Positions 1 to 64,000 of a DNA stretch of 64,000 bases are shown piece by piece; position 1 is the stretch's first letter, and each line of letters starts with the position of its first letter. Both the position numbers and the translations under genes were made by a program. The notes under the pieces are model-generated. The model had not been told where the DNA came from, did no database searches, and worked only from the letters and a program-made list of their open reading frames with translations. This DNA is from Hydractinia symbiolongicarpus (lineage: Eukaryota > Cnidaria > Hydrozoa > Anthoathecata > Hydractiniidae): assembly GCF_029227915.1 (NCBI RefSeq), contig NC_079887.1, positions 7,068,001 through 7,132,000 of the forward strand. The letters run 5' to 3'.

Positions 1-1998
1 TGTTTTTACATGTTAGGATGAATATGTTATCACATTTTCTAACGATGTATAAACCTTTAACGAACGATTTTTAAGATATAGCTACGAACGTAGATTTCAA
101 AGCAACATCCTGCTAAAGCGAGCTAGCTAGCTATAACTGACCTTTTTTTTCGTACTATTTTATTGTTTTTAATCAGTTTGGTATGTCATTATAAAATTTT
201 AATGCAGTTTGGGTACAATATAATTCTTAATCAATAATTCTTATGCTAAATGTATTAGGTATGTTCTTATACATCCAGGAAATCTTCGATTGCGCGTAAG
301 GTAATGGTGCATGTAAACTCACACGACGCAAAAAATATAGTTTGTAGAGCTACACCTTTTTATTATTGTCATTAAAACTTATTCCGCAAAATAATATTAC
401 TGAGTAGTTTTTTTAGCCTAACGGCGTAACGAAGGGGTATTTCCTGTATACTAAAGGAGAACTAAGGAAATAAAGACATATTTGTTTTATGCAATAAAAG
501 CATCCATACAGATCCCGAAAACAACATGGCATAAATTTTTTTTAAATTTCGCATTTTATTATAAATTTTTTTATTCTTACAAAGATACTCATTTCAAATA
601 TGATATGAAATATGAACGTATTTGTTTACATCGCCGCGGACTTACGTCACACAAGTTAGTATTTTACCAAACAAAAAGTCTTAACCGACACTGTTATGGC
701 GCCAACAACCACTGTTCACAAATATAAAAAATTCACAGTTTCTATTCACATTATAATGAAAATTCTAAGCACAACTTGTTATCAATCGTTAGTTCTCCTT
801 TAATTAAACGAGGTTGTGATAAAGTTTTTTTGAAAATGGTATTACAACTATGCTGATGTGTGACATGGTTTACCTGTAATAAGCGTTCATGATAACAAGT
901 AAACTTGGTGTCATGTTAAATTTTTTTTAACGACAATTTATTCCGCAAAATAAAATAATATTGACCGATTGTTTTTGCTATAAAAAGGAAAAAACGGGTT
1001 GTAAACTTGAAGGAAAGTTATTTGTTACAAAATATATGTTAACCAAAACACTATAATGCTTAATGCGCCTCACTCGGATCACACAGTGACTTTACAATAG
1101 GCAAGACGTTTGGTGAATTGTGCACAAAATTATAATACAGACATGGTTTCCTTCGCAACGGCATTAGGTGAGAATGAATATTGGAAAACGTTGTTGTAGA
1201 CAACTATCTTTGGCTACTTGCACTTTTTAACTAGCATAACTCAAACGACGTATTAAAGCGTAATCGGCAGTTAATGCTACTAAAGCATGTCTGAGAGAAC
1301 ATGCGAACAAAGGAAAAATTATGCTCTGGGTGATGGAGTTTTTCTCCAACGAAATAAATACACAATAATAGTTGCTTAAAAATGATAGAGTGTAATTTCT
1401 TTTACATTTTTTTTCGGCGCTTAATTACGACGGGGTCTTAAAAGATACCGGGCGCTTATTTGTGTCATCAGAATGTGCTTTTTTGTTTATTCCGTCAATT
1501 ATTGTAAAACTAGCTGAGTGACAAAACTTTAAGGTTAATTGCTCAAGTGACGGTGATCCGCGCCTCAAATTCTAGTAGACTTTAGTATAGATATGGAGTG
1601 GATCGCTCATATTGTAAGGCGCTCGCAACCGATGTAGAGTCTCGGACATACTGTATTTTTTTTAAAAAAACTTTCGCGACTGCACTTAAAAAAAACAGAT
1701 GGGAGGGAGAATTATCCACTTTTTTGTAAACACTCTTTTTTAAGGGCTTAGGGTAGCTGTAAGTACCTGTAGAACTTATGGTACATGTAAGGGCTTAAAT
1801 TACCTGTAAGGGTTTAAGGTACCCTTAAAGGCTTTAGGTATTTGTAACGGTGCTTAAGACTTTATCAGAATTAAACAAACACGGATAAAAAGGATAATTA
1901 TATTTTTACAAAAAATTTCTTACAAAAAGCACCAAGTTATGGTGGTACCGTGCGTTATTTTGCATTAGCAAAACTTGCTTTATGGAATTCATTCAGCG
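1..1998. other. Gene-free stretch beyond the calpain 3' end
   Basis: I see no coding exon here that I can support. The sequence is AT-rich, with short open frames that lack recognisable motifs. It lies downstream of the calpain stop codon, so it may contain the 3' UTR of that minus-strand gene. The only structure I can point to is the degenerate tandem repeat at 1742-1856. Confidence 0.6.
1742..1856. repeat. Degenerate tandem repeat, unit like acctgtaagggctta
   Basis: About five diverged units of roughly 20-25 bases follow one another. Each contains a version of 'acctgtaagggctta' or 'ggtaccttaaggctta'. The units differ by substitutions and small indels, so the array is old. Confidence 0.55.
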
Positions 1999-9509
<7,511 letters not shown>

Positions 9510-10538
9510 AATTTTTTTTTATACTAAATCAAAACAAGACAAAATAAAATAAAATAAAACAACGACAACGACAAAAAAAAAAAAAACAATGACAGCAGCG
9601 AGAACAAAGTACACATGTACATAATAAGATATGCCTATACACTACAGCTTCATTATGTTATGTACATAAACATGTAATATTCTAGTTAAACATACTTATG
9701 AACTAATTATACAAAATATCAGTTGATAAATCCATAAATTACATAGCTTAACTGTTATTGTATGATAAGTCAAAATTGAAAGACAATTGCAATTAGATTA
9801 CCACAGAGAATTTATAGCTAATTACTTAATGTAAAAAAGCGGTTTGTATGAGGTTAAAAACAAGAATTTGTCAATTGCAAAACGATTACTTTATTGTCAG
9901 AATTTTTTTCGAAAGTATATTTTGTGGATTATACATGACTTTATTTTCACAAATAATCAAAAATAATTTTTTAAAAGCAACGTTGCTATTACGTTGCTTT
10001 TAAGTTGCGAAGTCGGCTAACCAAAAAGTAATGACTACCACATCGCGTTGCTGCAACGTTGATTTTCGGTAGATTTTGCAACGTAATATCACGACCCAAA
10101 TATAAACTTCCCATCTTAGTATTTTCCTCATGTGCTCGGTAAAGGCATCGAGGTGTATGATTGAACATTTTAAAAGGGTCAAGATTTATAATGAGGTAAT
10201 CACGCCGGTAGCAATGGTTGTTAAAGACAATAGGTAGTCGGGCATGTGAACAAATAGTAAATCAGAATACAAATATTTTTTGTAATGGTAGTATAAGGTA
10301 CGTTAACGACATGCGAAGCTGTGTGAAAGGGGCATGTTTGACAATATGGACTACAATTACGTTACCCGTCTTCCTCAAAAAAAGGCATAAATGATTATTA
10401 ACCATAAATACATAGAAATAGATTTTTTCGCGAAAAAAATACTTTGTCTTTTATTTTTCCGTTGAATATATCTTCGGATTGCATTGATCACCAAGATTGT
10501 TTGCAACATTTTATCCTAGATTCAAGCCGGCAACCAAG
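9510..10538. other. Region upstream of the calpain gene
   Basis: This AT-rich interval should contain the promoter and 5' UTR of the minus-strand calpain gene and the 5' edge of the next LINE. It has an AAAAT-type simple repeat at about 9535-9558 and a perfect 11-bp hairpin at 9974-10002 (AAAAGCAACGT, TGCTATT loop). I see no coding exon. Confidence 0.5.
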
Positions 10539-11597
10539 ATGGCGGAAGGCACGATTCTTAACAGAGAAATTTACGAACGAAATGATAAAATAAAATTGTC
10601 ATTTAGCGGCAGAGAGCTGTGTGAAGGTTTGTTGGAAGATATAAACAATACTCTAAATGTAACAGTGGACGATTTTAAGTCACCAAGCATCATATCAACG
10701 AAAAAAATATTTGTAAAGAGACCCAACATAGAGAAAAGATTGATACGACTGGTGAAGACGAAATATTTAAAGATCCTGGAATTGCAAATTTTCAATCTGC
10801 GTTTATATCCCATCTACTATCGGAGATTGAATTTATGAGACAACAGCTAACGGAGAAAGATAGAGTAATCGAACATCTAATTGGGAAGCAGAATTTCCAT
10901 GGAGAATCTCAAAAAAAAAAAAAAATTTGAAAGAGAAACATCTCTCATACATTTCAACGTAACCATGGCAACGAACAAAAACTTACAAAAAACTTCGAAT
11001 CAAATTCGGTTAATTCTCAAGACAATAGACCACTTCAAACGCATAACAAAGGTAATCATACAAGTGACAATAAAATTAATAATTACAACAAAAATAAAAC
11101 TAAAACTGTTACTGTCAATAATGATCAACGTAAAATGGAGAATTCCCCAGTAATTGAAAAAAAACGAGTGGTAGTAATAGGCGATTCCATTATTAAAGAT
11201 TTGGCACCGAGAGGGATATCACAAACTGATACGGTTGAGGTTAGATGTCATTCTGGCGCTACTACGGAAGATATTATCGATCACGTAAAACCAACAGTGC
11301 GAAAAAAACCAAATGTTGTGATTCTCCACGAACAATATAAATACCAAAAAAAACTGAAAGCAGTAGTAAATACAATACGTGAAATTGATGTAAATCACGA
11401 AATTCAACTCAAATCATAGCGAGCTTATTAACAAAAGGAATGAATGGTTGGAAAATTACTGTGGTAACACAGGTATGATATTTATTAATAACTCTAACAT
11501 TGATGAAAGAGGGTTAAACTTAAGTAAACTTCATTTAAACAAAACTGGGTCATCAATTTTAGCAAATAATATTATAAAAGGTTTAAATCAATTATGA
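10539..11597 (+). pseudogene. LINE A ORF1: coiled coil plus broken SGNH esterase
   Basis: The frame starts MAEGTILNREIYERND. It shifts near 10742, continues with a coiled coil (FMRQQLTEKDRVIEHLI), and shifts again in an A-rich run at 10911-10925. The esterase part has block I in VVVIGDSIIKDLAPRG and a final LSKLHLNKTGSS block that would supply the catalytic His. Between them the GTND-type block III is lost after VVILH, at about 11326. Esterase ORF1 proteins occur in CR1-type elements, where the role is unsettled. Confidence 0.7.
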
Positions 11598-11681
11598 TTA
11601 GAAAGTTTTAATGATACTGCTAACCGTCTTGAATCTGCAGAGCTGAGCACTGCTAATTCAAGCCAAAATGTTTTCAAAGTC

Positions 11682-14341
11682 TTGAAGGGTAGGCGTCTTA
11701 AGAATCACAAGAATATTATTTTCTCTTATTTGAACATAAATTCTATCCGTAATAAATTTCAAGGTTATAGTGACATGGTTAGTGGTAATGTTGACATTGT
11801 GTGCATAGCGGAAACGAAAATAGATGAGTCTTTCCCGACAGCTCAGTTTTTAATGAACGGATATCACAAACAATATCGTCTTGATATTAGTAATAGAAGT
11901 GGTGGGCTTCTAGTATATCTGAAGTCTTCTTTACTAAACCGCCTTTTAACTACATTTACTATACCAGCTGATTTTCAAGCAATATCTTTTGAACTGAATC
12001 TTAGAAAGGAAATGTGGCTTGTAATAAGTATTTATAAATATCCGAATCAAGACAATGAATTATTTTTAGATAATCTTTCAAGTATGATAGATCACTATTC
12101 TGTGACCTATGATAATTATCTAGTGATGGGGGATTTTAACCTTGAGACTAAAAAAGATAAAATGGTTGATTTTATGAACTCTCACAATTTGGTTAATCTC
12201 ATTAAGGGCAACACAAGTTTTAAGGGTTCGGGTTCTTGCATTTATTTACTCCTCACAAATCGCAAATTCTGCTTTAAATTTACAAATTCCTACAAAACAG
12301 GTTTCAGTGATTGTCATCACATGATATATACTATTCTTAAATCTACCTTCGAAAAGGAGGAACCAAAAATTATTAATTAAGCGATGAAAATGAAACTGCT
12401 TTTAAAAAGCAAAGAAATAAATGTGTCAAACTAGTACAAAAAAGTAAAGAAACCTACTATAACAATTTAGAGATTAAAAGTGTTACAGATAATAAAAAAA
12501 TCTGGAACACAGTTAAACCTTGCTTTACTGAGAAAGTCAAAAACAAAGAGCCGATAACATTAGTCGAAAATGGAAAAACTATCACTGATGACCCTGAAAT
12601 AGCATCGATTTTCAATGATTATTTTTGCAACCTTGTTCCCAATCTTAGAATCAAGCTAAATGAAAATCCACAAAATGATAATATTTTTAATGATAAATCT
12701 ATTGAGACCTCGTAATCGAAATTTGCTAATCATCCAAGTGTTGGCAAAATCAAACAGTTTTATGGCGAGTCTGGTAAAAAGCTTTCTTTTAGACGAGTCA
12801 GCCTATCTGATGTTACAAAAAAAATTAAAGATTTGGATAAAAATAAAACTACACAGCAGTCTGACATTCCAACGAAAATAATACAGGAAAATTCTGACAT
12901 TTTTGGAAATGTTTTGTGCAATAGCATAAATTATAACATCGACCAATCCAATTTTCCAAAACGCCTTAAGAACGCAGACGTCATTCCAGTTTTCAAAAAG
13001 GAGGACCGTACGGACAAGTGTAACTACCGCCCGGTCAGTATACTGCCTAATATCTCTAAGATATTCGAAAAATGCTTATACGAACAAATTGAAGCTTTTT
13101 TTCAACCTATTTTTAACAAGCAGCAGTGTGGTTTTCGGAGAGGTTTTAGTACGCAGCAATGCCTTATAGCAATGATCGAAAAATGTAAAAAAAGCCTAGA
13201 TAATAAAGGATCTTACGCAGCGTTATTGACAGACTTGTCTAAAGCTTTTGACTGTATAAATCACGATTTACTTATTGCTAAATTGCACGCTTATGGGTTT
13301 GACAAGGATGCTTTGAGATTAATACATAGCTATTTAACTGGCCGGAAACAAAGAGTTAAAATAAACAACTCATTTAGTACGTTACTGGACATCTTATTTG
13401 GTGTGCCACAAGGGTCTATTTTAGGCCCACTACTCTTCAACGTTTTCCTGATAGATTTATTTCTGATAAAGATTGAAACTGATATAGCTAGCTACGCAGA
13501 TGACAACACCCCATATACGTATGGGTCTGATAAAAATCAAGTTGTAGAAGACCTTGAAAAAACAGCAAAAAGAATGTTTATATGGTTTGCTGAAAACGGT
13601 ATGAAAGCCAATGAAGCAAAGAGCCATCTTCTTTCTAGCTTACCACTTGATACAAAAGCTGTCGTTGGAGACACGTACATTGAAAACAGTGACCAACAGA
13701 AACTGTTAGGGATAAAAATTGATCGGAAATTAAAATTTGATTTGCATGTAACGGATTTATGTCAAAAAACCAGCCAGAAACTACATGCGTTAGCGCGTGT
13801 TGCACCTTACATGGATACTCAAAAAAGAAGAGTTATTATGAAGGCTTTTGTTACCTCTCAATTCAGTTACTGTCCTTTGATATGGATGTTCCACAATAGA
13901 ACACTGAATAACAGAATTAATAATCTGCATGTAAGAGCACTTCGAATAATCTATTGTGACCATACATCAACATTTAAGGAACTGTTACATAGAGATAAAT
14001 CAAAAACGATACACGAAAAAAATCTTGAAACACTAGCTATAGAAATATATAAAGCTAAAAACAAACTCTCACATGATATAATTAGTGATTTTTTTCTGTT
14101 CCGTAGTAGCACTTATAATTTGAGAAATGAAAGAGAACTTTGCTATCGCACAGCAAAAACGTCCACTTATGGCACTGAAACTATCTCAAATTTCGCGCCA
14201 AAATTGTGGCAGATGATACCATCAAATATAAAAACATCTGAAACGTTACAAGAGTTTAAGTCAAAAATTAAGAAATGGAATCCAGAAAGTTTCCCTTGTA
14301 GGTTGTGCAAACCGTATATTAATGGATTAGGTTTTATTTGA
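11682..14341 (+). pseudogene. LINE A ORF2: APE endonuclease and reverse transcriptase
   Basis: The APE part (11682-12380) has YLNINSIRNKF, CIAETKIDESF, YLVMGDFNLE and a final SDCHHM where SDH is expected. A gap with stops covers 12380-12832. The RT part (12833-14341, 502 codons) is open, with NYRPVSILPNISKIFEKCLY, LTDLSKAFDCINHDLL, GVPQGSILGPLLF and the catalytic SYADDNTPY. The terminal FRSSTYNLRNE segment is typical of such ORF2 ends. The frame break between the two halves makes it non-functional. Confidence 0.8.
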
Positions 14342-14689
14342 CAGGCAGACTTTTATTTAGTATTTATAGCATTTTGCGGTTTGTTTTTGTTGTTTTTTTT
14401 GTTTTTTTTCCCGAATTTTCTGGCATACCACTTCCTTGCAATATATAGGATCCCAAAAATAAAAGCTATAGTCTAACCATCCTTTATTTCAGGATGATGG
14501 TATGCAAAGCAAAGAAGTCAAATTAACTAAATTAATTGCCTTCTTCATTGACTTTAATTAGCGACTTTTCCCGAGAAGCTAGAATTTTTTAATTTTTTTT
14601 TACACGTCAATGTAAAAGAAATTGTTAATAATAATAATAATAATAATAAGCTGGAAACAGCAGCAATATTATTTTAATTGAACAAGGAA

Positions 14690-14882
14690 ACATAATGACT
14701 AAATCAAATGATATTGCAAAAACATTTAATTGTTACTTTGGAAATATTGTAAGTTCTTTAAATTTATACAACTGGCCGGGTGAAAACTTTGAAGATGACC
14801 TTGACATAATAGATAACATAATTAACAAATTTAAATTTCATCCAAGCGTCCTGGCCATTAAACAAAATACAATAATTAATAG
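14690..14882 (+). mobile_element. LINE copy B, left fragment (split by LINE C)
   Basis: The frame 14695-14889 reads SNDIAKTFNCYFGN and INKFKFHPSVLAIKQN, the linker region just before the reverse transcriptase in CR1-type ORF2. It stops where the TAAG-tailed LINE C begins. The continuation is found at 19965. Confidence 0.7.
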
Positions 14883-15174
14883 TAAGTAAGTAAGTAAGTT
14901 ATATTTGCCATCATTATAAAATCGTTAAAAATATTTACAGAGAAAAAGAAATTGAAAACAAATAAATAAAATAATAAACTATATATAATATTAAAATGTA
15001 TCATAAAAAATATAAAATAAAATTGAATGCAATTTTCCTGAGTGTTGATATGTTTGATGGCTGGATAACACAAAACAAGCCAAGGCGAGATTTCCATTGT
15101 GGTCCATTTCTACCCTTATAGAAAAAAAGATAAGCAAAACGAAAACGAAAGGATTATCAAAAGATCATATGAAT

Positions 15175-17255
15175 TTAATTCACAAAATCATCTGAGTCCC
15201 TTCTCGTTATAACATCAAAATAGTGCTTTTTTAGGTTGTGTTTAAAACTGTTTGTAGTACTAGATCTTTTAAGACCCTCAGGAAGAGTATTCCATAAGGA
15301 GGGTCCAAGGTAGGAAAGACACTGTTGACCTTGGGATGTTTTTACACAAGATTGTTCAAGCCTCTGGAATGATGAACGAGTCGAAGCTGTTCTATGACTT
15401 GATGGAATAAATACATCAGACATGTACAGAGGACATTTTTTCTGAAAAAATTTATATGCATGATTGTTTACGCATACTTTAAACCTTTCGCCAACTGGTA
15501 GCCAATTTATTTCCTTAAAATCCGTAGCACCTACATGTGATCTGCTACTTTTTTGTAAACAGAAGCGAACACATTTGTTTTGAGCAACCTGGAGCTTCTT
15601 TTTTAAAACTTTTGTCAGGTTTGGATACCACACAGTACTGGCATAGTCAAAATGTGGTTGAATTAAAGAGTTACAAAGAAGTCGTCGCAGATCCTTGTTC
15701 AAAAATGAGCTTTGACAATAAAGAAATTTAATTTTACCATTATTTTTGTTAATCACATGTAAGGCCATTGACTCACCAGACAACGATTGGTCAAAGATGC
15801 AACCAAGATATTCAACTTTCGTATGCTGCTTGATTTCTACTCCATTGCAGGAAATATTAAGTTTTTCTGCTTTCTTAATTTTTCCCCTGGAGGCAAAAAG
15901 AATAGACTTGTTTTATCTTCACCAAAGTGTATGCTGAGTTTGTTGTCCACAAACCAATCACATAAATTACTGAAGTCTGTATTAAGAGCATTTTCCATCT
16001 CAGTTATGTCTTTGTGTTGAAATAAGAGACATGAATCATCTGCGTAGAGAAAAAGATCACATTGTACTAAAGCTTGTGGCATATCGTTTACATAAAGTAA
16101 GAACAGAAGTGGACCCAAGATAGAACCTTGGGGAACACCACATTCCAGTTTACCTGGATTAGATGATAAGTTATCTATTGACACACAAAATGTTCTGTTT
16201 GCAAGGTAAGACCTGAACCAAAGAATTACTTCATTTGAAAATCCAAGAGTTCCTAATCTTTCCAAAAATATGGAGTGGTTGATAGTATCGAAAGCTTTTT
16301 GTAGGTCAATGAGGATCATACCAGACAGCAAGCCTGCATCAAAACCTTTTGAAATTTTGTCATGTATATATGATAGACAAAAATCTGTTGAATGACAGCT
16401 TCTAAAGCCAGACTGAAATTTAAATAATATATTGTTTTCGTCTAAGAAAGCTTGTGTTTGGTTATGGACCACTCTTTCAATAATTTTAGAAAAAAGAGGA
16501 AGCAAAGATATAGGGCGGTAATTCTTTGGATCAGTTCTTGATCCCTTCTTATATAGTGGCTTAAGTTCAGCTATCTTACATTCACTAGGGAAAGATGACA
16601 GTGAGATAGAAAGATTACATAATTGAGTTATTGGTCTGCAGAGAACATCAGCACCATCCTTCAAGAAAATTCCAGATATAGTATCAAGTCCTGGTGCTTT
16701 TGTTGTACTAGTATCATTCAGCAAATTCAGCACATCTTCTTCTAAGACTTGCTGAAAATTGAATATCTTGTTTCCAATGTTTAGCGATTTGTAATATGAG
16801 ATGACAGCATTTATCCCAAATCTATTTGAGGGCTTAGGAAGATTTTGAAGCAGCCCATCTGCTAGACCAGAGAAAAAGTTCTTAAATATCTCTAGTTTTG
16901 ATTTTGTATCAAAATGTAAGGCATCCTCATCCTTTAGACAGTAGTTCGGATCTGACTTCTTTGAGTTGTCAAGTCCCATAGACTTTAGAGTCTTCCATAG
17001 TTCCTTAGGCTTGCCTGTGTTTTCTGTTATTTTGTTTTTATAGTATTCTTTTTTCTTTTTATTGATCAAATTTTGCACATTACTTTTTGCTTCATTCCAG
17101 AGGTCAGAATCAATTTGTAATTTTGACTTCTTAAACTTTTTAAAAAGTTTATCTCTAGTAGCAATCTTGTCTGCAATCTCACCATCAAACCATTCCTGGG
17201 AGTTGCATTTAATTCTGGCCTCTTTAGTAGGTGCTAAAGTATCTATTACTGACAT
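15175..17255 (-). pseudogene. LINE C reverse transcriptase half of ORF2
   Basis: The 15837-17255 frame holds NYRPISLLPLFSKIIERVVH, LIDLQKAFDTINHSIFLERL, GVPQGSILGPLLFLLYVND and the catalytic LFLYADDSCLLF. A frameshift near 15840-15900 moves the reading to 15175-15783, the C-terminal part with HFDYASTVWYPNL and GPSLWNTLP. Another frameshift at 17255, in an A-run where the stop TAA overlaps ATG, separates it from the APE half. Catalytic motifs are intact, so decay is recent. Confidence 0.8.
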
Positions 17256-18463
17256 TAGTTTTTCAAAAAATCAGAGTAGGCCAGATCAATGTCCGTGAAC
17301 TCATTATAATTTGGAATGTTTGTATCCCTTAGGAGACCCTGATACTGTTCCTTTGTGTAGTTTTTAAAAGATCGAAATTTGATATGTTTGTGGGTATTAA
17401 ACTTGACTTTTTTGACTTTTCTGGTGCAGAAAATCATTTGGTGATCTGATAGTCCAACATTTAAAACTCCACTTTGAGAAACTTTACCAACACAATTTGT
17501 TAAAAAGTGGTCAATAACTGTTGCAGTAGCACAAGTTACCCTTGTAGGCTCAACAATCAATTGTTTAAGGCCATAAAGCGAACAAAATTCTACATATTGC
17601 TTTTGCAATCCAGAGACATGATCACTCTTAAGTGCTGTCTTATTCATTTTAAAAATACTTCTACCATTACAAAGAGTATTGATATTAAAGTCTCCCAAGA
17701 GATAGAATTCTTTCTCATCAAAATCTAATGTAGTAAATTCATCTGAAATATTATTGACAAAATTATTTTGATCTGGTGGTCTGTAAAACACTCCAACAGT
17801 GAAAGGCTTTGTTTTAGGAAATAAAACATCAAACATGACACATTCCAAATTTTCTGAAAGTCGCTTATGAGAATTGTAACAAATATTATTTCTAATAAAG
17901 CAAGCAACACCTCCTCCATGCCTGTTTCTGTCACATCTAAGGAGGTTATAGCCTTCAATAGATACCTCAGAATCTGTTACAGTATTATCTAGTTTAGATT
18001 CTGTTATACCAATAATAGCTATTTTAGTTGAGAACGCTATTGCCCTAAGTTCATCAATTTTAGGTAAAAGCGAATTAATGTTGACATGAGCCATATGAAA
18101 CCCTCGCTTCTTGAACACGTTCCAGTCCTCATTCACAGTTGTCATATCCACAGGAGAGCCAGGGTTTAGACTTATGTCACCAGAAAGAAGAATCAATGAA
18201 CAAAGATAGTTTGTCTGGTTTTTCCTGCTTAAAACAAGAAAAGACAACATATAGTACTTGATGTTAGTTTCTAAGTTCTTATAAGTAATTTCGTTACAAA
18301 GAGCTACAGATTCAGGCACGAAGAAAGATGATTTGTTACAACGCTCAAGTTTGGAGTATTTACAAACTTCATTGTGATAACTATGTACAACAAGTGTAAC
18401 TATGGCAATTTGAAAGAAACAACCAGCTGATGCAAGCAATAAGTTTCTCTTTCTACAGCTCAT
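17255..18463 (-). CDS. LINE C APE endonuclease half with 2A-like motif
   Basis: This 402-aa frame starts with a hydrophobic segment (LLLASAGCFFQIAIVTLVV). It then has the 2A-like LILLSGDISLNPGS at 18156-18195, then the endonuclease with HMAHVNINSLLPKIDEL, IIGITESKLD, HGGGVACFIR, FYLLGDFNIN and LSDHQMIF. In functional 2A peptides the break falls between G and P of NPGP; here Ser replaces Pro, so separation is doubtful. It ends at a stop overlapping the RT frame. Confidence 0.75.
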   Translation of the reverse strand: MSCRKRNLLLASAGCFFQIAIVTLVVHSYHNEVCKYSKLERCNKSSFFVPESVALCNEITYKNLETNIKYYMLSFLVLSRKNQTNYLCSLILLSGDISLNPGSPVDMTTVNEDWNVFKKRGFHMAHVNINSLLPKIDELRAIAFSTKIAIIGITESKLDNTVTDSEVSIEGYNLLRCDRNRHGGGVACFIRNNICYNSHKRLSENLECVMFDVLFPKTKPFTVGVFYRPPDQNNFVNNISDEFTTLDFDEKEFYLLGDFNINTLCNGRSIFKMNKTALKSDHVSGLQKQYVEFCSLYGLKQLIVEPTRVTCATATVIDHFLTNCVGKVSQSGVLNVGLSDHQMIFCTRKVKKVKFNTHKHIKFRSFKNYTKEQYQGLLRDTNIPNYNEFTDIDLAYSDFLKN

Positions 18464-18560
18464 AACTTTAAGAAAGTTAACTATGATGAAGACGAAAAAT
18501 ATAAAAATATTTTCAGGAATGTAGATGTTTGCATAGTTATAGGCCAGTTTTTTCTGCAGG

Positions 18561-19127
18561 TTAATACCGTTTTTTTTCTCCTTTCAAACCGTCAAAGGTT
18601 TGATTATAAATATAAAAAGGTGAGAATAATAATTTATGAACAGGTAAAACTGTCTTACTATTTAATATAGCGCTATTTACAAATTCAGGCTTAATATTTT
18701 CAAAAATTGAAATTGAACAGTTAATAAAAAACAAACAGAAAATTATGTTAAAAAATAAATGAAAATTAAAAATTTTGGTTTGCGTTTTCCATTTACCTTG
18801 TGTTAATTTATCACGAAACAAGTTGTTAAGTTCCGTATTACTTGTCGTTGTTGGTACCTTTTTACGAGTAGGTTCACTAGTTTTTCGTTTCACAGTTTTT
18901 AGTTTTACTGTTTTTTCGCGTTTCTTTTTCAGCCTTTTTTCGTATCTAATAGGAATTTCAGTTTGTGCACTTACTGGAGGTTGATGAACATAATCACATT
19001 CATAAAATATAAATGGTATTTTGGTTGTATTGTTCATCTTTTTACAGTTATGTTCACTAGTGCAAACATTTATCCTACTAGCGTTTATCTTGATGGCCGA
19101 AGTAATAGGATAAGGCCAACTTTTCAT
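18561..19127 (-). CDS. LINE C ORF1 C-terminal part, basic and hydrophobic
   Basis: This 188-aa frame overlaps the end of the esterase frame by 50 bases. It has a Lys/Arg-rich region (EKRLKKKREKTVKLKTVKRK), then a hydrophobic segment (FNIIFCLFFINCSISIF) that could span a membrane. It may be joined to the esterase by a lost or programmed frameshift, or be independent. I do not recognise it outside LINEs. Confidence 0.45.
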   Translation of the reverse strand: MKSWPYPITSAIKINASRINVCTSEHNCKKMNNTTKIPFIFYECDYVHQPPVSAQTEIPIRYEKRLKKKREKTVKLKTVKRKTSEPTRKKVPTTTSNTELNNLFRDKLTQGKWKTQTKIFNFHLFFNIIFCLFFINCSISIFENIKPEFVNSAILNSKTVLPVHKLLFSPFYIYNQTFDGLKGEKKRY

Positions 19128-19722
19128 TACCTTTCTTGACTAGATGTAAGCAATCCCCATAGTACAGAGACATATTTAGAGTATTGTCTCTACATACCCA
19201 ATCCGTTTCTGGCATTAAAAACTCAAGGTTTTTCTTTGTACAAACTTTACTCAAAGAACAGTTGACATCATCTATTTTTCTCCATAAGTTAGAAATATGG
19301 AAATCACGAGATAGAATTCCACACACAATAATCCTCAAGTTTGCTTTTTTCTTACGAAGCGCGATACCTATAGATGTTACACCATCCGCAATGTCTTTAG
19401 GTACACTGTTATGTAGGTTGTTGGTACCACAAAGAATGACTACAGTCTTACAGGATGATGGAAGGTTGATATTTAAAGCTCGCCATAATACATTTTCTAC
19501 CTTGTCCCCACCAATACCAAGGTTGGTGGTATTGAGTGGTGTGAAGTAGTTGTCCCATACAGCATTGTACCTTGACAAATTAGACACAAGGGAGTCACCA
19601 ATTAAAATTACTTCGGGTTTACGACTCTTCAAAATTTCATTCAGCTTTACGTGAGTTTTATACCAGGTTGGTCTATTTTCTCGTCGAGCTGGTATTTCAC
19701 ATTTAGATTTGAAAGCAGACAT
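19078..19722 (-). CDS. LINE C ORF1: SGNH/GDSL-type esterase
   Basis: This 214-aa open frame carries the SGNH hydrolase signatures. Block I is EVILIGDSLVSNLSRY with the catalytic Ser, a Gly-rich block II is NLGIGGDKVENVLW, block III is VVILCGTNNLHNS, and the end is GDCLHLVKKGN with the Asp-x-x-His pair. Esterase domains are recurrent in ORF1 of CR1-type retrotransposons. All four catalytic blocks are present with no stop. The start is the first ATG (19722), upstream of the LINE's APE and RT frames. Confidence 0.75.
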   Translation of the reverse strand: MSAFKSKCEIPARRENRPTWYKTHVKLNEILKSRKPEVILIGDSLVSNLSRYNAVWDNYFTPLNTTNLGIGGDKVENVLWRALNINLPSSCKTVVILCGTNNLHNSVPKDIADGVTSIGIALRKKKANLRIIVCGILSRDFHISNLWRKIDDVNCSLSKVCTKKNLEFLMPETDWVCRDNTLNMSLYYGDCLHLVKKGNEKLALSYYFGHQDKR

Positions 19723-19964
19723 AGTTTAAGGACAAAGCTCACCAATTCAACTCTAACCAAAACTTCACAGCAAATGTTAATAAGCTGGTAGGGCTGATTA
19801 CCGGTTACAGCCTTTCCGGTTATAATTTCTCACTTTCACAGCAAGTGTTAAACTGGTAGGGCTGGTTTACCGGATTGGTACAGCCTTCACCGTGCTGTCT
19901 TATATACCTTTTGACTCTCTTTGTTAGTTATACTTTTCCCTTAAACTTAAACTCAGGGACCTAG

Positions 19965-21612
19965 AAATAGTGTGAGTTTTTTTATCTGGATTAATGGAAT
20001 CTTTACTTTTAAAAAAGTAACATTAGATGACATTATACTTACCTACAAACAAAGCTTCTAGTGGGGAAATTCCCGTTAAAATTCTTAAAGAAAGTGAGGG
20101 TGCTTTTAAACAACTACTCAATTGCATCAACAAATCGTTTGATAATAATGAATTCCCAGAGGAAAGAGGCTGATGTATCACCTGTACATAAGAAAGGTGA
20201 CACCACGGATAAAAAAAATTACCGACCTATAAGTGTTTTACCATTACTATCTAAGGTATTCGAAAAATTAATCTATGAACAACTTAATACGTACATACAA
20301 CAGTATCTACACAAATTACTATGCGGATTCAGGAAATCACATTCAACTCAACACGCTTTATATAGATTAATTCAAGCATGGCAAAAAGAACTTGACAATG
20401 GTGGTTTTGTAGGGTCAGTACTAATGGACCTTTCTAAAGCTTATGACTGCCTATCACACGATCTCCTGATTGCAAAGCTTGCTGCTTACGGTATCAGCAC
20501 AAATAGTCTAAAATTACTTTTAAATTATCTCACGTCCCGTAAACAAAGAGTTAAAATAGGCTCATCATTTAGTGAATGGCTTGAGATTATTTGTGGTGTC
20601 CCCCAAGGTTCCATTTTAGGACCACTCCTATTTAACATCTTTATTAATGACTTGTTTTTTGTTATTGTAGAATCAGAGGTATGTAATTTTGCCGACGACA
20701 ATACATTGTATGCATGTGGTTTGAAGTTGGCTACTGTACTAAATTCATTAACTGTTGATACACAAAATATGCTACATTGGTTTAAAATCAACTCACTAAA
20801 AGCCAACCCAACCAAATTTCAATTTATAATACTAGGTAAAAAAACAAGACATAAAATCACTCTACCACTTGAATCAGTTACTTTAAATGAGTCTGACCAC
20901 GTTACACTCCTAGGTATTCAAATTGACAATAAATTAAACTTCAATCAACATATAAACAACTTGTACTCGAAGGCAAATTTTAAACTTCATGCATTACGAA
21001 GACTACGACCTTATTTATCGCAACCCAAAGCAAAAATACTCAGCTCAAGCTTTATACAGAGTCAATTTAACTATGCACCCCTTATTTCGATGCTCTGGAG
21101 TAAAACTGCATATAGTAAAATAGAGCGAGTACATTATAAAACATTGAAGGTTGTATACGATATAGTGAAAGCTGACTATATTGACATTTTAGAAAAATAC
21201 AAGGACAAATCCATCCACCAACGCCACTTAAAAACTTTAGCAATAGAGGTGTTTAAAAGCATTAAGAATCTGAACCCTAAATTCATGTGGTGCCTATTCA
21301 GTTAATCAAAGTTGTTGGATATGGAATAATCTTCCCCGTGAAATTAAAAATAGTTCAACCATTGAAGAGTTCACGGTTAAATTAGCCTGCCAGGATTCTA
21401 TTTTATGTAATTGTAAAATATGTAAAAAAAATTGATGAAAAAAAAAAGTGTAAAATATGAATTGTAAACTTTAATTTATATTCGCCCAGAATGTTATTTT
21501 TCATTATTATTATTATTATTATTATTATTTGTTACGTTAGTTGGTTTTTATTAGCGAAAGCTATCTTGTAAATTTGACCAACGTTAAATAAAGAAACATA
21601 CATACATACATA
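19965..21612 (+). mobile_element. LINE copy B, right fragment with RT and tail
   Basis: The sequence resumes in KVTLDDIILTYK and GEIPVKILKESEGAFKQLLN. After a shift it continues in the frame ending at 21305, with KKNYRPISVLPLLSKVFEKL, LMDLSKAYDCLSHDLL, GVPQGSILGPLLFN and NFADDNTLYACG. A final NNLPREIKNSSTIEEF segment is followed by (ATT)n at about 21503-21529 and a (CATA)n tail at about 21590-21612. With 14690-14882 this forms one 5'-truncated LINE. Confidence 0.75.
20061..21305 (+). pseudogene. LINE B reverse transcriptase, disrupted
   Basis: This RT has motifs A (LMDLSKAYD), B (GVPQGSILG) and C (FADD) intact over 414 codons. The N-terminal part is frame-shifted at about 20080-20170 and the C-terminus is truncated by a stop at 21305. 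The whole ORF2 is split by LINE C. It is closely similar in layout to LINE A. Confidence 0.75.
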
Positions 21613-21960
21613 GATTGCTTCGACGGGGTCGCGGAAGTCCCTAGAGTGTCAAGGTGATCAGCCGCGGTCGCGCTGTTGCCCTTAATCTGGCCGGCAAGTT
21701 TGTTGATCCTGGCCCTGAGCAGTGAATAGGCAATCTTTGTTGTTAAATGATTGACGATATCGATGCTGGATATCGAGGAAAGAGTTCTTGTTGCCGGTGA
21801 TGTCGTAAGCCGAGCGGGTTAATTTCTCTCACTGCCGTTCTCCTGTTCTCTATGAATATCCGGCTATCTTGAGCATGAAAATTCCATGACATTGAAAAAC
21901 GATTCGCTGAATAATACTCCTATTCATAAATTCGATTGCGTAATAACTGTTCGGCGTAAA
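21613..21960. other. GC-richer segment of unknown origin
   Basis: This segment (for example cgacggggtcgcggaagtcc) is visibly richer in G and C than its neighbours. On the minus strand one frame is open for about 65 codons without a motif I recognise. It could be a remnant of a horizontally acquired or viral-like element, or of a gene exon. Confidence 0.3.
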
Positions 21961-21990
21961 ATCGAGGCTAAGGCTTCATAAACAAACAAG

Positions 21991-23128
21991 ATGGCGGACG
22001 ATAACCTAAAGAAAAAGGCGAAAAAAATGTTTTGGTCGTGAATGTGCTGCTTATGGCTGCTCAACTCGCAAATATCGAGAAAGACAGCGAAATAATGTTA
22101 GTTTTTTTAATTTTCCTCGTGATACTTTTGCAAAGAGATCGTGATGCAATTTAGTTAAATGACATGACGTTCTTGATGGTTTTAACAATACAAACAGCAC
22201 TCGTATATGTGAGAGGCACTTTGACATCGGTTTGATTTATAAACCACCAGGAAGAACACTTAAAAGACTGCTGGATGGAGCAAAGTCAATATTACATGCA
22301 TGGGATGATTTTGGAAAATATTATAAAACACGAAAAAATCCAATGTCCATTGGAAGTCAATTTTTTTAATAAAGAACTTGGACACCAGAGATATCTAAAT
22401 TGGATGAAACAACAGAAGAACTGCAAAATTTTAAAAATTTTAACGTTTTTTTAAAAGGTGAAAAAATAAATTTAGAAGCTAAGTGTGAACAACTTGAACA
22501 AACAGTAAATAGTTTACGTCAGGAAATAAAATATGTATCATCAGTTATACGGATCTTTGTTGCACATTGCCTAAGCAGTGATAGTATCTGCAACTACTAA
22601 ACAGGATTTCCTACTTTAACCTCATTTCGCTCAGTCTTGATACATCTAGATGCATGAGAGATTGGGGGAAACGTAATTCTTTTAAACAATGAAGAAATAA
22701 AAGGGGATTTAAATCGTGGACGTAAACGTATTTTTTCACCACTAGAAAGTTACCTGATCACATTAGAAAGTAACGAAAATTTTTTCCCGTAAAGCATCTT
22801 TTACACCTTTTTGATTCTTCTGAAGGGACAGAAAGCAACACAGTGATCACGTGGTAAATTTTGGGTATCTGAATTGGGGATCAATGTGCATCTACCCAGA
22901 CAAAAAAATACAAATGCTAATGCCGAGTTCATGAAGAAAAAATTTCCAACTAAAAGATGTATTATTGATTGTGTGGAATTTGAAGTTGAAGCTCCCTCAT
23001 CCCGTTATCTTCATAAAATGTTTTATCCAAATTACAAGACACACCGCAGTGAGAGTATTAGTTGGAATAGCTCCTGGAGGTGGCTTAATTTTTATTTCTT
23101 CAGCGTATCTTGGAAGTATTTCAGATAA
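21991..23128 (+). pseudogene. THAP-finger / DDE_4-type transposase remnant
   Basis: After ATG at 21991 and a 1-base slip in an A-run, the sequence reads ECAAYGCSTRKYRERQRNNV and FFNFPRD, then ICERHFDIG, the C2CH spacing of a THAP zinc finger. A coiled-coil stretch (LEAKCEQLEQTVNSLRQEIK) follows. The 3' part (22874-23125) has PTKRCIIDCVEFEVEAPSS and VLVGIAPGGGLIF with GSISD, the core of IS5/Harbinger-like DDE_4 transposases. Several stops and frameshifts break it. The THAP plus DDE_4 pairing resembles ISL2EU-type elements. Confidence 0.6.
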
Positions 23129-23131
23129 AAG

Positions 23132-23240
23132 AAAATAATTTACAAAGAGGTGGCTAGCCACCGCAATGATGAACTCAACCTGTTAGGTCTTTGGAAACAA
23201 GCTAGAAGTTATACTCCTCTAGAGAAAATGCCTTTAAAAG
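23132..23240 (+). repeat. Short dispersed repeat (SINE-like or MITE-like)
   Basis: Starting at 'gaaaataatttaca', about 105 bases match the copy at 39697-39810 with few differences, including a GGTGGCTAGCCACC palindrome here. I see no clear tRNA-type A and B boxes or tail. It is positioned right at the truncation of the THAP/DDE remnant. Confidence 0.6.
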
Positions 23241-23503
23241 CACAATTATCTCTTTTTTCAAGGAATTAATTAAAAAAATAAAAAAAATAAAAAGGACACA
23301 ACACATTTGAAAAGATGAACAGAACTTTAACCAAGGGCAGGCAGATTTCGACCCATATTTCTGAACCTAAGTACCCTGGATGTCTAGCTAGGTCACCTCC
23401 GCGGACGGTCATCAGCAGAAACTAGACATCCCTATCTTCCTAAAGTATACTTTGGAGACGTTCTGTTCAACTGTGCTATTCTTTGTTTTCAAATCAGGTA
23501 ATA

Positions 23504-23648
23504 AGTGGACTCGTTACTCTCCAAAGACAAGATCATGTGTGATCAACCCCCCCTGCTAATTTTTTTTTTTTTTTTTGACTGGGGTAATAAGTGGAGTCGT
23601 CACTCTCCAAAAACAAGACCTAGTATGATCAAACCCCCTTGCTAACTT
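23504..23648. repeat. Two tandem copies of a 60-bp unit shared with the HERO 3' UTR
   Basis: The segments at about 23504-23563 and 23583-23648 both read 'aagtgga.tcgt.actctccaaa.acaag' and end in a C-rich 'ccccc.tgctaa' block. A third copy lies in the HERO-like 3' UTR at 29131-29190. This links the two places to one repeat family. Confidence 0.55.
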
Positions 23649-23689
23649 AATATTTATTTGGTCATCAGGAGGCCCTGGAATCCTCTTCT

Positions 23690-23882
23690 GTCATCAAATG
23701 TTCTTTAATCCGTGCAATCCCTATTGGCATCAACATGCCTGATCTAGTTAATGTCAAAGAATTGCAAAGATTCCTTGGAATGATTACATACGTCGGAAAA
23801 TCCATTCCTCGACTATCGGATGAAACTGCACCACTCCACACACATCGCGAAAAAAACGTAATTTGGACATTTGACAAATCTT
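23690..23882 (+). pseudogene. Gypsy-type RT fragment (thumb region)
   Basis: The plus frame reads INMPDLVNVKELQRFLGM, ITYVGKSIPRLSDETAPL and VIWTFDKS. This is the conserved 'P.n.kelqrFLGm.nYl.kFip.ls..tapL..Ll.k...W' segment after the catalytic core of Gypsy reverse transcriptases. It ends abruptly next to a Merlin fragment. Confidence 0.65.
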
Positions 23883-23934
23883 AACGGGAAGCTGTTAAAC
23901 AACTAGATTGGACGGAAAAAATATCACCAGCATG

Positions 23935-24145
23935 CGAGATGACCTGGCCAGGAGTCGAAAAAGTCAAGAAATGGGTTTATCATCGGCAACTATTGTGGAC
24001 TGGGAAACTTTTTGCTAGAAAATCAGAAAAATTTGGAAAACGGAAGTACGACTACGGTCAAAAAGTGAAAGGACAATGGGTCTTTGGAGGGATAGAATCT
24101 AAAACAAGAAGAAATTTTATGATTTCTGTTGAAAATCAAGATTAA
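23935..24145 (+). pseudogene. Merlin/IS1016-type transposase fragment
   Basis: One frame holds MGLSSATIVDWETFC and a shifted frame holds EKFGKRKYDYGQKVKGQWVF followed by GGIESKTRRNF. These are the 'SS.TI.DW..F.RE' and 'ESKFGKRKY.RG..VEGQWVFGG' landmarks of Merlin (IS1595/ISXO2-like) transposases. The intervening part and the C-terminal half are missing. Confidence 0.6.
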
Positions 24146-24813
24146 AAAACTTGATCTGCCACGCAAATCCTTGAGACAAGAAGCTTACCGCTGAAAAATA
24201 AACAAATGACGTCACGCTGGGATTTATCTACTTTACAGGTAACAGGCATGTATAATGTGCAGTAGAAATATATATATATATATTTCTGTCTTTGAAAAAC
24301 AAAAAACAATCCATTAAACTTCTCACAATCTTTGACTTTGCTTTAACTTAACTGGTGGAAAAGTGAGAATAAGATAAAAAACTTTATTATGTAAACTTAA
24401 AAATAATCGAAATTGCTCTCAAGGGTTTGTGTGATTGAGCGCGTGAGTCAAAAGTAATTGGAGACTTGCACTAAAAATATCATAAAATTTATTACATGTT
24501 GAACTCAAAACTGTATAACTATAGGACAATGGATTTAAACAACAGAACTCATCTATACATAGGTTAAAGAGAAATTTTAGGAATGCCATCATGGTAATAC
24601 ATAGCACGCGTTGGTCACATTGGTCGCGTAGGTAATTTCTATAGGAATTCTTATTTATTGCAGGGGGTATTCTAAAGTCGCTCTGATTTATACCATAGTC
24701 ACAAGAAAAAAAGATCTGGAGCCGGTGGGCCGTTTATTAGCTTCAATATTGTCTTGCGCGCGCAAGGCTGAGAAAAGTTCGACGACCCGCTGAAAGTACA
24801 AAACTTCATCAAA

Positions 24814-25575
24814 ATGGCTACCCTTTCAGAGAGTTTTATTGCAGGAGAAGAACTTGATGATTTGTATTACTTGCTAGGTGGTTTTCTTGATGCAGATGAT
24901 GAAGATTTTAAATGAAGAAATTAATAACCCCTGTTTCCGAGGTAACATTGGATGAATGATTTCAATGCGAACATTGTGAAAAAAGATGCAAGTCCAGACG
25001 TGGCCTATCTAGGCACATCAACAGTAAGCATGTGACACGACCCTTAACAGACCTAGTGATTTCTTCTGTAGATGAAATATCTTTGAAAAAACTGCAGCCA
25101 CTTGAACTGAAGATGATTGTGAAAAAATGTGCTGAAAAATTTGTCTCAGACTGCTGTTTCCCAGAAGAGCTAAGAAATAAATTCTCACCAGAGAATTTTT
25201 CTTTTTCTATAGATGAAGCACATGAACTTTGGTGCAAAATAAGGTCTGTTATCGATGAATTTAATGGTGATGCTGAGAAATTCTATGCAAAATATTATTC
25301 GTTGCTTGTTGAAAATTTAGTTGTTGGATAAGTTTAAAGATAAAACTGTTAGTAACACTTTACTTGCTGAAGTAGCTAATGATGTTTTACTCCACCTTTC
25401 TGGTTCAAAAGTTGGTGATGCTAAAACCTTAACTAAAATTGCATCTTTACCTGATAAGGAAAAAAGAGTTTGCAATATCTGCTTGGTTATATATTGCATA
25501 AACTGCATTCAAAGTTTCGCTTTTCAAAGAAGTGGCATAGTTCTGAAGTTTATAAACAGTATGTATCACTACTAC
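24814..25575 (+). pseudogene. C2H2 zinc-finger protein remnant, function unknown
   Basis: It starts MATLSESFIAGEELDDL. A stop and frame changes near 24915-24990 come next, then a single C2H2 finger (CEHCEKRCKSRRGLSRHINS plus KH). The frame 25032-25331 is open and mostly helical. After another shift a segment YLLGYILHKLHSKFRFSKKW appears. I recognise the pattern as a repeated unknown protein type in such genomes but cannot name a function. Confidence 0.4.
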
Positions 25576-26681
25576 TAAATTAGTTCAATAAACTCTTTGG
25601 AAAAACCGATTTGGTTGAGTTTCCTCATTGTAGTTTCATATTGAACAGTATCAAAGGCTTTCGAAAAGTCAGCTAATACTACAAGACTGATTTCGTTTTT
25701 ACTCATTGCTTCTTTGATATCCGTTCTAAGTTTCATCAACAAAGTAGTCGAGGAGTGTCCTTTTCGGTACCCGGACATCGTTTCGGAATATAAAGATTTC
25801 TCATCGATAAAGATTATCATTTGTGTAAGGATAAGACGTTCAAATACTTTGGATAAAATAGGAAGGATGGAGATCGGTCGTAGTTCTTTTATTGATGTAG
25901 GAACATTCACTTTTGGAATAGGTGCGACTCTTGCCACTTTCCATTGACACGGGAAGCATTTTTTCTCAATGCACGTATTTATAATATGTGTTAGAACAGA
26001 AGAAATTTCATTTGCTAGTAATTTAACATATTTCACTGGTATATCATCAAACCCAGTTGATATATCGTTACGTAGTCCTTTAAGTTCTTTAAGTACCTCC
26101 TCATACTTAACATGTCTGAGTTAAAACATTTTGGAAGTCGATGGTGGTAATGTTTGGAGTACTTCCCTTAAATCAATTTCAGATTTTGGAATTGATCCAG
26201 TAACTCGCTCAGCTGTTCCGGCAAAAAAAGTGTTTACACTATCAGCGTCAAAATGAAGAGGCTTCGAAGGAGGATGTAAAATTCGATTGATAGTGTTCCA
26301 CACTTCTTTCGAGTTTTTAGAACTAAGTGCTTTTCTATAAAAGGAGACTTTAGCTTTCTTGATCTTTTTCTTAACAGAGTTTTTAAGTTGTCGAAATTCG
26401 TTCCATATCATTTGATCGTTAGTTTCATGAGCAAGTTTTCGAAGTTTATTTCGCTTCGTTTGGTCACTTTTTATGTTTAAAGTATGAATCCATGGAGATG
26501 GTGGTCTTGTTATTTTTGTTCTTCTTAACGGGGCATGTCTATCAATGCAATCTTGCATGAACTTGTGAAGTATCTCCACTTTTTCTTCTGGATCATCTAT
26601 AGCGTATATAACTGATGTCGGTAGGTTCGAGAAATCCGACACAAAAGATTCCCTATCAAACTGCCTTTCATCTCTTATCAT
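25575..26681 (-). pseudogene. LINE E reverse transcriptase N-terminal half, broken
   Basis: Piece 26121-26681 holds the linker with RPPSPWIHTLNIKSDQTKRN and KEVWNTINRILH. Piece 25575-26036 holds ELRPISILPILSKVFERLIL, GYRKGHSSTTLL and VVLADFSKAFDTVQYE (motif A). Motifs B and C are absent because the copy is truncated. Two frameshifts separate the pieces. Confidence 0.7.
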
Positions 26682-26745
26682 TTTATATCGAGGTTTAAAC
26701 TTATCGTATTTAATGTTGATGATAGCGTAAGGTCCATCATGGTCA

Positions 26746-28077
26746 CTAATAGTTTCGCATGGTAATATCAGTATGTGCGATTTTGGTATTATTGTTAATT
26801 ATCATATGATCGATCAATGTTGCGCTTAAAGGAGTCGTCCTGGTTGGCTTTGATACTATCTGTTTAAGGTTGAATGCAGATAAAATATTGTTGTACTGTC
26901 TTACTTGGCAACATTCTGGTTTGAGAAGATTTATGTTTATGTCCCCTGTTATAAGTAGCAGGCCATCCCATGTTGTTTGGATATAAGTTATCAAATCTTC
27001 AAATTTAGTTAACCAGTCAGAAAAGGAGATGATTCTTTCCGAGCGGTATATGACCCCAAGAAGTAGTTTACTATGCTTGTTTCGGCCATCTACCTCGATC
27101 CATATATGCTCTAAATTTTCGTACATATCATTAATATCCTTTCGAATGCGATATTTGATCAAACTGTTCACATAAATTCCAACACCCCCTCCTCGAATTT
27201 GGTCTCTATTCACATATTCCATTGAGTAACCAGGTATACGGACGTATTCCAATAAATTAGCATTATTTTTTAGCCATGTTTCGGATAAGCAAACAATGTC
27301 GAATGGGTGGTCATCCAATAATACCAGTAAATCGTTAAAATTAGATGTCATCGATTGTGTTTTTATGTGCAGTACTCTCAATTTTTGATAATGTTCATGC
27401 AATGCGTGTTGATGACTGCTGTATGTTGCACCTGAAATAGTTGATGAAATAGTTGAATTTAAATCATTCTCTCGCGCAAACGGCATTAATAAGTGTGTAC
27501 AGTCAGTACATGTCCACTTTACCGGAATACAATTCATTATGGAATGTGTCAAGTTGGTATCGGCACATTTTGCATGAGTTCGATTAAAACACATTTCACA
27601 GGCGAGCTGCTTTTGATTTCGTCTGATAGTTGCTCTACATTTAATGCACTTAGTTGCTTGGGGTTTGGGCCCTGGGTTGGTTTCCACGTCGCCACTTTGC
27701 AAAATAATATTAAATGTAGCACACGTATTGTTGTAATAGGAGACTCTTGCTTTACCTCTTTTAATAACGTAACTATAGCTTCTGTCACCTTTTACAATCG
27801 TTCCATTTATTTCAATGGTCTCAATGCTATCGTTAAAATCAATACATAAAGTAATTAGTGATGTTATTAATATTACGGCATAAGACATTGTGGTTACCAT
27901 GGTGATATAGAGTGTTGATAAGAAGTTTTGCAAATTGTTGCAATTTGCCGGGACGTGTAATACCCAAAAACGTTTAAATTTTCTGCATATAAACCAACTA
28001 ATCCAAAACAATCTTTGTATAAGCAATAAAATTACTTCGGAATGTATAAGAGTCGCAATTTTCGTCGATAGCCACAA
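26746..28077 (-). CDS. LINE E ORF: hydrophobic leader, 2A, PHD finger, APE
   Basis: This 443-aa frame has three parts. Residues 1-128 are hydrophobic segments, including TMSYAVILITSLITLCIDF. The canonical 2A signature SGDVETNPGP follows at residues 128-137 (27667-27693). Then comes a PHD-type Cys/His cluster (CIKCRATIRRNQKQLACEMC, CTDC) and an APE endonuclease with SETWLKNN, GGGVGIYV, YRSER and LLLITGDININLL. 2A sequences cause ribosomes to skip a peptide bond before the last Pro, so the leader and enzyme could be separate products. The final SDH block lies beyond a frameshift after 26746. Confidence 0.75.
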   Translation of the reverse strand: MWLSTKIATLIHSEVILLLIQRLFWISWFICRKFKRFWVLHVPANCNNLQNFLSTLYITMVTTMSYAVILITSLITLCIDFNDSIETIEINGTIVKGDRSYSYVIKRGKARVSYYNNTCATFNIILQSGDVETNPGPKPQATKCIKCRATIRRNQKQLACEMCFNRTHAKCADTNLTHSIMNCIPVKWTCTDCTHLLMPFARENDLNSTISSTISGATYSSHQHALHEHYQKLRVLHIKTQSMTSNFNDLLVLLDDHPFDIVCLSETWLKNNANLLEYVRIPGYSMEYVNRDQIRGGGVGIYVNSLIKYRIRKDINDMYENLEHIWIEVDGRNKHSKLLLGVIYRSERIISFSDWLTKFEDLITYIQTTWDGLLLITGDININLLKPECCQVRQYNNILSAFNLKQIVSKPTRTTPLSATLIDHMIINNNTKIAHTDITMRNY

Positions 28078-28129
28078 ATAGAGTACGACCTCCCCAAAAT
28101 CTCTTATATGGCATACGTAAATCCAAAAA

Positions 28130-28612
28130 AACTTTTAAATTCTTTCCATATAAACCTTTAGAGGCCTAGTTTTATTTAATGCCTTAACCAAAACTATTAA
28201 AAACAAGTCATGACGGTAGGTGTATCTACCCTGCGTAAGGGAGGTCCTACATGCACCCAATATGTGAGAGACATTTGAGGATGGTTTCTTGCACAGAATG
28301 CAACTTTTGTCTTTCTCAATTTCCCATCTCACAAGATTGGTTGGAGAGGGAGGGGGGTCGTAGGTTGCCCCTTACAAAAGGAAGTTAGACATTGTGGCAG
28401 TGAAAGAATTGTTCTCCAAGATAAATCATTTTTCACATAAGAGCACCATTTTGTCCAATTGCCTTGCAAATGCAACTGTACAGCTCTGGCATGGTAAATA
28501 TCTTCTTCATATTCTTCAATGCTATTGGAAACAAGCTTTCGATAAGCATAAGTGCCTTTTGGTGGTATATTTTTGTGGTCTAAGACCCATAAGCCAGCTC
28601 GACCAGTCTGAT
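28130..28612 (-). pseudogene. Older HERO-like LINE, 3' fragment (zinc-knuckle region)
   Basis: On minus the sequence reads TGRAGLWVLDHKNIPPKGTY, then LQGNWTKWCSYVKNDLSWRT and, after a shift, CILCKKPSSNVSHILGAC and GRYTYRHD. This is co-linear with residues about 775-885 of the intact HERO-like ORF nearby. It begins exactly at the CTGAT duplication (28608-28612). The upstream part of the same copy is at 39411-39700. Confidence 0.8.
28608..28612. repeat. Target site duplication CTGAT, left copy
   Basis: CTGAT directly precedes the Gypsy LTR start TAGAGAG. The matching copy is at 39411-39415 just after the 3' LTR. Confidence 0.75.
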
Positions 28613-28628
28613 TAGAGAGTTATATAGT

Positions 28629-28737
28629 TGAAAAAGGTTTACAATACAGCAAGCTGCACTGAAGTATCTTGTCTACAGGGACGGTGGATGTAAATAAAAT
28701 TGGGATTAGGCTCCCAGAAGAAGGTGCTGAATACACT
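28629..28737 (-). repeat. 109-bp direct repeat flanking the HERO-like element, copy 1
   Basis: Matches 33987-34095 at 108 of 109 positions by eye. Either it is the 3' end of the LINE, with a second truncated copy attached upstream, or it is a long target duplication. The complete 3' LTR lacks it, which argues for the first explanation. Confidence 0.85.
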
Positions 28738-29379
28738 TTCTTGCTTATTACAAGCATGAGTACTGTCCAACTTGGACCTATAACTATTCACTGAGAAAAT
28801 CTTAAAGAGAAAAAACAATCCTTCAATCACAAACAATACGACACAAGACAGATCTAACAACATAAACGGACTGGTTACAGAACAAACACAAATGGAAAAA
28901 ATGTATATGTCAAAAATATATAATATAAAAAAAGAATTATATAAAACCCTCCTGTGCGCCAGAACTTGTGACTCTGGCTGTAGCTTTCCACATGTGTTAC
29001 AGGGCCCCAACACTCAGCCTTACACAGGAGGTTGTCATGACTGGACCAGCCTGTACATATTTTGACTAAGGACAGCAGGGTTGTCAAGCCTGAAGACCAA
29101 GTTAGTAAACTTGGGCACCTTACTGAACTGGGGTAAAAAGTGGGGTCGTTACACCCAAAGACAAGCTGAAAGCAAACCCCCTTGCTAAGCTTCTTTTAAG
29201 TTACCAGAGAAGAGTGAGCTGAACTCTTTACCCTCTGGGTATTGACGGCAAACTGGTTCGAATGAACTAGCTGGGGTAATATAAAACCGCTCGGATTTAC
29301 ATTTTCCTCCCCCATGACCCTGGAAGTACAGGTTTTATAAACGTAATGATAAATGTATAAGAAAGAAAGAAAAAGCGGA
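28738..29379 (-). other. 3' UTR of the HERO-like LINE
   Basis: Non-coding downstream region of the retrotransposon ORF. It contains the 'gtggggtcgttacacccaaagacaag' unit also seen near 23504-23648. It also contains a 'tgtgcgccagaacttgtgactctggctgtagc' segment whose relative occurs at 50030-50112 in opposite orientation. A structured 3' UTR is expected for target-primed reverse transcription. Confidence 0.6.
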
Positions 29380-32300
29380 TCAACAGCGAACGTAACAAAG
29401 AATATAACATGAATTGTTGTTGAGAATAGGTGGAGAGCATTTGCAAACCGCTCTATCATTGCAGTGGTACCAAGAATTTGTGGCAGGATCCTTAACATAA
29501 GCCCAATAATGACCTGCGGTTAATGTACAGGAGTGATTAATTGTTGCTAACAATGAGTAGTTCTGATTAAACATTGTGTCCGTATCACTGACGAGAGGTA
29601 GTTGCAGGAGAGAGTCACGTAAAGAAACACATTCAACAACTCTGTTGTCTTTTACCAGATGTTCACCATGTTTTAAAAACCTTTTAAGATGCAGGAATAA
29701 GATTTCACTACTCCTGCTGATTTGCGTTTCTCTAGTACTCTCTCTATGTGCAAAGCATTGCGAAAACCACTTGTTTCCATCAGTTAGAATTTCCGGTTCT
29801 AAAAATTTGCTGACACAAGATTGGATTTTAGATGTCATTGGCAGTGTTAAAATGTCCTGCATTTCGACATTTACCGAGGTGCACAGGCAGGTGTTACAGC
29901 TTACGGACATTGAGATTTCAGTTGAGATTTTATCTGCAGCAATCGGGGAAAATCCCTTAAGGGCGTCCAAAACCACAAACAAAATCTCTGCTACATCTTG
30001 CTGAGTATTAAATTGGAAGTCCAGTTTCCCATCAGAGTGCATTTGACGTTCAAGGGCCCAGAGAAAATTTGAAGGGTCAACAGGTGACAATGATTGCTTC
30101 AGCTTCGCCATGTTAAGCGAAATAGACCTCGCAATAGGTGATAAATGAAACGATTCTGACCCACTCTGGCACCAGAGTGTTGGAATGGTACTTAATACTT
30201 GCAAAATGGCGTTGGCGTAACAAGTGTTGCCTTTGTTTAAAAAACCGATGTTTTTATAGACACTAATTGGTTGGGTGTCATTTTTATTTTGGCTAACCTT
30301 TTTAGATGGCCCCTTTCGGCGAGATGAAACACCCTTGGTCTCCACAATGGGCAAAGCCTGCTTGGATTTGGGTAATTGCATTAAGGAGTCAGTTGACCAA
30401 ACATTGGATTCACGTGCCAGCCAAATACAAAAAGAAGACCTCATACTGATTTTACCGAGATCATTTGCAGTGGAATAAGCAAGTTTGTTGGTGAAACCCA
30501 TTCTTTTTAAACAGGCAGTGGTGGTTCTTGCACAATATCCTCTTGCTCCTACTTCCACTGCGAAGAAATCAACTTGCCAGCCATTAACCATAATCACATT
30601 CATTAAACAGGAATATTTGGCAACTTTTGTGGAGTGCCAAGCATTCATGTTTTCCTCACATGGGCAAGTGAGTTCTACAATAATAACGCGCTTAAGGTCA
30701 TTTGAATATAACACAAGGTCCGGTTTAAGCTCAGAAATGGCAATATGGCTAGGAAACACATAGTTCGAGTGTGTGTCAGCAACAATCTTCCAATCTTTGG
30801 TAAGGTGCAGTATACCTGACACTTTAGATTTTGTATGTGCCTTTGACCCGGCTCTCAGAAAGGTTATTTTTTGACAATTTTTAGGAGGTTCAGAAGGAAG
30901 CTCAAAAATGAACTTTTTCAAAGTTTCTACCAAATGGGTAAGTACAGAATCGTGTCTAAAGGTATATCTACCCTGGGAAAGAGCAGTTTTACAAGCACCA
31001 AGAATGTGAGCAGAAGTGCAAATTTCTTTGTGACATAGGAAACATGATGGTTCTGTATTTATTTTCCACCTCCTTAGGTTACTTGGTGATGGCAGAACAT
31101 CGTAAGTGGATTGCAGGCAGAAAGATAAGAGATTAGGAGGAGTTGCTAGGATGTTCTTCCATGAAAGATCAAACTTTACGTAGTTCTCCCATCTTGTCCA
31201 TTGGCCCTGCACCTGAAGTTGCAGTGCCTTAGATAGATAGCTTTCCTCGTCAATCTCAGCCGATGTTTTTGCGATTAACTTTCTGTACTTGTGAGTGGTT
31301 TTTGGTGGTATTACTTCCACTTTACAAATGCCAAGACCGGTTCGTCCACGCTGTACAGGACCCCTTATGGTCTTGTACTTTAATTCACCCTCAGCTATGT
31401 TAACTGCATCGCTCACCTTCCAAGAACCTGCCTTTAAAGATGGATCGAGTGTTGACAGAATCGGATCTTTGGAGTGACGCAAAAGTAGGTGGCCGCTAAT
31501 CTTTGCGGATTTTAAAATAGAAGTGAGGCTCTTAATGGGCAGAGGGCAAGGAGAGGAGTCAGCATATAGGGAAATGTTTGTGATGGAACGGTGTAAGTTC
31601 AGCCATTTTCGTATGAACACTGAAACCTTTTGCTCTAGGCGCCCAGCAACAGACATCGAGACCTCGTATATTAACAGTGGCCACTGAATTCGCGGGATCA
31701 AAAGATGTTGCAAGATCCAAAGTTTTTGCGCTCCAGTGTATAAGGACTTATTAATGACACCAAGCCCTTCTATCAGCTTTTCCTCCAATTCGTTGATGGA
31801 CTTCCTGTCTGAGATAGAACAATCAATAATCCGGCCTAAAAATCGCACTGGCGAGGCATGAATAGATGGGATATACTGTGAGAAATCAATGTCGTTTTCA
31901 GGGCTACTTACACTAAAAGGGGTGCTATTGATAGATCTTCCCTTGATGATCACAAAACTACGGGATTTTTCAGCGCGAAATGTCATATTGGCCCAACTTA
32001 GAGCTGTGGTGCACCTGTTAAGGAGTACTTGTGTTCCAGCAACAGAAGAAGACATGATGTTTATGTCGTCCATAAAAGCCCTTATTAAAGGTAAGGATAC
32101 TCTGTTAGAGGTGATGTAGCATGACACAGATGTTGCCAGCGTATACTCCAAAATAACATTTATGCCTGATAAAAACAAGACGATAGACAGGGTGCAGCCA
32201 GCGAAGATGCCCCTGAAGTGCTGGTGCCAATTGCTTGGAGCAGATTTGGAGAATGATTTGCTGTACAGCCCAGAATAGTAACCCTTTACAATGGCAATCC

Positions 32301-33636
32301 AACTAGGAGATATACCATACCTTTCCAAAGCAAAAAAGATTAATCTGTGCGGTATTGAGGGATACGCACTTGCGATATCCAACCAAATGGTGGCAAGATC
32401 AGTTCTTGCAGAGCGTGCATCTTTTAAAGCTGCCCAGATTGACGACATGTGTTCCCAACAGCCAGGAACATTCGCCATGCACCCCTTTTGAACAGACGTG
32501 TTAATAAACTTATTGTTATGGATGACATGTGTTTCTAGTCGCCTTATACTAAAAAATAATTTTCCTTCGACATTTAGGAGGGCTATAGGTCGAAAATCTT
32601 TTAGGTTAGATGGTACAGGAGTTTTGGATTTGGGAATGTAAATTTCTTTGGCATGACGCCATTGAAGAGGCACAACACAATTTTTTAAACAACACTTAAA
32701 TACATTAAACAAGAAGGATGAAATTTTCGTACATTTTTTGTACACTTTGTAAGATATGCCATTTAGCCCAGGAGCTGAGGCGTTCCTACGCGTATATAAA
32801 ACACTTGCGAAATCAGAAAATTTGAAAGATGTGGCTGAGAAAGCTTTCTTGATCTGCGGAGGTGGTGGAAGACCTGGAAGAAGGGGAAGAGAAGAGTCGT
32901 GAAAATTATCAGATAAGCTAGATAATTTATGGTTGTCCAGAACGGACTGTTCAACACAAAGACGAATATCTGATTTAGGGTTAAGCAGGTCCTTTCCTGC
33001 TTTGTAGGGATCATTCCTAAAAACCTTTTGGGCGTTCTTAAAGCTCCACTTTCTTCTTCTTCGTTTCTCACCTCGACGCATCACCCTTATTTTTATTCGA
33101 ACTTGTTGCAACAGTTCTTGCAAGGCAGTTAGTTCCTCCTTGATGGTTGATGAGGCAATCTGCGCTAACAGAACATTTTTCTCCTTAACCAGATTAATGG
33201 AACGTATTGTACGCCTGTTAATACTGGCAATGTTTTTTGTTTTATTTGAGGAGCGGCAACCAAATATTTTTGAAGCCTCTTCGTAAATTAAAGTTTCGAG
33301 TGTTTTAACTTTCTCAGAAATGGATAGATTGGTACAAGCCTTTAGCTTGCTATGCACAGCACTGTCTAAGTCACTCCAACGCTTATCATTCATCTTACCC
33401 CATAGAATGGGGGCTTTCTCATCGAGGTTCTGAAGTTTGTTTTTTTCCGTGTGACACAATTTACTTTTGTGGGATGAAACCGAAGTAGAGATTGTGATCT
33501 TAAGCTTTTCAGCACCACTGAGAGAACAAACATCCTCCAAAACAACTTTACAGCTTTTCATCAAGTGCTTTTGGAGTACTGTATCATTTTGTTTATTGCA
33601 ATGATTCTTTTCGAAGTTGGGTATAAAAGAAGTCAT
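29380..33636 (-). CDS. HERO-like LINE polyprotein: RT, CCHC, restriction-like endonuclease and USP deubiquitinase
   Basis: One uninterrupted 1418-aa frame. Residues 1-260 are basic and helical. The RT has FRPIALLNVEGKLFF, LATIWLDIASAYPSIPH, GIFAGCTLS and catalytic FMDD (Asp523-524). A knuckle C-x2-C-x8-H-x4-C starts at Cys865. The endonuclease has KPD (Asp973), then a 14-residue gap to Glu in VIIVELTCP, then a KVAKY Lys, the PD-(D/E)XK pattern of R2/HERO elements. A linker near 1040-1130 leads to a USP domain: NKGNTCYANAILQVL (Cys1139), QQDVAEILFVVLDAL, a Cys-rich finger, LFLHLKRF, GHYWAYVKD (His1376) and WYHCND (Asn1393/Asp1394). USP enzymes remove ubiquitin from proteins. All catalytic residues of the three enzymes appear present. 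There is no N-terminal zinc finger. Confidence 0.85.
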   Translation of the reverse strand: MTSFIPNFEKNHCNKQNDTVLQKHLMKSCKVVLEDVCSLSGAEKLKITISTSVSSHKSKLCHTEKNKLQNLDEKAPILWGKMNDKRWSDLDSAVHSKLKACTNLSISEKVKTLETLIYEEASKIFGCRSSNKTKNIASINRRTIRSINLVKEKNVLLAQIASSTIKEELTALQELLQQVRIKIRVMRRGEKRRRRKWSFKNAQKVFRNDPYKAGKDLLNPKSDIRLCVEQSVLDNHKLSSLSDNFHDSSLPLLPGLPPPPQIKKAFSATSFKFSDFASVLYTRRNASAPGLNGISYKVYKKCTKISSFLFNVFKCCLKNCVVPLQWRHAKEIYIPKSKTPVPSNLKDFRPIALLNVEGKLFFSIRRLETHVIHNNKFINTSVQKGCMANVPGCWEHMSSIWAALKDARSARTDLATIWLDIASAYPSIPHRLIFFALERYGISPSWIAIVKGYYSGLYSKSFSKSAPSNWHQHFRGIFAGCTLSIVLFLSGINVILEYTLATSVSCYITSNRVSLPLIRAFMDDINIMSSSVAGTQVLLNRCTTALSWANMTFRAEKSRSFVIIKGRSINSTPFSVSSPENDIDFSQYIPSIHASPVRFLGRIIDCSISDRKSINELEEKLIEGLGVINKSLYTGAQKLWILQHLLIPRIQWPLLIYEVSMSVAGRLEQKVSVFIRKWLNLHRSITNISLYADSSPCPLPIKSLTSILKSAKISGHLLLRHSKDPILSTLDPSLKAGSWKVSDAVNIAEGELKYKTIRGPVQRGRTGLGICKVEVIPPKTTHKYRKLIAKTSAEIDEESYLSKALQLQVQGQWTRWENYVKFDLSWKNILATPPNLLSFCLQSTYDVLPSPSNLRRWKINTEPSCFLCHKEICTSAHILGACKTALSQGRYTFRHDSVLTHLVETLKKFIFELPSEPPKNCQKITFLRAGSKAHTKSKVSGILHLTKDWKIVADTHSNYVFPSHIAISELKPDLVLYSNDLKRVIIVELTCPCEENMNAWHSTKVAKYSCLMNVIMVNGWQVDFFAVEVGARGYCARTTTACLKRMGFTNKLAYSTANDLGKISMRSSFCIWLARESNVWSTDSLMQLPKSKQALPIVETKGVSSRRKGPSKKVSQNKNDTQPISVYKNIGFLNKGNTCYANAILQVLSTIPTLWCQSGSESFHLSPIARSISLNMAKLKQSLSPVDPSNFLWALERQMHSDGKLDFQFNTQQDVAEILFVVLDALKGFSPIAADKISTEISMSVSCNTCLCTSVNVEMQDILTLPMTSKIQSCVSKFLEPEILTDGNKWFSQCFAHRESTRETQISRSSEILFLHLKRFLKHGEHLVKDNRVVECVSLRDSLLQLPLVSDTDTMFNQNYSLLATINHSCTLTAGHYWAYVKDPATNSWYHCNDRAVCKCSPPILNNNSCYILCYVRC

Positions 33637-33882
33637 AACTATAGGGGTTGATTATGCACAGGATAAGATTGTCAGCCCTGCGTTGCCTGGCGCACAGGGT
33701 AAGGCTATAGTTTTCACAGCGGCACCAAGACTGTGAGGATTCGCTAGCGACTAATTAACCCATTAGCCATTCATCCGTTGACGCGTACCGTGGATTAGGG
33801 TCCGGTTATAATAAAATCAAAATCAGTATACACAATTGAGTCCTTTAAAACGGTCATGTCGATCCAGTTGCAAACAGTTTAC

Positions 33883-33958
33883 CGGTCTTTCCCAGTGTCA
33901 CTAGTCTCTCCCAGTGTCCCTAGTCTTTCCCAGTGTCACTAGTCTTTCCCAGTGTCAG
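33883..33958 (-). repeat. Four tandem 19-bp units in the LINE 5' UTR
   Basis: On the minus strand the unit is GACACTGGGAAAGACTAGT, repeated four times with a few changes, close to the 5' end of the element. Repeated 5' UTR modules in LINEs often carry promoter activity; that is inference here. An exact single unit appears at 49530-49548. Confidence 0.75.
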
Positions 33959-33986
33959 GTTGAAACCATTGCGGTCAACAATAAGA

Positions 33987-34095
33987 TGAAAAAGGTTTAC
34001 AATACAGCAAGCTGCACTGAAGTATCTTGTCTACAGGGACGGTGGATGTAAATAAAATTGGGATTAGGCTTCCAGAAGAAGGTGCTGAATACACT
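33987..34095 (-). repeat. 109-bp direct repeat flanking the HERO-like element, copy 2
   Basis: Second copy of the 28629-28737 segment with one C/T difference. It lies between the LINE 5' end and the resumed Gypsy LTR at 34096. Confidence 0.85.
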
Positions 34096-34183
34096 AACAT
34101 GTATTATATTTCCTTTCTTGTATTCTAGATCAAACATTACGAATATCTATATATACTAAGTAAATGGTGAACGTGCCTATCTA
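34096..34183 (+). repeat. Gypsy 5' LTR, right part
   Basis: These 88 bases match 39323-39410 with one difference (g/c in 'ctaagtaaat'). They contain AGATCAAACA at 34127-34136, the sequence complementary to the primer-binding site, and end at CTATCTA. Confidence 0.85.
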
Positions 34184-34193
34184 TGTTTGATCT
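34184..34193 (+). promoter_or_regulatory. Primer-binding site TGTTTGATCT, self-complementary to the LTR
   Basis: The site begins directly after the LTR. It is the exact reverse complement of AGATCAAACA within the same LTR (34127-34136, 39350-39359). It does not begin with TGG, so it does not look like a tRNA 3'-end match. In Tf1 and sushi elements the folded 5' end of the element's own RNA primes minus-strand synthesis. The layout here fits that, with transcription predicted to start near 34127. Confidence 0.7.
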
Positions 34194-34227
34194 TTATTGA
34201 ATTGATATCGCTTGGTTGTTCAACAGG

Positions 34228-37200
34228 ATGCCTGCTGTCGAATGCCCAATTGAGTCTTGTGACTACGTCACACCTGACCTGGATGCCACAATTGTTGCCG
34301 CCCTCATCACAGCACATGCTACTGTCCATACCAGCTCACCAGATAAACAAGGTGCTGCTAAAGTGGAACGAGTCAAGAGGCCATCAATATCATCCGCCGG
34401 TACCAGCGAAGAATGGCAATATTTCACGACCAGATGGGCCGAATATGTTGCAGCAACCAAAGTTACTGGAAAAGAGAGAGTCCTCCAGCTGCTAAAATGC
34501 TGTGATGATGAACTTCGCAAAGACCTTACCAGGTCCACAGTAGGACCCCTTTCTGATAAATCTGAAACAGTTGTGCTAGCTGCTATAAAGTCATTGGCAG
34601 TAAGAGATGAGAACACTATGATTGCCAGAGTCACCCTGAATAATTCCCACCAAGATCGAGATGAACCAATACGGTCCTTCTGCGCCCGTCTGAGAGGACA
34701 AGCAAATGTTTGCAAGTACGTTATAGATTGTCCAAACTGTGACCATGAGGTCAACTACACTGAGCAAATCCTCCGAGATGTCATTTGCAGAGGCCTAGAA
34801 GACTCAGACATTCAACTTGACTTGCTTGGACAAACGAACCAGGACATGACCCTTGACGAGGTATTACACTTCATAGAAGCAAGAGAAACTGGTAAGCGCT
34901 CTGCATCCAAACTTCTCCAACAACACGAAAACAACGCGATCCGCAGCAGTTACAAAAACGCCGGATCAACCGATTCAACTCCATGCACATACTGTGGAAA
35001 GAAGGGCCATGGTGCCAAAGCTATTGCCAAACAAAGAAAGACTACATGCCCAGCATACAACCACATATGTAGTCACTGCAATCATCCACATCACTACGAG
35101 AGCGTGTGTAGAAGCAAAGACAAACAAAAACGAAACAAGATGGAACCAGAGAATCAAGGTGCTGTTTTCGACCAAGAATCTACATTCAATAAGCTCTGCG
35201 CTATTCAACAACCAAGGAAGCCGACGAGCCACCACATCTACAACAAGTCTTCAAAGAGTTGGGAGAAACGCAGATCCAGCTCTCAACCATACCTCGACCT
35301 CAACGTCTCAGTCAATGACGAGAGTTACAGCCAACTTGGATACCAAGCCATCAGAAACCACCCAGAGAAGACCATCACCATCCCTGCAATGGCTGATACC
35401 GGTTGTCAAAGTTGTTTGATTGGATTCAAGTGCGTACAGAAACTTGGACTGACCAAAGCAGATCTTCTTCCCGTATCAATGGAGATGCGAGCAGCTAACG
35501 GCAATCCCATCAAAGTACTTGGTGCCATCATCCTGAAAATCAACAGTCCAACTAACTCGAACAACGCCCAGGAAACACGACAACTTGTGTATGTCACCAA
35601 CGAAACCAACCAATTCTTCATCAGCAAAGGTGCTTGCATTGACTTGGGTATCATCCCCTCCAGCTTCCCAGCCATCGCCAACAAATATCATCAAGTTGCA
35701 TCAGCTGACATTCTCAAAACAGCGACAGATCACCTCAATCATCCCGAACAATCTTCAACACCAACAACAATTGGCTGCGACTGCCCAAAACGTGAACCTC
35801 CACCAGCACTTCCTACTGGTCTTCCATGTGCCGCAACAGACGAGAATCGGCAGAAACTACAGGACTTCCTACTAAATCACTACAAGTCCAGTGCCTTCAA
35901 TACGTGTGAGCACCAACCGCTGCCGATGATGACTGGACCCCCACTGTCCCTTCAGATCGACGAATCCGCAGAACCTACAGCTCATCACACTCCAATCCCT
36001 GTTCCGTTTCACTGGCAAGAGAAAGTCAAAGCTGATCTGGACCGCGATGTTCTGCTTGGAGTGCTCGAAAAAGTGCCAATAGGAGAACCTGTGACCTGGT
36101 GTCATCGCATGGTAGTATGCGCCAAGAAAAATGGAGAACCTCGTCGTACCGTAGACTTCCAAGCCCTGAACGCCTGTGCAACGAGAGAAACTCATCATAC
36201 TCAGTCTCCATTCCATCAAGTACGTTCGGTGCCCCACAACGTCAAGAAGACTGTCACAGATGCCTGGAATGGATACCACAGTGTCCCCCTCTGTGAAGAA
36301 GACAAGCACCTCACAACCTTCATCACCCCTTGGGGTCGTTACCGGTATCGCACTGCACCACAAGGCTACATTTCATCTGGTGACGGCTACACAAGACGAT
36401 TTGATGAAATAGCCTGTGACTTCCCAAACAAAATCAAAGTCGTAGATGATTCTCTGCTATGGGCCGATACCTTGGAGGAGAGCTTTCATCAAACTGCACA
36501 GTGGCTTGACCTTTGCGCTCGTAATGGTATCATCGTGAACCCTGATAAATTTGAATTTGGTGCCGACACCGTCAAGTTTGCTGGCTTCGAGATCACGCCT
36601 ACATCCGTCCGTCCTAACGAGAAGATCATCAGAGCAATCATGGACTTTCCGACACCAAAGAATCTCACAGACGTACGTTCATGGTTTGGTCTTGTGAATC
36701 AAGTCACATACACTTTCAGCATGACATCGTTCATGGAACCGTTCCGCTCACTACTGAAGCCCACGATGAAGTTCCAATGGAATGAGGAATTGCAAGCAAT
36801 CTTCGACAAATCAAAACGTCAAATTGCGGCAGAGATTGAGAATGGCGTCCGTATATTCGACAAACAGAAACCAACGTGCCTCGCCACCGATTGGTCGAAA
36901 TCTGGCATTGGTTACTGGCTGTTCCAGAAACATTGCAACTGCCCTGACATCAAACCTTTCTGCTGCAACACTGGTTGGAAGGTGGTACTTGTTGGTAGTC
37001 GGTTCACTCATGCTGCTGAATCACGTTACGCTCCCATCGAAGGTGAAGCCCTCGCGGTAGCCGATGCACTTGACAAGGCCAGACACTTTGTATTGGGCTG
37101 CGACGATCTTATCGTTGCAGTGGACCACAAGCCCTTGCTTGGTATCTTCTCCGATCGCTCACTCGATAGGATCTCCAATGGCCGCCTACGAAACCTGAAA

Positions 37201-39105
37201 GAGAAGACTCTTCGATACCGTTTCAAGATATGCTACATCCCAGGCCGAAAGAATTGCGTCTCAGACACCATGTCTAGACATCCAAGTGGACCCAAGTCTC
37301 CTGACAAGATGCACCTACCCGATGACGTGTGCTCTATCGACTCTACTGAGCTGTTACCACCGAAAGCCCATCAAGTTCTTCCGTCGAAAGTATTCAATCA
37401 GACAACTTCAACAGTCGCAGACGAAGAGGGACTCCTGAACCAATCCGTTGCTGCTATCACCACTGCATGCAATTCAGTGACATGGGATATGATAAAGGAA
37501 GCCACTTCCAGCGACAACAACATGGTCCAACTCACAGAACTCATCGAGTCTGGGTTCATTCAGCCTTTAGATGAACTCCCAGAAGCGCTCCGCCCATATC
37601 ACCAACATCGATCTGACTTATCAACACTGGATGGTGTCGTTATCTTCAAAGACAGGATCGTCGTCCCACCCAGCCTTCGAAGCATTGTCCTTGATAACCT
37701 TCACGCGGCACATCAAGGCACCAATTCAATGATTGCTCATGCTGAATCTGCGGTGTTCTGGCCTGGTATCACAAAGTCGATCAAAGAACGAAGATCTAGA
37801 TGTCGCCAGTGTGACATAATGGCACCTTCTCAGCCAAGCATGCCCCCAACTACACCAGCAACACCAGAATACCCATTCCAATACCTGTGTTCCGACTTCT
37901 TCTACTACATGGGGAAGTACTACCTTGTATCCGTTGACCGATACTCTAATTGGCCAATCGTGGACCATGCTAAAGATGGAAGCGCTGGATTTATCAACAG
38001 TTTACGTCGCTCATTCGTCACATATGGCATCCCTGAGGAGCTTGCGTCAGATGGTGGCCCTGAATTCACCTCCAGGTCAACAGAATCTTTCCTGAAATCA
38101 TGGCGAGTCCGTCAACGTATATCTTCAACAGCCTTCCCTCACAGCAACAGCCGTGCTGAAATTGGTGTCAAGACTGTCAAACGCATGATCGTTGGCAATA
38201 CAGATGCTAGTGGGAACCTCGACACTGATGCATTCCAAAAGGCTATGCTTGTCTACAGAAATACACCACAACCAGACACGCACATATCACCTGCTATGTG
38301 CATCTTTGGCCATCCCATCCGATCACCAGTACCAATCCTACCTGGAAAATATTGCCCACACCCCACCTGGCAAGGCACACTCCAGAAGCGCGAAGAAGCC
38401 CTACGACTACGTCACCTCAAGACTGCTGAACGACTTGCCATCGGGACCCGTCCCCTACCACCACTGAAGGTCGGAGATCATGTACGTATCCAGAATCAAG
38501 TTGGTCAAAATCCGCGCAAATGGGACAGGACTGGAACAATCATTGAAGTAAGACAGTTCGACCAATATGCTGTCAGAGTGGATGGATCAGGGAGAGTTAC
38601 TCTTCGCAACAGGAAGTTCCTGAGACGCTTCACCCCTGTCATGCCTCAGAACTCTTCCTTCCAACTCCCATCACCCCTCACTTCACAACCATCCATAACC
38701 CATACTCATACTTCACATCCCACACTTACATATCCATCACAAATACGTCCTGTCCCCCCAAACCACCCCTCATATTCGGGACTGGACGAACCTGCTGTCC
38801 CTGTGGCAGTGAAGAACGATGACCTCCCAACATTAACTATACCACCGATGAATGTTACAACACCAAGTACCCAACAGATTGACGCACAACGATCTGACGT
38901 CCAACCATCACCATCGGTCATCCAACAATCAGCAGAGCGCACTCAATCAACACCATTACCGTCTAATGGTTCACCTTCAGGAGTTACAACGTACAATACT
39001 CCTCCACGCTCTGGTCAACATGCCCAATGCTCAACGCAACAACCCAGAAGATCTCAACGCATTAAAAGAGTCCCTGGGCACTTGAGTGACTATGTGCTGA
39101 AATAA
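34228..39105 (+). CDS. Gypsy Gag-Pol polyprotein in a single frame
   Basis: One open frame encodes all enzymes; residue numbers count from 34216, where the frame first opens. A Gag-like helical part is followed by a knuckle CSHCNHPHHYESVC and a diverged partner CTYCGKKGH. Protease has ADTGCQSCLIG (Asp about 394). RT has RRTVDFQALNA and VVDDSLLWA (Asp744-745), with VVDD instead of YxDD. RNase H has ATDWSKSGIGYW and VDHKPLLGI. Integrase has a His/Cys zinc region (CRQC), then CSDFFYYM, LASDGGPEF and HSNSRAEIGVKTVKR for D,D,E, then a GPY/F-like strand region. The tail is Pro/Ser/Thr-rich. No chromodomain is seen. ATG at 34228 is the first standard start. Intact, so probably recently active. Confidence 0.9.
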   Translation: MPAVECPIESCDYVTPDLDATIVAALITAHATVHTSSPDKQGAAKVERVKRPSISSAGTSEEWQYFTTRWAEYVAATKVTGKERVLQLLKCCDDELRKDLTRSTVGPLSDKSETVVLAAIKSLAVRDENTMIARVTLNNSHQDRDEPIRSFCARLRGQANVCKYVIDCPNCDHEVNYTEQILRDVICRGLEDSDIQLDLLGQTNQDMTLDEVLHFIEARETGKRSASKLLQQHENNAIRSSYKNAGSTDSTPCTYCGKKGHGAKAIAKQRKTTCPAYNHICSHCNHPHHYESVCRSKDKQKRNKMEPENQGAVFDQESTFNKLCAIQQPRKPTSHHIYNKSSKSWEKRRSSSQPYLDLNVSVNDESYSQLGYQAIRNHPEKTITIPAMADTGCQSCLIGFKCVQKLGLTKADLLPVSMEMRAANGNPIKVLGAIILKINSPTNSNNAQETRQLVYVTNETNQFFISKGACIDLGIIPSSFPAIANKYHQVASADILKTATDHLNHPEQSSTPTTIGCDCPKREPPPALPTGLPCAATDENRQKLQDFLLNHYKSSAFNTCEHQPLPMMTGPPLSLQIDESAEPTAHHTPIPVPFHWQEKVKADLDRDVLLGVLEKVPIGEPVTWCHRMVVCAKKNGEPRRTVDFQALNACATRETHHTQSPFHQVRSVPHNVKKTVTDAWNGYHSVPLCEEDKHLTTFITPWGRYRYRTAPQGYISSGDGYTRRFDEIACDFPNKIKVVDDSLLWADTLEESFHQTAQWLDLCARNGIIVNPDKFEFGADTVKFAGFEITPTSVRPNEKIIRAIMDFPTPKNLTDVRSWFGLVNQVTYTFSMTSFMEPFRSLLKPTMKFQWNEELQAIFDKSKRQIAAEIENGVRIFDKQKPTCLATDWSKSGIGYWLFQKHCNCPDIKPFCCNTGWKVVLVGSRFTHAAESRYAPIEGEALAVADALDKARHFVLGCDDLIVAVDHKPLLGIFSDRSLDRISNGRLRNLKEKTLRYRFKICYIPGRKNCVSDTMSRHPSGPKSPDKMHLPDDVCSIDSTELLPPKAHQVLPSKVFNQTTSTVADEEGLLNQSVAAITTACNSVTWDMIKEATSSDNNMVQLTELIESGFIQPLDELPEALRPYHQHRSDLSTLDGVVIFKDRIVVPPSLRSIVLDNLHAAHQGTNSMIAHAESAVFWPGITKSIKERRSRCRQCDIMAPSQPSMPPTTPATPEYPFQYLCSDFFYYMGKYYLVSVDRYSNWPIVDHAKDGSAGFINSLRRSFVTYGIPEELASDGGPEFTSRSTESFLKSWRVRQRISSTAFPHSNSRAEIGVKTVKRMIVGNTDASGNLDTDAFQKAMLVYRNTPQPDTHISPAMCIFGHPIRSPVPILPGKYCPHPTWQGTLQKREEALRLRHLKTAERLAIGTRPLPPLKVGDHVRIQNQVGQNPRKWDRTGTIIEVRQFDQYAVRVDGSGRVTLRNRKFLRRFTPVMPQNSSFQLPSPLTSQPSITHTHTSHPTLTYPSQIRPVPPNHPSYSGLDEPAVPVAVKNDDLPTLTIPPMNVTTPSTQQIDAQRSDVQPSPSVIQQSAERTQSTPLPSNGSPSGVTTYNTPPRSGQHAQCSTQQPRRSQRIKRVPGHLSDYVLK

Positions 39106-39280
39106 GTACTTGAATCACAGGGTACACAATCACAGGGCGAACTGTTAAGACACCCTGCTCGTTATCTTCTACACAAATTGCGTCATCGCAGGGCGAACTG
39201 AGATACCCTAACTTTGCATAAACTTGTATATGTATATATTTTTCGATACACGCCCTATAACCTTTTGTTGTTGGACTTTC
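39106..39280 (+). other. Gypsy 3' non-coding region
   Basis: Between the stop codon and the polypurine tract lie diverged repeats of 'atcacagggcgaact' (around 39114, 39130 and 39184). No further ORF, such as an envelope gene, is present. Confidence 0.6.
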
Positions 39281-39294
39281 AGGGGGGAGGGAGA
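39281..39294 (+). promoter_or_regulatory. Polypurine tract AGGGGGGAGGGAGA
   Basis: Fourteen purines in a row directly before the 3' LTR start TAGAGAG, the position where plus-strand DNA synthesis is primed in LTR retrotransposons. It independently supports the LTR boundary. Confidence 0.85.
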
Positions 39295-39410
39295 TAGAGA
39301 GTTATATATATTTAGTAGGTGTAACATGTATTATATTTCCTTTCTTGTATTCTAGATCAAACATTACGAATATCTATATATACTAACTAAATGGTGAACG
39401 TGCCTATCTA
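39295..39410 (+). repeat. Gypsy 3' LTR, complete, 116 bp
   Basis: Runs from TAGAGAG to CTATCTA. Its first 14 bases match 28613-28626 and its last 88 match 34096-34183. The middle 14 bases (39309-39322) are missing from the 5' copy, where the LINE inserted. It is unusually short for a Gypsy LTR. Confidence 0.85.
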
Positions 39411-39415
39411 CTGAT
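39411..39415. repeat. Target site duplication CTGAT, right copy
   Basis: Directly follows the 3' LTR and matches 28608-28612. Confidence 0.75.
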
Positions 39416-39700
39416 GCAAACCTATAATCCTTTTAAAATTGAGCTGACTATCTGCCGAAAGAACTGCCTCACTAACTTTCCAATTTCCAGCTTTTAAATC
39501 TGGTACGCACTTAGACACACAAGGGTCGACAGAATCTTCTAGTAACAGATGTCCACTGATTTTGGCAGATTTGAGAACAGATGCAAGACTTTTCAGGGGA
39601 AGATGTATGATGAATGATGTCGTTTTAACCATTTCCTAATGAAAACAGAAAATCTTTGTTCTAGTTTTGTGATAGTAAATAGAGAAACTTCATAAATAAG
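39411..39700 (-). pseudogene. Older HERO-like LINE, upstream fragment
   Basis: The minus frame reads RFSVFIRKWLK, then PLKSLASVLKSAKISGHLLL and DLKAGNWKVSEAVL, co-linear with residues about 680-775 of the intact HERO-like ORF. It ends at the Gypsy 3' boundary. After removal of the insert and one CTGAT it joins 28130-28612 in frame, so both are one older copy. Its 5' side is cut by the dispersed repeat at 39697. Confidence 0.8.
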
Positions 39701-39810
39701 AAAATAATTTACAGAGGTGGCAAGCCACCGCAATGATGAACTCAACCTGTTAGGTCTTTGGAAACAAGCTAGAGGTTGTACTCCTCTAGAGAATATGCCT
39801 CTAAAAGTTT
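39697..39810 (+). repeat. Short dispersed repeat, copy similar to 23132-23240
   Basis: Starts 'gaaaataatttacagaggtgg' and shares 'gcaatgatgaactcaacctg' and 'ctcctctagagaa' with the 23-kb copy. It interrupts the older HERO-like fragment. No coding capacity. Confidence 0.6.
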
Positions 39811-39855
39811 AAGAGGCATATTCTCTAAAACTTTTAGAGAATATGCCTCTAAAAC
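39788..39855. repeat. Three alternating copies of AGAGAATATGCCTCT forming hairpins
   Basis: AGAGAATATGCCTCT appears forward at 39788, reversed near 39812 and forward again near 39836. Neighbouring copies form near-perfect hairpins. Confidence 0.7.
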
Positions 39856-40215
39856 TTTCTCTAAAATTTTTCTTATATATTGTAGTTTGAACACGTCATT
39901 ACAAGCATCAGAGTGTGAGCGAAACTTTTTTTTTGGTTAGCCCTACAATGTATAAATCTCAAGACTGCGTTAAAATTCTACCTTCCGTTGACAGAGTGTA
40001 TTTTATCGTTCCTCCTTTTTTAAATATATAAAAATTAAATATGAAGGATGGAATTGGGTGAGTATATAAAGCCTGCAGGGACAACGGAGTGCGTTCTTGG
40101 AGCTGACAAGCGGAGTTAGAAGTTAAAGCCCTGTTTTGCTACACGATTTTGTCAAACCATTCATTTGTCCAGGTTTGGCGCTCAAGGCAAGATTATCGTA
40201 ATGCATGGACTCACG
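39856..40215. other. Spacer without recognised genes
   Basis: AT-rich sequence between the dispersed repeat and the tail of LINE D. A 'gtatataaag' TATA-like site occurs near 40060, but I see no ORF to assign to it. Confidence 0.4.
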
Positions 40216-40525
40216 GATAGATAGATAGATAGATATTTTATTTATCAATAGCAGTTATATATATACAATTAAAATTAAAAGAAAATAAATATAAAGAAAA
40301 AGAAAATAAATATCATAATTAGTCAGGGTAACAAAATTAAAATATATAATGCTATTGAAGGGAGACCATACCTAATAGCATAAAGCTAAGGCAAAGGGTA
40401 TGGCCACCCTTGGACAATTACAGTAAACGATACGAGACGCACAAAACAACACACACATAAAAGTGGGTCAAATGATAAACAACCATGCGGGAAACAAATG
40501 GCCAAGTCTGACAATTCAGGAAGGA

Positions 40526-43500
40526 TTAGTAAGAGGAAACAAAGTACTTTTTCAGATCACTTCTAAGATTAAAATAATCAAGGGAGACAAATTTTCTAGT
40601 CATTAAAGACTGCAATTTATTCCAGGAATTAATGGCATTAAATCTAATTGAGTTTTTACCAAAAGAAATAGTATTAAAGGTAGGGAGATTGATCAAACCA
40701 ATTTTCTCTGCCCGAGTGCCTTGAGCATGGGTGAAGTCAACCGCAAATGTATTAAGGATAGAAGCAGGCAATTTTTCATGAAATAGTTTATGTAAAAATA
40801 GAATATTGTGACATTTGACAATATCAGAGAATTTGAGGAGCTCAAGATTACCATACAGGTGACTGGATGATGCTCTTCGAGATTCAAAAGACATGAGTCT
40901 AATAGCAAAATTTTGCAAAACAGTAATACGATTAACATCAAGACTGTTTGGCTGACCCCAAATTTGATTACAATATTGCAAGTGTGAATGAAAAATGGCA
41001 TAGTAAACTAGAATAAGAACATTTAAAGGCACAAAGTGACGAAGTTTAGCTAAAGCTCCATTGGCCCTCTTGAGCTTGGCAACAGTATCATTGATCTGAG
41101 ACTTCCAGCTTAAATCAGAATCTAATAGAACACCAAGATATTTAATACAATTACTAGGTATAAGCCTTTTACCATTGATAAAAAGCCTAAAATCGTAATT
41201 AAGAGGTTTCCGTGTATGTTTAAAAACAATGTACTCAGTCTTACTAGCATTAAGAGAAATTTTATTGGCATTGAGCCAATGGCAAAGAAGCTTGAGGTCA
41301 AAATTCATTTGTTTGGCCAGTTGTTTCAAAGATTTACTGAAGTTTAAGAGATTGGTGTCATCAGCAAAGTGATGCACCAAAGAAAAATTAATTGAACAAT
41401 GCAGGTCGTTAATATAAATTAAAAATAAAAGAGGTCCTAAAACAGAGCCCTGAGGGACACCATGCCTGATAAGATTACTAGTTGATATATTTCCATTGAT
41501 GGATACAAACTGTTGACGTCCTGTTAAGTAAGACTTAAATAGTGAGAGTGGGGTACCACGAATTCCATAGTGAAAAAGCTTTTTAAGCAAAATTTCATGA
41601 TCAACCGTATCAAAAGCCTTTTGAAGATCAATGAACACTCCACATGCATAATTTCCTTTATCAAGAGCATCCATAATTTTTTGAGAGATGTTCAGAAGTG
41701 TTTGAGAAGTCGAGTAATTTTTCCTAAAGCCAAATTGATGCTTGTAGAGGGCGTTGTTTGCTTCGAGAAAACCATACACTCGTTTGTATATGATTTTTTC
41801 ATATATTTTATCAATATTTGAGAGTAAGGATATAGGTCGGTAATTTGTTAATTCTAATTTGGACCCTTTTTTATAAATAGGGATGGTCTTGGCAGTTTTT
41901 AGGTTTGTAGGAAAAATACCAGTTGTGAAAGACAAATTAATAAGTTTTGAAAGTGGTATAGATAATTCAGATTTAACAAGAGTTAAAATATGGGCAGGAA
42001 TACTGAATGGCCCAGAAGATTTACCAGGGTCAAGGGAAGAAATGCAATGCAGAACTTCTAAATCATCAGTTGGTGAAAGAAACATCGAATTAGAAGTAGA
42101 ATTTTTTAGAAAAGAGGAGAAATGTTTTCGAGTGAACGGGATATTCATTCTGATGTTATCTGCAATTGAAGCAAAGTAATCATTAAAAGAATTAGCAATT
42201 GTCACTGGATCAGTTACAACAGAGTTATTAATGTTCATACAGGTGGGAGAAGCAGAAACAGAAGAACGAACAGAAATAATATTTTTAACCCCTTTCCAAA
42301 TATTGCCAATATTTTTTTGGTTATTGCTAAAATATTTATTGAGGAAATTACTCTTACTCATTCTACATAGAGATACAATTTTGTTGCGGTACTTTTTAAA
42401 ACTCTCTAGCAAGGAAGACTTTAAAAGTGGATCTTTCTCTCTTAAAAAGCATTTATGCAGATGGTCTCTTTTGATTATTGAGGTAAGGATACCATTAGTA
42501 ATCCAAGGATTGGATTTTTTTTTTCTTTTTTTGTTGCATGTTTTTTTTAGAGGAGCATGATTGACCAATAGACTGTTGATACAATTGTAAAAATTGTTAA
42601 ACGATAAGTTGGGATCATCTACATTCAATTGTAGGATATCATCCCAATTTTTATTGTGAAGTTCGGTGAGAAAGTCATTGTGATGAAATTTCTTCCAATC
42701 ATGAACAAATATATCATCAGAGGTGTGCAAAGGATTGATTGCAGACAAGTTTTTTAAGACTAAGAACTGAGGGAAATGGTCAGATATTGAACTTATAATA
42801 TTACCAGACACAGTGTCCCACTTGGCTGAACTAAAATAAATATTATCAATAATCGTGCTAGAAACTTCAGTAACTCTTGTGGGAAGAATTATATGCGGGA
42901 GTAAGTTAAATTGCGAAGTAATATCGATGTAATCGGACACTTCTTTGACTGTTTCAGACTTTAGAAGGTCAATATTAAAGTCTCCAAGGAGGAAGATAGA
43001 CTTGTTATCTGAAGACGCTTTCTCAAGAAGAGGCAATAAAAAATGATTGTTGAACTCATCAACAGACATCGAGGGATGTCTGTAGATGCATCCAACAATC
43101 ATGTTTCTATCTTTGGCCCGTATAATTTCAATGAATTTAGATTCAAGCTCCTTGCTTTTATATGCAAGAGTATCCAGGTCGGGACGTTCAATAAATTGCA
43201 AGTGATTAGGGATGTACAAAAGAGCACCACCCTTTTCACCTTCAGTAGGTGTGTGCGTGAAGGAATAACCCGATAGATCGCAGTTAATAGGTGGGATTTT
43301 AGTCTGGAATTTGGTCTCAGTGATACCAATAACACTGAAGTCATGCCCAAGTTGACCTAACAGAATCTTTAGTTCATCAATATGTTTAGACAGAGAGGCG
43401 ATATTCATATGAAAAAGGGAGAATTTATCAGAATTAACTTGAAGGGCAGAGAATTCAATTGGATCGTAATATTTGCAGTTGACACCACCCATGGTTTCAG

Positions 43501-43795
43501 GATGGGGGACCTCGTTGATTTCAATAGAGTTGAGCTGGGAGAGAAACCTTTTCATTTCCATAGAGGAAAGACTCTTGTCATAAACTAAGGGGGGAGTTGT
43601 TGAGCCAAAGGGGAGAATTTTGTTGATACATTTACAACAGAACCAAAGTTCATCAGAGTTTTGGAGAGATATATAATCATCAGCATTGAGACCATTGCAT
43701 TTAATATGAATCCAGAATTTACAAATATCACACTGAATAGCCTTATGATTTGAATTAACAGACTTTCCACAGACACCACACGGAAAATTTATCAT
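40526..43795 (-). CDS. LINE D ORF2: PHD finger, APE endonuclease, reverse transcriptase
   Basis: 1089 aa, uninterrupted. The N-terminus is a PHD-type cluster CGVCGKSVN, CDICKFWIHIKCN and CCKC (residues about 6-55). APE has FHMNIASLSKHIDEL, IGITETKFQ, GGALLYIP, YRHPSM, FLLGDFNIDLL and SDHFPQFLV. RT has YRPISLLSNIDKIYEKIIY, FIDLQKAFDTVDHEILL, GVPQGSVLGPLLFLIYINDL and catalytic HHFADDTNLL (about residue 811). The end region is YAIFHSHLQYCNQIWG. All catalytic motifs are present, so this copy may be active. The PHD finger could bind chromatin or RNA; that is inference. Confidence 0.88.
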   Translation of the reverse strand: MINFPCGVCGKSVNSNHKAIQCDICKFWIHIKCNGLNADDYISLQNSDELWFCCKCINKILPFGSTTPPLVYDKSLSSMEMKRFLSQLNSIEINEVPHPETMGGVNCKYYDPIEFSALQVNSDKFSLFHMNIASLSKHIDELKILLGQLGHDFSVIGITETKFQTKIPPINCDLSGYSFTHTPTEGEKGGALLYIPNHLQFIERPDLDTLAYKSKELESKFIEIIRAKDRNMIVGCIYRHPSMSVDEFNNHFLLPLLEKASSDNKSIFLLGDFNIDLLKSETVKEVSDYIDITSQFNLLPHIILPTRVTEVSSTIIDNIYFSSAKWDTVSGNIISSISDHFPQFLVLKNLSAINPLHTSDDIFVHDWKKFHHNDFLTELHNKNWDDILQLNVDDPNLSFNNFYNCINSLLVNHAPLKKTCNKKRKKKSNPWITNGILTSIIKRDHLHKCFLREKDPLLKSSLLESFKKYRNKIVSLCRMSKSNFLNKYFSNNQKNIGNIWKGVKNIISVRSSVSASPTCMNINNSVVTDPVTIANSFNDYFASIADNIRMNIPFTRKHFSSFLKNSTSNSMFLSPTDDLEVLHCISSLDPGKSSGPFSIPAHILTLVKSELSIPLSKLINLSFTTGIFPTNLKTAKTIPIYKKGSKLELTNYRPISLLSNIDKIYEKIIYKRVYGFLEANNALYKHQFGFRKNYSTSQTLLNISQKIMDALDKGNYACGVFIDLQKAFDTVDHEILLKKLFHYGIRGTPLSLFKSYLTGRQQFVSINGNISTSNLIRHGVPQGSVLGPLLFLIYINDLHCSINFSLVHHFADDTNLLNFSKSLKQLAKQMNFDLKLLCHWLNANKISLNASKTEYIVFKHTRKPLNYDFRLFINGKRLIPSNCIKYLGVLLDSDLSWKSQINDTVAKLKRANGALAKLRHFVPLNVLILVYYAIFHSHLQYCNQIWGQPNSLDVNRITVLQNFAIRLMSFESRRASSSHLYGNLELLKFSDIVKCHNILFLHKLFHEKLPASILNTFAVDFTHAQGTRAEKIGLINLPTFNTISFGKNSIRFNAINSWNKLQSLMTRKFVSLDYFNLRSDLKKYFVSSY

Positions 43796-44132
43796 TTTTA
43801 AGTGAACACACAGAACATAAAAATATCACACAAAAATTATCAACAAGCCTATAGAAACAAGATAATCACGTATGAGAGCAGACGAAAACAAGCAGGAAAT
43901 GACACAACACACAAAATGACAATGGGATGTGTCAAAAGATGTGTTTAGCGTTTCAAAAGCTAGACAAGATGATAAACTACAGGGGAGTGAAAATTGATAT
44001 TTATGACCGATTCAGCAAGCAAGCGCGCAAAAATAAATAAATAAATAAATTATTAAATCGAGTGAACGAAAAAAAAAAAAAAAAAAAAAACGCCTTTTTT
44101 TGGCGCGAAAAAGACACGTTTAAAAATTTACC

Positions 44133-44906
44133 TTATTCCAAGGAAACATCGTCATAATAATAATCTAAGTCGCTTACGTGAAAAATTTTAAAAGGTTCAT
44201 CTGTTATATTTGGTTTAATAAAAACATTACCCTTCCAAGACCAAGATGATGCAATTCTACCTTCGTGATATAATTGACTGCTCATTCCCAACAGGGCTTT
44301 ATAAGCTGGGCAAAGATTATCTGAAATAACAACTTTACGATGATTTACACTGTCTTTCAACTTTTTACGGTTTTCGAGCGCTTTTTCAGCCTTTTTCCTG
44401 TTGACGAACCTAACTATAGTGCGCTTTGGAAATTTCGAGTCTCTTTCCCTCTTTGACTTTGGTAGGCGATGACAAGCCTCAATTTCGTTACAATCACAGT
44501 TAACACCGATTTCCTGAAGAATGCTTATTACCTTTGCTTCGAGATTTCGATCAGCGATATCATCTGATATGCCAATGATTTCCAGATTATTTCTTCTGGA
44601 GTATTGGTCCTGGGCGTTAATCTTCATTTCAAGGTTAATTTGAGATTCGTAAATTTCGTCGTTTTCCTTTTCAAGTAATCTAATTCTTTTTTTCATATTT
44701 TTGTTGTCGTCGAGAATTCGTTTAAGAACATTATTTTTGATTTCATCTACGCTGTCTTTTATTTCTTTCAGCCCAACCTTTTCTTTCACTTCATCCTGAA
44801 CTTTTATCAAAAATTGAACCAAATCTGGCTTTGTGAATTTATCAATTTGTGATTTAGATTTTCCCACAATGTCACTTAAGTTGGCAAGTGTAAAAGACGA
44901 AGCCAT
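44133..44906 (-). CDS. LINE D ORF1: coiled coil and RNA-binding-like protein
   Basis: 257 aa. A helical start is followed by a long coiled coil (residues about 50-100, with MKKRIRLLEKENDEIYESQI), then an RRM-like half with NNLEIIGI and IEACHRLPKSK plus RTIVRFVNRKKAE. This is the L1-ORF1p-like (transposase_22-type) arrangement of a trimerising coil and nucleic-acid chaperone. It lies upstream of ORF2 in the same orientation. Open throughout. Confidence 0.7.
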   Translation of the reverse strand: MASSFTLANLSDIVGKSKSQIDKFTKPDLVQFLIKVQDEVKEKVGLKEIKDSVDEIKNNVLKRILDDNKNMKKRIRLLEKENDEIYESQINLEMKINAQDQYSRRNNLEIIGISDDIADRNLEAKVISILQEIGVNCDCNEIEACHRLPKSKRERDSKFPKRTIVRFVNRKKAEKALENRKKLKDSVNHRKVVISDNLCPAYKALLGMSSQLYHEGRIASSWSWKGNVFIKPNITDEPFKIFHVSDLDYYYDDVSLE

Positions 44907-45189
44907 TATATCTTTATTTGAAATTAACTATTTATTTATTTAAGTTTATTATTCTAATCACTCCCCGTTGTAGATAGAGAAGTTTTACACGGTCCCGATA
45001 TTTACTTGCGCACGCATCTAAGTGATTACGCCATGCCCGATGCGCGCGCAGAAATGGAGGTAAAAATGTTAGCAAACTAAGCGGAAAAGTTATGAAATGA
45101 AACTACTCTTATTTTATTTCAATTCCCAAAATCCCAAACTTTAAATATTGGCAAAATAAATATTGATGATCGTGAACATCAAATCAGAA

Positions 45190-45775
45190 AGTTTGACCCC
45201 GATATAAATCTTGTTAGCAGGTGCACAAAGTGCCGACGCTTGACCATTTAACGTCACTATGTAAGAAACAAAGCAGATGTGCCCGATGTTCGTCAGAAAA
45301 CTGCGAAGGTACCTGCACAAACGGCGAAAGAAAATGTGCAAACTGCAATGGCCCTCATAGCGCAGCTTACAAGGGCTGCCCTGAATATCAGCGGAGGTTA
45401 AAATCAAAAAAAGAATTCGAAAAAATAAAATCCTACGCAGACGTAATAAAAAATACAAAAATTAAATTAAGAGAGGAACTACAAAAACAAGAAAAAAGTG
45501 TGGTGGAAGAAATCAAAATTATAAAAAAAAACCAAGAAGAACAAAGAAATATCATCTGTATAACTCCACTCAATCTGGCAGCTATTATAACAGATAGTAT
45601 CACGAGATCTAAAACTGTACATACTGCTTTGGAGGTCCTTGAAACGGTAACTAAAGTAATTAACCGCTACTATAAGCTTGACCTCCCTCCCACCGACATT
45701 TCAAAAAAACTTTCACGTACACCCACCAAAACACCACAACCCACCAAACAAACTTTTCAATATCCAAATGAATGA
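45190..45775 (+). pseudogene. LINE F ORF1 C-terminus with zinc knuckles
   Basis: The reading passes through CTKCRR, then (shifted frame) CARCSSENCEGTC and CANCNGPHSAAYKGCPEYQR. These are knuckles of the type that close Jockey/I ORF1 (Gag-like) proteins. A Lys/Glu-rich helix and a Pro/Thr-rich end follow. The N-terminal part is not recognisable. The end of this frame overlaps the ORF2 start at 45768. Confidence 0.6.
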
Positions 45776-48124
45776 TCACCTCAAAATTTCCCACGTAAAT
45801 GTGAGAGGACGCTTATCTAAACAGGGAGAAATCGAGACTTTCCTGTACGAAAATCACATTGACATTCTCGCCATCAATGAAATCCTACTCCAACCACATA
45901 AAAATATTAGGATAAAGAACTATGATATAGTGCGGAAAGACAGGGGAAAAGCCGGTGGTGGTGTTGCCATATTAGTAAGAAAAGGTATAGTCCACGAAAT
46001 AGTTACTCTAAAACATACTCAAACCTCAGACAACGAGTCAACGTCAATCTAAATAACATTCCAAAATAAACTGATACAAGTGACGTCTTTTTATGCTCCT
46101 ACCGGAAACATAAATGCTGATTACTTTGACAACATATGCAAAGAAAACCCCTCCCATATAATCCTAGGAGACTTCAACAGTAAGCATTGCGAATTCGGTA
46201 GCTCGAAGACAAATGTCAAGGGAAAACGTCTTTTCCAACTTATCGAAAAACACGATTTATTCGTTTGCAACTCCAAAGTTCCGACACATACTGATGACAA
46301 AACCCTTGCGAGTAATGTAATCGACCTAGCAATCATCTCAAACGATTTACTGTGTCATCTAAATTCTTTTAGCGTCAACGAAGACGTCGGCTCTGATCAC
46401 TTACCAATCAGCATTGAACTAGGTTCAAAAAGAAAAAAGACACAACAATACAAAGAAATAAAGTTATTTCACAAAGTTGACTGGGAAAAAATAAATAAAT
46501 CTCAAATGAGAGATATAAACACGTACAAAAGAAATATAATTGTAAAAAAAATATTGATGACAATATCAAGAACGTAAACTCTATGTTATTGAATATATAC
46601 GAGAGTATTCCAACAAAGAATGTAAACGTTTCCTCGACCCCCTTACCCCAAGAAATACGACAAAAAATAAAGGAAAAAAGAAAAATGCGAAGAAAATACA
46701 TGAAAACTCGAAACAGAGACGATAAAAATGCTTACAACCGTCTGCAAAAGGAAATAAAAAACAGTATAGCAAAAATAAAAAATAAAAATTGGAAAAAACT
46801 ATGCTGCTCAATAAACCCTTTTGCAGACAAAAACTTCTTTAAAAAATTGCAAAACCTTTTCGATCGAAATAAAAATGAAAAGAAAACAACACCAACTTTA
46901 AAACATGAAAACAAAAAATACCAAACAAACGATGAAAAATGTAAGATCTTTACTTCCCTCCTAAAAGACACCCTCTGCAACGAGAAGCTCGATTCACCTA
47001 CATACAGAGCGGACGTAAAAAAAGTTATCGAAGATGAACTGAAAAACGATAAATCTGATCCCTCTGACTACCCAAACTGTGAAGAAAACATTTCCCGCGA
47101 GGATATAGTAACCATCATAAATGACATTGACCCTAAAAAAGCAAGTGGCCCAGATAAAATCAGAAACAAACTAATAAAATCCCTCAAATACAGTCTCCCA
47201 GATATCCTCCTTCCTATTTTTAATGGCTGTCTCAGCCAAGGTTATCATCCAAAAATATGGAAATCCGCATTAGTGACAATGATTCCAAAGGTGGAAAAAG
47301 ACCATAGGCTAGCAAAGAACTACAGACCTATCAACCTCCTAAGTAACTTAGGAAAATTATTAGAAAAAATTATGGCAAAAAAATTTCAAGAATGGGCAGA
47401 AACAAACAATTTGCTGAACGAAAATCAGAGTGGGTTCCGGAAACATCATTCCACTCAAGATCACATATTCAGACTTAGTCAATATGTAACACAAGGTTTT
47501 AATAGAAACAGAACCTCCACTGCCATCTTTTTGGATGTAGAGAAAGCCTTTGATAGAGTGTGGCATAGCGGACTTATATGGAAACTTCAAAAAATGAATA
47601 TCAACAAGAAAACTCTGTTTTGGATAAAAAGTTTCCTAACAAATAGAGAGATCAGGGTAGTAGTTGATGGGGTAGAAGGAATAGCATTTCATCCCAACTT
47701 TGGAGTTCCCCAAGGACGCCCTTTGAGCCCTATCCTATATATATTATTTGTTAATGACCTCCCTATCCCAACAAGCCAAGTGATCCAAACACAATTTGCG
47801 GATGACATTGCAATCTGGTTTTCCCATAAAAACACATCCCAGACTCAACTGGATAAAATAGACGAATGGTGCAATATATGGAGAGTGGGTTTAAATACTA
47901 CCAAGTCAACCCAAATAAACTTTAGGAAAAAAAGACAGAATGCATGTATGAGTTTGAAAACAAAAAATGAAAATATAGAAAAAAGATCGGAAGCCAAATT
48001 TCTTGGCGTCATCTTCGACGAATACTTCAACTTCACCGCACACATAAACAATACAATAAAAGCCATAAAACACAAAACCAGAAGATTGCACCAACTAAAT
48101 TTCCTTTATCAAGCTCTTTTCTGA
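45768..48124 (+). pseudogene. LINE F ORF2: APE endonuclease and reverse transcriptase, broken
   Basis: APE starts KISHVNVRGRLSKQGEIETF with LAINEILL and GGGVAILVRKG. A stop at 46050 interrupts it. The next frame has SFYAPTGN, IILGDFNSKH and GSDHLPISIEL. A frameshift follows near 46560. The RT frame (46583-48124, 513 codons) has NYRPINLLSNLGKLLEKIM, FLDVEKAFDRVWHSGLIW, GVPQGRPLSPILYILFVNDL and TQFADDIAIWF. The C-terminal domain is cut off. Confidence 0.75.
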
Positions 48125-48288
48125 TGTTATCTGTAAATAACGTTGCTGATTGCCACTACTTTTCTGCAATTTTCCTTCCTTGTTTGTGTACTGTCTGGTT
48201 GCAGTTGTTTTAACAGTTATGACATCTGGTCTGTGTAAAAGCCAGCTTGCACTCCTCACAACGCTTCACACTGTTCGGGAAGCCACTT

Positions 48289-49156
48289 TTATCCATTTAT
48301 GTACCAATGTATACATTTTTGATTGCACTCGCGTTGGATCAAATATATCAATAGTAGATAACATTTTTTTTGCTTGCCACTGGCGTCATTTTTCTTTAAT
48401 TTCAGCGGAGTCTTCTTTAAACCAATGTCAGATGGCTTAGTATACTTGTCATACGAAGAAGGGATGAACGCCATTAATGCATCGAAATGCTGTTTTCGCC
48501 TAGTTGAGCCCCAACGAAGCCATGTTGTCAGTTCAACATAAAAATGCTGGCATCTGAGTGCCTGTCTATACTTCCCTTGTCCATACAAGGCCTTTTCTAC
48601 TTCGCCCAAGTAGTTTTCTTTAACCTACTTCGTCAGATTTTTACTCACACATTTATCATCGGTGGTGCTTTATAGGTCGCTAAGTTTTTTTCTCAACAGC
48701 CTATGCTTTAGTTCTAACCTGTTGCTGTAAAACCGTCCATCAATTTGAAGTTTTTCTCGTGCAGACATAACTAAATATTGCCTAAATATATATATTCTGT
48801 GTTTTTAAAACCACAAGTGAAAACCAGGCATTATGACGTCCCAAATAGATTTCAAACTTGTCAACTCAATGTCAAAATATGCTTCATCGTTGGCATCTTT
48901 GCATTCTAGAGTGTTTATTTGCATACCATATATATCTGCCATTATTCTTCCAACAATTTTTTGATTGATTCCCATACTTTTCAATTTTGTTGTATCTGCT
49001 TGTTGGAGGTGTTTTGTGCACGTTGGCGATTGCGTGATCCAAACCATGTCCTACTTTCTTTATGTTGACGAGCTTTGGTTCTGCAATCACAATCTCACCA
49101 ACGAAACTTCGATAGGAATTTTGATTCTTTTTGAATTGCCACTGACTCGGGCCTAA
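48289..49156 (-). pseudogene. Fragmented conserved gene, function not recognised
   Basis: Minus-strand pieces read in order. Near 49156-48960: GPSQWQFKKNQNSYRSFVGE. In a shifted frame to 48808: INQKIVGRIMADIYGMQIN and SLKSIWDVIMPGFHLWF. Around 48770-48660: EKLQIDGRFYSNRLELKHRL. At 48610-48340: KALYGQGKYRQALRCQHFYV, then DKYTKPSDIGLKKTPLKLKK. Stops and frame changes separate them. The pieces look like real protein, but I cannot name the family; a captured or transposon-linked gene is possible. Confidence 0.4.
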
Positions 49157-49529
49157 AAACAATATTTTATTATCATCATTAAAATAAAATAAAATATAAA
49201 GTACATAGTAGGAGTTGACTTGGCAGTAGAATTTTTTTAACACAATAAATGTTGAAAAATGTACCTGGGAATGTTGGATGTTTGCCACTGTCATCAATCA
49301 GTGTCTCATTGTGTATGATGAATCAGTGAGCCACAAATTTATCTGCCATTTTATATGTTGTGTCTATGACCAACGTAGAGTTACCCCGGACAACAAAATC
49401 TGTACAGGTCATGAAGCTAAATTTTAAGACTTAACTGGTCAAGTTTATCATTGTGCGTGCACTTTGTAATTTTCATTCTTATGCTAGCCTTCTGAAAGGA
49501 GGGGAAATGACAATCTGGAAAGACAGATA

Positions 49530-50115
49530 GACACTGGGAAAGACTAGTTCTGTTATTTTTCTTGTTTTGTGTGTGTGTGTGTGTGTGTGTTTGTGCTGTT
49601 TTGTCTCGCATGCATTTGTGTTACTTTAAACATCAGTCCCTATTGACAGTTACTAGTTATAAGTGAAGTATTCAGCAATAGACAGGTAGTACTTCATGCA
49701 AGGGGTTCAATAGGTTGTGGGATGGCATGAAAAACATGCCTGCTGGGCCCGCAATAAAGTTGGCAGCCCCAACTCAATTGTTATCTGTCGCACTCACCAA
49801 GCTTAAGCCGGCGCGTGGGATTTTTTTTGGTCTACAAAAAATCCAAATCTTTTTAACCATGATTTTCCCAGACCGTATTAGGCTTGGTCTACAGGGTTAA
49901 CGTTCCTGCTGTACCCATAGTTATTCTTGTAAGAAGCTCTGCAAGGGGGTGTGAATTTTCTCTTTCATGTCTTCGTGGTTTTACGCCCACACATATCCCC
50001 CCAGTAAGTTCAGGCTGGTCCTAAGCATAAATCACCTGTGTAAGGCTGAGTGTTGGGATGCCGTAACACGTTTAAAGCTATAGCCAGGTTCACAAGTCCT
50101 GGCGCACAGGTAGTT
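49530..50115 (+). mobile_element. HERO-related deletion derivative, plus orientation
   Basis: 49530-49548 is an exact 19-base copy of the 5' UTR tandem unit of the HERO-like LINE. 50030-50112 is a relative of its 3' UTR ('tgtaaggctgagtgttggg', 'cctggcgcacagg'). Both lie in the same orientation with the coding region absent between them. This could be a non-autonomous derivative or two separate fragments. Confidence 0.45.
49563..49591. repeat. (TG)n microsatellite
   Basis: A run of alternating T and G of about 26 bases, with no coding meaning. Confidence 0.9.
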
Positions 50116-52213
50116 TTTTGCCTCCTTTTTACAGTTTTTATATATTTGTACATATACACGTTTTATGTCAATATATGTTTTATTTTGTTGCGATGTCATT
50201 CCTTTTACAGTTTTATTTGTATTGTCCAGAGGGTTGCTTTGTCAATTAACTTGGTTGTACAGACCATCCTTGTAAAAGAGAGATCTTGCTTGGTATAGAG
50301 ATCTTTAGAGGGTTTAACCTCTACCACTTAAATTAAGAGTCATTAGACTAGTCAAATCACTACAGCTTGCTGATTTGTTATCTCATAATCGAAAAAAAAA
50401 ATCACCCCTTCAAAATTCAAATGACGCATCTTTTTTACTTTTATCCTGCCTCAGTGGATCTTTCCACGGGCTTTATCGACTAGTGTTTAATAAAACTAAA
50501 AAAATACACTACAATACACTTCGATATCATTTCATTTTGCTACGCGTATCATGGGTTTAACAGCAACCTTACAAATAAATTGGTTGCTCTTCTAAAAATA
50601 GTTTCTTCTCTTCATAATACTGACCTTTTTTCCTTTTTTATATTTTAGCACCCACAAACACAACACAATTTTTTTCTAACTTGTTTTGATCTAAATTCCA
50701 TAAATCATCGACAGGGAAAAATATTTATCACACCAGTACGGGAAGCAATCAAGTTGTTTTCGTCAAGAAAATAGTTAACCTTTTTTAAGAATTGCTTTCC
50801 TGAATTATTTGAAAAATGCCCACGACTACTCCTAATTTCTCCACGTGTAAGATAGATCTCAATTCAAGGTTCTAAAGCAATAATAGGGAAGTGTAAAAGT
50901 TCTCAACGTATATATGTGAAACTTGTTAGGTAGCCTAACTAACATCTTTTTACTGGGATCGAAAACCACACGGTGTGCCAAACTATGCCCCTTCTTGTTG
51001 TTAATTTGAAAACTTGAGCTAGTAAAAGACTTTACATACACTTTGCAATTTTGTTCATGTTATGTTTTCAATGAGAAAACACTGCGTACACGTCGCGTAC
51101 ATAATTTGCTACCATTTCGTAAAACACAATCCAAATGCGGGTTTTCTTGCAGTGGAAGGACTTCGCCAGTAAGAACAAATGCTACCGGACTCTTAAAAAC
51201 CTAAAATTTATTCTTTATTTGACAGCTGCTGATTCGAGAAATATAGAACTAAAACTTTATACAGAGCTTAAACATAGCAACATCGAAAAAACATTGCTAT
51301 GGCAAATGCACCTCGAATTAGTACATACATTAACATCACCCAAAATAACCTATTTTGAAAATTGTTCCACTAAAAAAATATTTCACTGTCAAAAATTCGC
51401 TTGAAAGTCGTTGTTTATTATAATACAATCCTTTACGAGCAGACACACCAAACAAATATAATTCTCCCCCCTGGAATCTAATATACTGTGAGGTCCTATT
51501 AACTTGTTCATATAAATGTAAACTTTTCTCTAATTTCAAACACAAAGACCCTGTATCTTTACGTTTATGCTAAGAGCTAAATACTTTCGATTAAACTTAA
51601 ATTCGAACGTTTATGTATTTGTTGATAGAACATAAAATAATCTGATTCTGTGTATAGAGGAGTAAAGCTAAGAAAAAAATATAGGTCCAATTATTCTCTA
51701 AATTAACTGCATTTTTTACTAAAAATTGCAGTTAGTGCACATGACAAAGTGTCGATGCAATATGGAAAAAAAATTGGTGAATGTTGTTATTTTAGCTTCC
51801 ATTTCAAAGCCTAAAATCATGTTGATTTTGTTTTTAGATAAAGAAAATAAAAACATTTACTTTAGCATGAGCACTCGATTTTTAATTATTTAAACGTCAT
51901 GCAATATTAGATTATTTTTAATGTTTTTAATTAATCTCGTCTTGTCATGTGACTATCCCATGGGTTGCTTGTAAAGTGCGTAAGAATAACATTAATTATT
52001 TGTCGCTTTCTATAAGAACAATCGTCACCACGCATGCACTCAATCAAATGTATCAAGGCGTTTTTGGACCGATTTAAACATGTACATAAATATTATAGCA
52101 ATGCTCCATCTTATTTCCCCACATACTTCATTGCTAACAATTCATGGTCGTTAACGACCACATTTGAAAAGTATTAATTATATTTAATTACCACGTACCT
52201 CTCACCAAAAGGA
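50116..52213. other. No recognised genes
   Basis: AT-rich sequence with only short open frames. The longest, 51135-51404 on plus, shows no motif. Some may be promoter sequence of the NLR-like pseudogene that follows. Confidence 0.5.
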
Positions 52214-54229
52214 TTGCGATGGAATATTCGCGAAAACGTATCAAACTTCTATGGCCGCTGTCAAATTATGGACAAAATTCATCATTATTTCCAAAACAGA
52301 TTCGAAAAGAGAGATTACATAGCCGTTGCATTGTCAGGGATGGGTGGTATAGGAAAAACGGTAGTGGCAGCGAAATATGTCAACATCTATGACAAGGAAT
52401 ACAATAACATTATTTGGCTTGAATGCAATGATTTGATAACATCGTCGGTAAAACTAGCGTCCTTGTTGCAAATTAAAACGAATGTATTTGAAGTTGATGT
52501 CATAACTCAACTTGTTTGCGACAAGTTAAAAGATGGCAAATGCATTTTTGTGTTAAATGATGTGGAGGATGGCCTATCCACTAAAGATTTCCTATAGAAC
52601 TTAAAGAATATGAAGAACAAACCTTGCGTGTTAATAACAAGTCAGTACAGTGAATGGGATGGTGCGCGCATAAAACATATCCGAATGAATGTTTTTGAAT
52701 CTGATGAAGCTATCGGTTTTCTCTCTAAATGCCTCCTAACATGTAATAATAACAAAGTTGAGATGTTGCTTCATAAATTACAGCGTTGCAACAAGCAAAA
52801 AGTTACATTTTTGATAAAAGTCGAAAAGAATTGTTAAACCTTCGCCTAGACAAAACGGGTGAGTCTGAATACAATGAAACGTTATTGACTGTGTGGAAGA
52901 TGGCGTTCGATAAACTTAAAGAACATAATAACACTTCTTGCTATGGATATTTTAAACATGATGGCATACATGGAAGGCAGTTTCATCAACACAGAAAAAT
53001 TTTTGTATTTAGACGATGTTGATGAAATACAGCTAAATGAGGCAATAGAACTATTAAGTGAATACTCGTTGTTACAAGTTAACTCTGCTAAGATTGTTAC
53101 TATTCATACTTTAGTGCAAAAGATTACCATGTTAGATGAGAAGAATTGCAATTTGTCAAATGACAAATATGTTGTAAAATTATTGCATTTGCTAAACCAC
53201 ATAGCTTTGATACAAGAAGAGTTTGATAGTGATCCAAAGAATCTTTGGTTTAGACACAAGAAAAAACTTTTTCCGCTTCCACAAAACAATTTAGATTGTC
53301 TTCATTTGTTGTTCAGCACTGCTTCAGTACACGGAGACAATTTATTTTGTACTTATATACTCACTGTTACTATGCAAGCAAATAAAATCGCATACAACAA
53401 GTCAGGGAACCCAGAAGATTTTACGCGTCTGTTAATACAGTCGTCTTCCTATGCTCATATGTTAAATGCATGTGGAGAAGCTACAAAAGTGTTACAGTTT
53501 ATGAATCAATTTTCCACTGAATTTGAAAATGAACTTGCTGAAAAAAGCGTGAATCAGATTGTTTGGTATCATAAGTATGTGGAGGCTTTAATATCTAACG
53601 AAAAAATGTCAGAAGCAATTGAATTGTTTGATTCTTTACCCAATCCTAATTTTTCATTGGAAACGATAGGCGATAGCTTGACTAAAACAGATATTCTTTA
53701 TAAACTTGGTAGGAAGAAGGAGGCTCTTTTGTTAAGTCAACAGATTTTTGAATGTATCAACTTAAAAAATATTTCAAATGATTATGAAGTATTGCATATT
53801 GGTAAAATTTGCTGCAAATTTCTTGCTTTAGATGATGTTGAGCATGCTCAGTTGTGTGTAAAATACATGGAGAATTCCTTGAAGAAACTCAATTTAGGAG
53901 ATGGAAATATGGCATAGTACACATTTCATTTAAACAAAGCACAATTGAATTTATATAACTAGCACTACGACGAATGCATGGATGAATTAAAAAAATGTTT
54001 ACCGTTTCCAAAGAGTTCCACGCACCGACAGTTGCAAATTTTAATTGGTTTCGTTTATTTAAAAAGAAAACAATTTTCAGAAAGTAAAAAAAAATTGTTT
54101 GAAGTTTGTAATATTCAACTTAATAACAATACGCGTAAGCACACTTTACTTTACTTAGCTGCTGCTTTACTTTGTTTGGATGAGATAGACGAAGCAGAAA
54201 AAATATTAAAACGTATGAAACATAACTAG
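52214..54229 (+). pseudogene. NB-ARC / TPR-like (NLR-type) gene, intronless, broken
   Basis: The start region NFYGRCQIMDKIHHYF leads to a Walker A loop GMGGIGKTVVAAKY, a Walker B-like CIFVLNDVED and CVLITSQY, the order of an NB-ARC ATPase as in NLR immune receptors. TAG at 52595 interrupts, and frameshifts near 52785 and 52950 move the reading. A winged-helix-like part (VWKMAFDKLKEHN) and a 324-aa helical region (52943-53917) follow. The tail (53978-54229) has TPR-like helices such as AAALLCLDEIDEAEKIL. TAG at 53915 is another stop. There is no intron, so it is a retrocopy or a naturally single-exon gene. No CARD, death or TIR domain is seen. Confidence 0.75.
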
Positions 54230-54437
54230 AGGCCCTTAGGCCTTGAGGTTAGCGCGACTGAGAACTTTAAATGTGTGAGTGAGAATTGTTTATCCACGAA
54301 AGTAAAAAAGAAAATTTTCTTCCGCTTCAAGATAGTAAAATTTACCCACTTTCCTCTGAATAACGATATTAGTTCAAATATCGTCTCACTTCTTATGCTT
54401 GGTTTCCACTTCAAGATAGCGTGAGATAATTGGCATA

Positions 54438-54776
54438 TTACTGGGCACGGAGAAAGGATGTACTATTTCTCGAAAGTTCAAATAAATTGGAATCTGACTT
54501 TTCAATTTGAATATTCCCGTTTTCAGTTGCAATTGAATTGGGCAGTTCGTCTAAAGCAAGATATTGACTGGTATAACCTAGGCTGATGTAAAGATCATTC
54601 CCTAGTGTCAAAATACGATCAAGATCCCATTCAGTCCAGTAACGCACAGACGCAATAGCAGGGTAACAGATGGCCCACAAAGCATTGCACACGCATTGAC
54701 TACCCGCTGATTCTCCAAATCTAGAATGACCTTGATGAAATGAGCCCATTACTATTTTATCTGGGTTGACAGGCCC
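54438..54776 (-). pseudogene. Fragment resembling a herpes-tegument-type cysteine protease (C76-like)
   Basis: The frame reads GPVNPDKIVMGSFHQGHSRF, then GESAGSQCVCNALWAICY with a Cys in the position expected for a papain-like nucleophile, then DLDRILTLGNDLYISLG. This spacing resembles the deubiquitinase domain of herpesvirus large tegument proteins, which is also found in some transposon-encoded proteins. Only about 110 residues remain and the His half is absent. Upstream the frame closes at a stop near 54790. I infer a transposon remnant rather than a viral insertion. Motif memory only. Confidence 0.45.
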
Positions 54777-54799
54777 GGCGTGGACTAAACGTCACTAGC

Positions 54800-55365
54800 C
54801 ATTAGAAAAGCCAAGTAATATTTACACAAAAATTGAACAGAATGGAGCTGGCCTTAATAAGAGCGAGAAAATTTCTTCAGAAACAGTAGTTCTGAACTGA
54901 GCTGAGTGGTTGAACCGAAAGTTCCAATAGCAATGCGATATGCCTAGATCGTAAAAATGCAACAAAGTAGAACAGTAAAATTATATAACTAGCTATATAA
55001 ATTTTTTATATATATTATTTTTTATTTAAAAAAAATCTATTCTATAAGTTATATGTAAAAGTATATTGTAAGATCAAGGTAGTGTCCAAGTTTGACAAGA
55101 GATTAAATAGTAACAAAGTAAACGTGTGTAAACAAGTAACCAAGTAAACCGTTGTTCTTTCGCCTGACCTATAAGAAAAGAAAAAAAAAATTACACAATA
55201 TTTTGTAAACAAAGGGAATAAACTTTTGCAAGAAGGAAAATTTGCGAAAATTAGGGACCATCAAACGCTCCATATTCGATTTCACAATCCAAATTAATGC
55301 CCCATAAAGTAAATTATGAGGATAATGCTACTAAATATATCAAGACCGTATTAAAGAGAAAAAAT
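54800..55365. other. No recognised genes
   Basis: AT-rich spacer between the protease fragment and the perfect inverted repeat. Nothing I can support. Confidence 0.5.
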
Positions 55366-55506
55366 AGTCATATTGAAGAAGAACTACTTTGTTCATCACT
55401 AACATACTGCCAAGCGGCTCCCAGTTCTGGGGACCGCGGATCGAATCCCACTCACTGCTTGGCAGTATGTTAGTGATGAACAAAGTAGTTCTTCTTCAAT
55501 ATGACT
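55366..55506. repeat. Perfect 50-bp inverted repeat with 41-base loop (MITE-like)
   Basis: Arms 55366-55415 and 55457-55506 are exact reverse complements. The loop holds GGATCGAATCC, one base from a tRNA B-box (GGTTCGANNCC). The whole could fold into one long hairpin. Flanks show no clear target duplication. It may be a miniature transposon or an RNA-hairpin locus. Confidence 0.85.
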
Positions 55507-58041
55507 TACACGCATTATACATTGCATTAGGAGTGAAGCAGATTTTCACGAAGAACTTCATTATTTTGAATATGACCGACGAAAAGTCTGATGGCTGATA
55601 ATGTATTTTTACCGATAAATTCTACGGTCCAGTACCAAAATTTTAAATCGGCTATGAAAAACTGAAATATCCACCATCTTTGAAAGTCTTTTTGTAAATT
55701 GGGACAAAAACTCAAATTGGCAAATAATATTTAAAATCTTAAAAAGGGAATTATTTTCGCCAAAGGCCAATTTTCAAATTTTTGACAGAAATTAATTTTT
55801 GCGGATCGGTCACTTTTAGATTCTAAAGTTGCAAAATCCGCCACAATTTATTCCTGCGGTAATTGCAGGAAACATGCCCAGTTATTTCAGCGTGAATATA
55901 TATATATTGTGCAATATTATGCAATTTTTACATCTATGGCAACAGGGGCACGAAGGCATGGAGAATTAGTGTCTACTGAATCAAATTGTATTCATTCAAG
56001 ATGACGGAGAGAGTTGTGTGCACTACTACGAGCTTTGAAAGCAGTTTCACAAATAAAATAAATAATCACAAATGCAAAACATGCTACACAAATATCAGGG
56101 TGCGAAATTGGCCAGACGATTTCGATTTTAACTGTAAAATACGATCGTTTTATCAAATGTATCTCTCCTGTCTCTGGGCCCAAAGCGATATTTTTTTCTG
56201 CCATGGATATTAACGTCGAAAAGATCAACCCCCACCCTCCTAACGTCGAAAGATATATTTTATAAAAGATCGTATTTTACAGTGCCCGGATCTTGTCTGT
56301 TTACGAGCAAAAGAGAGGGGGACCTTCCATGTAGCATCAAACAAACTACATTTTGTCAGACTGTACTTCCGTCATCATGATAGCAGACCGTGCTGGTTGT
56401 GGTGGGGGTTTTCAAAGTAACGTCGAATCAACACTTAGTTTGGCAATGTGAGCATATGGATGCCTACCCTAAACGAAGATGGCAAATTTTTTTGCCCGCC
56501 CATCACATTTTCATATGCAAAAATGACACGAACCGAACATTTTATTGATGTCGGATTTAGCATTTAGGACAGTAGGTCATTAACTAGCTATATTTCAGTT
56601 AATATATAGCTAGCTAGCTAGCTAGCTAGCTAGCTAGCTTATTATATGCAGTGCGACTGGCAAAAATTAGAAACCTGTTGAGGTTTGGGAATACTTAAAT
56701 GCATTAACGGTAGCTACCTAATAGCTAGCTAGTTATAAAACAATAAATAGATAAGTAGAATAACTTGCCTTGAAAATGGTCAACGAACAACAAAACCAGT
56801 GAGATTTTCAGTGTACGGAAACGTAACTACCAGTCGGACAGCCAAAACCGGAAATATATTTTGTTTTATTTATATTTTAGCTGTATTTCAGATCTGATCA
56901 GATCAGTTTCTTTCTTTTAAAATGTCGTTTGGTTTGTGCGAATCAAAAATGAATTAAAAAAAATGTTATGTTGAAGTACCATTTTATCCTTTTTATTAAC
57001 AATATAAATTATCTTTCTGTTTGAGAGACATCACACACACACTCCACAAACAGACATTCAAACTTATATGCTTAACCAGAAATTTAAATGCTGATCAAAT
57101 GCTATTTACTTGACTGATTCCAAGGTAGCGATGACAAATTGACACAATCTCAACGCAAATAAAAAAACTACTTAATTTTTAAAAAATTCACACAATTAAA
57201 AAAAAAGTTTCATGCAATTCAAAATGTTTTTCGCGCAACTTTAAATCATATCCACTTCACGAAATTTAAATATTATTGAAACGTTTTTGTGTAATTTTGT
57301 CATTTGGTTATGAGAATACATAGGCTGGTCTCTATATTAAATTCACGATAAAATAAGTTATGCGTCGCGGTGCATTTTCACCATATATAGTAGCCGCATA
57401 ACGCTGCGGCAGGTTTGTATCAAATCCGATCTTGCCACGTGTTGAAATGAGCTTTTTTAATTGTTATGCTGGAATCACCTGGGTTTCTTTCTATTGTATA
57501 AAAACATAAAAGGAATTATATTAAAATTCCTTGGGACGACGTGCCGCGCCGCAAGGAGATGCGTCTTCAGTGTGAATTTAGTTTTTTGTTTTAAACTCTT
57601 ATTGATTTTTTTAGTTGATGTTTCCTTTTTGCAGGAAAGACAGGGTTGGTGATGGTTTTACTTTCCACTTGTAGACTCTTTTTATTCTAAGTTTTTGCTA
57701 ACTAAGGAAGGTTTCTCATAATATCAGATCAGATACAGAAGGTTCTACGTTTAGCTCTTATTTTCGTGTTTCCCATGTTTTTCAGGTAATACCTCTTATT
57801 TTACTATTTTTAACATACCTTTTATTTCATCCATTTTTACATTTTACATTCATACCATTATTGTTCGTTGTTTTTTTTTTCTTTTTCTGACCAAATTTCC
57901 CATTCAGAATATAATATCAAGGCTTTGCAGGGTTTTTATTAGAATTGTGTGAAATTATATTTCAAAAATTTTGAAGTACTTTTTCAATTAAAGATTGCGT
58001 GAAGTATCTTTGGCAATTGCGTGCAGTAATCCTTAATATCG
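55507..58041. other. No recognised genes; TAGC microsatellite
   Basis: AT-rich interval. A (TAGC)n run of about 36 bases lies at 56602-56638. Short open frames at 55986-56213 (plus) and 57461-57652 (plus) show no motif. Confidence 0.5.
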
Positions 58042-58693
58042 TTAAAGATAATTAACTCCTATATGTATCGAGCTCAAATCTTCGTCTAGGGGCTTGGAAA
58101 TAGCAAAATACGATTTATTCGCGTAATAACGGAATACGCAAAGAGTGAACGATAATACCACTTTTTGAGACTTTATGTACAGGATGTTTAGGTCGCATTG
58201 ATATAGAAAGCACCTGTTTCGCTTGGGTACATAACATTTTGTACTTAATTAATTAGAAACGCTGGAAGGTTCAAAAAAGGGACAACTTTGACGTGGTTTG
58301 ACGTTGTTCTTCAACAGGGAGTTTAACCAAGGCTACCCTAGTCTGTATATATATATTTGAATAAAAACTTGCTATTATGTGGGATATACCAAACATGCAA
58401 GATAATGATGACGAGGATGATATACCCATTGGTAATTTGTTTGCAAGAAGGATGTTATCCAGGCCCACAACAACAAGAAGGTAGCTATAGCTAAAACACT
58501 ATTTATAGCTAGCTAGATGTAGGTAGAGCCAATTTTAATACAATACATCACTAGTCAAATGTAATATAAAAAATATGTATATTCCAAAAATAAATTTAGT
58601 TAGCTATGACATACATAAAACTAGTTACATAGCTAGGTAGTTAACATATTGGTAGCTATATTTAGCTAAACAAAAATGATTATTTATAGTTTA

Positions 58694-59175
<482 letters not shown>

Positions 59176-59196
59176 ATTTTACCATATGTTTTAGTT

Positions 59197-61412
59197 ACAT
59201 CTTTTTTTTGAAGCTGTCCTCGATTTAAATGACCGTTAAAGTCCAAATATGCTAATTGATGTCTGGTGATGTAAGCATCATTTTTGTACCCAATGCGCTT
59301 TGGACAGTAGGCTAACACTAAGATATGAAATGCCTAAATAAAAGTACAAATCTTAGTAAGAAAACTCCTGTCCACATAGCGTATTTTTTTAATTTATTAC
59401 ATATACAACATGTAACATAAAATATATTACAGTAACTTTTTATAACAAAATATATCAGTGTTAGTAACTCCTTTCACAATGTTTACCTCTAAAAGACCTG
59501 TGTGTCGATTTTTGGTGTAATATGCAAAGCTTTTTAGCCAAGAACTTTTCATGACATGCTTTCGAATAATTTCCATAGATGGTCCTGTTGGATCTAACCA
59601 AGTTTTTCCTTCAGTAGGTTCTTCCATAGGTTCGTGTTCGCATTGTGAATGGCCAAAGAACTCGCATTTTTAATTCATCCTCTTCACAGTGTGAGCAACA
59701 ATACCAAAAGTCTTTGTGACCTTTTAGACATTTCCAAGTTAACTTGATAGTATATCCTGAACATAATGTGAATATGTTAAGTTTGCTATTTATTTAGCAA
59801 TAAAACATATATTATATATAGAGAGGATCTGTTCATACCTATATAAAAGCTCTCTATGTTAACAATTTGTGCATTACAGTCTTTTTCATGACAGGTATCC
59901 CCTAACAAGTATTCTAACTGTCTAGTTGATGCAATGCATTTAGGATCGTCAATTTTTTAAAATTCGTCATCCAAACTTCCATAATTACACCTAGAACACC
60001 AATACTGTTGGCAAAACACTTGACAAAAATTTGCACAATTCATATTTTTTTAAATAAATATACAGTATAGAAGGGACTGGGAGGGATTCGAACCCTCGAT
60101 TAACGCTAAGCGTTTTCTCTACCAATTGAGATACACCAGCCCTAAAGCCATAACTTAATTTAAATATTTACCTAATATATGGATCTGATGCCAAGTCAGG
60201 ATATTCAATTTCATCATCGCCAATGTCTTCCTGCCCTTCTGTTTCTTGGGCAATTAATTCTTCAACATCATCCAATGTCACATCCAAGGCTGAAACATCA
60301 TCGTGGCTACAAGTAAAATATATATAAATACACAAATGATTATGTATATACCTTATTAACCCATAAACAATCTATATATACCTTGTATCATTTCCAATAT
60401 CTTGGTCATCATTAAAATTTATTTTAGTTGGCTTTGCAGATCTAATTTAATAAAATAAAGCTTCTAAGAAAGCATTCAATTAGTAAGGACAAACATAATT
60501 AAAATTAATGTGTACCTTTTAAAACAGATAGAATGCTTTGGTTCTAAATGTGGTGTTGATTGGTTTAAAGGCCTAGTGAAAAATAAAATATGTATGAAAA
60601 CATTGGCAAAAGACTTGCACCTGCAAACAGTAAAGCTTTGAAATCACATATAGCTATATATATATCATGCTTTCCAGAAACAAATCAACCAGCTACTCTT
60701 GTATATAATTTACAAAATTGCTGTATATACTTTAATATTTCCATCGATGGGAAATTTGAATCTTTTTTAGTACATTCAATCTCCATTTCAGTTTTAGCCT
60801 TTTTTGAGCTAACAATAACAACACGTGGTGTATCATTAGGACCAGTTATTGAAGACTTTGTGTAACTGCTGCTATCATATGTTGGCGAAAGTAAGCATGA
60901 GAGAGGTGAAGTAAAAGAAGTCGATGAATCTTTAGACGAGCTACTTGATGACTGTCTTTTCTTTTTTAGTACAACAACTTCACCTAAATAAATAAAATAA
61001 AATTTTATGTAACTTTCTATAGCTAGCTAGAAGCCATCATGTCAATAACTATTTTTATAAGATATCTGATGTTTCTTTTTACTTTTTATACCAACTAAAC
61101 TTAGCTAGCTAGGCAGTCTGACAATCTGATTAAAGTTAGATCACAGTTTGCAATTATTTTCTTACTGTATGGAGTATGCACCATTCTCTTTGAAGAGTTT
61201 AGTAACATAATACTGTTTCTGGAATCTTTATTGTGGTGTGCCCTCAAAACTTCATGAACCCAAGTGAAGAAATCTTGGTTGCATAAAAACTTTAACTCTT
61301 CTTTTAGACGTATTAAGTTCTCGTAGCACTCCTTTGCCTTCTCTCCGGTTCCAAGGTAAACTCTATACTTGCTTCCCCTAACAATCTTTGGTGCTTTTGA
61401 GGAGCTAGCCAT
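59197..61412 (-). pseudogene. Multi-exon transposase-like gene of the TTAA element
   Basis: Minus-strand exons, most with GT..AG ends: 61166-61412, 60731-60983, 60516-60572, 60382-60441, 60172-60306, about 60000-59839, 59487-59756 and 59334 to about 59197. Phases agree between the first five. Exon 1 starts MASSSKAPKIVRGSKYRVYL. Later exons have FCQQYWCSRCNYGSLDDE, YTIKLTWKCLKGH, KTWLDPTGPSMEIIRKHVM, NRHTGLLE spliced to AFHILVLAYCPKR, then [14 protein letters not shown]. The HTG.LE.FH...CPKR block matches a widespread metazoan TE protein family. TAA in exon 6 and a 1-base shift near 59672 break it. Confidence 0.6.
60068..60140 (-). repeat. tRNA-like sequence in an intron of the TTAA element
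   Basis: Minus-strand GGGTTCGAATCCCTC forms a perfect T-arm with a B-box, and GGGCTGG pairs with CCAGTCC as an acceptor stem. The D-arm has a mismatch, and the anticodon region is four to five bases short with a stem that closes on TTA. It is best read as a tRNA-derived repeat or pseudogene. Confidence 0.6.
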
Positions 61413-61610
61413 GTTGAAACCCTAGCAGTTTGACATGAGCTATCGCACGCTTCAGTGCTGGCCAAAGCTATCAAAACTACACTTAGCCCTGGGTAATTTT
61501 AAAAAAAATGTGGTTTTGCCTTATGATTTTCAGATTTTTGCTGCTGATATCAGCATATTTTGGGCCTCGAGTGCCACACCTCCGTATATATAGGAGTTAA
61601 TTATCTTTAA

Positions 61611-64000
61611 TGGTATAAGATAAATACTAATTTTACTAAGATTTTATCTACGTAGGTATATAGTTAGTAGATTAAATTACATTTATTTGTTAAGATTTGA
61701 TGAATTAGGAATTTTGTTTTTTGAAAATCTTTAAGCTCTTTTAAAAATGCGCATATTTTAAAGCTCAAACGCCAAATCAAAATCATTTTATGCTAATACA
61801 ATTAGATCGGTCTAAAAATATTTACAGTCAGTTATAAAATTTCACACCAGCAATATACGAGTCAGCATAACTCACATGTAAGGCACCGTAAGCTACATAC
61901 CTTGTACCTTGGATTTACTTTGTTAATTTGGCGGAGCGTCAAAATGTTAAATTTAGCGCGGATTTTTTGGACGTAAGTAGAAAGCTTTTGATATTTCTTA
62001 AAGAAATACAAAAATTTAAAGATGTAAAACAAGAAAGTAATTTCGTCATGGACTTAATTTGGCACTGGAAGAATAGTTTAATTTGGGAAATATTGCCATT
62101 TTCTGCCAATTGCGCCTAACTTTCTCAGTGCAAAATTTTCTCCCAATAAGGTGCGAGCGAAAACGACCCACATGTAAGTGATACAGACAACCACGAACCA
62201 CTAAAGTACACTCGAGTCACTACGAGCCACATTCAAGTTACATCAGGCACATGCAAGGAGTATGGACCACAAATTAATTTTCGCGGGACTTAATTTTTGG
62301 AAATTTAGACAACATTCGATAAAAATATCCCACAAAAAAATTAAGAAAATGATTAAAAATGTTTCTTTATCTCTTACAAGACAAAAGTTGCCGCAATGCT
62401 TGTTTGTAACGATAATGTTTTGTTTTTTTCTCCTAAGAAACCTTCGTGTTGAAACAAAACATATGTCCTATTTTCATCGAGCAACTTGAAAACTTCGAAA
62501 CAAAATGCAAGGATAAAATATTCTCGAATTTACTACAATTTTGTTTTTGCCCCTCTGTCACTTCTACGCATGTCATAAATATTTTTCAACAAAGTCCTGG
62601 TCCACGCTGTTTTTAAACAATTTTTTACAGAATTTTGAATTTTTGAGCATATTCAGAGCACGATTTTTTCATCTGATCCGGACATATGGTATTTCTTAAA
62701 CTAATCCTGACAAGTGGTACGTTTCAAGCAAAATCTATCGCGTGGTAGTTTTTAAACAAACACTCTTCAAGCAAATCGTGATACATGGAATTCTTCAAAC
62801 AAATTCTGACAAAAGTTATTTTTAAATGCTAACATATGGTGTTTCGATAAAAAATCCTGGCCTATTGTAAAATTTATACAAACCTTGGAATATTTTATTT
62901 TTAAAACATTTGAACATTTAATTGATGTTACATTTGATTTTCAATTTAATTGAAAATCAAAAATTTTGTTACCAATTCATTTTTTTGAAACTTTTTTATT
63001 TTCGAATTCAAAATTTATAAACTAAAATTTAAATATTATAAAATAAAATAAATTTTTCTACTATTCTTTCGGGATCAAATATGATGCAATGAACTAACAG
63101 GATTTATTAACCAACCCCTGTACTCCTGCACAGAGGTATTTTATTAGGAGCGTTTCATAAGGAGCTGAGATTGGTGTTCAATATCTCAAGGAAGTCCTCA
63201 GACTGCCAGGCAGATATATTATTTTTGTTACAAATATCGTTTCAATTGACTTTTGTTTGATATGCGTCAATCCTATTCTCTTGGATTTCTTTTCTTCAAA
63301 AAGATCTTAGAAGTGTTTGAGATCAACTATTTACAGAGTCACTTAATGTTACAGGAGAAAGTTAAGAAATGTAACTACATCAATCAGAAGCAAAATTAAA
63401 GTTCATTCTTCTTAAATCCTTCTTTTAGTTCAGAAAATCCGTTGACATTCATTGACAGTCTATTATAGAACACATTAAATAGCGTTTATTATTGGTCTAA
63501 CATTTCAAATTTCCGATTAACATTCGGGTGTAATAAAGTTTGATCTAGAAGGACAGGTTTGATATGAATCTTGCCGTAGGGATTCCTAGTTTCTTTATAT
63601 TGACTATGTCCCAATACAAGAACCTAAGACGCCCGTGGAGGAGACTGGTTTAACGCTTAACTCATGCGTTACATGCGTAATGAAACTTAGAATTGAAAAG
63701 CAAAACTTTAATTTGAGTTTTCAATCTCCCTTGAGTTAATTTTTAATTTTCAATTTTCAAATTAAATCGAATTAAAATTCAAAAATTTTCAAATTAAATT
63801 ACAAATCAAAATTAGCAACTATTTTTGATTTTAAATTTTCAATAAAATTGAAAATCAAATGACCCCAACCAAGGGCACACGCATTCATAATTACGAATAA
63901 TTGTTTTTGTCATACTGACAAAGGAATGCATCAAAAGAAGATATTTACGGCGTGGATGTCACAAATTTTATTTTATCATAGCTCCAGATTGTATTCAATG
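61611..64000. other. No recognised genes; low-order repeats
   Basis: Very AT-rich. Diverged repeats of a 'caaacaaattctgaca' type unit occur at about 62640-62860. A near-perfect palindrome TTTGATTTTCAATTTAATTG is centred near 62948, with relatives at 63790-63870. The short plus frames at 61928-62119 and 62262-62489 show no motif. Confidence 0.5.

Follow-up and report, generated by a model that had tools for sequence, protein, structure and literature searches.

A retrotransposon of Hydractinia symbiolongicarpus encodes a single polyprotein in which an R2-type reverse transcriptase (RT), a zinc knuckle and a restriction-like endonuclease (RLE) are followed by a C-terminal USP (peptidase C19) domain, and this USP is fused to the RT-endonuclease, conserved and long co-inherited with it. 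For the copy in the window, i.e. the 64,000-nucleotide stretch of contig NC_079887.1 analysed here, we see about an even chance that it represents a young R2-type (restriction-like-endonuclease) LINE whose polyprotein ends in a USP-class deubiquitinase domain that shields the element's own RNP in cis. The copy comprises the following features.

28622..34095, minus strand: element copy, including a direct repeat (R) of about 111 bp at both ends (blastn against 19 other fetched loci)
33985..34095, minus strand: upstream R, the 3' end of a preceding 5'-truncated copy (97% identity with the 3' end)
33637..33984, minus strand: 5' UTR, from the head-to-tail junction to the ATG
29380..33636, minus strand: single ORF of 1418 codons, ATG start at 33636
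31477..32787, minus strand: R2-type reverse transcriptase, aa 284-720, FMDD at 521-524 (Pfam RVT_1; PDB R2 proteins over aa 284-715; R2Tg fold match)
30991..31044, minus strand: CCHC zinc knuckle, C865, C868, H877 and C882 (alignment of 61 proteins)
30625..30723, minus strand: restriction-like endonuclease motif, P972 D973, E988 and K1004 (conservation; R2 C-terminal fold match)
30256..30381, minus strand: fast-evolving linker, aa 1086-1127 (pN against locus L029)
29392..30249, minus strand: USP (peptidase C19) domain, aa 1130-1415, with N1134, C1139, H1376 and D1394 (Pfam, AlphaFold model, PDB matches, conservation)
28735..29379, minus strand: 3' UTR
28624..28734, minus strand: 3' copy of R, ending in TTTTTCA, without poly-A

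The copy occupies positions 1546-7019 of the oriented locus L009, and four 19-bp GACACTGGGAAAGACTAGT-like units were read from the sequence inside the 5' UTR (33637..33984). The frame of 1418 codons that a preliminary description had placed at 29380..33636 is real, being located on the minus strand with an ATG start and encoding 1418 aa, and its anatomy, a polyprotein of the LINE kind into which a USP-type domain is built, was correctly recognised, as judged by Pfam, PDB sequence matches and an AlphaFold model with its fold matches. The profile searches for USP and RVT_1 which that description proposed were both positive: UCH/USP (PF00443) matched residues 1130-1415 with an E-value of 3.3e-30 over positions 1-254 of the 254 of the profile and RVT_1 (PF00078) matched with an E-value of 3.1e-13, zf-RVT appearing below cut-off only. 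All motifs that it named were located, namely FMDD (521-524), C865-C868-H877-C882 and P972-D973-X14-E988...K1004, and in the USP Cys1139, QQDV (1212), LHLKRF (1315), His1376 and Asp1394. The succession of RT, CCHC knuckle and PD...E...K endonuclease is that of RLE-type (R2-like) non-LTR retrotransposons, and R2 proteins provided both the best PDB sequence match for the RT (aa 284-715) and the top fold match, the PDB sequence matches for aa 1240-1416 being USP8/USP2. A USP fold with its Cys/His/Asp triad was recovered by Pfam, conservation, the AlphaFold model and PDB fold matches, the latter including the USP18-ISG15 and USP1-FANCD2 structures beside many other USPs, and the domain is predicted to be an active deubiquitinase. 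Pfam identified in the ORF no integrase, no Peptidase_C48 (Ulp1) and no further module beside the USP.

A search of the 480.9-Mb genome with aa 1013-1418 returned at least 107 matches; the full query was covered at 98-100% identity in 21 of the 107 reported, seven of these 21 having open frames of 1423-1426 codons, which, together with a second family carrying a 1422-codon open frame, places the frame beyond chance. Twenty loci were fetched, the window copy being L009. Long aligned pieces of the fetched copies share 98.7-99.7% identity with the window copy (blastn). The 3' end, TTTTTCA, does not vary and lacks poly-A, and truncation on the 5' side occurs at many points; dispersed copies with a constant 3' end and variable 5' truncation, as seen across these 20 loci, characterise an RLE-type (R2-like) retrotransposon. 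The start of the copy at the 5' side was reached in 10 of the 20 loci, and in all ten it is preceded by a head-to-tail 3' fragment of another copy, ranging from the 111 bp of a lone R in the window copy to about 1650 bp or more, with three fragments extending to the locus edge; among the fetched loci this fragment is longer in the sibling copies than the R of the window copy. This arrangement, together with a 70%-identical family with short frames that shows five RLE matches spaced 5.3 kb on C13, points to either template jumping or reading through a tandem transcript.

Two other readings of R were rejected. Since R occurs solely at the 3' end in seven 5'-truncated copies (L014, L018-L022 and L026), it is the element's 3' end and not a target-site duplication, and R as an RNA-gene target was discarded as the window stretch gave no Rfam match at E-values up to 1. 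At gathering threshold, 17 of the 20 loci were compared with Rfam and gave 0 matches, and no tRNA was detected in any of the 20 loci. The flanks of the 14 copies compared are diverse and display no convincing target-site duplication, the longest shared stretch being 4-8 nt. Against six siblings of 1421 codons, the window copy alone is without two RT residues near 364 and without one USP zinc-ribbon Cys, which is present in all six, and it has Cys instead of Gly at 1370; it is slightly damaged, not pristine, and the architecture rather than the single copy is the finding.

In L029 (C1), which represents the second family, 1422 codons lie open from stop to stop, and their product is 55% identical to the window protein over aa 29-1417. 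Custom RT, RLE and USP profiles were run over the stop-to-stop segments of thirteen divergent loci (L029-L041), and RLE and USP matches were obtained in all 13, several frames being broken. Eight of these loci had been picked by the USP-containing query (aa 1013-1418) and could hardly be without a USP, while the remaining five (L037-L041) were picked by an RLE-only search, among the matches listed (154 reported), and thus constitute an unbiased test, in which the USP follows the RLE in 5/5. The preliminary description had held that related copies all ending at the endonuclease would mark the USP as read-through of host sequence; they do not so end, either in the 13 loci or in the unbiased five. 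Although its faster evolution than the RT and the existence of a USP-less clade would be in keeping with a chance read-through or a functionless host exon passenger, we regard this as extremely improbable in view of those five loci and of the same domain order in about 70 external proteins, the catalytic residues being kept where tabulated. The lack of stops, previously ascribed to selection or youth, reflects both, as copies are mostly >99% identical and there is constraint between families.

A protein search with aa 880-1418 gave 81 matches: RT/RLE elements (P0001-P0058), which almost all come from ena/jgi/lgn contigs, and further USP proteins (P0059-P0081), those with names being cellular USPs. 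Searching with P0053 returned, among the best 120 of 193 matches, further USP-bearing elements and USP-less Branchiostoma/fish relatives, and searching with P0048 added P0173-P0186 among the best 120 of 247; viral contigs scanned with P0002 gave no match. Conservation was counted in an alignment of 61 proteins over the rows with a letter at the position. The USP residues are kept at Cys1139 (54/54), His1376 (51/51), Asp1394 (50/51), N1134 (54/54) and D1214 of the GlnAsp box (52/52), the RT DD in 54/54, the RLE residues at P972, D973 and K1004 (61/61 each) and E988 (60/61), and the CCHC knuckle in 61/61 at each of its four positions.

The RT-RLE tree of 131 rows separates 97 rows (SH-aLRT 100) from 34 outgroup rows, in none of which a USP is present. 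On the 97-row side 73 rows have a USP (4 partial), 21 have none and 3 are cut, at least six presence/absence changes are needed over the tree, and a group of 49 rows including the window has the USP throughout. The USP-less rows consist of one 15-row clade, P0107/P0108/P0110 and the singles P0097, P0113 and P0118, and since they amount to 21/97, some perhaps cut, the domain appears dispensable for some lineages. P0113 ends within the RLE profile and may therefore be cut, and contig ends may have cut other USP-less rows; P0118 has a tail of 493 residues without a USP match. In a careful RT-RLE tree of 48 chosen rows the USP clade is supported at 100/100 and the domain is present on both sides of its basal split (11/11 and 10/14), with the Ulp1-type protein P0184 inside the USP-less sister clade. 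The simplest account, provided that the root is placed correctly, is a gain at the base of the clade with losses afterwards.

RT-RLE and USP distances are correlated, with r of 0.86 over 66 rows, 0.88 over 43 deep-clade rows and 0.76 over 23 basal rows, a value as high being attained in 0/2000 permutations in each of the three sets. In the USP tree 54 element USPs, including that of the window, form one clade (99) apart from 23 cellular USPs, and the basal element groups are unsettled relative to the latter. The free tree splits the element USPs (3 changes); keeping all 77 of them in one group improves it by 10.2 log units and is not rejected (AU p 0.673), while a smaller USP tree again does not unite 18 main element USPs, with weak supports, such that one origin of the main element USP group is allowed by these sequences, not shown. 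Four USP-bearing proteins, P0174-P0176 and P0179, fall outside the main RT-RLE clade, the first three at 100/100. In the smaller tree the USPs of P0174-P0176 join two insect USP8 with an SH-aLRT of 82, inside a cellular set supported at 95, and that of P0179 has no settled placement; from these three proteins and their modest support, the USP of P0174-P0176 is probably an independent capture. The window USP groups with P0005/P0006/P0008 (SH-aLRT 95) and the window RT-RLE with P0002 (96/77), a conflict representing either exchange or noise. On balance we incline to the view that an ancient, major RLE-LINE clade gained a USP before its basal split and at least one other RLE-LINE lineage independently captured a USP8-like domain, and that deubiquitination would thus be a step of LINE retrotransposition that recurs and is under selection, as a counterpart of Ulp1 in NeSL.

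Synonymous sites between the window family (A) and that of L029 (B) are saturated (outside the linker, pS against L029 is 0.75-0.87 throughout), and pN alone was therefore compared. Between the window copy and L029 pS is 0.77-0.80 (saturated) in the RT, knuckle-RLE and USP and 0.61 in the linker, and pN is 0.20 in the RT, 0.28 in the knuckle-RLE, 0.38 in the USP and 0.54 in the linker; the USP is thus under constraint, less than the RT and more than the linker. Its dN/dS is 0.95 between two family-B copies, on 13 changes, and 0.27-0.82 when the window copy is compared with six siblings of family A, on 3-4 changes each.

Ubiquitin pathways of the host are believed to keep retroelements in check, and the conserved fusion suggests that escape from, or editing of, host ubiquitin marks may be part of the element's spread. 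In the reading given even odds above, the element protein would bind its own RNA and nick chromatin for target-primed reverse transcription, the host would ubiquitinate the element protein, and the attached USP would remove ubiquitin in cis from the polyprotein or RNP, perhaps also from immediate neighbours, whereby the RNP could evade the proteasome, or clearance by another ubiquitin-dependent route, until copying is complete. Several observations run against it: the USP evolves faster than the RT, with low-count dN/dS up to 0.95; 21/97 clade rows are without it; the zinc ribbon of the window copy is damaged; and the modifier could be other than ubiquitin, USP18-ISG15 being among the fold matches.

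The substrates of the USP might instead be chromatin or repair proteins of the target site, such as ubiquitinated histones, PCNA or FANCD2-like proteins, and its action would allow target-primed reverse transcription or second-strand synthesis to reach completion. Its tethering to a DNA-nicking endonuclease agrees with this, as does the suggestion, in PMC2836005, that transposon ubiquitin/SUMO proteases may act via DNA repair; USP1-FANCD2 is also among the fold matches, though so are many other USPs. The location behind a flexible linker equally fits self-protection, and Pfam displays no further module beside the USP, rendering this possible but rather unlikely. Less likely still is a counter-defence in trans, whereby the USP would disarm a host antiviral, small-RNA or innate pathway using ubiquitin or a ubiquitin-like modifier; the USP18-ISG15 fold match and the apparently two independent captures would accord with such a role, yet the USP is fused to a polyprotein that itself goes to the element RNA. 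Self-cleaving proteases are common in retroelement polyproteins, and the position of the USP behind a variable linker would suit a protease that processes the polyprotein by detaching itself or the RT-endonuclease, or that sets free a ubiquitin-like fusion. USPs, however, cut after a ubiquitin fold; an LRLRGG-type motif is absent from all 173 proteins examined, which speaks against self-cleavage at a ubiquitin tail, and no ubiquitin-like domain exceeded the cut-off in the element proteins scanned with Pfam (APG12, E 0.041, was sub-cut-off), leaving processing the most doubtful of these three roles.

With R2 (R2Bm, R2Tg, R2Pm) the element shares an RT, thumb/linker, CCHC knuckle and restriction-like endonuclease in one ORF, a whole-core fold match and a 3' end without poly-A, and its earlier designation as R2-like is apt at the level of RLE LINEs. 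R2 is not known to have a USP. R2 sensu stricto targets 28S rDNA, as stated in PMC4640811, whereas the Hydractinia element is not in 28S rDNA, its flanks being diverse (14 copies) and Rfam giving 0 matches for the 17 loci, out of 20, that were compared with it. NeSL and Utopia are likewise RLE LINEs, some with a ubiquitin/SUMO-class protease, and P0184, an Ulp1-bearing protein with their architecture, lies in the USP-less sister clade; that Ulp1/SUMO-protease domains are known in NeSL-type LINEs, as previously remarked, agrees with PMC4640811, which reports Ulp1 in NeSL and one Utopia family, N-terminal in nematode families. The protease of the Hydractinia element differs in being a C-terminal USP (C19) without a C48 match, and insertion into spliced-leader or U2 snRNA genes was not encountered in the latter (0 Rfam matches, same 17 loci). 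Transposons with ubiquitin/SUMO-protease domains also include, in PMC2836005, the DNA transposons Ginger1, Helitron and Mutator (OTU/Ulp1) and one T. vaginalis transposase_11 + Peptidase C19 protein, and ubiquitin pathways are proposed there to serve transposition; these differ from the present element as DNA transposons, and the protease folds are other than USP except in the one C19 protein. Cellular USPs (USP2, USP8, USP35, USP46 and others) share the fold and catalytic residues and differ in sequence (19-29% identity in the PDB rows listed) and in the separate clade formed by the 54 element USPs. No LINE with its own USP or deubiquitinase was found described in the open-licence literature, covered mostly at the level of listings, nor in the available parts of PMC4640811, PMC2836005 and PMC10411563.

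A conserved USP fused to an RT and endonuclease, and apparently gained more than once, makes the role of ubiquitin as a main brake on target-primed reverse transcription directly testable, and the host, Hydractinia symbiolongicarpus, is a named, culturable model animal. One of the relatives, P0177, is LOC130628696 of this same species, where it is annotated merely as uncharacterized.

A USP domain is also present in a separate RT-RLE lineage, in which each of three relatives recovered by the searches (P0174, P0175 and P0176) carries a USP8-like USP that was probably captured independently. Accessory domains of other kinds were identified in two further RLE LINE proteins. P0184 (1598 aa), which falls in the USP-less sister clade, contains a Ulp1 domain N-terminal to the RT (E-value 5.2e-26), and its domain order (Ulp1, then RT, RLE) resembles the NeSL/Utopia architecture. 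P0181 (1456 aa) carries, C-terminal to the endonuclease, a domain resembling the ssDNA thymidine ADP-ribosyltransferase DarT (Pfam E-value 4.1e-23). The Pfam scan returned no DarT-like match in its relative P0183, and since the fusion was seen in a single member sequence, P0181 may be a chimera.

Copies lie in head-to-tail tandem, with a period of approximately 5.3–5.4 kb, at three pairs of loci (L010/L011, L017/L023 and L024/L027) and in the stretch C13:23678939-23700860. A 3' fragment precedes every copy that reaches the 5' start (10/10).

The window contains the following additional frames:

34216..39105, (+): open frame of 1629 aa, adjoining the USP-bearing element on the opposite strand
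40526..43795, (-): LINE ORF of 1089 aa with a PHD finger and RT
15837..18463, (-): LINE split over two frames, the first encoding an APE endonuclease and the second an RT
26746..28077, (-): 443-aa frame with a weak PHD/C1-like match

The first resembles a Gypsy-type gag-pol in its motifs. Matches to an APE-type endonuclease were sub-threshold in both the 1089-aa ORF and the 443-aa frame, the latter probably representing a LINE fragment.
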